Assembly (NCBI GenBank): GCA_025617745.1
Contig: CM046861.1
Location: 14,190,283-14,254,282 of the forward strand
Length of the DNA stretch: 64,000 nt
Origin: Heliocidaris erythrogramma
Taxonomy: Eukaryota; Echinodermata; Echinoidea; Camarodonta; Echinometridae
Reading direction: 5' to 3'
Below, piece after piece: positions 1 to 64,000 of this stretch. A model generated the notes under the pieces. That model saw only the letters and a list, made by a program, of their open reading frames with translations. It was not told the origin of the DNA and did no database searches. Position 1 is the stretch's first letter. Each line of letters starts with the position of its first letter. A program made the position numbers and the translations under genes.

Positions 1-274
1 ATTTACGACGCTTCCTAACCCCTTCGTCATCACATTTTGTTCAGGCTATAAAACCTGTCACGCACACTGTAACTATGTAACCAGAATCATTTTTTTGTTT
101 GTTTCATAATACTTCTGACATGCAAAATGTTGAGAAATAGTGTTTTTGTGTCATTCCTATATCGTGGATTTGGCCAACTTGTTTAGCAAAAGGTCAACTT
201 CATTACCACGAGGTCTACTTAGGATAGGTGGCCAACTTGTACTAGTATTTTGTTAATTCCTACTTGTATTATAG
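1..274 (+). other. Intron end upstream of the first visible exon of gene 1
   Basis: AT-rich, no coding potential seen. It ends in a pyrimidine-poor acceptor, TATTATAG, at 267-274. Positions 175-245 contain three loosely repeated phrases of the type GGCCAACTTG / GGTCAACTT / GGTCTACTT, which belong to a dispersed family of quasi-periodic GACCACCTGT-like repeats met again elsewhere in the window. The gene's start codon and first exon lie left of position 1. Confidence 0.6.
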
Positions 275-430
275 GTGGTGGTCCAGCGGGGTTATCCGCG
301 GCGTTGGAGCTGGTAGAAAGAGGTTATAACGTGACCGTGAAGGAAGCCAGTCCTATGCTCGGTGGACGCCTCAAAACTACCGAAGTCGACATCCTGGGAG
401 AAACGTTTAGAGTAGACCATGGCTTTCATT
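275..430 (+). CDS. Gene 1 exon (FAD-binding GGGPAG)
   Basis: Starts after TATTATAG with the last two bases of a glycine codon and ends before GTAAGT at 431, phase 1 out. It encodes GGPAGLSAALELVERG, then GGRL and VDHGFH. Reading through the donor hits a stop at 469-471. Confidence 0.85.
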
Positions 431-3400
431 GTAAGTTCGATGATATCAGCAGAAGTTGCGGTGGTACATAATTATTACATGTATTACAATGGGGAGAAAA
501 CAAGAAGTTCGGGGGAAATAGTAGCAGGTTTCAACATCAACAGCCAAACATGCCTTTTTGAAACCTGTGTAGAAAGACCACCTGTCTGCCAAGACCACTT
601 ATTGTTTTTCATTTGAAGAGTGTTTCATCCAGTGTTGTAGTGGTAAATATTTTTTTGGGTATACTCCCTTATACTAATAGCTCAATCCTCAGAGCACCAA
701 GCTAACGACGAGGCGATGCGCCGTGCTGTGGTGATGATTCACAAACACAACAACCCCCCCCCCCCCCCCCCTCCGTGACCTGACAAGAAAACACACACAC
801 TCACCCTCACACCCACACACACCCTCACACACTGATTTGTGGGGAACTTTATTGTTTTCTATTGTATTTTGTACCCCGCAAGCACTTCTCCTATTGTATT
901 TTGTACCCCACAAGCATGACGGAATAAAGGCCTTCATTGTGCTCTATTGTTCTCTGTACCCCAAAAATGAATCTATGTAAATACACACATCCTCACACAC
1001 ACACACACGCAAATCATCTGTCACAATATCATCTCACAATGTTAAAATTAAGTTTTGCAAAAAGCATCAAAATTTGAAGAAAAAAAAATTTGAACACATT
1101 AGGGAGTTATATTTTCAGACAAAAAAACATCAAGTCATATTTTCAGACCAACCCTTGCATAAGTCCTATAGATCTATACATGTCTAAATCACCAAGAACA
1201 AAAATAATCCAATATGATTCCAGCCGTTGTCATAATAATATTTATTTCTAGTTTATGCAACACTCATTTACATGTAATTGCTGATACAGATTTTTATAAG
1301 ACGCGCTGTCATAGATCTCCAAATGGTTTGGTACTGCAACTAAAATAATATACGGTACCATAATTATATTTATAGTTATTTCATATATATCTTTTTGTGT
1401 AGTTTGAAATAAATGTACTTTAAGATACTTACCCACTGTTAATAACATTCACTGTTTTACTTTTGTATGTGTAATTTTCATATGATTAAAGACACCTGTT
1501 CAACAATTAAATAAGATTGAGTTGTGCTCACAGGTGTAGCCAGGATTTTTCAATAGGGGGGGGGGGGCACAGGGGTGTCGATCCGTGTTCATGATCGGGG
1601 AGGGGAGGGGAGGGGGAGGGGAGGGGAAGGGGAGGGGAAGGGGAGGGGAGGGGGGGGGGGGTTGACCGGCAAGGGAGCGAAGCCAGTGGCGTATCTATAG
1701 GGATTATGGCACCCGGTGCAAAAAAACGAAGTACCTCACCTCAAAAAAAAAAATCGCATTTCAAACCTTCAAAAACTAGATTTTTAGTGCATTAACAGGC
1801 CATTACCCCCACCTCATATTTTGGGGGATATACCCCTACCGCCCCCCTCCCGGGATCGACACCCACTGGAGGGGGGGGGGGCAGACGTGAAGGATCCAAA
1901 CGCACAGCCAGGATGTCATTTTAGGGCCGGTTGTGAGCACGCGAAGAGTGCGAAATTGGTGCGTGCTCCCCAGGTGGTGGGTGCAGGGAGGGGGAAGTTT
2001 CCCCCTCCCGTGCGAAGCGCGAAAGCTCTGACGTTTTATAGCAAATTTGAGAGAAAGATAACTGCTCGTAGCACCCCCTTTTTGGGGGGAAAAGGTATTT
2101 CGAGCTCAGGACTACTGTACGGTTATTTGGACGCAATACGGCATTGTATGTAACAAGGGTGGGTTCAGGAAGGGGGTAATTTCCCCTTCCCGCTCGGAGC
2201 GCTAAAGCTCTGACGTTTTATAGCAAATTTCAAAGAAAGATAACGGCTCGTAGCACCTTTTTAGGTGGAAAGTTATTTCGACGTCCGGTCTGCTTTTCGG
2301 TTATGTGGGCGTAATACTGCACTGCAACAGGGATGGGTGCAGGGAGGGGGGAGGTTTCCCCCCTTCCCGCGCGAAGCGCGAAAGCTCTGACATTTTAGCA
2401 AATTTGAGAGAAAGATAACGGCTTGTAGCAAACAAACTTTTAGGCGGAAAGTTATAGGTCGACGAACCGACTGCTTTTCAATTATTTGGAGCAATATTGC
2501 ACGGTATATAACAGGGGTGGGTGTAGGAAGGAGGAGTTTCCCTCCTTCCCGCGTGAAGCGCGAAAGCTCTCACGTTTTAGCACCTTTTTTAGGCGGAATG
2601 TTAGTTCGAAGCTCTGGCTGCTTTTCAGTTATTTTGGACGTAATTCTGCACTGTAACAAGAATGGGTGCAGGGAGTGGGAGTTTCCCCCTTCCCGCGTGA
2701 AGCGCGAAAGCTCTGACGTTTTAGCAAATTTAAGAGAAAGAAAACGGCTTGTAGCAAACAATTTGTTTAGGCGGAAAGTTATAGTTCGACGCCATGACTG
2801 CTTTTCAGTTATTATAATACTGCACTGTATGTGACAGGGGTTGGTGCAGGGAGAGGAGAGTTATTTCCCCCTTCCCTTTGACGTTTTTGCAAATTTTGAG
2901 AGAAAGATAACGGCTTGTAGCGCCTTTTTAACCCTTTTTCTCTCACTTCTCCCGATTTTTGCTCTAGCTTTTTTTTAGTGGCTGAATGGGGGGGGGGGGG
3001 GGTGGTCCCCTTGTGCCCCCTGTCTACGCCAGTGGTTGTGTTTTTTTAAAGCCTGCATTTATAGCTGTGAGAAGTGAATGCGAGTAGTAAGTTTGTAGTT
3101 TAGACAGTGTAACATTCACAGTGCCCTGATTATAAACACGATTTCAAAAGCATCTTTTTCACAATAAATATCACATCAAAATATAATTAAATCTTAGTTT
3201 TTGCAAAAGGCATCAAGCATTAGTGAGTCGTTTTTTCAGACCAATCATTGCATCAACCATAATTAAAAATGCACAAACTAATCCAAAAATAATCAAACCG
3301 TTGTCATAATAATGATTTTCTAGTTCTAGTTTCTGCAAATTCTCATCACCTGTACATTTTGTTGGGAGCTTGAGCAAAATATTCATGAAGATACATACCC

Positions 3401-6400
3401 AATGTTAATAACATTTTTTTTAAACTTTTTTTTTTTGATGTGCAAACAGTGCAGTTTTGGTAATTGAACACAACGAACTGTTTAACAGTTAACTACAACT
3501 GAGTTGTGCTTTTTGAGACCTGAATTCGCCTCAATTTTCCTCAAACTTCAAAGGCTGAAATTCCTTAGTTGATCCTGGGACCTGGCCACTGCACGAAATC
3601 AGCTCCGCCTCCTTTGGCCTTGAAGTTGTACAGAGTATATTTTGTACGGCGCATGGGCCATGATGATGGCCTAGCGGCTATATATATATACTAGGATATA
3701 GCCAGCTCGCGCCTAGCCTGGCAGCTAGGCTCGCACTTGCTATACCTAGCCACGCCGGGCAGGGGCCTCGGGCTGGGCACATCCGCCACATGCACATCAC
3801 ACACGCGCCGCGGGCCCGGCCGCCTATGGATCGGATGTACGTAAAAACATAATACGCAATCATACTGCAATACGTACGTTTGATTTGTCAAAAGTTTGTC
3901 GAGTATATGGATCGCCAACACAAATTAATTCTGTGGAACACAATTCACAGAGTATGAATTTCGACGATTTTTCATAAATTTCATACAATTCTTCTTTTTT
4001 TTCCTATATATATACATGTATATATATTTAAATTTTAAAACCTGATAATTTTTTTTAAAGTATACGCGCGTATACCCAAAAAAGTCCAATTTCTTTCTTA
4101 CGTATACGGCGTATACAAGCGTATACGCTCCACTACACCACTGGTTTCATCACATTGAAGCGTGTATCAAATGAACTTGTGCTTAAAAACCACCTGCCTA
4201 TAAAGGCTATTTTTTGTCTTTCTTGAGTGGTCTTTACATACAAGTTTCAATGTTGTATTTTCTTTATGAGGAGCGGCCGGGGGTATATAGTAGTGGCTGT
4301 TTTATGGAGGAGTGTAGTGGCTGGCCTGTGGTACGTGTAGTAGCATTAGCAGTAGTCCTAGTGTTGGACAGTTGCACTAACCGGCCCTCACACGGAAGCC
4401 TTCAGATTTCGAGTCTAATTTATTTCTCCTTTTCAGCATGGTTTTATAATTACCACACATTCAAAGACATACGGCATCGCTTAGGCATTGACGGCAACTT
4501 TCAAAGTTGGAGAGCAAATCACTTCCGGTTCAAGAACTACAAGGATGAGGTTTTGGAAAGCAAAGGACCTTATCCGTTCAATGTCATAGGTAAGGGGATC
4601 ACATCCGAGCGACCTTAATAAAAATCAAAATGCATACTTGATATAACAATAATATTTATGTGAGTTGTCATAAGTAATCATTTGTATGAATATATTGCTG
4701 CAAAGAAGTGCAAACAATCGCAATTGTTGTGCTTATTACAGGCCCAGTATAAAGCCAAATACAGAAACTAAAAAGATTTCAAAAAAAAAATAATGTAAAA
4801 TCGCCTTGCCGATAAAGTGAGAAAAAGAGAATTACAAGACGAAAAAGAGAGTCGATGAGAAAGAGAGAGAGAGAGAGATAAATGTAGAATGGTGCTATTG
4901 CACTTTGATAATGTAGTGATTTTCTTTTAACTTATCACTGATGCCCCCCCCCCCCCCCCCCCACTTGATCTTTGCAGCTACGCTTTTGAAGAGCCCTAAT
5001 TTCAAGGTGGCAGACATTTTTGACATCGTTCGTATCTCTGTTCGCTTTGCCTACTACAATCATGACACCGTCTTTCAGAGTTACGGAAACATCACATTTG
5101 GTAGGTACAGAAATAAAATGTCCATTGATCGTGCTGAATGATGATCAAAGATGTAAATACAGTGTGTGTTTGTGTGTTTTAAAACTTTCTTTAGAACAGT
5201 ATTTTTGACCCGTTGGTCAAAATTTTATAAATTTGGTATCAAAAGATACTTTTCCATGGTAAAGACACTAAATTGTAGGTTTGGTCTTTCAGGGTTACAC
5301 CATGTAATTTTTCAAGGAATAAGAGCCTTGAAAAGGGCTGATGAGCTCCGCTAAGAGCTCTGTGGTTCTCGACGTTACGATCAGTATGCCCGTCATCAGG
5401 AGAATTCTCCTGATCAGTATGCTCTGATCGTCTGACAGTCAGAGCTCACCAGCCCTTTTCTGGGCTCTTATTCGTCAAAAGATTATTTGGTGTAACCCTG
5501 AAAAACTAAACCTGCAATTCAAAGGTCGTATAGTTGAATTTGTAAATAACTTTGTTTTAATAATGTTTTCCCACAAAATTCGTTCAAATCATCATGGATG
5601 TAGATCACGATTGACTTAAAAAATGATCATTATCCAATTTTACTATGTGTCGTTATGGCGCATTCCTTTGTGGAACACAAAGGCACTGTGTTCGTTAGCT
5701 GATGCCATAGCCCACCGTCGAGATCTGTGCCGTAGCCCCACCCCGCGGGGCGCATATTTCGGACAGACTGCTCGACAACGTTGCGCAACATGCATGCTCC
5801 GCCTGAGCCCGAGTTCTCTTGCGAGATTAGGTCAGCTTTGCGCAGTCCGAAATGGCATCAGTCCGACCATGAAGCTACAAACCAAATGTCCGACGCAATC
5901 GACACACAAATTCTCGAGTTAATGGGGCTTACGCAAATCTGACTTTCTTCACGGTCGCCCATATTTGCTCATTTTGTTTCATTTTCTGCCTAGATGAATG
6001 GGCTGAATTAGACGGATTACCTGCTTGGTTTGCTGATACCGTCCTCCGCCCAGCTCTCTCCGTAACCTTCAATGAGCGGAATGTGATCAATGCGGCAGAG
6101 ATTCTGATGTATTCGCACTTTTATTTCACAGGAGACAGCAAGGTGAGACTTCAATTCTATCACAGGCTAAGATACAGGGGGTATGGGACACGTGCCTCCC
6201 CTAATCGAATCGCGAATAAAGACAAAGCAGGAGAGAGAGAGGGGGGGGGGGGGGGGGTTGAGGGAAAAGGTAAGATAACAATAAATTGACACGACTCCCA
6301 TCCATACCCTCCCCTCCCCTTACTATATGACCTTGTTCTCTCGCATTTCATCCACTGCTTCCACCACCCCCCCCCCCAAGCTGGGAAGCACTACGCCACT

Positions 6401-7984
6401 GCCTTCTTGTTTAATATATTTTGTATGAATCATCCATGCTATGATTATTACACTTTCGAATTATTCAAGAACCATATCATCTCAAAAACTCAAAAGATAA
6501 GATAATGCAATAGTGTTAGGTTGGACCTCTTAACAAACTTTCTTGTACAAGTCAACACACAGAAAGAACAAAGAGCTGCATCTTTCACCTCATGAAATAG
6601 TTTTTTTTATCATTTTACCCATAGCCACTGAATATTTCATACTGTCATACTTTCTCATAACAGGCCGATCAACGTACGATAGCTACCGTAGACCATCGCA
6701 CTGCTGTCTTTGACCCATGGGAACAGAGACTGGATTCACTCGGCGCTAAGTAAGCCTGTTCCATAAACGTTTTTATTAATAAGTTACACAATTTGATATT
6801 TACTATACTGAAATCATTGATTTGATTGGCTGTAAGCGAGTTTGTTATAGAATCGTGGCAGCTGTTATTTGTTGAACGGGGCGCGCCTGGCGAGATTGCC
6901 GGTGGCCATCAGGCATCAACAATGAAATGGGTGCATACTGGAGAAGGGGTTTGAATATGACGAAGAAAAGTGCATAGAGGGGTATTGCTTGGAAGAGGTC
7001 GAGAAGGACAGTTAAATTTGCTAATAAGCAATGGATTTAAGAACTGGTAATTTTGTAAAGGTTTTCGACAAGGCTAAAGGGAATAGGTTTATGACAAAGA
7101 GAAATAAAGAATTTAACACATTTGCCGACAATTACCAACAGAAAATGACATGTTTAATTTGTATTAAATGAGCAGGGTAAACGTTTTTAGTTCAATCTAC
7201 TCATTCTTTGTTTCACAGGATAGAGACAAGTTCAAGTGTCACTGATCTTAGGTTCGATGGTAAAGACAGCCTGGTGTCTGGATTATCACGTGATCTAAAT
7301 ATTTCTTATGATCATGTGATATTGGCCGCCGACTTATCCGCCGTGAAAGCGATCTTTACCGAAACAAGCCGCAACTTTCCGTACAACGAACGTCTCGCCT
7401 GCATTCAGAACAGGTTCCAGCGACTTCCCATGGCGCCGTCGTATAAGGTACTCAGGGTATGGTTCGATAAACAGATCGCGTCGACACATCCCGCCATTTT
7501 GCAGACACCCGAATTCCATCCAATCAATTTGATTGTACAGTATCACCTGATTGAAAAGAAGTCACGTGAGTGGAGCGTCCGCATGGGTGGTTCCATCGTT
7601 GAGTTTCATCTGTACGCTTGGGCGTATGGCGACGTGAGTGATGAAGACGTGTGGGACACCATTACACCAACAGTGAGGGAAATTTATCCTGAAATATTCG
7701 ACGAGGGTTTCCAAATATTGGGTCAGTTTGTCCATTCCGGAACAAACTTTGCATCGTTCCCGTCTAATCTTGAACACATCCGACCAACTGTTACTTTTCC
7801 ATATGAGTGCGGGGTTACGAATCTGAACTTTGCAGGTGATTGGTTGCATACCGACTACCCGTCAGCTCTAATGGAACGTGCCGTATCGACTGGTAGAATT
7901 GCAGCCAATCAGATCCTTCTGTCAGATCACGTGAGACAAGCCCCGGTGCTTGTCACGAGTAACTATGGACCAGGGTATATATGA
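275..7984 (+). CDS. Gene 1: FAD-dependent oxidoreductase, carotene-desaturase / amine-oxidase type (5' partial, six exons)
   Basis: Exons read from the sequence are 275-430, 4437-4589, 4978-5100, 5994-6142, 6664-6749 and 7219-7984. All five visible introns have GT-AG ends and the phases agree (1,1,1,0,2), giving 476 whole residues plus a stop. The first exon holds the dinucleotide-binding turn IIGGGPAGLSAALELVERG followed by GGRL, as in flavin amine oxidases and phytoene desaturases. Next comes VDHGFH-WFYNYHTFKDIR, resembling the HGFH segment of CrtU/CrtI-like carotenoid desaturases. The C-terminus has NFAGDWLHTDYPSALMERA and STGRIAANQIL, the usual C-terminal FAD-contact block of desaturases. 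The family uses FAD to desaturate, isomerise or oxidise polyene or amine substrates; the substrate here cannot be read. Desaturases are about 480-520 residues, so little is missing besides the start. No signal peptide can be judged. The gene converges on gene 2. An alternative assignment is a general FAD-dependent amine oxidase-like protein. Confidence 0.85.
1977..2935. repeat. Diverged tandem repeat, six units of about 147-184 bp
   Basis: Unit starts are near 1977, 2158, 2331, 2514, 2660 and 2837. Each begins with a GGGTGCAGGGAGGGG-like phrase, then TTTCCCCCTTCCCGC, then the self-complementary core GCGCGAAGCGCG followed by AAAGCTCTGACG, then AAATTTGAGAGAAAGATAACGG and a CGGAAAGTTAT segment. 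It ends with CTGCTTTTCAGTTATTTGGA and TACTGCACTG. The last unit lacks the GCGCGAAGCGCG core. Open frames here (e.g. 1821-2153) are repeat artefacts. Confidence 0.85.
4059..4127. repeat. Cluster of GTATAC/CGTATACG palindromes
   Basis: Within 70 bp there are GTATACGCGCGTATAC, CGTATACGGCGTATAC and GCGTATACGC. It lies in the gene 1 intron, about 310 bp before the next exon. Function unknown; it may be a short DNA-transposon relic. Confidence 0.45.
4437..4589 (+). CDS. Gene 1 exon
   Basis: Acceptor TTTCTCCTTTTCAG ends at 4436 and donor GTAAGG starts at 4590. It encodes WFYNYHTFKDIRHRLGIDG and onward to PFNVIG, the substrate-domain part of the desaturase fold. Phase 1 in, phase 1 out. Confidence 0.85.
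4590..4977 (+). other. Gene 1 intron
   Basis: 388 bp of AT-rich sequence with a GA-rich run (about 4840-4880) and a C tract at 4944-4962 just before the acceptor ATCTTTGCAG. No gene or other signal seen. Confidence 0.7.
4978..5100 (+). CDS. Gene 1 exon
   Basis: Acceptor TCTTTGCAG, donor GTAGGT at 5101. It encodes 41 codons including TLLKSPNFKVADIF and SVRFAYYNHDTVFQSYGN. Phase 1 at both ends, consistent with its neighbours. Confidence 0.85.
5101..5993 (+). other. Gene 1 intron
   Basis: It contains a 249 bp fold-back element (5271-5519) and a GC-richer stretch (about 5690-5930). The latter includes GACCATGAAGCTACAAACCA (5865-5884), which recurs at 59755-59774 and, inverted and partly changed, near 26393-26412, so it is probably an interspersed repeat end. 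Confidence 0.6.
5271..5519. mobile_element. Fold-back MITE
   Basis: The left end, AATTGTAGGTTTGG and CAGGGTTACACCA, is mirrored on the right by TGGTGTAACCCTG and CCTGCAATT. Inner arms GAATAAGAGCC / AAAAGGGCTG / GAGCTC are also mirrored. The centre is a second palindrome, AGGAGAATTCTCCT, flanked by two GATCAGTATG words. Almost the whole element can fold as one hairpin. No transposase and no clear target duplication seen. Confidence 0.8.
5994..6142 (+). CDS. Gene 1 exon
   Basis: Acceptor TTTTCTGCCTAG, donor GTGAGA at 6143. It encodes DEWAELDGLPAWFADTVLRP through FTGDSK. Phase 1 in, phase 0 out. Confidence 0.85.
6143..6663 (+). other. Gene 1 intron
   Basis: 521 bp with a GAGAG/poly-G run (6231-6257) and a C tract (6366-6378). 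Otherwise AT-rich with nothing recognised. Confidence 0.7.
6664..6749 (+). CDS. Gene 1 exon
   Basis: Acceptor CTCATAACAG, donor GTAAGC at 6750. It encodes ADQRTIATVDHRTAVFDPW to SLGA. Phase 0 in, phase 2 out. Confidence 0.85.
6750..7218 (+). other. Gene 1 intron
   Basis: 469 bp of AT-rich sequence ending in TTTGTTTCACAG. Nothing else recognised. Confidence 0.7.
7219..7984 (+). CDS. Gene 1 terminal exon (C-terminal FAD-contact block)
   Basis: The longest exon; one leading base completes a lysine codon and TGA is at 7982-7984. It encodes HVILAADLSAVKAIF, as in the middle FAD-domain strand of desaturases, and ends with FAGDWLHTDYPSALMERAV. A 29 bp piece of this exon (7473-7501) is found again, identical, in the 3' flank at 8209-8237. 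Confidence 0.9.
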
Positions 7985-8000
7985 TTGACCGTATACTTAG

Positions 8001-9961
8001 CAAACGCTTTCACTGTTGTGTGCAAGGGATTTAGATTATCGAGTCAAGTGCAACTTTTAAATCATCAAAGGTTTTCCGAATAAACACTCATGATTTATTT
8101 TTAATCAATGCGTCATCCTGGCGAAATAAAGCCTAGATTTCCGTAGATAGATTTAGGAAAACTTAAGTATTGAAATGAGCGCCAACCATCATTATCTTCG
8201 TCACTATGAGATCGCGTCGACACATCCCGCCATTTTGATTTCGTAATCTTCACAAAGATCTATCATGGCTTCGAATTTGAATCCTTACATCTTGCCTGAA
8301 GCCCTTAGTTAGGATTTTCCATGCTGCATTTCCGTTGAGAAACAACAAGCCTTTACAACATATATACCATGAGCTAAATCAAGCCAAGGTAATAATACTG
8401 AAATACATGAAAAGATGCTGTGCATAACGTCCCTTCATAATGAAAGCACTAATAATGAAAATTCTTCATTAAGTCTAATAATTTCCAGCGTGGTTTCATT
8501 TCGAATTGCTATCACAGGTAGAAACTATGAATCGTACAAAAGCAAATACAAAAATAAAGAAAGGATATTAAAACACGTTATTTGAAACATATGTATTATT
8601 TTTTTAATTTGTTCTCATGCATTGATACAAACTCTTGTTAGTAGAGGCAAGTGTAAATAAATATATCTGTATGTGATACAATGGCTCTGAAGAAAGACAC
8701 CCTAAAGCTTGTCTTCTAGCAGTTTTTTTTAAAAGTGCAATGAAACTGCATGTGTTGACCTTGTAGTACTTATCATCCAGCTAAAATAATAAATCTTGAC
8801 CGTTTGATTGATATAGGTATTCAACAAATCTTATAAAACATTACTCTGTTATTTTAATTTACACACATTTCCCTAAATCACCAGGAAAGGGAAATCTAAT
8901 TTTGTTACATTAACATGAAGTGTAAAATTACAGCAAAATGCCATCGTAGGATATAAATATATGAACATTTTAACATGATTTATTCATCATGAAACTTTAA
9001 AAACTGTATGTTGGTTTATTCCATTCACCCCTCCTTTCGATAATTTTCATCAGGTTTCTTGTTTAGTTAGTGCACATAATTTGTAATGTGCGAAAATATG
9101 ATCATCCGAAGTTTTTAATCGCATTTCCGCCAAATAGTTTTTTAGAAATCTACGTTTTTGTACCAAATACATCGATAAGATTATTGATAATGACATTACT
9201 GTTTTCATTTATTGCTGCACGTTTCACATCGTTATGGAAATCTTAAATATGATTAAAATCTATACAATTATGTATAAAATGTAAACCATCCAACAAAAAC
9301 GAGTATTTTGAATATGATCTGAATGTCAAGCATACAAGTATATTTATTTTCAATAATTATGACGAGGACAAAGATAAGACATGTATAAACTATATACAGT
9401 TTAGTGAAATAAACAGATATCAATGACGACCAAAAAGGATTTACGTTCACATAATAATTACACTTTCAGATACACTGAATATTTTACCACATGGCCTTTG
9501 CATAAAACTATTATATACATACATAATTGTTTATAGTATATACAATCCATGCGCAATGTTGTCCACATCATGCTGTGTGTCCATTTGACATCTTATCTTG
9601 CAGCCATCTAATTTCGTTTTAAAATATTTTGTATATTTTCATTGTATCTACATAAGTAGCCAACAATATATTCTGCATATTCATTCAATACTTCAAACTC
9701 AGATAAATATGGAATATGAAGAGTGTAAATGATGTTTTATGATTTATCAGGGGCGTGTTTCATAAAGCTGTTCGTAAGGTTACGCATGACTTTAATTTAC
9801 GAACGACTAAAAAATATACTTTGCATGAAAAATGTTTGTTATAATAAGAATGTTAATCTACATCTGGGGGGGGGGGGGTGTTTCATAAAGCTGTTCGTAA
9901 GTTACGAATGACTTTACGCACGACTGGTGATATGTTCTTGTGCTAAATGATTGAGAATCTT
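8001..9961. repeat. Tandem duplication, copy A (gene 1 3' flank)
   Basis: Begins 17 bp after the gene 1 stop codon at CAAACGCTTTCACTG and runs to GATTGAGAATCT. It is followed directly by copy B, with a period of about 1963 bp. Copies differ by scattered substitutions and short indels. Contains the polyA signals and the left half of a GTTTCATAAAGCTGTTCG fold-back element near 9879-9960. No gene recognised; the 60-73 residue frames here occur in both copies but look non-coding. Confidence 0.85.
8079..8130 (+). promoter_or_regulatory. Candidate polyadenylation signals of gene 1
   Basis: AATAAA at 8079-8084 and again at 8125-8130, about 100-145 bp after the stop codon. Both are repeated in the tandem copy near 10,040-10,095. 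Which one is used cannot be told. Confidence 0.5.
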
Positions 9962-11941
9962 TGCAAACGCTCTCGCTGTTGTGTGCAAGGGATTTAGATT
10001 ATCGAGTCAAGTGCAACTTTTAAATCATCAAAGGTTTTCCGAATAAACGCTTATGATTTCTTTTTAATCAACGCGTCATCCTGACGAAATAAAGCCTAGA
10101 TTTCCGTACATAGATTTAGGAAAACTGAAGTATTGAAATGAGCGCCAACCATCATTATCTTCATTATGAGAGTTCCATATTATTATAAATTACATGTATT
10201 TTGATTTCGTAATCTTCATAAAGATCTATCATGGCTTCGAATTTGAATCCTTACATCTTGCCTGAAGCCCTTAGTTAGGATTTTCCATGCTGCATTTCCG
10301 TTGAGAAACAACAAGCCTTTACAATATATACCATGAGCTTAATCAAGCCAAGGTAATAATACTGAAATACATGAAAAGATGCTGTGCATAACGTCCCTTC
10401 ATAATGAAAGCACTAATAATGAAAATTATTCATTAAGTCTAATAATTTCCAGCGTGGTTTCATTTCGAATTGCTATCACAGGTAGAAACTATGAATCGTA
10501 CAGAAGCAAATACAAAAATAAAGAAAGGATATTAAAACACGTTATTTTAAACATTTGTATTATTTTTTAAATTTGTTATCATGCATTGATATAAACTCTT
10601 GTTAGTAGAGGCAAGTGCAAATAAATATGCATGTATCTGTATGTGATACAATGGCTCTGGAGAAAGACACCCTAAAGCTTGTCTTCTAGCAGTTTTTTTT
10701 TTAAGTGCAAGGAAACTGCATGTGTTGGCCATGTAGTACTTATCATTCAGTTAAATAATAAATCTTTACCGTTTGATTGATATAAATATTCAACAAATCT
10801 TATAAAACATTACTCTGTTATTTCAATTTACACACATTTCCCTAAATCACCAGGAAAGGGAAATCCAATTTTGTTACATTTACACGGAGTATAAAATTAC
10901 AGCAAAATGCCATCGTAGGATATAAATATATGAACATTTTAGCATGATTTATTTATCATGAAAAATTAAAAACTGTATGTTGGTTTATTCCATTCACCCC
11001 CCCCCCCCCCCTTCGATAATTTTCATCAGGTTTCTTGTTTAGTTAGTGCACATAATTTGTAATGTGCGAAAAATATGATCATCCGAAGTTTTTAATCGCA
11101 TTTCCGCCAAATAGTTTTTTTAGAAATCTACGTTTTTGTACCAAATACATCGATAAGATTATTGATAATGACATTACTGTTTTCATTTATTGCTGCACGT
11201 TTCACATCGTTATGGAAATCTTAAATATAATTAAAATCTATACAATTATGTATAAAATGTAAACCATCCAACGAAAACGAGTATTTTGAATATGATCTGA
11301 ATGTCAAGCATACAAGTATATTTATTTTCAATAATTATAACGAGGACAAAGATAAGACATGTATAAACTATATACAATTTAGTGAAATAAACAGATATCA
11401 ATGTCGACCAAAAAGGATTTACGTTCACACAATAATTACACTTTCAGATACACTGAATATTTTTACCACATGGCCTTTGCATAAACTATTATATACATAC
11501 ATAATTGTTTATAGTATATACAATGTCCACAATCCATGCGCAATGTTGTCCACATCATGCTATGTGTCCATTTGACATCTTGTCTTGCAGCCATCTAATT
11601 TCCTTTTAAAATATTTGTATATTTTCATTGTATCTACATAAGTAGCCAACAATATATTCTGCATATTCATTCAATACTTTAAACTCAGATAAATATGGAA
11701 TATGAAGAGTGTAAATGACGTTTCATAATTTATCAGGGGCGTGTTTCATAAAGCTGTTCGTAAGGTTACGCATGACTTTAATTTACGAACGACTAAAAAA
11801 TATACTTTGCATTAAAAATGTTTGTTATAATAAGAATGTTAATCTACATCGGGGGGGGGGGGGGTTCATAAAGCTGTTCGTAAGTTACGAATGACTTTAC
11901 GCACGACTGGTGATATGTTCTTGTGCTAAATGATTGAGAAT
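9962..11941. repeat. Tandem duplication, copy B
   Basis: Direct repeat of 8001-9961. It lacks the 29 bp exon-derived segment of copy A: the corresponding place (about 10165-10202) has a different 33 bp sequence. It has a C tract at 10998-11011 and a G tract at 11851-11864. Copy B runs on into a complete fold-back element, so the duplication junction lies in the loop of that element. Confidence 0.85.
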
Positions 11942-12026
11942 CTGATTAGCATAGCACCTAAGAACATGTTCCAGTCGTTCGTAAAGTCATTCGTAACTTT
12001 ACGAACAGCTTTATGAAACACCACCC
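11851..12026. mobile_element. Fold-back MITE (GTTTCATAAAGCTG family)
   Basis: Left arm TTCATAAAGCTGTTCGTAAG then TTACGAATGACTTTACG, loop with TGAGAATCTGATTAGC, right arm CGTAAAGTCATTCGTAA then CTTTACGAACAGCTTTATGA. Arms are nearly perfect inverted repeats. Confidence 0.8.
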
Positions 12027-12027
12027 T

Positions 12028-12308
12028 GTACAGTTCAACTTTAATTGACGCAGTTACAAATGATTGAGCATCCCATTGGCTTGTCATATTTAAGTCATTC
12101 GTAAAGCTAAGTCATGCGTAACTTTACGAGCAGCTTTATGAGTCACCCCTGGGGGTGTTTCATAAAGCTTTTCGTAAGTTACGCACGACTTTACGAACGA
12201 CTGGTGATCAGTTCTTGTGCTAAATGATTGAGAATCTGATTAGTGCAGCACCCAAGAACCAGTCGTTCGTAAAGTCATTCGTAACTTTACGAACAGCTTT
12301 ATGAAACA
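12028..12308. mobile_element. Two further copies of the same fold-back family
   Basis: 12028-12150 is a degraded copy with the right arm (GTAAAGCTAAGTCATGCG, GAGCAGCTTTATGA). 12151-12308 is a nearly intact copy: TTTCATAAAGCTTTTCGTAA to TTACGAACAGCTTTATGAAA around a loop with GAATCTGATTAGTGCAGC. Confidence 0.75.
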
Positions 12309-13413
12309 GTATCACAAAATCACATTACTCACTAAAAAGTACGTCAGGTGGGAAACAAGTCTCCTATTTTTTTCCATTTAGGAAACACAATTTTCAGTTC
12401 ATTATGTAGAATGTCAGAGACATTCAAATCATGTTTATATGCAACACATCCGGATTATTTTTGTGCAGATAATGTGGTTTTGCATCGGTTTCATCTTTTC
12501 ATTTCGAAAATATAGATAGGCCTACTATAATCTGGCAAGAACGTTTATTCAAAGATGATTCACATGCAGATTGCAAAACAGCAATGTGCACGTACTACAT
12601 GAAGCAAATATATTTGTACATGTGTGTGTGTATATATATATATAAAATTTAACAGTTATGAATGTAGTATGGTGTATTGCAAACTGCAATGTCCAATATA
12701 GTACTAATGTATATAACACAATGCTTTCTAATAGAAAATCAAATAGTTTTGCATATAGACACATTCATATATAAAAATGTAATTTTCTGTCTGGAGAAGT
12801 AATATAATATGTATTCATAGATAGTGGCATAGCATGGTTCAAGCAATTGAGGGGGCAATGGCAACATTGGGGGGGGGGGGGGCACAGGTCTTAATCAGAA
12901 AAAAATATCAATGCAAATTTACGACGCCACCGATTTGGGGGGGGGGGGGGTGGGGGTGCTAGAAGGGATCCAATTGTCTTCTTTTTCTCTTACTTTTCCT
13001 TTCTCCTTATTTCTCTTTTTCTCTATTCTTTTCCTTTTCCCCTTTTTTCGTCATTCGATTGGCGGAGGAGAGGGACGTGCCCCCAGTCGTCTATGTAACT
13101 ACGCCACTGTTCTGAGATATATGGAAGCTATACAATGTAGATCTGATATAATCATCATCTATATGCATGTATCCTAGCACAAATATGGGCACTGACTGAT
13201 ACACATAAAGGGGACCCCCCCCCCCCCTTTCCCTGAGCTATAGGGGATGGAAGGAAAGAAAAGAGTGAAAGAGAGAGAGAGAGAGAGAAGAGGGAGACAT
13301 GAATATGGATAGAAATATACATGTATGTGAATTAGAGACATATAGAGCCAGACAGAGACTTCAAGTTGATCGAAATTCTATTAGAGGGAAAATTCTGGCT
13401 GCATGGCCACTTT
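12309..13413. other. Intergenic, low-complexity rich
   Basis: AT-rich DNA with TG/TA dinucleotides (12618-12646), G tracts (12869-12882, 12937-12950), a C tract (13215-13227) and a GA run (about 13268-13290). No gene recognised; the 88-residue frame at 12911 starts in the G tract and looks non-coding. Confidence 0.6.
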
Positions 13414-14400
13414 AAAGGGGAATGAAAAGCAACAAACATTAGCCTATATATAATCATGTAGATAATTATCAGCCTATTACAAATATCTTGAAATTACTCC
13501 TACTTGATTATTTAAGTAGGAGAGCAGTGTCTCAAAGTGTTGTTGTTTCCTTGCTAGACATTATTCCATGGGGGCTGCCATTTTCTTTACAAAGTAATGT
13601 CAGAGCAGGTCTATTTGTGAGAATACTCTCTGACCACTGTACACTAGCTACAAAAACACTCATCATCTGAGGAATGTATGACATCGGATTTTCTCATAAT
13701 AAGCCACTTTTGTAGTCATGTATATTCAAATGAAAATACTTTTATCCTGTTATATAACCTATTTGAGTCAAGATTTTTGGTTCAGCTGTTTCTTTTGTTA
13801 AGCAGGATTTGGCATAGACAAGTTGTTGCTTGGTCAGATAAAGGTTTGTCAATAATGTATACAAATTTGCACATATATTCTCTGAGCACCTAGTGACGAG
13901 CTATTCCATGAACCTGCATTTTATAAATGAGCCTCAATGCTTGGAATCCACTTTGCATACATTATTTGTTGCTATGCCCTGCAAGCTTTCAGGTTGTCAA
14001 GAACAACCTTTGTTTGAAAGGTATGCATAAAATTTGCATACATTACCGAAGCGGTCTGATCTTCAAAGAAGTGAAAATGACCTGCAACTGCTTTTAGATA
14101 TCACCCGTACGAGACAATGGGGGTACCAAGATGGCTGCCATTTTGCATTGGTGGCTTTAGTTGTACAAAAGCTATCATTACGCAACATTATATCCAATGT
14201 GTACAGGTAAATGGACATGTACTAATGACATCACAGTTATTCAAAATGGCAGCCCCCATGGGATAATATCTAGCAAGGAATCTGCAAACTTCATATTGTT
14301 CTCCTTACTGAGTAATCAAATAGGAGTATTTTCAAGATATTCTGAACAATCTGACATTTTTCCACATGATTATCAGCTGTTTGTTGGGTTTTGCACACGA
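13414..14400. mobile_element. Inverted-repeat DNA transposon, non-autonomous (~1 kb)
   Basis: The first ~180 bp and the last ~180 bp are inverted copies. Examples are CCATGGGGGCTGCCATTTT near 13567 against AAAATGGCAGCCCCCATGG near 14244, CCTTGCTAGA against TCTAGCAAGG, and ATATCTTGAAA against TTTCAAGATAT. The interior (about 13900-14070: TGCTTGGAATCC, AAGCTTTCAGGTTGTCAAG, ACCGAAGCGGTCTG) reappears inverted at 62160-62290. No transposase frame. Confidence 0.7.
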
Positions 14401-15335
14401 TTATACATGTATATTTTTTCATTAATATAAATTATGCATTATATTAAGGTTTTTTTGAAGCTGTCCTAATGGCAAGGAATGGAGACAAGTTATCTTATCA
14501 ATAACATAACAATGAGACGACTCTACTAATTTTCATGTATTAATCATGGTTTCACTACTTAATTATATTTACAAATAAAATGATAATGTACTAATTGATA
14601 TAAGAACCACACGAAGCAGTATAATAATGCAATATTTTGAATTTTGTTGAGAGCTTTAAATGAAATTAGTACATTGGGCAAAACTTAGTAATACCCATTT
14701 TACAAAGTATTCAAGTAAGATATACTACAGGTATAATTATGTTGTCAAAGTCTGCCCATGACACTTTTCCCGTCAAATTATTGTCTTTTGAAACTAAAAT
14801 GGCGAAATATCTGTACAATCATGGTAATTAGTGAGAAGTGCAGAAATTAAGATTACGTTCACTTTAGCTTTCAACTCAGTCTCTAAAGAAGCGTAGTATC
14901 ATACGAGTATTAACATTTCAGTCTCCTCTTTTTAAGCATAAAACGTCAAAATGGTAGCGACACGTATGTGAGTGTGTGTGTGGAGGTAGGGGGTGGGTGT
15001 CGATCCGAGGGGAGCTACAGATTCCCCCCCCTCCCCCCCCCCCCCAACAAAAAAAAAAAAAAAAAAAAAAAAAATTCAATGTGAAAATATAGAAGGAAAT
15101 TCGTTCGCTTGCATTGTTATTCTTAATTAAGGGGTTCCATCCATTGACGTAGATTCGTGCATTCCTTATTTTCCATAAAAACCCGTCTGGGATGCTATAA
15201 ATGCCTGTTTTTTTTTAAATAAAATCTTCGCTCAGTGGCGTATCTTGGGGGGCAGAGGGGCACGTTTTGGTTTTGGTTGGTTTGTTTGGTTTGTATTGAA
15301 CTCGAACGGATGAATGATTTCCTGACCAATCACCC
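14401..15335. other. Intergenic, no gene seen
   Basis: AT-rich. Contains a G/T-rich patch, C tracts and a poly-A run of about 26 near 15049-15074, then a GTTTTGGTTGG-type run near 15270. None has a clear assignment. Confidence 0.5.
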
Positions 15336-15895
15336 GTGGTATTTATACTCCCCGGGCGGACGACCTTAGATCCCCGCCCGTTCATCGGACAGGCGCCGGC
15401 AAGTCGCCTTCACCTAGTCGGCAGTGTGCCGCCAGACATCGTTCAAACATCGGGCGTAGACCGGCCGGCGCCTGTCCGATTTTAAACAATCGGAGGGCCG
15501 CCTACAGGGCGCCGTTTGGTTATCGGACGATGGCCTGCCGGGTATCTGACGGGTGTCTGGCAGACCGGGCGGCGCCCTGACGGGAAAAGTTTGTTTTTGG
15601 AGGAGCCTGGGAAGATTTTATCGTGGGAACAATCTGACGGGAACAGGGCGAGATGCCCTGCCGGCTATGTCAACGATGTGTTGACACTGCCGATGTCTGA
15701 AATCCATCGCTAGCTTTTAACTCCGCGCTAAAAGTTGACGATGCCTCCAACGATGCCCCCAAAACACAACGATGACCCCGATTAGCGTCCGGTTGTCTGC
15801 CGGTCACCGCACGAATGCTCCGATGACCGCCCGATTTTAGACCAAAAACTCATCGGACGGGGCCCGTACATGGCATCGGAGCCTATTGTGACTGA
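15336..15895. other. GC-rich island of unknown nature
   Basis: About 550 bp with far higher GC than its surroundings, built from recurring words such as CATCGGAC, CGATGCC, CCTGCCGG and CTGACGGG. CGGACAGGCGCCGG near 15387 is mirrored by CCGGCGCCTGTCCG near 15466. No convincing frame; it is not a protein-coding exon by eye. It may be a transposon of unusual composition. Confidence 0.5.
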
Positions 15896-15934
15896 GGCAT
15901 TATATAGGGAAAGTGTATAAAACAGCATTTAATT

Positions 15935-16345
15935 TTTTGGTACTGCAAAATTTCAATATGGCACGAAAAAGAGACATGATAACGAAGCTTTTCGACCTGC
16001 ACTCATCAGGTTATCACGCAGGTATATAACAAATTACTTGAAATCAACTATATTATACTCGGTGAACCCGGACGCAACATAGACGCCGTAATTTCAGAAC
16101 AATCGCAAAGCTTGGACGAACTCCTTTTGTCTGCACAGAAGAGGTTCTTGCGATTGAATATAAGCAGCTTCTATAAAGCAGCATTTGCAAAGGTTTGAAA
16201 GAAATCTCAACTTCAGGTCGCCTTGCTGAATTTCTCGACTCTTTCTCAAGGCTATTTTTGTTAGTTTTGCTTCCGATTGTAGAAGTGAGTGAATAGAAAT
16301 CCATTTATCAATGTATAAAATTCGAGCTTGTCTACCGCTCAACTG
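15935..16345 (-). mobile_element. Penelope-like retroelement remnant (GIY-YIG C-terminus)
   Basis: On the minus strand a frame ending EAAYIQSQEPLLCRQKEFVQ then ALRLF resembles the C-terminal end of the GIY-YIG endonuclease of Penelope-like elements (conserved Glu, then P-LC-Q). Downstream of it the sequence is shared with the element at 49460-49879, including a hammerhead-like motif and the end GGTACTGCAAAATTTCAATA. It is only a short 3' piece without reverse transcriptase. It lies about 190 bp beyond the gene 2 stop codon and might be part of that gene's 3' UTR. Confidence 0.5.
15974..16019 (-). ncRNA. Hammerhead-ribozyme-like motif (copy 1)
   Basis: Minus-strand reading: GCGTGATAAC, CTGATGA, a short G...C stem II, GAAA, an AAG/CTT stem III, then C and GTTATCATGT. 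The outer arms pair over 10 positions (two G-U). The core matches the hammerhead consensus CUGAUGA...GAAA with cleavage after C. Stem II is reduced to one pair, so activity is doubtful. The same sequence occurs at 49798-49843. Confidence 0.4.
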
Positions 16346-16534
16346 CGGTGGTCAATTGCCAAATTTCCTAGGTAAAATGCACAAGAAATTGTGTTTTTAG
16401 GGTTAAAAAATGAATAATATGCCGCTCGGTCGCTTTGCTACCTCTTGGGAATTATCAAGGATTTATCTGTGATAACTCCTTGATCCATACAAATAAAAAA
16501 ATGAACTGATCTTCCGTAATTGCACGAAATACAT

Positions 16535-18260
16535 TCATAGCTGTGTGTCATCTGATATGTCGTGTAATATTGAGTACTTTTCGATGAATGGCAAGAGAAG
16601 TGGGAAGACATCATTCTCTACATTCTTGCCAACAATGGAATCTGAGTGATTATAGGAAGGCACCATGAGGCACTCATAATGCTGGTCTGGGTTGCTCTCC
16701 TGGCATCGCTGGCAGCTCCGTTGAACTGACTTCTTGTCCCATCGGCTGTTCTGCTCACCCATGAAGAAGAGGATAGGAACATTGAGACGTGACATGGCTT
16801 CCTTGTACTCGGGATTCTCCTGGTAGTTATTGGCATCCCACTTCGGGATGAGAGGCTTGTCCCCGTCGCGGTTGCACAACAGCTTCTTGTTGGCGCACTT
16901 GGAAAGGTGTTTGAAGAGATCCTTGTTGGTGAAGCCGTTCCACTCATGCAGTGTGTCGTGGGTGCCCTTATTCATGTTACTGTGCTGCCATGACGGACGG
17001 TACAAGAAGGTTACTCGATGACACACGTGGCTGTCGCAGTGCTCTTTGGCGGACGTCACAAAACTGGCATACCTGTCTGAGACAACGTTGAAGACTCTTC
17101 CCATCCAGTTCTCGTTGGTGTCAGTGTATGCGTCAACGCCATCTCCGAGGAAGTTCGGGCCAGTGGTGGATGCTGCAGTCGGCTTGATGACAAAACCAAG
17201 CTGAGAAGAAACGATACTGCTGATCTTCTCCTTTGGAACAAAGCCCCCGAGGAGTGAGGCGAAAACGACCAGTGATCCTACACAGTGGCCAAATACCTGG
17301 ACGCTTGAAACTTTGGTGGACTGAAGGATGTGGTCAATAGCGACAGGAACATCAAACTCTGCTGCATCTATGACGGTGCTTTTATCCTTGTGAGATGGTA
17401 GAGATATCGAGAATCGCATGTCCAGGGACCAAACATCGAACCCTTTCTCTACCAAGTACTCCACCAGATTCTTGTTGATTGTGTCAATTGTGAAGATACG
17501 ACTTGACACACCTAGCCCGTGAAGTAATAGTATGGGGCCTTTCTTCCCACCTCTGTATCTCGTGAGGATAAGCGGTACGCCATCGCCTGCTGGAAGCTCC
17601 ATGGGGACAATGTCTTCTGGATCCATCTTCAGGAGTCGTCTTTCCCGCGGAGGAGCATCGGGATCAAACGGCGTTGTGGAAGGACTGAAGATACCGTAGA
17701 CTTCCCACAGGGAACCGGCAAAAAACTTGCAGAACTTTGTCTTCCATCTTAGTCTCTCGATCTTATTATTGCAGTTGGTGACATCAATGGTTGTGAGCTG
17801 CCTCATGAAATCTCGGATCTTGAGTTTCAACTTTCCATCACCGACTTTCTCCTCTGACTCACCAAACCCTTTAGTGACAGCGAATGTCATATTTGTTGTA
17901 TCTGTAAGACCCGTTGATAAGACTCTATTTTTGTGGATGCACTTTTCACCCTTGAAGAAGAAGACCTTCCCTTCTTCGTCAGTCAGGGTCATCTTGTAAA
18001 CCATTTCTTTGGTCTCAACCTTGTCTTCACTTTCGGCGAACAACTCAAAGATCCCATCTGAAACCGTCAGCGGAGTGTTTGAGAGTGCCTCACACCTGAC
18101 GATGCCGTAGATCCCCGCGCGATGGTGAGGGTCTATGTTCAGCATGTGATAGATATCCTTCGATTCGATGGTAAGCTTGAAGGAAAATATGTGTTTCTCT
18201 TCATTTAAGATCAGTTTTCCAGTCATCTTCTCCGTGAAGCGGAATCCCGGTTTGGTCTTT
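16535..18260 (-). CDS. Gene 2 exon 7 (alpha/beta hydrolase domain, stop)
   Basis: Acceptor GTATACAG on the minus strand. Reads KTKPGFRFTEKMTGKL first, then the hydrolase domain to TGA at 16537-16535. The nucleophile elbow is GHCVGS. The acidic residue is probably in FFMGEQNSRW and the histidine in VPSYNHSDSIVG. Overlapping frames on both strands are shadows. Confidence 0.9.
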
Positions 18261-21200
18261 CTGTATACGGTTGCTAGATTGAGAGTTGATGAAAAAGAAA
18301 ACTTAGTTATTTAATACAAAAGCGATGCATCGTCAATTACTTATATTGAATGTGCATGTACAGTATATATAGATAATTTGATTTCCTTGATTCTTGATTT
18401 TTAAAAAATGGTACGGTGCTGGAGGAGTGATTGATTTTTTTTTAAATTAATTGATCATGACGGGTATTGAAAATGATCATTAAATTATAGGTACGTTACT
18501 AGAGGAGTCATTTGTTCTGTAATTGATAATGGAATCCTTTAAAAATTAAGATTATCAACTAAAAAACAGAACCTACCTATGTTCCTTCTAGATGGGTAGT
18601 CTATAGTCCATCCTTGCCTCTTTGCTAGAAGACGAAGGCACCTCTCAGCGACCATGGCAATGGTTAACGTTGGATTAACGCCAAGACTGCGAGGCATGAC
18701 TGCTCCATCAACTACCAGAAGACCTGGATAGACGTTATCATACTTGCCAACGTACACCTGCCCAGCATGGTTGACCACACCTTTCTTGCCTGACTCACCC
18801 ATGCAGCAACCACCCAATGGGTGCACAGTGATGATACCCTTGGTATTCCTTAGCTCACTCAACATACCCTTCCAGAATGGGTTTGCAATGTGATGTCCCT
18901 CCAGAGCAGCAGTCAACTTCTTCGACCCTTCGAAGATCTTCTCGAAGTTCTCTCCACATCCGACCATAGGAAAATCTACTGTGACTCGCCCACTGGCCTT
19001 ATCGCGGACGAGTTTTCCATCAGCAGAGTCGTGGCTCATAGACAGGACGGAGAGGGTGTTCTTAATAGCCTTGCCTGATATTGCACGCAGAGCTTCAAGC
19101 GTGTTCTTGCCATGTGAGAGTTTCAGTCCAGGGGTGGTCTTAAGGAGTATCTTCAAGGGGGCCTCCCAAGCAACAGGCGGTGTCCCATCCTCAAGGACAT
19201 ATCCATCTTCCAGTGGAGCATCAGGGAGCCTCATATCAACAACCGATGAAATGCATGGTCCCGGGCCATGCCCTGGTTTTAGATCACCCGGTTTCACACC
19301 GACGCATTTGACTTTATGTGCCGTATTGTAGCTGAAGTTAAGAGCGTCACCATTCGTCGTGAAACCATCTCCCAGTTTTTTGGACAGCTGTAGACCTCGC
19401 TCTGCAGAATTCATCAAGATATTTGTAGACCCCAGTGACCCAGCTCCCAGAATGACAATCTTTGCTCGTACTGTCTGCTCTACCACATGAAAGACATCCT
19501 GGATCAACTCTTCGTAGAACACCTTCCACATGCCTTTGGACTCTTCCCGAAGAACTGCCTTTACTTTGGTCTGTATGGATATGGTAATAATGAATGATAA
19601 TACAAAGTCAAAGAGAGGGAGAGAGAGAGAGAGGGAAGTAAAGGAGAGAGAAAAAGGAAATGAAAAGGAGAAATAAATCTTGAAAGAGTAGAGACGGACA
19701 TACATACAGACAAACAGACAGACAGGAGAGGGGTAGTTTACGATTATATAGAATCAATCAACTTATTTACCGTGGACGGTTTTAATCATCTGTTTTAAAA
19801 ATAATAGACAGAAACTATACGGAAGAGAAAAATCGTGCCTTCATCGGGGGCGGATCCAGATTTTTGTAAAAGGCAGTGGCACAATTAATGGCCAAAATAA
19901 AAATTCTGAAAAGAAAGAAGAGTCATCAGGTTTTTCAGGTGCCTTTTTGTATGTATTGGTTGAAAATAACTTTTGGTGTACTTAAGATGATACCACATTG
20001 ATTTTGGGGGCACCTTCCCCCTAAATCCGCCACTGTCTTTATACTTCTCTCATTTTTCCAAAAGTGAAACGAATGGCCTACCTGCGTGAAAATGTCGGCA
20101 CCAAATGTCCTTGCATCAGGCAGGTAGTTGAAGTTGAGAGTGTTTTTTGCACCTACGTTGCACCCACCGACGCAATTGCCGCACCCGTTGCATTCAGGCT
20201 GTGGGATGCCAAAGTCGTTCTTCTCCGCATGTTTGAAGTTCACATAAAGGGGCACCCTTTAACAGAAAGAAAGTTTATTAAATTTAGAGTAAAAATTTAG
20301 TTTATTTCAATGGATATTGTCTTATTCTGTTTTGCAGACTGCCAATTAATTCCCACTTTGGCGACTACAGGTAATAGTAATGAAAGGGTTATACTGTCCG
20401 TAATCTGAAGAAATGTCAAGTACCCTTTTAACATTTCTCTATTCACACGTTTTTAGATCCATCGAAAACTTCAGTTTTGCATTTAGATCATATTTATATA
20501 AAACGAATAACGCGGAAATGCACATCAGAAAACCTGAAAGGGCAGCTTTGTTTTCGAAAGTTCTTTCACCAGTAACACGACAAAAGAAAATTACTTCTCA
20601 GTGACATTTCGATAATCTACTTTAGTTTCCTGATCAATTACTGTAAAAAGGAAGAGAAAGAAATATAGAGGAAGAAAGATTTCGATCTTAAATAGCATAG
20701 GACAAGGCAAGGGTGCCATCTGAAGGTGGTGTTTTACATCAGCTAGAAGGAGCACGGGCAGGAGTCTGGAAATACCGCAATGGAAACTAAGAGAGCATTT
20801 CTCCGGAAATTATTTTCTCGCAGGAATCCCTCAGGTCCTCATGAGGTCCCGAAGGGAGGCTGCCTGGGTTGTTTTACGCTTTATTAGGGGGCTTGTTATC
20901 CCTGTTTTTTCTTAATGGGGGGGGGGGGGGTCGTTTCGTCCCTTGGGTCCTCCAAATTAGCATGGCTTAAATGAATGGAAAGCTAATTGTATGGTCTCTT
21001 ACCTGCTGAAAACATCTGATACATGGAGATCCTCGATATCCTTGATGACATTGGCAGCTCCAAGCTTCAGCACCTTCATCTTAGTCAGCTCCGGGAAGTC
21101 ATTGGGGTATCTCTCTGGTTTCAGCATATCGAACACGTGCTGCCTATCTTCCCCATACAACATGGCCAAGTCATCACGAAGCTCTTTGGGCCAACGCTTT

Positions 21201-21526
21201 AATAAAAATAAATCAATCAATGAATGGCTTTGTATATTTTGTAAATCTCGTACACGGCACCCCCCCCCCCCCCCCCTTTGCAATAATGTATAATGTATTG
21301 CTATACAATGATACTGTTTTTACATTTGAGGAGTGGCATAATACAGATCATGTATCATTATGACAAAATCACAAAATATCACTTGAAATGTACACCACTG
21401 CCATTACAAGGACAGTATTAAAAGAAAACGAAAGAAAAAAGAGGAACATTACGAAACTAATATTTAAAGGTATCAGATTTTTACAAGAAATATAACTCGG
21501 GGAAATCGTTTGGAAATTATTGGATG

Positions 21527-21561
<35 letters not shown>

Positions 21562-24500
21562 TCACTCTCTCTCAACAATCAGACTAGCTGTCAACGTTTT
21601 CGCTTTCATTATGCTAGGAAACTCATGAAATATAATGATTGACAAGTTAAGTTTTCAAGTGACTTTCATTTTGTCAAATCAAACTAGAAAAAAATGTTAG
21701 ACATTTAACATTATACAATTTAGCATGAGCAGTGGCACTGAAATATTGTACATGTTTAGGTAGTCTCCGTTTCATAAAACTTGAAAGTTACATTAACAGT
21801 TATAAGCTACTGGAATACTTGCATCTGATTGGCTGAGAGCAAATTTGCCATAGATATGTGTCAGTGGCTATTGATAATAAGTTTTATGAAATGGGGCCCT
21901 GCTTTGATATCAACCAGAGATCCTGGGTTCGTTTTGCTTAATTTAAAACAACAATCATAATCATCATATTAGCTAAAATAATTACAAATATCAACTGCGG
22001 ATAATGTCATAAGATATGATATACATGTCTAAATACCTCACGGCAATGTTCATCAGACATTACGTCTGAAGGTTTATAATTATATTGATACGTCAACACA
22101 TGAGTCTTATTAAAGTTCCAATTTTCAGAACACTCCCTAAGAAAAAATCAAAACCAACTTTTTTTTCTGCTGCTTGGCGGTCCAAACTAGTCCAGCATTT
22201 GGCAATATTGATGATAACACATAATACCACAGCGACCTTTGCTTTGCCATCAATTACTAACACTAATCAGTATATCCACTCTTATCCCCGCACTTATATA
22301 ACCTTAACCTAAAAACGCTATTGCTATCCAAGCCCTACCCAAATCTGGCCGTAAACATGTACAATGAAACATGTCACAAAATATCGTTCAAGGGAAACAA
22401 GAAATTCGATCTTAATAAGAAATTGGTCTCAGAATACAAAGTGGTCACTTATTTGTGAAAAAAAAACTATAGTAGGAGCAAATGGCGCCTGGGCAAATGT
22501 ACTTAAGTACAGGTTTCGGTGAGAAACAAACAAAACTGGTCTTTATAGACAGCTGGTCTTTCTATACAGGTGGTCATTAAAGGAAAAGTCCTCTCTAATT
22601 CCAAGGTGGTTTTAAATAAAGCAGAAAAAGTTAAAGGGACAGATCAGTGAAAGTTTGAGCAAAATACGATGAGAAATAAGAAAGTTATGATTATTTTAAA
22701 GTTGTAATCAATCAAACACAAATTGGAATTTTGCTCAAACTTTCACTAATAAGTTTCTCTCATTGTTCTTGATTTATTGAAATCAACTTAATATCAGGGT
22801 GGACTTTCCCTTTAATGCGGGTTTCACTTATTTGTGACGAATTAGCCCTAAGCAAATGGCGGATATCCGGCAATATATCACTTATTTTTATTTTTATTTT
22901 TTATTTTATTTTATTTCCACAAAGCTGATAAAAATACAAATATACAACATTACAAAGAATAATGGATCACAGAAGATACAAAAACACATATAAATTCATA
23001 GACATTTGAAACAATATCAGAGCAGAAATCATAACAGAAAGCATACTATACAACTTACAGTGAAAAGGTGTACACTACACAACAACTACAAAACACATAA
23101 ACGTAACATGGGAAGGCAATGATTTTGCAAAACATAGAATAGCATATACAAGTAAAAAGTTGTTATTCATTCACAAGAAATGTTTTGTATTTTTTTCTTA
23201 AATAAACAAAGATTATTGCACGTTTTCAAATCTTCAGACAGGTCATTCCAGAGTAAAGGTTCAGTATAATTAATAGTTCATCTCGATATGTTATATTTGT
23301 AACTTGGTATATACAATTTGTTCATTTGTCTAGTATTATAATTATAATTATTCTTTACATTATTTTGAATAAATTCATTATCTAAACATTTTGGCAATAC
23401 ATATGAATACATAAAAGTACCTACCAAAAACATATGGATATCAAAAATCAAACTAAATCAAATCAAATTACCTCATCCTCAAAGACCCGTTTGTCACACT
23501 CCAGACCTACATTGGCATTGATCAGAGAAGTCCCTCCTAGTCCACAACCCTGGAGGACGCTGACATCTGTACCGACCACCATATCAAAAAGACCAGTTTC
23601 TTTACCTGGATATCAATGACCATGGAATGGGAAAAGACGGATTACGACAAGGAATCCCGAACAGAAATGGAAATTAGCATCCTTTAAAAACGTTCCGTTT
23701 TTAAAGGAATATGCGCACAGTAAATGTGTCCTTTTATCAATTCTCCTTCCTCTTTTTTCTTTTATTTTCCTCTTCCCTTTCCCTTATGATGTTTTGGCAA
23801 TGAAACCTTCCTTAAGCACTAATAGAGGATAATTTGTGCACTAATCCAATTAACTTTGAATTGTCAACAGTCATATAACCGTCTTTAAATATTTGCCACA
23901 TCTTCGTAAAAAAATATGCAAACATAATTATAAACATAAAAATGGATGAAAATTCTTTATGTTCAGAGTTTTATGACTTAGAATTGGAAATAGAATCAGA
24001 ATTACAGTTTAAGTTTTAATATGAATAAAAAAAGAAGAAATTGAAGAAATTGAATTTGTATTTTGAACTATTTTGAATTTGAATTTGAATTTGAAAAAAA
24101 GGCACTCACCAAAGACAGTTTTCTGTCCTGGTCTTGTCACTTGTAACTCGTTGACTGACTTGAGTTCGCTCTCGGGGAAGTCCCCCGGCCACCACTCCTT
24201 CCCTCTCTCCAGCACGCAAACAGTCTGACCGGCACGGGCGCATCGGCTAGCGGCGATCGATGCTCCGTACCCGGATCCGATGACCACCACATCGTACTCG
24301 GCTTTGATTTCGGTTAGCGGCGAGGATAGTCGGTACGTCGAGTAGTCGTACTTTGTGGTGTTCGGCGTTATTTTTGAAGCGGCCTGTTGGAATGAGTGAG
24401 GGGAGAGCGAATTTGGATTGATGACGAAATGATGTGTTAATGTGGATGACTAAATATGAAGCTAAATCATCATTCCAAAGCGGATCTCATTGGCGAGATA

Positions 24501-27500
24501 ACTATATGAAAATGACGACCGAGTAAAATGTCTTAAAATCGGAAAAAAGAAGGTAAATTTGAAGAGAAATAATAATTTGAATTCCGCGTATTCTACGTGC
24601 GTTTACCAAAATAAAGGGGGAAAAGATGAAACAAGATGAATGCTACTGCGTCTGCTATGGCTCAAACAGTTCTTGAATATTGTGATAACCAGAATAAAAA
24701 AGCTTATATGTTAATTGACCTCTTTGACATTACAACTTATAACCCGAAAGTCTGATCACTTAATCTCCTCCTATATGAATACAAAATAGTTGAGATATGT
24801 TGATAACAAAGGTAAAAAACCCCATTAATTTCACATACACCTGTATAATGACCTCTATGACCTGTCACCTTTGACCTACGTGAACAAAAATATAATCAGT
24901 TCGTCTCATTATGGTGATGCATACTAGTTCCAAGTTTGAAGTTAATGGATCAAATGGTTCTTGAGATATTGTGTTAACAAGGCTAAAACCTGAAATATCA
25001 GAAATTGACCTCTGTGACATTTCAACTTTGACCTACATACCTCAAAATCGAATCAGATCGTTTTCTTATTGTGCTACATACTAGCACCATGTTTGAAGTT
25101 CATACCTCAAATGGTTCTTGAGTTAACGCGAGAAAGATGCTAGCACCTGAAATTTCAGAAATTCACCCGTGACCCGCTTTCAAATTTGGCCTACATACCC
25201 CAAAATCACACCGTTTTCTCATGGTGATACATACTACGCATAAAAACAAACGAAGACAAAAGTCCTATTTCATGATGCAAAATGATAGTTATTTTTATTT
25301 TGAGAGTTCCAATATCCGCCTTCCGATTTGAAAAACCTTTCCCCAAAATCCGGGACAAAATACAATGTACTCCAATTTGGGAGACTTTTGTTGTTACTCA
25401 AATTAGAGAAAAAAGGGTGACCATGGTTAGATTAAACATTACCCAAGTTTGGCATAACTTGCCCCAAAGCTGGACACATAATTACTGTCACGGTGGTCAC
25501 ATTTTTACCCAACATTTTCTTTTACAGTTTATGTTCGGTGACCGTATAATTTTAAGTTCAGTTCGTGCAAAAGGAAATCAAACATCCTGGTATTACATTC
25601 TCTTCATACTGTGGGCTTCCGTTTTACTCTTCTTATTTTCTTTCGACTCCCATTTAATAGTGATACATGCCCTATATGAAACTGTACTGCAAAGCATTTA
25701 AAGGAAAGTGTATTATGTAGCCGCTTCGGAAAATCATAATACACGTGTCCTGCATCTAATTTTCATTTGAAAATAGTACAGTGAAATCTGTGTTAGCTTC
25801 CTCATTCTAAAACTTAAAGGTATATTTGTTTGTTATGTTGTAATCAGTTTGTAAAATATGTTTGAAGAGAAAAATATCATCATAAAGAGAAATAAATAAA
25901 TCAAATCAAAAAATACTTGAACGGCACATTATTTCTATTCTTGTCGAAAAGTTATCTTTTGTTAAATACGAGCATGACTGTTCATATTAGTTCATACACT
26001 GGAGCAAACACACAATAAATCACAGACATAACCGCCGTGTGTACGAATATGAATAGAGCCGCAATCGTAAAAGTACCCACAATCGTTTCCCACGCTGGTA
26101 GTAAATACATTTATAATACACCTCAAGGTTAACAAAAAAAATGCACAAAATACCTATGTTGTACACTCTTGCTGCCCATGAACAAAACACAAAAAAGACA
26201 AAGGAATGGCATTGATTCAATATAATATCGCATTGTTCATAATCAATATATTATGTTCGTTCACGCAATATATTCGAGGTTATCTAATCAAGGGTTATCA
26301 GAAATTAGTATATCAAAAGGGGAAAAACTATAGACTTTGTCATGTTTGTTATGAACGCAGTTGTACGACATGATTATACCATGAAGCTACAGTCATTGGT
26401 TTGTAGCTTCATGATTATACCCCGCGGCGACAATTGCTTCGCGTCAGTGTCGTACAATAACCGAAATCAAAACTTCACTCAAACCGTGAAGCTAAAAGAA
26501 AATCACACGTACTCTCAGAAATGTTGGTTAAAAATCACTAGGTTGATTGGTTCAAATATGAACCTACCAACTGTTGGTTAAAAACAAAATTGTATGTAAA
26601 ATATATGGGGATTTAGTTGGTAGGCTCATATTTGAACCAACCTAACATCTTTTCTGAGAGTGTTATATGCAGACCGAATTTCAAAACACATAGCAAATAG
26701 ATAACAGTATTAAATGCAAACTAAGAAAATGAACGATTGAAAACTATAAACAAAAAATAATGAGAATTGATTCCAAGTTTCTCAATACCCTACTCCATCC
26801 TTTCTGTTAGCCAATTTTTTGTTATTTAATTTAAAGACATGGAACAAAAAAGAATCTATGAAAACTTGCCAATAAGAATAACATAATATATCATTCACTT
26901 TGTGCTGTTTAAACTTGTTTGAAGCCTCTGAAGTCAAAGATTTTGAAATTGACCCAATATCCCTTGCGTGAGCGGGACAAAATATAAAATAACATGGAAC
27001 TCCCTGCTCTTCATTAAAAAAACAAACCGGACGAGGAACTACGAATTTAATTTTACTTGCATATTATATACAATTATACACTAATTGAGGTACAGCACGT
27101 ATTAACAGTGTGCAAGGAGATCAAGTGCATTAACCGAAGTTGGTGTATGATATGAGGAACTCTATCTTTGTATCACTCTAGCAAACAAAAAAGGGTAAAT
27201 GCAGGTATCCTTCCAGGATTATGCCTTTGGGAGACGACTTCAAAATACCTGTATTTGTATAGCAATTGACAGAATACATTCCCCAATAATGAGAATCTAT
27301 AGACTTCATGAGGTACCCCGTGTGCATGTATGGACTTTGGACTCGCTAAAGCATTGCTGTAACCTTAACAACCTCTCCAATATATGGTTTTATTATCTTG
27401 GAATAATGAGGGTTGTCGTTTGATACAAAAGCCCCGATGATGACTGTGTTCGACCCAACGTTTAACCCAACGAATACACAGTGTAGCACAGTAAGAACAA

Positions 27501-27698
27501 GGGAGGGGGCTCGGTTGCTATAATAAGGTAGAAATTGGCACTGCAAATGCTACACATTTGCTAACCGCCCACTAGCAAAATAATAGTCCTTCAGGATAGG
27601 CCGCCAATGGCGCAATCAGGGCTCCTTGCCAAGGAAAAGAGGGGGGGGGGGGGGACGAATCCGAAAATTATAATAAAAGGGAAAAAGTGAATGATGTC

Positions 27699-27734
<36 letters not shown>

Positions 27735-30700
27735 AATAATAATAATAATGATAACATAATATTAATAAATAATTATAATGTCATCACATTTCTTAGGTAC
27801 ACTTTCGGGCTACAATAATAATATGGGGCACAGTTCGGGGGCTCACCCGTATCCTGGATCCGCTTCTTGTTAGTAGCCAAAAATAAATTGAGAAAAGTAC
27901 TAACAAGCCACAATTCTCAGTAGCTGATATATATTTTTTTCTCTCTTTCTCTTTAGAGTGAAGTATGAAAGATATTTATTGTGAGAAAAAAAAATAAAAA
28001 ACTTTTTGTTCGTGATCTAAATCATTATTTTAGTAATTCATATCCTCGTGAATTTCAAGTTTTCTTTACCCCCCCCCCCCAAAAAAAAAGAAGAAGAAGA
28101 AGAAGAAAAGATTAGCAACCTGACGCTCATTTTATTACCTATTGGAAATAAGCTAGAACATGTACAATGAAAATGAAAATGATGTAAAATAATGCTTTTC
28201 ATGAAATTGCTGCTCACAGTGAGCACTTATACACATTTTTATACGGGAAAGGCGTGCAAAGTTGAGGTGAACTCATGAGATAATATTTATCATGATTATG
28301 AAAGTGAATTTTGATAAATGATTTTTTTTTCTTCTTAAAGATACGCAATATTTTTGTTCAGCATTGTATGCAATCTATCCTTGGGAGGTAGATAGGAAAA
28401 TGCATTCCTTCGTCGACTTTTATTATTCGTTGGCTTTGTTATTTAAAGGCGCTTTTCATTAATAATTAACAATTATTTTGTTAAGATATCATATATTCTC
28501 TTTATCATCAGACCAATGTGTATTATGAATGGTTGATAAATCTAGTTGCTAGAATGACGCCCACGTTCATACAAATAAACGTGGAGTTCAATATCCCCGA
28601 AGTCGTTTTATGCATAGAAGAAACTTGTGTAAACAGAATGTCTAATTTACGCAACATGTTAAAAAAAAGTGAAAGTATTACATCACCTATTGAGGGATAA
28701 ATATTTAAAGCTATTGCACAATTTTGTTAAAGTCAAAGGGAGTAAAGAAATTCTCATTTTCAATACACATACATATACAACATTTCCATCTGAAGAAGAA
28801 AAAAACACCCGATCCGAAGTGCCTGCATCTACAACGGTGCGTTTATTTCTATTTTCAGGCTAGAAATCAGCGTTTTGTTCATGGCCGTCGTGTCCGGAGC
28901 TTTTATTTTTCCTCGCAGAATCACGGTTTCAAAATACTGATACGGTACAAAGCCCTAATTTTCGTGGAGATAAGAGCTATAGACAGGGTACCGTGAAACA
29001 GGGTTTCAAAACTGTGTTCCATAACTGGGTCTCAAAAAGCTGATTCTGGTTTCGCAATTGAGCTATAAATGCACCCCAAAGAGATCTGAAACGATTGCAT
29101 TGTCGATATATCTCATGCAAATAAGCGTTGATTTGTTGTTGTTGTTTGTTTGGATTATTCGCCTGATTCCCTGAATGATAATCAGACTATGAATATCACA
29201 CTGACGAAACTGCTTGAAACGTGCAGTTCATTGATAGATACGGTTGTAATCAAGTCAAATAATCTATTAAATACGTTGAAAGCGAAAAAAAATAGCATTT
29301 CTCATCGAGAGAGGGAAAATATAATTATCCGCCGGACAGATAACCACTGTCCACATTGTCCTCTCATAGCTTTCAAAGCTTATTACAGAAATTTGGTTAC
29401 CGAATTGGCAGTATGGGGTTCGAATCTCTACCACACCACGAACGTCCTTTAGCAACAAATTAATCTACATTTGCCACTCTCGCGACCCAGGTGAGGTAAA
29501 TTTGTATCCAGTAGGTAGAATTTGTGGTGGTCTGAGAATGCTTGAGAGCCTAAACCAGGGTAATAATAGTATCTAGGGGTTTGTTAGTATCATAAATAAA
29601 AAAGCGCTTTTATAAACCACATTGTCATCTGTTATTACCGATTTGAACCCAGTGGATTCACAAATAATACACAGTTCCATCGATTGTATCGATTCCTCGA
29701 CCAACGGTACCTTTAAACGTCTAACAAGAGACAGGATATGAAGGGATTTAAGCGGAAGGAACTAAGATCTCTGCATTTTTTTCTTAACATCCGCCTTCTC
29801 ATCGACAGGTCAGTCTATTGGTACGTGGACTCTTTAGAAAATTGAGTTCTGGTTTATGTGTAAAGCTTTAAAAGCCCAGGTATTATTTTCCTGTTCCATC
29901 TGGAAGAATATCAAAGTAGAAACGTCACCCATGGAATGGATTGCTCTTGGAATGCCCTCATATCTATTCTGGAAATACAATTAGAAATGACCGAATTTTG
30001 ACGCCACATACGTGTTCGCGTGTGTATGTGGGTGTGTATTCCCATTTACCAACTCAATTCAATTCAATTCAAATCATTTTTATTTCCAACAACAATAACA
30101 CAAATAATACAGAACATTCATTATATCAATTACAAAGTACGCAAAAAGTACAACAAATTTCGTTTAGAATGTTCAAAATACAATAAAAAATAACATATGA
30201 AGGAAAAGAGAGACCCACTAGAAAGACAAGCTTGTAGTTTGTGGGTCACTCAAATAAATAATTATGAAGTGTGAAGTGAAGGAGAAGGTCAAAGGTCAAG
30301 GTAAATAAAGGAAGGAAGATCACAGCACATTTTTTTCATCCTCATCGGCAGGTCATGTGCAAGAAGTGCAAGCTATAGTGCATGTACATAAGTACCGCCG
30401 CCCCCCCCCCCCCCCCCCAACTCGTGGAAGTCGGAGGGACCGCATGGGTGTTCTCAAAATCTCTGGTAAAGGGGTACTATTCGCGCGACACAATCCAGCC
30501 TGTGAATTGTTGGTTTTTTTAAAGGAGGTGAATTTGACTTTTCACCGGAGATTTATGTAAAAAATGGGGGGGGGGGGGGGGGGGGGGGTTCTCTTTCTCT
30601 CTCTCTCTCTCTTTGGACTCCTGAGAAATGACCTCTATAGGCCTACTTATTGCAAAAGTTATTTCCGTCGTTGCATGTGGGGAAAATACATAATAGATAA

Positions 30701-31789
30701 TGGGGGTCACATGTGTAGTAATAGAGAGTGAAAATCCTTTAATTTCTAATTTTAAAAAAGGATCGATGGATTAATGGTGGTCTCAAGGTCTTATTCTAGA
30801 TTTTCTGAATCACACGATTATTTGCACATCTTTAAAAAAAATTATAATTCATTGAAAACCGTAATAGTTTCGTCATGGCCTATTTTAAAGGTGTTTATTC
30901 TTGCCTTCTCTAATATGGTGTAAACTTCTATCAATATCTCTATGATAATCGTAATTTGTAATCATTACAAATTATTAAGTATCATGGAGAAGAAAAATAG
31001 AAGCTGATGAAGAAGCTGAGTAGAGGAAGAGGAGTAGGAGGAGGAGAAAGGGGAGAGGTTGCCCAGGAGTGGAGGAAGCTGCAGCCGCTCCGAGATTTTT
31101 TTTGTTGTTCGAGTGTAATACCAAGTTCAGTTAGACATTGACATGCAACTATGTATCTACTCATTCTGCTGTAGCACTGCTAGTTTCTGGTCGGCCCCTA
31201 GACAGAAAAATCCATCTGTTTGGAGGATTTTTATAACATTATTGACTTTTGAGGCTCTCCTCCAAGACAAACGGAAGCCTCCCATAGTCACCGCAGTCGA
31301 GTACCTATGTCTATGGGCAAAAAGTGTGAGGTACCTCACCCCAACTGTTTACGACAAACTGAAAATCGGAAAAGAAAACAATTTAGACAAAATATCATGA
31401 TAAATATATACTTTATATAGTGGACTCACCCGATTTTTTTTTATAATCTCAGAAATTTTACCCCGTTTTCCATGTTGTCAACGGGATTATCGCAAGTGAA
31501 TATGTCGGGCGAACAGACATGCAGGGCCCCAATGCATTGTCAGAGCCCAATGTTTTGACGCCTCTGCGAACAGAATACTACTATATACCAAGGAGGTCCC
31601 AGCCAGGTCCCAGCCAGAATTAAGCACATACTGCAAGACCCCAACGGGAGTGCGCGGGGCAGACTTCGGTCTAGCTTGTACGCCCCATAGTATACTATAG
31701 AGAAGACTACAAGTATGTCAACAAAAGTAACCTAAACGTGAACTTACCGCCTTCTTCGGCTCTCGACCATTCCTCTGAAAGTTGGCCAT
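16535..31789 (-). CDS. Gene 2: GMC (cholesterol-oxidase-like) oxidoreductase fused to an alpha/beta hydrolase, seven exons, complete
   Basis: Exons in order are 31789-31748, 24383-24110, 23605-23472, 21196-21003, 20256-20082, 19570-18573 and 18260-16535. They total 3543 nt, 1180 residues plus TGA. The start is in good context (AACAACATGG). Residues about 45-605 are a GMC flavoprotein: VVVIGSGYGAS (FAD, ~46-56), LQGCGLGGTSLINANVG (~122-138), four cysteines in ECNGCGNCVGGCNVGAKN (237, 240, 243, 247), HPLGGC (His ~523) and GVNPTLTI (Asn ~572), the catalytic pair in cholesterol oxidases. After a linker domain starting FTEKMTGK, residues ~830-1165 are an alpha/beta hydrolase with LLLHGLG (oxyanion loop, ~853), GHCVGS (nucleophile elbow with Cys ~932 instead of Ser) and YNHSDS (His ~1144). 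The family typically oxidises a sterol or other alcohol. The fused hydrolase may act on an ester or lactone, which is inference. No signal peptide. Similar fusions are known mainly in bacteria. Confidence 0.88.
18261..18572 (-). other. Gene 2 intron 6
   Basis: 312 bp, AT-rich. The donor is GTTCTG, a weak match. A better-looking GTAGGT four bases upstream (18576-18571) would break the frame. Confidence 0.65.
18573..19570 (-). CDS. Gene 2 exon 6 (GMC C-terminal catalytic part)
   Basis: Starts at ACCAAAGTAAAGGC after CCATACAG. Encodes VILGAGSLGSTNILMNSAER (second FAD-domain strand), then HPLGGCCMGESG and SLGVNPTLTIAMVAERCL. 998 nt, phase 2 out. The upstream extension of the open frame into a CTCTCTC run is intron. 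Confidence 0.9.
19571..20081 (-). other. Gene 2 intron 5
   Basis: 511 bp with a GAGAGA run (19615-19640) and an AGGGGCGGATCC-family MITE at 19846-20035. Confidence 0.7.
19846..20035. mobile_element. MITE with GGGGGCGGATCC / AAATCCGCC ends
   Basis: The left end GGGGGCGGATCCAGA is mirrored by CCCCCTAAATCCGCCAC on the right. Interior AT-rich. Related ends occur at 38201-38351 and around 59330-59450. Confidence 0.6.
20082..20256 (-). CDS. Gene 2 exon 5 (four-cysteine cluster)
   Basis: Encodes VPLYVNFKHAEKNDFG then ECNGCGNCVGGCNVGAKN and TLNFNYLPDA. The Cx2Cx2Cx3C spacing resembles iron-sulfur ligands and is typical of bacterial long-chain GMC enzymes of this subfamily. Acceptor TTCTGTTAAAG, donor GTAGGC. 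Confidence 0.88.
20257..21002 (-). other. Gene 2 intron 4
   Basis: 746 bp. A G tract of 13 at about 20918-20930 and a GC-richer patch around 20820-20880. No exon recognised. Confidence 0.65.
21003..21196 (-). CDS. Gene 2 exon 4
   Basis: Encodes RWPKELRDDLAMLYGEDRQH to DLHVSDVFS. Acceptor TTTTTATTAAAG, donor GTAAGA. Phase 0 in, phase 2 out. Confidence 0.88.
21765..21897. mobile_element. Fold-back MITE, GTTTCATAAAACTT type
   Basis: CCGTTTCATAAAACTTG at the left is mirrored by AAGTTTTATGAAATGGGG at the right. Loop includes TCTGATTGGCTGAGAGC. About 130 bp. Confidence 0.65.
22425..22580. repeat. Quasi-periodic GGTGGTC / TCTTTATAGACAG repeat
   Basis: Phrases AATTGGTCTCAGAATACAAA, GTGGTCACTTATTTGTGA, CTGGTCTTTATAGACAG and CTGGTCTTTCTATACAG, then GTGGTCATTA, recur at short spacing, interrupted by unrelated sequence. 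Same family as 175-245, 540-610, 4170-4250, 35440-35620 and 45815-46020. Confidence 0.5.
22635..22811. mobile_element. MITE flanked by TTAA (AGGGACAG...CTTTCCCT)
   Basis: AGGGACAGATCAGTGAAAGT at the left and GTGGACTTTCCCT at the right, with TTAA immediately outside both ends (22631-22634 and 22812-22815), as expected for piggyBac-type insertion. Inner inverted arms AGTTTGAGCAAAAT and ATTTTGCTCAAACT. Confidence 0.6.
22876..23420 (-). mobile_element. LINE 3'-end fragment
   Basis: On the minus strand about 23259-23165 reads PLLWNDLSEDLKTCNN and on to a stop, the usual C-terminal tail of jockey/CR1-type reverse transcriptase proteins. It is followed by an AT-rich 3' region and a TTTTA-rich tail at 22880-22915. 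5'-truncated and dead. Confidence 0.6.
23472..23605 (-). CDS. Gene 2 exon 3 (GMC signature)
   Basis: Encodes GKETGLFDMVVGTDVSVLQG then CGLGGTSLINANVGLEC and DKRVFEDE. The acceptor is GATATCCAG and the donor GTAATT. Phase 1 in, phase 0 out. Confidence 0.9.
23606..24109 (-). other. Gene 2 intron 2
   Basis: 504 bp, AT-rich, with an AATTTG repeat at about 24063-24092 next to the donor GTGAGT. Nothing else recognised. Confidence 0.7.
24110..24383 (-). CDS. Gene 2 exon 2 (FAD-binding GSGYG)
   Basis: Acceptor CTCATTCCAACAG, donor GTGAGT. Encodes AASKITPNTTKYDYSTYR, then YDVVVIGSGYGASIAASR and GKEWWPGDFPESEL. Phase 0 in, phase 1 out. The motif order is that of bacterial GMC oxidoreductases. Confidence 0.9.
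24640..25235. repeat. Old diverged tandem repeat (TTCTTGAGATATTGTG type)
   Basis: Four degenerate units carry CAAA-GTTCTTGA-ATATTGTG (near 24663, 24785, 24946, 25107), TTGACCT-TGACAT-AACTTTGACC and TGATGCATACTAG-TCCAAGTTTGAAGT blocks, spaced about 122-165 bp. Similar phrases recur in many invertebrate genomes as an ancient interspersed repeat (general knowledge). Confidence 0.65.
26361..26458. mobile_element. Small fold-back element
   Basis: TTGTACGACATGATTATAC at the left; the inner palindrome ATGAAGCTAC...GTAGCTTCAT is centred near 26395; the right end is GTGTCGTACAA. Shares GTTTGTAGCTTCATG with the repeats at 5865 and 59755 (opposite strand). Confidence 0.6.
26511..26661. mobile_element. 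Fold-back MITE
   Basis: ACTCTCAGAAATGTTGG, then GGTTCAAATATGAACC and TACCAAC, are mirrored by GTTGGTAGG, CATATTTGAACCAACC and TTTTCTGAGAGT. Confidence 0.75.
27699..27748. repeat. GAT/AAT microsatellite
   Basis: About ten GAT units followed by AAT units. Confidence 0.9.
30053..30250 (-). mobile_element. LINE 3' end with AATTC-repeat tail
   Basis: Starts with four AATTC units and ATCATTTTTATTTCC, the reverse complement of a poly-A-less LINE tail ending in short tandem repeats. It is followed by the A-rich stretch typical of such 3' regions. No reverse transcriptase part seen. Confidence 0.5.
31748..31789 (-). CDS. Gene 2 exon 1 (start codon)
   Basis: Encodes MANFQRNGREPKKA. The ATG context is AACAACATGGCC (A at -3, G at +4) and the donor GTAAGT at 31747-31742 is strong. 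It joins exon 2 in phase 0 and makes the whole coding length divisible by three. No other upstream candidate was found. Very short first coding exon, so transcript evidence would be valuable. Confidence 0.75.
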
Positions 31790-33257
31790 GTTGTTACCAT
31801 CTACCTTGGTCTGATGTTCCCCCTTTTCCCTCAGATTACACGTCTTCCAGAAAAAAAACTGGTAAACTTACTCAGTATAGAAAAGACTGACTACATATAT
31901 GCAACTGCTGGGTCCGTAATGATAGACTGGACCAAGTCCAAACCAATAAGGTTATGATACCAACACGTAGCCATATATATATTCAACTGAAGCACGCTGT
32001 CGTTCCCATACATGTGTATCCGTCCAAGCGTGACTCCAGAATGAATGTGAAAGGAGAGCGATGCGGAAAAACTAAATATACACCTCTGAGTCTGAGTTCC
32101 AAAGGTTTGGTCTATTATTGTGACCCAAATTGTAAATATAACACGGAAATACTAGCCATATACGTCATGTCATGAGATCTCACACACACGTCGGTGTATT
32201 AAAGAAACAACATTAATTCACTTTGTTGACTTCCAAACCAGAATGTGACCAGAAAAGGCAATTGGGAGAAGTTGGCTTAGCTTGTGGGCGGGGCTTATTT
32301 TTCCCTATTATGTTGCACACCCTTCCTGTCTTTCTGTATCTGTGTATCTGCAGTATCTGCCTTTTTCTGTCTCTTATTCTCTATATCACTCTCTCTCTCT
32401 CTCTCTCTCTATCTCCAATAGAAAAATAACCAAATGAAAAAAAAAAAAATGAAAAAAAAAAAATCAAATCTTTCCTGTGACTTGATATCATCACCTCGGC
32501 ATTTCCTTTTCTCTTCTTTTTGGTGAAAAACATTTTTCGATCAATTAGCTTTTTTTCTGCAGGAAGTTGAAATCAAGTTAGAATATTGTGTAGCAAAAAA
32601 GAAGAGTAAAACTGAATTCGCATTTTCGTATGGAGATTTCATTCGTAATTGTTGCGCGTGCCTGCCTACATGTATACTGAGTAACAATGTGTGTATGCTG
32701 CTCCTTTTTTCCCTCTTCTTTGTGGTTCTGTAACTTTTGTTGATTTTTATTTGTTTTTAATCATATCTTCATGATATTGATTGTTGTTATGTCAGTATAC
32801 TTTCAATAAAAACGGAAAGAAAATAAGTTGAAATCAATAAAACATATAAATAAAAAAAGTATGATAATTATTTAGGTTTAAAAAGAAACGATTCTTTACT
32901 CCTGTCATCAATGTGATAGATTTAATTATTAATATTAACCGTATTAAAGTAAGGAAGCGAACTTGCATAATTGTCTTTGGTTTGTTTATTTGCTTACGTA
33001 ATAATATTCTGTCCATTTCATATCATAACAATTGATTCTTTATTATTGAGGCAGTGAATCGTTAGATTGGCCAACCATAGCTCACAGTGAGAGTCTGCTG
33101 TTTCAGAACACTGAACACATCACGTCTGGTGAGCCTATTGTTCACACGCAACATTTGTAATTGTAAAGAAATTGTATATACAACAGCTTTGGCATATATA
33201 TATATATATATATATATAATGTAAAAGGAAATGAGAGAATAATCGTTGCGTAGCTTA
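31790..33257. other. Upstream flank of gene 2, no gene seen
   Basis: The 5' UTR and promoter of gene 2 must lie here or further right, but I see no convincing TATA or initiator. Contains a CT run (32391-32411), poly-A stretches (32436-32462), an AT microsatellite (33196-33218) and short frames without recognisable features. Confidence 0.5.
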
Positions 33258-34232
33258 AAGGAGAATGAAACCCCAAACTTGGATTCACTTTAACAGCAGA
33301 AACGTATATCACTGGAAGTTTGAGGGAAAACGGATAAAGAATAAAAAAGTTGTGAAGATTTTTAAAACCTAAAATCGCTAAATGAAATTGGCAGCATACT
33401 CATATGCTAATGAGATGCTTTGACGTTTTTGTGCTCTCTCTTATATACATGTGGGTAATAGATAAGAAAATAATCAGATTTCAGCTTTAAAAAAAATTAA
33501 TTATCAACATTGGGCTTGAAATATATTGTGAGGAATAAATTTACGAATACCACCTATAATACAGAAATCAAAATTTTGTAAGATATATTCAAGGAAAGTG
33601 GATTTTTAAATTATTTATATTGGATATTAAATTGGATTCCAAGCATGTAGGATCATTAATAAAAAGCAGGTTAATGGAATAGCTCTTTATCCTTTCAAGT
33701 AGAAGTATATGCTATGTATTAATTTTTTTTTAACCCTTTTATTTTCTTTTTACATTTGTAACTACAGAATGTCTTATTTTACGCCATGTTCACTATAAAC
33801 AAAATAATTATCAGTTATATTATACCATAGGGATGTTGCGCTTCAAACATTATTTGTTTATGCACTGTTCCTGCTATGCATATTTCAATGTAACTCACTG
33901 AATTTTGTAATTTGTAAATGACTATGTTGCATGGTGAAAAAATAAAACAAACAAACAAACAAACAAGGTGCTCACAGAAGAAATGTGCATAAATATGAAT
34001 ACATTACAGAACCAGTCTATCGGATAGTATAGCACATTTACATCACAGCGTCTCGTTAGCATAACGAGGACATTGCCAATTTCAGATCTCCATTCAGTTA
34101 GCGATTTTAGGATTTCAAATATTCAAAACTTTTTTGTTAGTTGTCCGTTTTTCCTTAACCTTTCACTGATATGCTTCTTTTATTTTTCTGCTTCTACTAA
34201 AATGCATTTATTTTGGGGGTTTCATTCTCCTT
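33258..34232. mobile_element. Inverted-repeat DNA transposon, non-autonomous (975 bp)
   Basis: About 150 bp at each end are inverted copies: AAGGAGAATGAAACCCC at the left is matched by GGGGTTTCATTCTCCTT at the right, and CCTAAAATCGCTAA by TTAGCGATTTTAGG. The interior has TGGATTCCAAGCATG and ATTACAGAACCAGTCTAT, echoing the elements at 13414-14400 and 62160-62400. Long AAAC repeat at 33946-33966. Confidence 0.75.
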
Positions 34233-35439
34233 GAAATCAAAGTTCCCAGAGCTGTCCTCCCTTTTGAAATTTTTGCAAAGGTTGACAAAATGTCTCCGCT
34301 GGAAATCGAACCTGGGTCACTGCATGACATGCCATGCCTTAAAGTAGAACTTTAATGATTTTAAATATTGTCTTAATACTTATTATTGCATAGATGGCAT
34401 AAATTAAACAAGGTTATCCAAATTCAACGCTTGGAAAAATTTGAAGTAATGATTATTATCAATTATAAAACGGTAAAATACAGCCCCCGATATAGCAGCT
34501 GAAGAGCTCCTCGAACGCTGCTGAGATATGTGACGACACACCATGGACCAGTCCTGTCTAAGCAGACGATGTCCCATAACATCTTACACATTTTCAGAGC
34601 CTATTTTGTCATCTCCTCTTCACTTATTTCTCTTCCTTCACTAGCGTCAGTCTTAATGTTAGTCTGTTGCCTCACTCTTAACTTCGTGTATGGTATTATT
34701 TTGATGAAAAATGCAGCGTTAAAAAAATAAAGGAATCAGTCACTTGTAAACAAAATAAGACGCCATTGTATTTTCAGCTGCTTGCCCCGGGGCATGTTCG
34801 GCGTTTCAAGAGGGAACGAATACCATCCTGCTATTATTCGGAGGGCTTTTCAATTTGAAAGTGGGGTTTATTTCATTGATCATTGACCCTTCTCCTGTGT
34901 ATTTACAATCAAACGGTTTTAGCTATCAGAATCAGTTTCACTTTCCCTTTATAATGGTGTGAAATAAGGTCATGTTTAAATACACCAAACTCTTTATAAT
35001 TTGATAAATAATTGCATTGCAATTACGTTCATTCATTATAGGACGTCGTCTGCTTAAGCAGGATCGATCCCGAGTGTGACGACATCAAAACATCGCTATA
35101 TTTCTGGCGAATCCTCGGATATTCCAGATGCTGAGAAGAGCTTTTATTTGTGCTGTTTTTATAATTATCAGATACGCAGTTGACATAAAACTTATACGAT
35201 TGCCATCTGTAATCTTCCCAGTTTCTAGTGATACATTAATTGCCATATTTGTGATTTTCTTTGAATAGCTACTTTAACCATGGACTAGGCCACTGAGACG
35301 AACCAGTGGTTTCGGCGACACCAGATTCAATTAACCGACAGTTTGACACAACTTCAACCTCATTAATTAATTCCTTTGTCGGGGGTAGGTGAGTTTTAAA
35401 CAATGACAAGCCACATTATTAATTGAGTAATCATATATA

Positions 35440-35620
35440 CATACAGTCAAACCTACAGTAGCAAGCACTTGTATCAGTGTATAGAAGGACCATGTGTTTA
35501 TTTAAAAAAACACACCTCATTTTGTGTTTCCCGTTGAAAAAAGGAACCTGTGTATTGAGACTACTTGTCCATAAAGACCACGCTTTTCTTTTCTCTTGAG
35601 TGATCTATACAGATTTCAAT
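35440..35620. repeat. Quasi-periodic GACCAC / CTTGTCCATAAAG repeat
   Basis: AGTCAAACCTACAGTAGC, ACTTGTATCAGTGTATAGA, AGGACCATGTG, ACTTGTCCATAAAGACCACG and TGATCTATACAGATTTCAATG. Same family as 4170-4250, which shares the TGGTCTTTACATACAAG and TTTCAATGT phrases. Confidence 0.5.
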
Positions 35621-37690
35621 GTAAATACATAAAACAAAAAGCGAATAAAAGTTAGAATATACACGCAAGGTATAGCCAAGGAGGAAATAGTGGTGTCAAA
35701 GGGTTTTGGTCAGTGACATCACCCACACTATTTTTTGAAATTTGAAATATCTTGTTTTACCCTGAACTTTCAACAGAATACCAAGTAAAAACACAAGAAA
35801 GACATGTTAGAGAAGAACTTAAAGTATATTGTATAAATTGAAAAATGAGAGAATAGGAGGGATGGAGAGAGAAGATATAGATAGATATAGAGAGAGGGGA
35901 TGGGGGGAGGAAGAGAAGGACAGAGAGACATAACAGAGAGAGGGAGAGGGAAAATTAAGACACAGTAGGTGAAAATACTGAGAGTGGTATGAGCAGAGAT
36001 AGAATATAACTAGGAAAGAGGGTATGAGAATAAAAAGAGCAACCTTCAACTGTATTATTTTCAAATCACGGGCTGAGAAATATTCTCTTGAATAAAATTG
36101 TCAATTATAGGCGTGTGATTATTGACTTGTGAATTGTAGATGAATTATGCATGTAATACGTATTATCCCTATCAATGTCGGCATGTGAATGAGCAATCGA
36201 TATTCGGTCGCATTTTCTCAAAATCAGTTTCGAATTTTGAAGTTGGATGTATGACATGTATATGATGCATGAATCAATCCATAAAATATGAACCATATCA
36301 TACACGTACTCGACTACACTACTCCATGTGCACTATTCATTCAATATTGCAAAGCAGTTCCTGAAGTTGCTTAGAAATAATAATAAAGGGTTTTTTTTTT
36401 AAAGTGATGACTCTTATAGAATTCTTCGTCACATTCCAAAAATATTTATTATGTACAACCACGAAAATGCAGAATATCCGTCTTCATAATTATAGCTGTC
36501 GAAAATGAAATGAACTGGATTATAAGTTGAAATTTACATGTCTGCAACTGCAACATTGTGTGTCTTGGCTCATAATGGTCAATAAAATGAATGAAAACAG
36601 GAGAAATTGAAAGTAATTTGCGCTGTCAATGCTGGATTATATCAATGATCTATTTTGTTTGGCGTAAAATATCAATGATCTAGTGATTTCTTTTTATTGA
36701 AAAGATATGGTGTGTCACAGCCCAAAGGCTGAACGGTACAACATTTTTTGCATTGCTAAAATAATACATAATTATAGAAACTATACACATCGTGCATTTA
36801 TTTAATTTTTAGTTATTTAATTTCCAGGAACATTACAGCAAACGATAATAAATATAAAAAATGATGGTACACAATATAGAACAAACAACTACCAACAACA
36901 ACAAAAGCAATAACAACAACCAATTTCTGGGAATGGCCTAACAGAAATATGAATTCCTGTATAAGGGCTCTCCTCTTTGGTTATTGTATATATATATATA
37001 TATATACAAATACATAGTAATACAGGATTAAGAACAGGATATGGCAACAGCAACAACAACAACAACAAAAAGTAGGATTATTCAAAAATGTTTGTTCTGT
37101 GAGAGGCAATAAAGTAAACGGCGTGAAAGCATTCACGAATGGCCTCACAGAAGTATCAATATAAGCATGATAAGTTGGCTATTGAACGGGGGAGAGTATC
37201 CCATTCACTCTAGTCTGCAAGCGGAGACCCTAATTTGACAATTTATCAGAAAATCATTGTGTCTTGAGAGAAGCCTAACCAAGCTACTTACTGGTCGTGT
37301 CAATATAGGTCAGGGGCAGGTTTAGTACATGGCATAATCTGGTAGTCTTACAATGCAGACACTCTTCATACGACTGACCAGGGTTTATGCCTGCAGATAC
37401 ATTCACTCAATACTCTCCTCTACCTCGTCATATTTTGTTGCTAAAAATCCGACTCTGACACAAACAGTGGTCTATGTAAATGAATTTTTGTATATGTTAT
37501 TTTATGTAATCTTTCTTTATATATCTTAAATTTATCCTGTCATGCCTGCCATGGTTCTAATCGTTCATATTTTTTTTTTAAATGTCAGTTTCTGTTAAAT
37601 ATTGTTGCGAGGATTATATCCATAACCTTTCCGGAAATGATTTTACATGTCAGTATGATACAGGCTCTAAAATATGTGATTCGCCGGGTT

Positions 37691-37810
37691 TCTCTGATAT
37701 AAAGGAGAATAGCCGAGAAAGTGTAAATTCGTAGTTCCGAATCTACGAGGCGTAGCCGAGTAGATTGGGGTTGGCGAATCTACACTTCCAAGGCTATTCT
37801 CTGATTTAAA
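37691..37810. mobile_element. Fold-back element
   Basis: TCTGATATAAAGGAGAATAG at the left is mirrored by GGCTATTCTCTGATTTAAA at the right; GTGTAAATTCG is mirrored by CGAATCTACAC. Inner palindrome TCTACGAGGCGTAG. Confidence 0.6.
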
Positions 37811-38200
37811 CCATTGCGTACATTCGTAAAAAAGAATCTACACTTTATTGAATAGATTGACGTCGTAGCAATGGTTTAATTCAAATAAATTGATACTCGA
37901 AATTTTATACAACTTCTGTATTTATATAGTAATGTAATCAGCGAAAACGAGATAAAAGATCATTTAAATGGCTACTTCCTGGTCTAATTTAACTTTAGTT
38001 TCCTTTGGTTTTGTTTCATCTGTTCATTTTAAAGAGAAAATAATTTGGGAGCTTTCTCATTTTTTTACCTCAGTGTGGAAGTGTTTGCATGGTCATCAAA
38101 TAACCTCATATTATGACGAGAAATATCTTAAATCTTTGAACCCAACGGTCATGCCACATGTGTGTGTAGCCCCATGTACACATTTCAGTGTACACTAGCC

Positions 38201-38351
38201 AGGGGCGGATCCAGGGGGCGAATCGGCCGCCCCCGCCCCCTTTGAAACCCAAATGGCATACCTTAAGTACACAATTTTAAAAAATGCCTCCTTAATTGTG
38301 TACTTTTCCGGTTCTGCGCTCCCTCTTTTACAAAATCCTGGATCCGCCCCT
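38201..38351. mobile_element. MITE with AGGGGCGGATCCAG ends
   Basis: AGGGGCGGATCCAG at the left and CTGGATCCGCCCCT at the right are perfect inverted repeats. The interior has TTAAGTACACAATTTTAAAA and TTAATTGTGTACTTTT, also mirrored. Confidence 0.8.
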
Positions 38352-40040
38352 GCTGATGGATCCAGGATTTTGTGAGAGCCGTGGCACAATGTCAGAAAAT
38401 TTTCTGACAAGCAAAAACATGAATATTCCAAAACATTACAGTATATTGTACTCCATAATCAGCCTTTTCCAATTGCTTCCAAACAGTTTATTTCCCATTG
38501 TAATGGCATGACCAGAATTCCATCTTATCTTTAAAATGTTGACTTCTTACAAAAGAAACATTATTTTGGAATTCGCCTTCTTCAATATTTATTTAGATAA
38601 TGACTGTGATCACATTGCATTTCCGTATACTTTTGACTCTTGCCATCACACACACTGTCTTTCAAATGCTTGATATTCTTTATGAAATTAAATTTTACAA
38701 TGTATCTACCATCGTGTGTCCGAAATGAGTTGCATGTTTGATTCCCTTTGACATTTGTAATCCAATGCATGTAAACAAGACAATTTCCTTGTGTGGACAA
38801 TAAAACAGAATAATAATGGAATAATAATACATGTGCGTGTCATCTCTAAAATTAAGCATCCGGCTGTCGAAAGTTTATTCCAAGGTACGTGGTGGAAAGT
38901 AGATAAATTAGACGAAACTTGAATTTTCGATTCCTTTAACAACAAAAAAGTGGCATTATATTATTTGCCAATCATTGTGGTGTAAAACGTTTGATTGCTG
39001 AGTAATAAGCAAATAAAACAAGGAAATCGAGTATTTTTAGTGTTCATTCGTATCAGTGTGCAAAGGAGAGTTGTGGTTTTTAAGAATGTGTTTTCCAGCA
39101 AGTTTTCGTTTGTCTGTTGGCTGTGTATTGTACATACAGTAATTCCGGCACCAGGACCGGAGACTGTCCCTATTCAAGTCAGCTGATAGCCCCCCCTCGT
39201 TATTTTGATATGCATGTAGTTAGAAGAAAAAGGTCTTCAACTTAAAACGGGCATGATTAATGATTGACCTCATCCAACTCATAATATGATAATAATGATT
39301 TGGATATAATCATACATATTTGATAATTTCATAAACATGCTTAGACTTGAAAGCAACAAGATAATTATATCTTAAAATCGGAGCTAAATTTGATTCCGGG
39401 ACGAAAGTTCAGCATGTCTTGATCCCATCGTTAAACAAAGAGTACTCGGACTGATAATAGATATAACTTTCTATATTTGCATAAGCACTTACTGGTATTG
39501 ATTACAATCGTAACAGAGCATGTTTTAGATTAGTCGCTGGTGTGATAGCTTTATACAAAAAAACACACCAAAGAGTGATGTTTATTGAAGTTTGTTCCGC
39601 TAGCTTAGACAGTCAGACCCAACTTCGGAAAACCGAACACAGGTTTATACTCCGAAAAAAACGGCGTATAGAGCAAGATGAATATATGTACCCAAGACAT
39701 CCACCACTGTGAAAGTAAAAGAGAGCAATGAAAGTCCGGATCATTAGCTGGAATTCTAAAAAGTTCAAAGGGGCAACCTTTTTGATAATTACGTACTGAA
39801 ATGACAAGATTTTAAAAAATGTACATGTAGAATCAACTAGAAACATTGCATATACTTATTGTCAAATATGAATAAGAGAAAATCTTATTTTGAACGTCTA
39901 TCCTGCAAAATTAAATTGTTAAGTTTGTTGTTTTGTTTTTTGTTGTTATATTCCCTCAATAGCAATTTTAGTCTGGCATCATGCTATTTCGATTGATTGG
40001 GTAAACATTATTTTCAAAACAACTGAGAACCTGATGTTAG

Positions 40041-42573
40041 ATTCAGATTCAGATTCAGATTTTTTATTTCATTACACTTTCATTTTTCAAAGTACATGTT
40101 TTTAACAATATGTATTATGCAATCAACAATATTGACAATACAAATTAGTGCAGAAACGTTTTTGATCATTACAAGCAAAATAATGTGCATTAAAGTTTGA
40201 GTTGTAAGAAAAAAAGTAACAGTAATGAAGACTACATTAGATTAATTTTATGAAAATGATAATGAAAACAGAGACCAGCATAGAAGCATAGCTTGTAGAA
40301 GCGCTGGTCCCTGGCAAAAGATAAATCATGAATACAGCACATAAAAAACTAGTCTGGGCAACCATGCATAAAATGCCCAATAAAAGGGAAAAAGAAGAAG
40401 ACAGATACATGGCCATGGAAAGCAAACAAAATCATAATCATAACACACTTTCCATCGAAGAGAAAGCATTGAGAAATAATAAAGCTGGGAATAGTAACAA
40501 TGGAAAGGAGTAAATTTTACAAAAGACAGAAGAAGGACAAAGTGACAGGGGGCGAGGGGGGGGGGGGGGGTGGGATGGAGGGGCAGGATCTGGAAGGTTT
40601 CATTTAATCTATAGATTTTGCTATACAGGTAAACAAGAATCACCATTGAGGGATCAACGTTCATAAAAAGCAATAAGTGATTTTCTCAATTTACGTTTGA
40701 GTGTACTTAAACTTATACTGTCTCGTATATTTAAAGGGAGTGAATTCCAAAATTTAGGAGCTGTATATGAAAAAGTATTCTGGGTTAATGCTGTACGAGT
40801 TCTTGGCAAGTGATAAAGATTGATTTGTCTGGCGTGGTAATGATGGATCTCATTATTTGCTGTAAATATATTATTGAAGACAGTTGGCAATTCATGATTA
40901 TGATACTGAAACATAAGTACAGCAAGATTGAGGCGGTAAATATCATAAATTTTTAGTACATTATTAGAGTGAAAAAGACCATCAGTGTGGTGGCGATAAT
41001 TAACATTACTTATAATTCGCATAGCTTTTTTCTGTAATAAAAAAACTCTGTCTAACAGGCATGCCGCACTGTTTCCCCAGGCTAATATTCCATAATTAAG
41101 ATATGGTAAAACTAGTGTGGAGTATAGTGATAGAAGTATGTTTGGCGGAAAAGACCATTTGAGTTTGTTAATCATACCTATGTTTCTGGAAATCAATTTA
41201 CATACATTATCAATATGATGCTTCCATGATAGCTTATTATCTATTATAGTGCCTAGAAATTTTGTTTCAATCACCTTCTGTATTTGTATATTATCTATGA
41301 GAATTGGATGAGGAAGTTCGTTAAAAGTATTACTAAATAACATGTAATTTGTTTTTTCTAGATTTAGTGATAACTTGTTAGCCTTAATCCATTTTGCAAC
41401 TGAATCCAGTTCAGAATTAATCACATTACATATAGTTTCTAGGCTTTTATGCGAGAAAAATAGATTAGTGTCATCTGCATACATGATAAAAGTCAATAAA
41501 TTTGATCTATGAAAGTCATTTATATACAAGATAAAAAGTAAAGGGCCTAGAATAGAACCCTGTGGAACACCACAATTAATATTTCTTAATTGTGACATGC
41601 AGTTCTCAATACAGACATATTGCTGACGTTCGTATAAATAATTTCGAAACCAGTCTGAAACAATGCCCCTTATGCCATAATGTGAAAGTTTGCTTAAGAG
41701 AATTTCATGATCTATAGTGTCGAATGCCTTAGAGAAATCTAAGAACATTCCTATTGTGTGGGTACCGTTATCAATAGAACTTGTAATATTATTGATTAGA
41801 GAGAGGAGAGCATGTGTTGTATTATGGTGTTTTCTAAATCCGAATTGAGATTCATGTAAAATATCGTTATTATTCAAAAACATCATTGTGCGAGTAAAAA
41901 CTACTTTTTCAAGTATTTTGGAGAAAGTGGTTAACAAAGATATTGGCCTGTAGTTTGATCGCGATAACGGATTACCCTTTTTAAAAATAGGGATTATTTT
42001 GGCTAATTTCATTTTGTTTGGAAAAACACCTGTGCTCAGAGATAGATTACATATATAAGTGAATGGTTCAACAATACTTGCTATTATTTTCTTAATTATA
42101 AAATTATCCAGATCATCATGTCCACAACTGCGTTTACTTATAAAATTGTTCACAATGTCAAGGACTTCACCTTCATTTACAGGAGTAAAGAACATAGAAT
42201 TAGGGTTAGGGTTTTGTAAGTAATCATAAAATTTTCTATCACAGTTTGGTATCTTACTTGCTAAATTTGGACCAATTTCAACAAAATAAACATTAAAGTG
42301 ATCAACAATATTTTGTAACTCATCAACAGTTTTTTCATCAATTTGTATATTAGAAATAGTACTTTTCTTTTTCTGTTTATTCAGAACTTCATTGATTAAT
42401 TTCCATGTGTTTTTAGCATCTTTGTTACAGTTCATAAATTGACGTGAAAAATATATCTTTTTTTCTCTAAGTAGCAACCCTGTCAATGTATTTTTATAAT
42501 TCAAATATTTCGATTTAGAACTTTCAGTGGGATTCGCTTTATATTTCAAATAAAGATTATTTTTCCTATTTAT
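40041..42573 (-). mobile_element. 5'-truncated LINE (jockey/CR1/L2-like) with intact reverse transcriptase frame
   Basis: The insertion splits the first satellite unit between TGATGTTAG (40032-40040) and TGATCTTAG (42574-42582), a 9 bp target duplication with one mismatch. The 3' end (left side) is not poly-A but a short tandem of GAATCT, as in CR1/L2-type LINEs. The endonuclease part is missing; the frame stays open to the truncation point. The 3' UTR is about 610 bp and contains a G tract at 40556-40570. Confidence 0.85.
40654..42549 (-). CDS. Non-LTR retrotransposon reverse transcriptase (ORF2 C-terminal part)
   Basis: 631 codons without a stop. Reverse transcriptase motifs occur in order: SNYRPISLLTTFSKILEKV, SQFGFRKHHNTTHALLSL, GMFLDFSKAFDTIDHEILL (catalytic Asp), GVPQGSILGPLLFILYIND, FIMYADDTNLFF (catalytic YADD), LEKTNYMLF and FLGTIIDNKLSWKHHI, then the LINE tail FWNSLPLNIRD. 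The methionine at 42549 is merely the first in a truncated frame; the frame continues 24 bp upstream to the insertion edge. The N-terminal endonuclease is absent, so this copy cannot move by itself. The intact frame implies fairly recent insertion. Confidence 0.9.
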   Translation of the reverse strand: MKYKANPTESSKSKYLNYKNTLTGLLLREKKIYFSRQFMNCNKDAKNTWKLINEVLNKQKKKSTISNIQIDEKTVDELQNIVDHFNVYFVEIGPNLASKIPNCDRKFYDYLQNPNPNSMFFTPVNEGEVLDIVNNFISKRSCGHDDLDNFIIKKIIASIVEPFTYICNLSLSTGVFPNKMKLAKIIPIFKKGNPLSRSNYRPISLLTTFSKILEKVVFTRTMMFLNNNDILHESQFGFRKHHNTTHALLSLINNITSSIDNGTHTIGMFLDFSKAFDTIDHEILLSKLSHYGIRGIVSDWFRNYLYERQQYVCIENCMSQLRNINCGVPQGSILGPLLFILYINDFHRSNLLTFIMYADDTNLFFSHKSLETICNVINSELDSVAKWIKANKLSLNLEKTNYMLFSNTFNELPHPILIDNIQIQKVIETKFLGTIIDNKLSWKHHIDNVCKLISRNIGMINKLKWSFPPNILLSLYSTLVLPYLNYGILAWGNSAACLLDRVFLLQKKAMRIISNVNYRHHTDGLFHSNNVLKIYDIYRLNLAVLMFQYHNHELPTVFNNIFTANNEIHHYHARQINLYHLPRTRTALTQNTFSYTAPKFWNSLPLNIRDSISLSTLKRKLRKSLIAFYER

Positions 42574-45053
42574 TGATCTTAGTGCTCAAAACAAGACGAT
42601 ATCTTTTTGTTTCCTTATTAGTAGCATTCTACCTATCTGTACAAACAGTTTAAGTGCTAGGTCACATCACTCTATAAATATTGACTCATTTAGTACCCAA
42701 GACATCCAACACTGTGAAAGTAAAAGAGAGCAATGAAAGTCCGGATCATTACGTGGAATTCTATAAAGTTCAAAGGGGCAACCTTTTTGATAATTACGTA
42801 CTGAAATGACACGATAAAAAAAATCTACATGTAGAATCAACTAGAAACATTGCATATACTTATTGTCAAATATGAATAAGAGAAAATGCGGGAATTTTAT
42901 TCTTTTTTGAACGTCTATCCTGCAAAATTAAATTGTTAAGTTTGTTGTTTTGTTTTTTTGTTGTTATATTCCCTCCATAGCAATTTTGATCTGGCGTCAT
43001 GCTATTTCGATTGATTGGGTAAACATTATTTTCAAAACAACTCAGAAGCTGATGTTAGTGCTCAAAACAAGACGATATTTTTTGTTTCCTTATTATAGTA
43101 GCATTTTATCAACCTGTACAAATAGTTTAAGTGCTAGGTCACATCACTCTATAAATATTGACTTCATTTTGTACCAAAGACATCCAACACTGTGAAAGTA
43201 AAAGAGAGTACTTATTGTCAAATATGAATAAGAGAAAATGCGGGAATTTTATTCTTTTTTGAACGTCTATCCTGCAAAATTAAATTGTTAAGTTTGTTGT
43301 TTTGTTTTTTTGTTGTTATATTCCCTCCATAGCAATTTTGATCTGGCGTCATGCTATTTCGATTGATTGGGTAAACATTATTTTCAAAACAACTCAGAAG
43401 CTGATGTTAGTGCTCAAAACAAGACGATATTTTTTGTTTCCTTATTATAGTAGCATTTTATCAACCTGTACAAATAGTTTAAGTGCTAGGTCACATCACT
43501 CTATAAATATTGACTTCATTTTGTACCAAAGACATCCAACACTGTGAAAGTAAAAGAGAGTACTTATTGTCAAATATGAATAAGAGAAAATGCGGGAATT
43601 TTATTCTTTTTTGAACGTCTATCCTGCAAAATTAAATTGTTAAGTTTGTTGTTTTGTTTTTTGTTGTTATATTCCCTCCATAGCAATTTTGATCTGGCGT
43701 CATGCTATTTCGATTGATTGGGTAAACATTATTTTCAAAACAACTCAGAAGCTGATGTTAGTGCTCAAAACAAGACGATATTTTTTGTTTCCTTATTATA
43801 GTAGCATTTTATCAACCTGTACAAATAGTTTAAGTGCTAGGTCACATCACTCTATAAATATTGACTTCATTTTGTACCAAAGACATCCAACACTGTGAAA
43901 GTAAAAGAGAGTACTTATTGTCAAATATGAATAAGAGAAAATGCGGGAATTTTATTCTTTTTTGAACGTCTATCCTGCAAAATTAAATTGTTAAGTTTGT
44001 TGTTTTGTTTTTTGTTGTTATATTCCCTCCATAGCAATTTTGATCTGGCATCATGCCATTTCGATTGATTGGGTAAACATTATTTTCAAAACAACTGAGA
44101 AGCTGATGTTAGTGCTCAAAACAAGACGATATTTTTTTGTTTCCTTATTAGTAGCATTCTACCTATCTGTACAAACAGTTTAAGTGCTAGGTCACATCAC
44201 TCTATAAATATTGACCTCATTTTGTACCCAAGACATCCAACACTGTGAAAGTAAAAGAGAGCAATGAAAGTCCGGATCATTACGTGGAATTCTATAAAGT
44301 TCAAAGGGGCAACCTTTTTGATAATTACGTACTGAAATGACACGATAAAAAAAATCTACATGTAGAATCAACTAGAAACATTGCATATACTTATTGTCAA
44401 ATATGAATAAGAGAAAATGCGGGAATTTTATTCTTTTTTGAACGTCTATCCTGCAAAATTAAATTGTTAAGTTTGTTTGTTTTTGTTTTTTTTTGTTATA
44501 TTCCCTCCATAGCAATTTTGATCTGGCGTCATGCTATTTCGATTGATTGGGTAAACATTATTTTCAAAACAACTCAGAAGCTGATGTTAGTGCTCAAAAC
44601 AAGACGATATTTTTTGTTTCCTTATTATAGTAGCATTTTATCAACCTGTACAAATAGTTTAAGTGCTAGGTCACATCACTCTATAAATATTGACTTCATT
44701 TTGTACCAAAGACATCCAACACTGTGAAAGTAAAAGAGAGTACTTATTGTCAAATATGAATAAGAGAAAATGCGGGAATTTTATTCTTTTTTGAACGTCT
44801 ATCCTGCAAAATTAAATTGTTAAGTTTGTTGTTTTGTTTTTTGTTGTTATATTCCCTCCATAGCAATTTTGATCTGGCATCATGCCATTTCGATTGATTG
44901 GGTAAACATTATTTTCAAAACAACTGAGAAGCTGATGTTAGTGCTCAAAACAAGACGATATTTTTTTGTTTCCTTATTAGTAGCATTCTACCTATCTGTA
45001 CAAACAGTTTAAGTGCTAGGTCACATCACTCTATAAATATTGACTCATTTAGT

Positions 45054-45814
45054 GCAGTTCAAAGTCAGTCTATCTCCACGATCTTATAGGGAATTATGGC
45101 AAACATCGTATAAATAATGAATTGGCTTTTCATAAAACTATGATCAAAAATTAATTAGTTTTGATTATTTGCACTTGCATACTTCCACGTGCATCCTCGA
45201 ACTTGGTTGTGCAGTGTTTGTACAGCTAACATTATAGAATAAACATCCATGACAATGACAAAAATAAATCATCTATGTATCCATAACACACATAATTATC
45301 AAACAATGTCTCTGTGCAATTATTCCCAAGATCTTGGGATTTTTTTGTTTGTATGTCTGTTGTGTTTGTTTGTCTGTTTGTCTGTTTGTCATTTTGTTTT
45401 TTGTGCTGTTTTGTACTGTTTTTCATAAGCCACTCGACCACGTTTGCTTCCTCAGTCTTGTCTTTCGTTGAGATGGACAACTGTATATGGAATGCACTGT
45501 TTATATCCGACACGGATTCGAATCCTCAACCGCTCGACTGAAAATCAAGTGGATGAACCACTAGATCAAGATGTTTACACGGACCTAAACGGGATAGGTT
45601 CCAGAATTTACTTTGTTATGAATTAAACAGACATGAAATGAAATAAATTTATTTCTTTTTGGTTGAATAGAAATATGCATTTCTAAAGAGAGAACTTCGT
45701 GTCGTTCAGTAAACTTTGTGTGTAGGATTTGTCAGGGGAGGGTGGGGTAGGGGGAGGGGGGGGGGGGGGGAGGTCAAACCTACCGAGCTTCTGGCAATTC
45801 ATGTATATTAAACG
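45054..45814. other. Intergenic with possible SINE remnant
   Basis: AT-rich. On the minus strand about 45585-45485 there is a tRNA-like pair: TGATCTAGTGG (A-box-like) and GGATTCGAATCC (B-box), which may be a tRNA-derived SINE head rather than a functional tRNA. TGTTTG/TCTGTTTG repeats at 45350-45395 and a G-rich tract at 45737-45770. Confidence 0.4.
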
Positions 45815-46020
45815 GGGTAACCTCGCTAGTCATAAGGACCGCTATTCATAAAGACCACTTATTAATAAGGACCGCTATCCATAACGCGTGACTAAATGAA
45901 TAGAGGTTTTGTATGAATAGCGGTCCTTATGAATAGCAAGCAAACCATATATTAATTACCTCGCTATTCATAAGGACCTCTGTTCATAAGGAACACTATT
46001 CAGAACAATTGCGAGCGGAC
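45815..46020. repeat. Cluster of GCTATTCATAAGGACC words in both orientations
   Basis: CGCTAGTCATAAGGACC, GCTATTCATAAAGACC, TTATTAATAAGGACC and GCTATCCATAA are followed by the reverse form GAATAGCGGTCCTTATGAAT. Then come CGCTATTCATAAGGACC, CTGTTCATAAGGA and CACTATTCAG. At least seven degenerate copies of a 16-17 bp word lie within 200 bp. Confidence 0.7.
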
Positions 46021-48526
46021 CCGTATTAAACTACTAGTACTCCCTTTTTAGGGGTCGTTTTTATATTTGTGACGAAGGTATATATATAGGCATGATACAT
46101 TATCAAGACAAGGGGGTAATGTGACAAAAAATTTAAAGTCGATAAAATTTTGGTAAAGACCCTAAAAAATTGCCAGGTAAGTTTGAATTTGTTTGGTAAA
46201 TGGCAAGACAGTAACAATTCTGAGTTGCTGTGAAAGGTGCTGAGTTGTTTTATTTTTATACTCTCTCCCTAAGCATAGCAATGAACAAATGGGAGTTGGA
46301 TATGAGGATATCATATATCCTGTCCAGGAATGGAAATTTCCTTGTTATGAACCAGCGGAGAGGTGTGTGCACGGATTTTGTACGAACTTCTGTGAGATGG
46401 CAGTGCGGTGAGATTCGGCGGAGAGAGAGAGAGAAGTCACCTGAAGTGCTATAGCCACGATCTTGGTTGGGTTCATGTCAGATATTTATACACTAGGACT
46501 GGTTTGTCTGGAATCATGGATGGAACATCGACAATATGGGAACACTAAACGAGTTTCATTGCAAGTTCCTTTTCACGACCAGAACTTTTGAAAATAGCGA
46601 GATTCAAATCATTATAGTGACTAAGACAAAGTGTAAGTTATAATACAGTTTTATGTCTTGTGCCTCCTCAACCTTTCCTCTTTAATTATTTATTTCTTCC
46701 AAATCTGACTTACTTACTCATCATGCCTAGTGACAATTTTAGCGAGATTGCATGGCAACCATGCATAACATTTGAAAGAATAATACATTATTCTAGGGTT
46801 TTCAAGAGCACTTTGATAGTTATTGCGGATATTCTTACTTCAACAAATGAAAGTCCATTATTATACTGTTTGGATGTTGGTCAGAGGGAAATTTTTTTTA
46901 CGCATCATATTCGTTTGCTTGTCTTCTGGAATATGAGGATAAAATAGACTGAGGCAATTGTTTGGAATGACCATTAAGAGTAGATCTCTTTCTAGTTTAA
47001 GCTACTGCTTATATTGAAACAGAATAGCAGAAGGGGTGATACCGAACTAATCTGACAAGTACCTTTAAGCTTACTCCAGCGCCTTTCCCAACCCGATATC
47101 AACAGCTGATTGACTTTCAAAGGGAGTACACGAGGATCACCGAAATGTGGTCTCCGAATATTCTGCGAGCAAGTCCCAAAACGGTGTCCTTTTCAAGTTC
47201 ATGATAATTCGAGAACTGAAATTTACCTATAATATCATGTACACAATGTAAGTCAATGACAAAAAAAAGTTGTTAGCCTAAACCGTCTCGTCTTTCCCCC
47301 TAGGTTGATTTCTATAGCCTATGTACTGGATTTTTCTAGAGTATATTAAGGAAGTAGTACACTGAACATTACAAAACATGAGGAAAAAATAAAATCCGTC
47401 GACATGGGTTGTTAGACGCCTCTAAAGTAAGGCTCAAATTTTTTTAAAGCCCATGAATCACAGACAATTTTTTGTTCTTTTGGAAAGGATGTCAGACCTC
47501 CTGGAAAACTACGCCAACTGCCATTTGACCAACCCCCAACCCGAAAATGTTCTGGATGTGAAGAAAAAGTATTTGTTTTCTACTGGAAAATGCGAAATTC
47601 AAACTGACATGCAGGGAACCTTATTTCACACAATTATAATCGCAATTAACCGCGGTTCTAATCATAATGCATACAACCACTGCTGTCCATTATTCATGCT
47701 TCGATAAAGCATAATCAGGCCCCCTGCCAGCCTGCCTACAATTTCTTTTGCCTTTCTAAAACATTTATGTACATACTCTCCATACAGAATACTCTTATGT
47801 ATAAATAAACAACATTTCCCAGTTGCTTCTAAACAGTTTCTTTCACAATGTAATTCACCTGACCAGTATTCATCTTCTGACGGCAAAGGGCAACACTCCA
47901 AAAACAATCTGGAAGTTTGGATGCTATAAAGGTGTAAGAGAAACCCCGGACAGATACTGTACCAATTAACCTTAAAGAAAATGACAAAAGGAAACATTAC
48001 CATACAAAAACTACCTGGAAACTAGGATATTCTATGCACGCTTTCAAAACAATATCAACTACCTTTAATGGTGTTGTATGATTATGAAAGGAAATGAACA
48101 ACCAACACGTCTGTATAAGTGGCTTCTGTAAATGTTACGATAATATCTTTCCCTAACATGCTTATCAAGTCATGCCACTGTGTAGGCTAAGTGTTATTCA
48201 TTTATATTATATTTTCTTAAATAGGAAAGGAGGAAACAGGAAATAAAACTGCCATATGTAACAATATATTGCTTTTAAAAAATAAAAGACGGTGTGCAAA
48301 AGGAAAATGTCAAGTCTGAAATATTAACCTCTCACCAGTAGAAAAACAATAATATTATAAGAATAAAGATAAAATTATAATCATAATAGGTGGACTCGCC
48401 CCAGACGCCTTCTGATAAAAAACATAATTCGTGATTAGTCATTGGAATTCGATCAATAAAGACACACACACTCACACAAAAAAATCCAGGGGGAAGAGGA
48501 GAGAAGGAAGAAGAAGAAGAAGGACA
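46021..48526. other. Intergenic, no gene recognised
   Basis: AT-rich. Frames of 74-113 codons (46230, 46660, 47453 +; 48003-47662 -) show no recognisable domain or codon pattern and I leave them uncalled. Confidence 0.45.
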
Positions 48527-48710
48527 CTAATGGGGTGTTGCAAGAAAGTTACAAGCGATTGCAAATTGTAAAGCAAATTAGAACAACCATTCTGAATGGT
48601 TCAGCGTCTGCCCATTCAAGAAGATGCGCTTGCAACAATGATTTTGATTGGCCAGTACCGATCAGTTGCAAATTGCAATCAATCGCAACTTTCTTGCAAC
48701 ACCCCATTAG
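48527..48710. mobile_element. Fold-back MITE (CTAATGGGGTGTTGCAAG)
   Basis: The left end CTAATGGGGTGTTGCAAG is perfectly mirrored by CTTGCAACACCCCATTAG. Next arms AAAGTTACAAGCGATTGCAA and TTGCAATCAATCGCAACTTT. 184 bp, no frame. Confidence 0.85.
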
Positions 48711-49459
48711 AATAGATTTTAATAAATGGTTTTAAGACAGGGGAGTGAAAAGGTTGGAAATGACGGACAGAATTGTGGGCGAACACGATTGCTAATCTAT
48801 ATGGCTATGGCGCTGGCACATAGAGACAATGGGGAGGGGAGATGATGGGGGGAGTGAGTGTGAGGGAGAGGGCAGAAAGAGAGATAGGAGAGAGCAGAAA
48901 GAGAGATAGGAGAGAGAGAGGGGGAGAGAGAGGGGGAGAGAGAGAAGACAGAAAGAAAGAAAGAAAGAAGAGAGCAAGAGAGCAGCATAGTCCTCGAAAT
49001 CATGCGGGGTCTCCACGAATTTTTAAGTTTTCATGGCGCTTTTCCATAATATCAAACTTTATACCATGCAGTCACATTTTACATAATTTCAAATATAGGG
49101 GAATTATCATTATTTTAAAGAACTTGTTTTGGGAGTTGGATTTTTTTTCTCAGAATTAGAAACACCCATAGTCATGAAAATATATGTGGAGTTTTAATGA
49201 TTTTTTAAAGCATATCCATTACACTTTATAGTCTAACATAACAAATAAGTCATCTTTTATTCTTTAAAAAAAGGGTAGCACCTGATATGAAGGCTGAGAT
49301 TTTTTCGCGAAGTCAAAACGTGGCATAGTTTTGGAAATTTATGGTGGTATTTCTTGAAAATCAAGGGGGGTTTTTTCGTCAAAGTAATCATGCTTGCTCT
49401 CGTGCAAAAAGCAGAGTTTAAAAAAGGTAAACAAGGATTTATGAAATATTAAGGAAACA
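48711..49459. other. Intergenic with GA-rich repeat
   Basis: GAGAGA/GAAAGA low-complexity run at about 48840-48985; the frames on both strands there are artefacts. The rest is AT-rich with nothing recognised. Confidence 0.6.
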
Positions 49460-49862
49460 AATAATTTCTTGGTACTGCAAAATTTCAATATGGCACGAAA
49501 AAGAGACATGATAACGAAGATAGCCAAATGCGATTCAGCGATTGGTCTCCACTTGCTGAACAATCCAGCTTGCGCACAAAGCTATGCCGACGATCAATTC
49601 TCAATTATGTCCCGGGCCAGAAGCTCAGCGCATTTACGCTTTCTGGAAGCTGCTTATATCCAATCGCAAGAACCTCTTCTGTGCAGACAAAAGGAGTTCG
49701 TCCAAGCTTTGCGATTGTTCTGAAATTACGGCGTCTAGGTCGCGTCCGGGTTCACCGAGTATAATATAGTTGATTTCAAGTAATTTGTTATATACCTGCG
49801 TGATAACCTGATGAGTGCAGGTCGAAAAGCTTCGTTATCATGTCTCTTTTTCGTGCCATATT
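49460..49862 (+). mobile_element. Penelope-like element insertion, short, with inverted ends
   Basis: Flanked by a 17 bp direct repeat GAAATATTAAGGAAACA (49443-49459 and 49863-49879). The left end (about 49475-49517) is an inverted copy of the right end (about 49829-49868). Between them a frame reads CDSAIGLHLLNNPACAQSYA, DDQFSIMSRARSSAHLRFLE and AAYIQSQEPLLCRQKEFVQA, then a stop at 49721-49723. This resembles the C-terminal GIY-YIG endonuclease region of Penelope-like elements. The reverse transcriptase is absent, so this is a strongly 5'-truncated copy. Confidence 0.6.
49798..49843 (+). ncRNA. Hammerhead-ribozyme-like motif (copy 2)
   Basis: GCGTGATAAC - CTGATGA - GTGCAGGTC - GAAA - AGCTTC - GTTATCATGT. 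Stem I pairs 10 positions (8 Watson-Crick, 2 G-U), and the first pair next to the cleavage site is G-C as required. Stem III is the palindrome AAGCTT with no loop, which could work only as a dimer. Stem II has a single sure pair. Predicted cleavage after C49833. It lies 75 nt beyond the frame's stop codon. Penelope-like elements are known carriers of minimal hammerheads. Confidence 0.45.
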
Positions 49863-50436
49863 GAAATATTAAGGAAACAGGAGAACACGAACTGTGTTCA
49901 CGTGTTGACCTATTATCATGTTTATGGGGCTCGTAGCTTCTTGAGCCCGTGGTGCCGGTGGGGAAGGTAACAAGTATACTGTAGTATTCTGGTACGAACT
50001 GATGACAAGCGCGCTGCGACGACCGGGCATCAACCAATTAAAACGAGATAATTATGTCGTTTTAACGAGTTATTGTGTCATTATAGGAGATTATTATGTT
50101 CTTTTAAAGAGCTATTGTGTCATTTTAACGAGATATTATGTCGTTTTAAAGAGATAAAAAACTTTTCTTGCAACTTCCCATTCCGGGATCCGTAGAAAAT
50201 AGCAATCAATTGCTGCACTAATCTTTGTGTTACGGGAGTCTAGCTTGTCTTGCAAATTGCAAAATTATCGTTATCATTTGATTCAAGGCACGCCAACAGA
50301 TGGCGCTATCAATTTTGTTGTAAAATAAACATTGAACGCGAGCACATTTCGCTCGTTTAGGTAAATGTTTCTATTGGTCCCCGGCTATGGGTAAACCCCG
50401 GCTAACACGAGGCGTCATTTCAATTGCGTCATATAA

Positions 50437-50570
50437 GAAGAAGAAGAAGAAGAAGAACAAGAACAAGAAGAAGAAGAACAAGAAGAACAAGAAGAAGAAG
50501 AACAAGAAAAACAAGAAGAACAAGAAGAATAAGAAGAACAAGAACAAGAACAAGAAGAACAGAGGAGGAG
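50437..50570. repeat. AAG/AAC microsatellite (copy 1)
   Basis: GAAGAAGAAGAACAAGAAC-type run. Lys/Asn or Leu/Phe-rich frames across it are artefacts. Confidence 0.9.
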
Positions 50571-50745
50571 CAGAAGAAAAGCCTTCCGAACCATTTTGCA
50601 TTTTAATGATTTAGTCCACTAAAACCTTACGCAAAACTGTATTGTAAAACGTTTGTTCGGCCTACTTCATTTATTTTTATTCTGGCAGGGGTCAGGCTAG
50701 TTCAGATTCTGAACAATTTTCCCAATACGCGATATCCCACTTCTG

Positions 50746-51772
50746 CACTGCAAAAACCAGGGTGTTAAATATTCAACACTACGTTGGTGTACAATTAAAT
50801 GTATTCTTATGGTGTTATTATAACACCCAGAGAATCATTGTTATGGCTCCGTAATCAAATCTGTTGGAATAGTTCGGTTGATTACACCATCGGGTGTAAT
50901 TTATTTAAAACACGCATGCGCAAAATAAATGAACAGAAATACCGCGGGATCGCTAGCTCCTGATTGGTCTAAGCATAGTGCAGCAGCGCATGCATCAAAC
51001 TTTCTCGACGCGTGACCGGTAGGAACGAGAATCGAAGTTAATTGACATTAACATGATTTTGATACACAGTTATGTAAAACTGACTGAACAAATCTTGCAA
51101 AGTAACGCTGTAAGATATTTCTTCATAAAGATTTTTACAATATTGCCCTTTTCGTTAAGTTTATTTAACATGCACAATGTAATTTGTCGTCATTAAGTAA
51201 AAATGTTTTGCAAACGGTTTTGTAAACAATGCATTTTCGTATTTTTCCCTCAATATTGGGGGAAACACTTATATGAATAATCATGAATTTTCAGTAGCGT
51301 ATGGTTTGGGGTGGCCGGATTTTAATAACTCTTACCATATGCATAAAAAATTATAATGGGTATATAACAGCTTGCACTAGACTGTACCAACAGGATAGGA
51401 TAGGACTAGGATAGGATAGGATAGGTTAAGATATACATGTAGGATAGGATAGCTTAAAGTAGGATAGGTTAGGATAAATAAGTTAAGACCCAGAAAAACA
51501 TAACAAGCAGGTTTATTTTTTTTTTACCTGGGTTGGAGGAAAAAGGAAACAATTGGGCAACTGAATTTGCCCAACCACATAATACATGTGTAGAATTGTT
51601 TGTTAGGTAAAATTTACACATGAATTTTAAGTACCTATATTTAACATGACATTTTACATAATTATCGTCGAATATATTGTTAGCTAAAATTTACAAAAAA
51701 GTTATGGAGATACCGGAAAGAATAACTTTTAACACCCATGGTGTTGAATTTAACACCCTGGTTTTTGCAGTG
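50746..51772. mobile_element. 1027 bp DNA transposon with CACTGCAAAAACCAGGGTGT ends
   Basis: The left end CACTGCAAAAACCAGGGTGT is mirrored by ACACCCTGGTTTTTGCAGTG. Copy 2 has the uninterrupted site CTTCTGTTGCC at about 57349, so the insertion made a 2 bp TG duplication. CACTG termini and short target duplication suggest a CACTA/Mirage-type element. Second-level TIR words GTGTTAAATATTCAACAC and GGTGTTGAATTTAACACC. The interior has a GGATA minisatellite (51394-51475) and no transposase. Confidence 0.8.
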
Positions 51773-52756
51773 TGTTGCCAGGCCGAGAGATGGTGTGATA
51801 ACGAATTTCTAGGGGCGAGGGCAAGTTGTACCACCTTGTCCTTGCTTTGTCTGTCTGTTATCTTGGTTGCCTACAATCGTACAATCCAGAATGATTCTAC
51901 ATTTTCTACATTTTCTCCTCTTTTTTTCTTTCTCCCATTTGCGCTTTTGGCGCCCTTTCAAGTGTCGCCCAGGGAAAGTGCGCCCCTGACCCCATAGAGG
52001 CACTGATATTATTACACATTGTTTCGCCAAGTCATTGGGAAAGCCACAATTTAGGCGGGGGAGCGAAGCGACCGAGCGGTCATTTTTCTTCAATTTTAAG
52101 CCTTAAAATCAATTTTTCCAGCATTTTTTTTTTTTTTTGCAAGCGAGCACTACGTCGACTTGTACAGTTTCGAGTTTTGAAATTGATAAACGGTCTTCTA
52201 TTCACTTCTTCTTCAATGAGGCCCATTAACAAAATTCAGGAGAAATATAATCGAGAAATTTAGCTATGCAGCATAAAGTTACAATATTTCTTGTAAATGG
52301 TGAACCTTTGAAAATACTATCTTATACACTAATTTTATATTTGGAACATTATAGATAAAGAGACTGGTGAATAATAATAGGGGAAAAGAGCAATGACAAT
52401 AACATAATTTTTTTCTTCAATTTGAACCTCTTTAAAACGATATCTATATAACCAATATTGGAGTGCGAAAATAAAAGATCCTGAAGGAATACATGCGAGG
52501 GAGCAAAGCAACCGAGCTAGAAATCGTCACATTTTGAACCTAAGAAAAATCAATTTCTAACAGTGCACTTTACCCTGCGGATTCGGGGTCGGATAATTCT
52601 TAAGCACAAGTTTCTTCCCTCTCTTTCTTTGTGTTTTTACTCCCCTGCTTTAAGTACCGCCTGGGGCAAGTGCCCCTGCCCTATCTTAAGCCTTCTAGGG
52701 GGTGCTGCGCACCCCTTCAAACAAAAATCTGGGGTGCTGCAGCACCCCCAGCAACC

Positions 52757-53793
52757 TAGCCTCTTGTCGATGCCCTGCCGCTGTTGAAATCCTTGGCGAT
52801 ATGGAGGCAAAATTTCTGGCGAGCGAAGCGAGCCAGAAACACCGAGGCGCTTGCGCCGAGGGCCTCTTGACACCTGATCTGAATTTCTTTTGTATTTCAT
52901 TGTTTTGACGAATATTCCGACCAAATTTTGGTCGGTGAAAATCATCCAATAAGCGCGAGCTACCATGACGTAATGTTAAATATTCATGACTCGACTACAA
53001 TCTATTTGTTAAAATGGCGTTCAACGTTTCTTCCACGACGAGTGATGACGATATTTGTAAGAGCTTATAATATGCCGCTAGAATGTTGAAGATTGACAGA
53101 TTCAAAGATTTGCAAGTTGATGCAATCAAATCTGCACTTAAAGGACAAGATGTTTTTGTGAATCTGCCTACTGGCTATGGAAAAAATGTTATTTTTCACA
53201 CGCTATCGCTCTGTGCTGATTACCTCCGTGGGCCAGGGATATGGAGAGTGAGACTGCATGCTGCGCTGCTTAGCTTCGCGAGAGCTGGGCCAGGCGGATC
53301 CCCTTTTCCGGGCAGTGATTTGCTGGTAACTCCTTGGTTACATCAGAATTGATGGAGATGCATCTATTCTTGAACGGTGACTTTTATTGCCCATTCTTCA
53401 TTATTTGTAAATATATGATGATCTCTTGAGAAATATGTACATTTGTCTTATTTCAAATTACCATGGTTTGTAAGCTAGAGATCGAATTCTTCATAATGTG
53501 CTTGTCTGTGAATGTATTTTGAGCAAGAGATTTACGTAATCCCCCCCCCCCCCCAAAAAAAATAGACTAGTCCAGAACTGAAGTAAGAAATCCTTGAGAT
53601 TTCATTGGCCAATTTGCTGGGCGATCGCCGCGGTTATCTAACTATTCACGTTTTCATGCATAATTCAGTAGGAAATCGTGCCTCATGAATATATAATTCA
53701 GGTCGGGTGTCAAGAGGCCCTCGGCGCAAGCGCCTCGGTTTTTCTCCATATCGCCAAGGATTTCAACAGCGCCAGGGCCTCGACAAGAGGCTA
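52757..53793. mobile_element. 1037 bp Mutator-like (Pack-MULE-like) element with long TIRs
   Basis: Ends TAGCCTCTTGTCG and CGACAAGAGGCTA are flanked by the 9 bp duplication CCAGCAACC (52748-52756, 53794-53802). Copy 2 has a single CCAGCAACC at the empty site near 58315. TIRs are about 100-125 bp (CTGTTGAAATCCTTGGCGAT, CCGAGGCGCTTGCGCCGAGG). The left TIR has an extra palindromic piece TTCTGGC-GAGCGAAGCGA-GCCAGAA. Inside is a RecQ-like helicase fragment. 9 bp duplication plus long TIRs fits Mutator-like elements. No transposase. Confidence 0.85.
53083..53352 (+). pseudogene. RecQ-like DNA helicase fragment carried inside the Mutator-like element
   Basis: The frame from 53083 reads FKDLQVDAIKSALKGQDVFV then NLPTGYGKNVIFHTLSLCAD, matching the N-terminal helicase motifs of RecQ-type enzymes (Q-motif region then Walker A PTGxGKS). 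The Walker A serine/threonine is replaced by asparagine (GKN), which should abolish ATP hydrolysis. After ADYLR the similarity stops (about 53230) and unrelated residues follow to a stop. A helicase is 400+ residues, so this is about 10 percent of one. An upstream piece starting ATGGCGTTCAACG near 53013 may be more of the captured gene. Confidence 0.7.
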
Positions 53794-54879
53794 CCAGCAA
53801 CCTGGCTCCCAGGGGCCTGTCAATAACCTTTACTAATTCCCCTCAATTATGGTTAAGTATGACAATTCTTGAAAGTCGATTATCACCCTCTGTAATTTTT
53901 TTAAACAAGTGATAAATATTAGTTGATCCCTTATTCGCAAGCCGCGAGCATGATCTTCTGACCAACGTATGACCAACATTTATTCATACCTTTAATATTA
54001 AAAAAAAATAGATGTTCAAAACGATGATTTTTATTTGAAATTTGACTATATAGGTCCGTGGTTCTTTGATATATGTTTTATTACTGTTGTTTTTATTATT
54101 TATATGACGCTTTCTATTAATTAGTCTTTTTACGTAACGGCCGGAGGTGCATGGCTTCTTAAAAAATAAAGAAAGGCATAATCTTTGTCGTCCAACCAGG
54201 CTCTTCCACCTCCGTGGTCCAACATGTTATGTGACGATCTAGGGTAGCTTGAACGCCAGTTCCTTGAGCATTTTAGCCGAGGCAAAGGTTTATAATAAAC
54301 TAACCAAACATGCACCGCACATTCACGTACATGTACATGCATTGTGTGTAGTTACCTACACTCTAATGGGCTAAGGCCAACAAGGAAAGCACATGACTGC
54401 ATATGGGACGTCGTGAATTATTTGGGTGAGTCTGATACTTTGTCTTTCTACTACGCAATAGTTATACTTGTGAAAAATAATTTTAAATTGTTGGTTGCAC
54501 TCTCTGAGACTAAAAAAGGTGATTTCAGTGAGTTTGAAATAATTGCCTTTCAATACGATATCAATCGTAAGTCAATGGCAAACCATGTACTGAAGAGTTA
54601 CAATTGATTGATTGTATCTCTTTATGTTACAGGCACCTGAAATCCATTTTATCTTTAAATTGTGACCTTTCTGCATTGGAATCTCTATCAGAAAGTATTT
54701 GATAGTGGAAACGCAATGCAGAACAATGTAAAATGATAAAGATTCATCCCCCTCACCCCCTCACCCCCCCCCCCCCCGCAAAATTGTTCCAATAAGCCTA
54801 TGTCACTAATGTTCGTATGTGCTTCAGGAAATGTTCATATCTTTTCCTGTTCTCGGAAGCGCGATGCCATGATCACGAT

Positions 54880-54991
54880 CATGGGCGTTAATCGTTACAC
54901 AATAACTCTATTCATCATGGGGGGGGGACGGCTATTGTGTCGTCCCCCCCCCCCCATGATGAATAGAGTTACGTCACGATTAACGCCCATG
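54880..54991. mobile_element. 112 bp palindromic MITE, hAT-like
   Basis: Ends CATGGGCGTTAATCGT and ACGATTAACGCCCATG, with inner arms AACTCTATTCATCATGGGGG and CCCCCATGATGAATAGAGTT. Flanked by the 8 bp duplication ATCACGAT (54872-54879, 54992-54999); copy 2 has one ATCACGAT at the empty site near 62752. An 8 bp duplication is the hAT hallmark. Confidence 0.85.
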
Positions 54992-56242
54992 ATCACGATG
55001 ATTTTTAATATTGAACAGTTGACAAAACAAATAGTGCCTTTATGTACCATAATGACCTTCATTATGTGCCATTATGGTATGATGTGTTTCTTTTGATAGG
55101 AATGTGAAGCATAAAATGATAATCAGCTTTATGTTTAAAAAAAAAGGAGCTCGAAGGCCTTTGGGAAGCATTGTCATATATGTGTCTGGCAATAAAGACC
55201 AGGAATTCTTTTGAAATTCTTTCATTTATACAGGTTTGCCTGCCCAATTTCATCAAAATTTCATCCGAATTAACAATGCGATCATTCAATTTCGAGCGAA
55301 TTTGAATGATCACCGAGATCAACATTCAAAATGCTAACTAGTTCATACAATTTCATTTCATTAGCATGCGATTTCATAATTTTCTCCCATAAACGTGTAA
55401 AACTCGCGTTCAAATTAAAAATGCACGAAAATGTATTCAAATTCGCACCAGCACCGCCCTGATAAACGTCAAGGAATTCAAATTCACGAATAGGCAAGCA
55501 TTTATAGCACCGGGGCAGTGTTTTTCGTTACTGCTTATGTTCTTTGTAATCTGCATCTGTTTGAATAAATTATGCATACTTTATGTACCTTGAAATGGGA
55601 CATTTGCCTTATATTGAACCTTCTCATTCCTCTGACAAACCGTCATCGAAGCAACATCTCGTATAACTCCAATTTCATACACATACATTTCATTTATACA
55701 CGACTATGGCGGCGGCTCGATCGCGAGGAGAATATGAATATCTCGAATACGGACAGAGCTAGGTTGGCTGAAGCATTTGTCAACCATCGACACTCTAGGA
55801 ATAAACATGAAATATGATTAAAATGAACTTTGAAGGAAATTATATGATCAAAAACAGTGTAAAAGGTGCATATGACGTGAAAAATATGAGTTATAAAATT
55901 ACATAGAACTACAGAACTTGTTTATTTTAATTGAATTTGAACGTTTAAAGTGCGAAGATGTGTGCCTATAAATGAAATTGAAATTGGTATTTGGGACGAA
56001 ATTAAACGTCTATCCAGCTGGAGCGAAATTGAATGACAACTTCGCGTCGTTAAATTGAATGAATTTCTCTCTAACATGTCTAACTTGAATGAAATAAAAT
56101 TTAAAAGGAATGATATATAACGAAAGTGAATGCTCAAAAAATGAAAATGAACCACGAGAGCAAAGAGAGAAAATCGTTCGAATTTGAACGCCTATTCATG
56201 AATTCGAATGCAACTCTGATGAAATTGGGAGGGAAAACCTAT

Positions 56243-56497
56243 AATAATAGTGGGTTTTTGTATATAGCGCACATGTCTGTAACTATGACAAGACACTCCT
56301 AGTGCTCCACATTATTACCTTGGCATCGAGAAATGTTATTCTTCCATCAGCGCTAGAACTCGAGATTATAAGTGGGTTTAACCTGAAGTAGAAACGGGCA
56401 TTTGTCTTCCTGTCTTAATGAATTAATATTTTTTCATCTCTGCTTGCGTCTTCATTATTGATGTATATTGCATAGAACCAAGGGCGGACTGGCCAAT

Positions 56498-56535
<38 letters not shown>

Positions 56536-56820
56536 TTACCCCACGGGCCGCTGATATTTTGGCTAGGAGGGCAGGTTGAATGTATCTTACTGTTTTAGGG
56601 GGCCGGCCGCATCGAAACTCCCCAGCCGAATTTCAATCCCATTCCGCCCCTGAGTGTACAAAACGACATAAAACGGGAATTACTTATATCATCCGCTATA
56701 GTACATGAATGTTTTTTTTTTAATTATTATTTTTACTCCATTGTGATGTAGAACAATTGCTTTAACTTGTGTTTCTTGCAGATAACATTAAATGTTTAAT
56801 TGCCTATTGTTTCACCCCTG
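56243..56820. other. Spacer between duplication copies, with a G36 tract
   Basis: Contains a run of 36 G at 56498-56533, the longest in the window, followed by a GC-richer patch (GGGCCGCTGATATTTTGG, GGGGGCCGGCCGCATCG). No gene seen. Because the window ends with copy 2, it is unknown whether this spacer belongs to the duplicated unit. Confidence 0.7.
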
Positions 56821-57042
56821 TCTGGTACGAACTGATGACAAGCGCGCCGCGACGACCGGGCATCAACCAATTAAAACGAGATAATTATGTCGTTTTAACG
56901 AGTTATTGTGTCATTATAGGAGATTATTATGTTCTTTTAAAGAGCTATTTTGTCATTTTAACGAGATATTATGTCGTTTTAAAGAGATAAAAACTTTTCT
57001 TGCAACTTCCCATTCCGGGATCCGTAGAAAATAGCAATCAAT

Positions 57043-57175
57043 TGAAGAAGAAGAAGAAGAACAAGAACAAGAAGAACATGAAGAACAAGAACAAGAAAAA
57101 GAAAAACAAGAAGAACAAGAAGAATAAGAAGAACAAGAACAAGAACAAGAACAAGAACAAGAAGAACAGAGGAGG
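57043..57175. repeat. AAG/AAC microsatellite (copy 2)
   Basis: Counterpart of the copy 1 microsatellite with different unit numbers. Confidence 0.9.
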
Positions 57176-59115
57176 AGCAGAAGAAAAGCCTTCCGAACCA
57201 TTTTGCATTTTAATGATTTAGTCCACTAAAACCTTACGCAAAACTGTATTGTAAAACGTTTGTTCGGCCTACTTCATTTATTTTTATTCTGGCAGGGGTC
57301 AGGCTAGTTCAGATTCTGAACAATTTTCCCAATACGCGATATCCCACTTCTGTTGCCAGGCCGAGAGATGGTGTGATCACGAATTTCTAGGGGCGAGGGC
57401 AAGTTGTACCACCTTGTCCTTGCTTTGTATGTCTGTTATCTTGGTTGCCTACAATCGTACATTTTCTACATTTTCTCCTCTTTTTTTCTTTCTCCCATTT
57501 GCGCTTTTGGCGCCCTTTCAAGTGTCGCCCAGGGAAAGTGCGCCTCTGACCCCATAGAGGCACTGATATTATTACACATTGTTTCGCCAAGTCATTGGGA
57601 AAGCCACAATTTAGGCGGGGGAGCGAAGCGACCGAGCGGTCATTTTTCTTCAATTTTAAGCCTTAAAATCAATTTCTCCAGCATTTAACTTACAGCAGAA
57701 AATTGCAAGCGAGCACTACGTCGACTTGTACAGTTTCGAGTTTTGAAATTGATAAACGGTCTTCTATTCACTTCTTCTTCAATGAGGCCCATTAACAAAA
57801 TTCAGGAGAAATATTATCGAGAAATTTAGCTATGCAGAATAAATTAACAATATTTCTTGTAAATGGTGAACCTTTGAAAATACTATCTTATACACTAATT
57901 TTATATTTGGAACATTATAGATAAAGAGACTGGTGAATAATAATAGGGGAAAAGAGCAATGACAATAACATAATTTTTTTCTTCAATTTGAACCTCTTTA
58001 AAACGATATCTATATAACCAATATTGGAGTGCGAAAATAAAAGATCCTGAAGGAATACATGCGAGGGAGCAAAGCAACCGAGCTCGAAATCGTCACATTT
58101 TGAACCTAGAAGAAAAATCAATTTCTAACAGTGCACTTTACCCTGCGGATTCGGGGTCGGATAATTCTTAAGCACAAGTTTCTTCCCTCTCTTTCTTTGT
58201 GTTTTTACTCCCCTGCTTTAAGTACCGCCTGGGGCAAGTGCCCCTGCCCTATCTTAAGCCTTCTAGGGGGTGCTGCGCACCCCTTCAAACAAAAATCTGG
58301 GGTGCTGCAGCACCCCCAGCAACCTGGCTCCCAGGGGCCTGTCAATAACCTTTACTAATTCCCCTCAATTATGGTTAAGTATGACAATTCTTGAAAGTCG
58401 ATTATCACCCTCTGTAATTTTTTTAAACAAGTGATAAATATTAGTTGATCCCTTATTCGCAAGCCGCGAGCATGATCTTCTGACCAACGTATGACCAACA
58501 TTTATTCATACCTTTAATATTTAAAAAAAAATAGATGTGCAAAACGATGATTTTTATTTGAAATTTGACTATATAGGTCCGTGGTTCTTTGATATATGTT
58601 TTATTACTGTTGTTTTTATTATTTATATGACGCTTTCTATTAATTAGTCTTTTTACGTAACGGCCGGAGGGTGCATGGCTTCTTAAAAAATAAAGAAAGG
58701 CATAATCTTTGTCGTCCAACCAGGCTCTTCCACCTCCGTGGTCCAACATGTTATGTGACGATCTAGGGTAGCTTGAACGCCAATTATAATTATAAACCCT
58801 TGGTATAATTATAAACCCTTGGTCCTTGAGCATTTTAGCCGAGGCAAAGGTTTATAATAAACTAACCAAACATGCACCGCACATTCACGTACATGTACAT
58901 GCATTGTGTGTAGTTACCTACACTCTACTGGGCTAAGGCCAACAAGGAAAGCACATGACTGCATATGGGACGTCGTGAATTATTTCGGTGAGTCTGATAC
59001 TTTGTCTTTCTACTACGCAATAGTTATACTTGTGAAAAAATGATTTTAAATTGTTGGTTGCACTCTCTGAGACTAAAAAAGGTGATTTCAGTGAGTTTGA
59101 AATAATTGTCTTTCT

Positions 59116-62100
59116 CTAGAGGATATGCAACAGATCAATTAAACCCTACAGTTACTACAATTACTTTTCGGAATTACGAACCTTTCGGAATCATAAACCC
59201 TTTTTCATTTTCGGAATTTATATGAACCCTAAGCCTATTTCATTTTCGGACTTATGATACCTATTGCTCTTTAATTTGGAGTCATGAACCCTTTTTCATT
59301 AAGAAAAAAAAAAAAAAGTTCTTCATTCTAAAAAGGGGGGGGGGGCACAATCGAGAAAATGGCGGATCGTCTATGGTCAAAATGCATACTTTTCTTCCAA
59401 GGGGGGGGGGGCAGGAAGTGCCCTCCCCCATGGATCCGCCAATGACCAAGAGGATATGATAAAGGGTAATGCAACACTCTAACAGATAATGAACGGAAAA
59501 GAACATCCACCACACCTGTTTACTTTATAAATAAACTCAGAAGTCGTTAACAGTTTTCCATTCATTTAGTTTCATTTAGTTTCCGACTATTCATCACCTT
59601 TATCGCCTTTATCAAATCAAATAGATCAATATCTTATCCAAAATCAAATCACCCCCTCACACCCCCTCCGAATTCTCAACCAATGCTAGTACCATGAGTA
59701 CCACGGCCACAAAACATTTGACCAAGGAGTTATCACAGAACAACTCCTTGATTTGACCATGAAGCTACAAACCAATGATTTGACTATTAAACGTTTAGTT
59801 ATATTCGTACATGTACGCTTTTACATCATTCGTGGTTATACATTTCTGAAGACGGGAACCGACTCCACAACCGTATTGCGTACAGCCAACTGATGGCCTG
59901 TCAGATCAATAGGGTTAATTGTCCGATAACGAAAACGATAACGAGATTTTTAATCAAAGGTACACCCAGGGAGATGGGAGTTATCGCTGGTACACCCTAT
60001 GGCTGCCCTACTATAGTGATTTGCATATTGTACCTGAAGAAATTCCTTACAATTACAATTTAAAAAGGTCATTTGCTAACTTGCATAGGAAATGTACACA
60101 ATATGCTTCATAAAACCTTAAGTGCAACTTTTTTTCGCATGCATTTTGACATAAAATGCATTTTTTCACACCAATATAAAATGGAAATTAATCGGTCGGA
60201 TTAGGGTGTGACTGAGATGTTCGTCCGCTTCACTCTTTCAGGTTCTCTGCGCATCGTGCAGGTTGTGTGAACAAGTGGTAGAGATCAGAGGTGACATTTC
60301 CCTGTAGAGATCGAGGTACAGGGAAATTATTACATAGGTTTCAGGCTCTCTTCCTCGGTCATCACTTTGTTTTGTGGATCAACGCATGATATGACGTATG
60401 CCTTAATTTAAGGGCAAAACTTTCTAGGAGGTTGCTAACAGATAAAAATATACAGGTGAGTCAGCGATATCTTCTCAGGTGTATAATACCCCCCAAAAAT
60501 CCGTTTACATTTAGAATTGATTATGATGAGATATCTGTCATTTATGCGGACAGTGTGAGCTCAACATACCCCATCCTACGTCGTTAATTCCATCTTGGGT
60601 TGTCCAGAAACGATGTACTCAACCTCTCATGTTTAGGTAAGCAATTTCTACTAATTTTGCCATCGCTTAACGCGGTAAAATAAAACGTTAACAGTTTCAT
60701 TTGAATTTCGTTCAAACTACGTGTATAACCGTATAATTCGCTTTCAGGTCAAATCCAATTCCGAGACTTAATTTCTGAAGAAAGATATTAAATCTTCCTT
60801 CCGTGCATCAAACATTTTCTTCTTCTAACCCTTGTACTTTTTCCTAGAGGTAGATTGCAATTTGAAACGATGTTTTATACTAGTCCATGAATGTACATGA
60901 AATTTTCGCAATTTCGACAGCCATTTTCACAACAAAAACCTTTCGATAATTACAAAAATTCATAGTTGCGTCAGTTGTAATTCAAATCATTTCGCGGTAT
61001 GAAATTTTCCCCGAGTCTAAATCACACGTATAATTCGCGAACATTCAAATATGCACACCAACGTTTCTGGTTTTACGTGTATACTAAAGAACTAGAATAC
61101 AGACTATAAATATAAAGCTATTGTCAATGTGTATAGCTTTTAATATGACAAAATCATTGTTCGCCTTATAGCATGTATAGGATTTAAACGTCATGTTTTG
61201 GTGCTGGGTTGTTGCGTTACATGACAATTACAATTTACAAATAATTTGCTGCCTGTAATTTCCTACTTTTTTCGGAACCTCCTTTGCCGACAGTTTTGTC
61301 AGAAAATTTCAAATAGTATTTAAACAAAATTCATGCTATTAATATTCATAAACTTCGAAGTTTCAAACTTGTTTATGAACTGTCTGAGACGATAACGTAT
61401 GCAATTTTAAAAAGAAACGAATAGACATATCAAGCTTATAGCCCTCCTAGAGTTCGGTTCAGACAAAATATCAAGAAAATTATATTTTTATGTGAAAACA
61501 TGACGTATGTTCATAATTCCATGATAAAATTATTCTATAACACTTGGCATGCTTGGTAACATAATGAGGCATGCCTTGTACTTGCCCAATAGATAGCTAC
61601 AGATTAAAGCCGATGAGATTTAGACACTTGTTATGCAAAAGAGAACATGAGGATATTGCGCATTGACAGGACAGGGAAGATGAGTAGATGAAGAGTAGAT
61701 GAAGAAAAAAGTGTTATGGATGAATATTCTGCAGACTGAGAAAGCTGGAGGATCCTCATGATCGAGAAGTAAAAGAAAAAGGGGATGGAGTATTAAATTG
61801 AAAGTTGGGTTCTGGGAATAGTATTTGAAAATAATTTCTGAGCTTTCTCATTCTTTTTATGTCAGTTTGGATAATAACCATAGTAGAAATATCCCCTGAA
61901 AAAGGATTGCTCTTCAAATGCCCTCATATTCAATATACATGTATAATGAGAAATAGCTGAAATGTTCGGGCCGAAGATGTTTGTGTATAGTCCTGTATAC
62001 ACATTTCTGTGTGCAGTGCATGTGACTCTCAACGTGACTGAGTCAATTTCTTCTCATTCTGGTGATTCCAAAATCTTAAGGCACACACCATTCGTATGTG

Positions 62101-62457
62101 CTATGTGCTCAAGGAGGTGCTTACCTGGTAGGCTACCACCTTGATAGTCTTTCCCAATAGACCGCTTCGGTAATGTATACAAATTTTATACAAACCTTTC
62201 AAACAAAGGTTGTTCTTGACAACCTGAAAGCTTGCCGGAGTTTGCATACAAATAATGTATGCAAACTGATTCCAAGCATTGATGCTCATTTATAAACATC
62301 AGGTTAATGAATAACTCGTCAGGGAATATTATGTGCATAAATTTGTATACATTACAGAAGCGGTCTATTGCTTTGAGGCAATAAGTTCTTTCACAATGTA
62401 ATCTCATGACCAGGGGCCTGTAACATAAAGAGATAAATAAATATTACGATTGATAAC
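59116..62457. other. 3.3 kb block present only in duplication copy 2
   Basis: AT-rich with no recognised gene. Contains a GGCGGATC/GGATCCGCC MITE fragment (about 59330-59450), the repeat GACCATGAAGCTACAAACCA (59755-59774) and a segment (62160-62340) related to the interior of the 13414-14400 transposon (AGACCGCTTCGGTAATGTAT, CAAAGGTTGTTCTTGACAAC). The right border lies inside a fold-back element (62412-62537) whose left arm is missing from copy 1. Confidence 0.6.
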
Positions 62458-62537
62458 AATCGTAAGTCTATGGCAAACCATGTACTGAAGAGTTACAATT
62501 TATTGATTGATTGTATCTCTTTATGTTACAGGCACCT
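62412..62537. mobile_element. Fold-back MITE (CCTGTAACATAAAGAGATA)
   Basis: Left arm CAGGGGCCTGTAACATAAAG and GATA, right arm TATCTCTTTATGTTACAGG and CACCTG. Copy 1 (about 54563-54645) retains only the interior and right arm. Confidence 0.8.
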
Positions 62538-64000
62538 GAACTCCATTTTATCTTTAAATTGTGACCTTTCTGCATTGGAAGTATTTGATAGTGGAAACGA
62601 AATGCAGAACAATGTAAAATGATAAAGATTCATCCCCTCACCCCCCCCCCCCCCCCGCAAAATTGTTCCAATAAGCCTTTGTCACTAATGTTCGTATGTG
62701 CTTCAGGAAATGACCATATCTTTTCCTGTTCTCGGAAACGCGATGCCATGATCACGATGATTTTTAATATTGAACAGTTGACAAAACAAATAGTTCCTTT
62801 ATGTACCATAATGACCTTCATTATGTGCCATTATGGTATGATGTGTTTCTTTTGATAGGAATGTGAAGCATAAAATGATAATCAGCTTTATGTTTTAAAA
62901 AAAGGAGCTCGAAGGCCTTTGGGAAGCATTGTCATATATGTGTCTGGCAATAAAGACCAGGAATTCTTTTGAAATTCTTTCATTTATACAGGTTTGCCTG
63001 CCCAATTTCATCAAAATTTCATCCGAATTAACAATGCGATCATTCAATTTCGAGCGAATTTGAATGATCACCGAGATCAACATTCAAAATGCTAACTAGT
63101 TCATACAATTTCATTTCATTAGCATGCGATTTCATAATTTTCTCCCATAAACGTGTAAAACTCGCGTTCAAATTAAAAATGCACGAAAATGTATTCAAAT
63201 TCGCACCCGCACCGCCCTGATAAACGTCAAGGAATTCAAATTCACGAATAGGCAAGCATTTATAGCACCGGGGCAGTGTTTTTCGTTACTGTTTATGTTC
63301 TTTGTAATCTGCATCTGTTTGAATAAATTATGCATACTTTATGTACCTTGAAATGGGACCTTTGCCTTATATTGAACCTTCTCATTCCTCTGACAAACCG
63401 TCATCGAAGCAACATCTCGTATAACTCCAATTTCATACACATACATTTCATTTATACACGACTTTGACGGCGGCTCGATCGCGAGGAGAATATGAATATC
63501 TCGAATACGGACAGAGCTAGGTTGGCTGAAGCATTTGTCAACCATCGACACTCTAGGAATAAACATGAAATATGATTAAAATGAACTTTGAAGGAAATTA
63601 TATGATCAAAAACAGTGTAAAAGGTGCATATGACGTGAAAAATATGAGTTATAAAATTACATAGAACTACAGAACTTGTTTATTTTAATTGAATTCGAAC
63701 GTTTAAAGTGCGAAGATGTGTGCCTATAAATGAAATTGAAATTGGTATTTGGGACGAAATTGAACGTCTATCCAGCTGGAGCGAAATTGAATGACAACTT
63801 CGCGTCGTTAAATTGAATGAATTTCTCTCTAACATGTCTAACTTGAATGAAATAAAATTTAAAAGGAATGATATATAACGAAAGTGAATGCTCAAAAAAT
63901 GAAAATGAACCACGAGAGCAAAGAGAGAAAATCGTTCGAATTTGAACGCCTATTCATGAATTCGAATGCAACTCTGATGAAATTGGGCGGGAAAACCTAT

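Follow-up and report, generated by a model that had tools for sequence, protein, structure and literature searches.

A sea urchin gene of bacterial fusion type joins a GMC oxidoreductase with a candidate iron-sulfur motif to a hydrolase with a Cys elbow

The window, i.e. the whole stretch of 64,000 nucleotides from Heliocidaris erythrogramma that was analysed, is located on contig C9 of a 1.06-Gb assembly with 26 contigs, and this assembly was also the genome searched for related genes. It encodes bindin (PF02084, 2.1e-68), a hallmark of sea urchins and related animals. A gene is predicted on the minus strand of the window at 16535-31789; its seven exons all have GT-AG borders and comprise 1183 codons before the stop codon. 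The features of this gene are as follows.

16535..31789, minus strand: whole gene, seven exons, 1183 aa
31748..31789, minus strand: exon 1, with ATG and GT donor, residues 1-14; least certain
24110..24383, minus strand: exon 2, FAD-binding GSGYG motif (residue 50)
23472..23605, minus strand: exon 3, GCGLGGTSLINANV (residue 125)
21003..21196, minus strand: exon 4
20082..20256, minus strand: exon 5, holds the four-Cys motif
20160..20192, minus strand: C237-x2-C240-x2-C243-x3-C247, possible ligands of an Fe-S cluster (coordinates calculated from the exon table)
18577..19570, minus strand: exon 6, remainder of the GMC domain with HPLGGC (His523) and VNPTLTI (Asn572)
16535..18273, minus strand: exon 7, middle domain and hydrolase
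17687..18273, minus strand: beta-rich middle domain, residues about 605-800 (AlphaFold2 model; without Pfam match)
17282..17284, minus strand: Cys935 codon in the nucleophile elbow GHCVGS; Cys in 90/90 aligned rows
16748..16750, minus strand: Asn1113 codon at the usual acid position; Asn in 88/90 rows, 2 gaps
16646..16648, minus strand: His1147 codon (YNHSDS); His in 88/90 rows, 2 gaps

A previous, sequence-only reading of this DNA had described an animal fusion gene of a GMC oxidase and a hydrolase. The seven GT-AG exons in one continuous frame confirm this observation, and each of the seven motifs quoted there is present in the joined frame. The number of exons was correct as well, but the frame comprises 1183 rather than 1180 codons. 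Since the earlier numbering was three residues short, its Cys932 and His1144 correspond to Cys935 and His1147. The weakest piece of the gene model is exon 1, which consists of 42 bases and is located 7.4 kb upstream. It is identical in a second copy of the gene on C9 and lies outside the conserved part in the paralogue matches. These matches start only at residue 27 or 28, which makes the start of the protein uncertain.

The protein is composed of a GMC oxidoreductase (residues 1-600), a beta-rich middle domain (about 605-800) and an alpha/beta hydrolase (820-1183). In a Pfam search of the 1183-aa protein, GMC_oxred_N (1.9e-12), GMC_oxred_C (5.2e-13) and Abhydrolase_1 (9e-9) were found, and the middle domain gave no match. 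The exon 7 product (residues 606-1183) was modelled by AlphaFold2 with a pLDDT of 88.9. The fold-search match lists were dominated by other domains, so that the middle domain was barely probed by them.

Elsewhere in the window, a neighbour gene is located at 4440-7984 (plus strand). Its last exon (7181-7981) matches Amino_oxidase (6.3e-14) and weakly HpnE, its earlier exons were assigned by eye only, and its bacterial relatives include a 'phytoene dehydrogenase' from Calothrix (30%). A link between this FAD amine-oxidase-like gene and the fusion gene was considered and rejected, since it has no match at E 1e-3 among the bacterial ORFs of the 87 loci described below. A LINE-like reverse transcriptase ORF is present at 40660-42585 (minus strand; RVT_1, 1.3e-37).

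Relatives of the complete protein were found in bacteria. A tblastn search against plasmids matched 83 records, and in eight of them one place alone accounts for at least 80% of the protein. In seven records a single match covers 96-99% of it at 32-37% identity; thus, the fusion is not a product of chance. A scan of 84,980 prokaryote species, with a pattern that left out the nucleophile elbow, yielded 182 relatives of the middle-hydrolase part, and the best 80 of these 182 together with seven plasmid loci gave the 87 loci examined. GMC, middle and hydrolase domains are arranged in the same order within one ORF in 71 of the 87, which bears out the proposed bacterial-type fusion in an animal genome. 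One locus contains GMC and hydrolase, and the remaining 15, cyanobacterial ones included, are split or partial. The urchin gene shares the characteristics of the bacterial fusion family, i.e. collinear domains in one chain, the hydrolase residues Cys/Asn/His and the motif C-x2-C-x2-C-x3-C. In the phylum of one locus (L010), at least 17 of 149 sampled genomes carry some match and at least four a full-length match. For viral carriers, none of 44 pattern matches was confirmed by tblastn. A literature search of titles and abstract openings, with subscription journals mostly outside its range, gave nothing, among the matches listed, about the fusion in animals or about its activity.

Genes within the fetched flanks of the 87 loci were grouped by single-linkage clustering, with Pfam run on representatives only. 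A family with a RoxA-like representative occurs in 16/87 loci, one with a P450 representative in 9/87, a second GMC gene in 22/87, and metallophosphoesterase-like families in 9/87 and 7/87. In cyanobacterial loci (L034, L037-L041, L063, L065) the family is split into a GM and an MH ORF, both of which match the middle domain, and a DUF6765 gene is found shortly before the MH ORF.

Within the urchin genome the middle-hydrolase exon has five matches, namely the window gene, its copy on C9 and three paralogues on C6. The C9 copy lies about 290 kb from the window gene, encodes an identical protein and reproduces all seven exons exactly. This near-identical direct copy spans at least positions 7181-62500 of the window, and thereby reaches the neighbour gene (7181-7981) and the stretch 60500-62500. 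Since its flanks are 92-99.9% identical to the window, it is either a large duplication of recent date or an artefact of the assembly (retained haplotype). The three C6 paralogues match the middle-hydrolase exon at 48, 47 and 39% identity. In two of them GMC exons lie upstream of this exon; their segment borders near residues 106, 150, 215, 273 and 605 match the window gene, and both have an extra border near residue 537. The third yielded no GMC exon within the stretch fetched. In several of the 15 paralogue segments a GT donor or an AG acceptor is clearly visible at the match end, and the splice sites of the others are blurred by the alignment ends. The middle-hydrolase exon of a C6 paralogue gave no Pfam match at 0.01.

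Further GMC genes are present in this genome. Two tandem genes at C6:24106806-24130143 carry the four-Cys motif and are 91% identical over the compared columns; no hydrolase exon was found in the stretch fetched. A cluster of six strong GMC_oxred_C matches at C10:25474272-25542000 (L088-L093) represents other GMC genes.

The tree of the middle-hydrolase part contains 93 rows, and its four urchin rows group as a single clade with an SH-aLRT support of 100, next to a Nitrosomonas group (89). The five urchin rows in the GMC tree (97 rows) likewise form one clade (100), the placement of which has a support of 40; both are quick trees calculated without bootstrap. One urchin clade and shared exon borders suggest the old acquisition of a gene that was already fused. 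The likeliest course would be an old, single uptake of the fused bacterial gene, followed by duplication and intron gain, and a loss of the hydrolase or a splitting of the gene in some urchin copies after uptake would fit both trees. Ancient horizontal transfer, as suggested earlier, is thus retained as the most economical explanation of a single urchin clade among bacterial fusions in both domain trees. Transfer in the opposite direction, or inheritance with loss, is possible. Every relative outside this genome that was found in the plasmid and prokaryote searches is bacterial, as would also be expected for bacterial contamination or a decaying recent transfer. However, the introns, the chromosome-scale contig, the intact frame and the paralogues with 38-46% identity to the window protein in exon 7 and shared exon borders make this hardly credible.

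The sequence-only reading noted a GxCxG elbow where lipases usually have GxSxG. The Cys elbow is real, and an alignment of 90 hydrolase domains (89 bacterial and the window gene) contains Cys in 89 of 89 bacterial relatives, and an animal-specific change was therefore rejected. Position 1149 is Asp in 88 of the 90 domains, with two gaps. The three C6 paralogues agree with the alignment at the Cys, Asn, His and Asp positions, and five more family members from a wider search have identical active-site residues. As to whether animal homologues possess Ser, Cys is found in all five hydrolase exons of this genome, two of which are identical copies. An acidic residue near 1108 had been suggested as part of a Cys-His-acid triad; the residue there is Asn1113. 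Since this invariant Asn occupies the acid position, a Cys-His-Asp triad was rejected, and so was Asp1117 as triad acid because its alignment column is mostly Leu and otherwise variable. The nearest outside hydrolases that align over both halves (n = 3) have Ser, Asp and His; Ser is also found in a fourth one, which aligns over its first half only. For eight weak matches the elbow contains Cys within GYCxGG or a similar sequence, which we take to be PhaC-like, and their acid position is unaligned; one other match is too short. Family members have Cys and Asn throughout whereas the three outside hydrolases aligned over both halves have Ser and Asp, so the joint exchange marks the family.

With both Ser and Asp of the classical triad missing, the hydrolase half might be no enzyme at all, the Cys-Asn pair then marking a lipid-binding domain, dead or regulatory, by which the GMC half is steered. 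The cyanobacterial split forms, with hydrolase and GMC as separate ORFs, are in line with this. We nevertheless consider it unlikely, because Cys, Asn, His, the Asp two positions after His and the glycine and histidine neighbours in the elbow are fixed from bacteria to urchin. Moreover, papain-type enzymes use Cys-His-Asn. PhaC also works with Cys: it is a functional alpha/beta hydrolase with Cys in a GxCxG elbow and Asp kept at the acid position (PMC5509742). The hydrolase half might also be a PHA-synthase-like polymerase or an acyl-CoA acyltransferase. It shares the Cys nucleophile with class III PHA synthase (TIGR01836), but its match to that family reaches 25.4 bits where 365.3 are required, the acid lipases are much nearer relatives, and the urchin protein has Asn where PhaC has Asp. 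This assignment is accordingly quite unlikely. The closest solved fold relative of the hydrolase half is human lysosomal acid lipase. The fold with its cap is found in the urchin protein, with Cys935 in place of the nucleophile Ser and Asn1113 in place of the triad Asp.

By sequence, the GMC half is nearest to cholesterol oxidase (E 7.5e-42 by family profile), which agrees with the relationship suggested before. The active-site His and Asn of cholesterol oxidase are present as His523 and Asn572, each conserved in 68 of 69 fused rows. The position of Glu361 falls in a stretch left unaligned by HMMER (chain residues 323-369), and the score for the cholesterol oxidase equivalog NF058674 is 152.5 bits against a cut-off of 850.

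The four-Cys motif occurs in 69/69 fused bacterial GMC domains (those with at least 380 residues covered in the alignment), the window gene and 4/4 urchin paralogues. It is also found in 19 of 23 stand-alone bacterial GMC domains, the other four being without the second Cys. In BcGDH, which has the same GMC fold, a 3Fe-4S cluster is bound by Cys212, Cys218 and Cys222, and Cys213 forms a disulfide to another subunit (PMC6719666). The chain spacing of urchin Cys237/243/247 is equal to that of these ligands (x5 and x3). A profile of the motif region matched 57 solved sequences up to E 10, 52 of them Fe-S proteins by name; one match is below 0.01 (0.0011) and most of the others are weak. BcGDH is not among these 57. 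Fructose dehydrogenase also carries a cluster. A different reading is a plain O2-reducing oxidase, in which the four Cys residues bind zinc or are structural. The nearest sequences of known activity, oxygen-using cholesterol oxidases, favour this, as do the five of the 57 profile matches that are not Fe-S by name, mostly zinc-type domains. Since cholesterol oxidase is without these Cys residues in the aligned stretch, and the profile matches and the BcGDH spacing point to Fe-S, we regard a plain oxidase as unlikely, although it carries some weight.

Given the established architecture, invariant residues, fold kinship and urchin paralogues, we tentatively favour, with slightly less than even confidence, an urchin member of the bacterial GMC-middle-hydrolase family that was acquired once and combines an Fe-S-linked lipid-alcohol dehydrogenase with a Cys hydrolase that handles acyl groups. 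The GMC half with FAD, His523 and Asn572 would oxidise a lipid-like alcohol. Electrons would leave via the candidate surface Fe-S cluster at Cys237, 240, 243 and 247 to a protein acceptor, in which case the GMC half works as a dehydrogenase. In the acid-lipase-shaped half, Cys935, His1147 and Asn1113 might form an acyl-thioester, followed by release or transfer of the acyl group. The beta-rich middle domain would join both halves and may hold lipid. The whole protein would then act on a lipid by deacylating or reacylating it and by oxidising its alcohol; a fusion of a lipid-alcohol dehydrogenase with a thiol esterase or an acyltransferase is our best guess. By analogy, a sterol or lipid is attractive as substrate, the closest solved relatives of the two halves being active on sterols or sterol esters, but sterols are not known from many of the bacteria that carry the family. 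A bolder reading, of low probability, is that the GMC enzyme wired through its own Fe-S cluster and the lipase fold rebuilt around a papain-like Cys-His-Asn set act in series: a lipid aldehyde made by the GMC half would be captured by Cys935 and passed on as thioester to another molecule, and one chain would then carry out both lipid oxidation and acyl transfer. The interpretation given earlier is partly supported, but had missed the four-Cys motif, the acid-lipase kinship, the near-identical copy and the paralogues. If the favoured reading is right, bacteria and an animal have both kept a joint Ser-to-Cys and Asp-to-Asn exchange on an acid-lipase fold. An animal would also possess a candidate Fe-S GMC dehydrogenase, and a bacterial lipid-handling gene would have been taken up fused and then multiplied in the sea urchin.

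Compared with known systems, the GMC half shares the FAD, HPLGG and NP motifs with class I (GMC) cholesterol oxidase, which lacks the four-Cys motif in the aligned stretch and the extra domains of the urchin protein. In contrast to the alpha subunit of FAD glucose dehydrogenase (BcGDH) and to fructose dehydrogenase, the urchin protein has a fourth Cys between the ligands and an attached hydrolase domain. BcGDH-type complexes contain hitchhiker and multihaem c subunits, neither of which is known from the urchin; the likeness is in the chain Cys spacing. Human lysosomal acid lipase and gastric lipase share the hydrolase fold (profile match 2.5e-13 and 2.1e-13) and a His followed by x-Asp. The acid lipase triad Ser153-Asp324-His353 (PMC7397744) compares with Cys935-Asn1113-His1147 in the urchin. 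PHA synthase PhaC has a similar Cys elbow, but Asp instead of Asn, and its sequence match is weak. The bacterial fusions (e.g. WP_149201188.1 and WP_338815766.1; annotated 'alpha/beta fold hydrolase' or 'GMC oxidoreductase') resemble the urchin protein in domain order and length, and Cys/Asn/His and the four-Cys motif are common to both. Their genes are single ORFs, whereas the urchin genes have introns, paralogues and GMC-only relatives.
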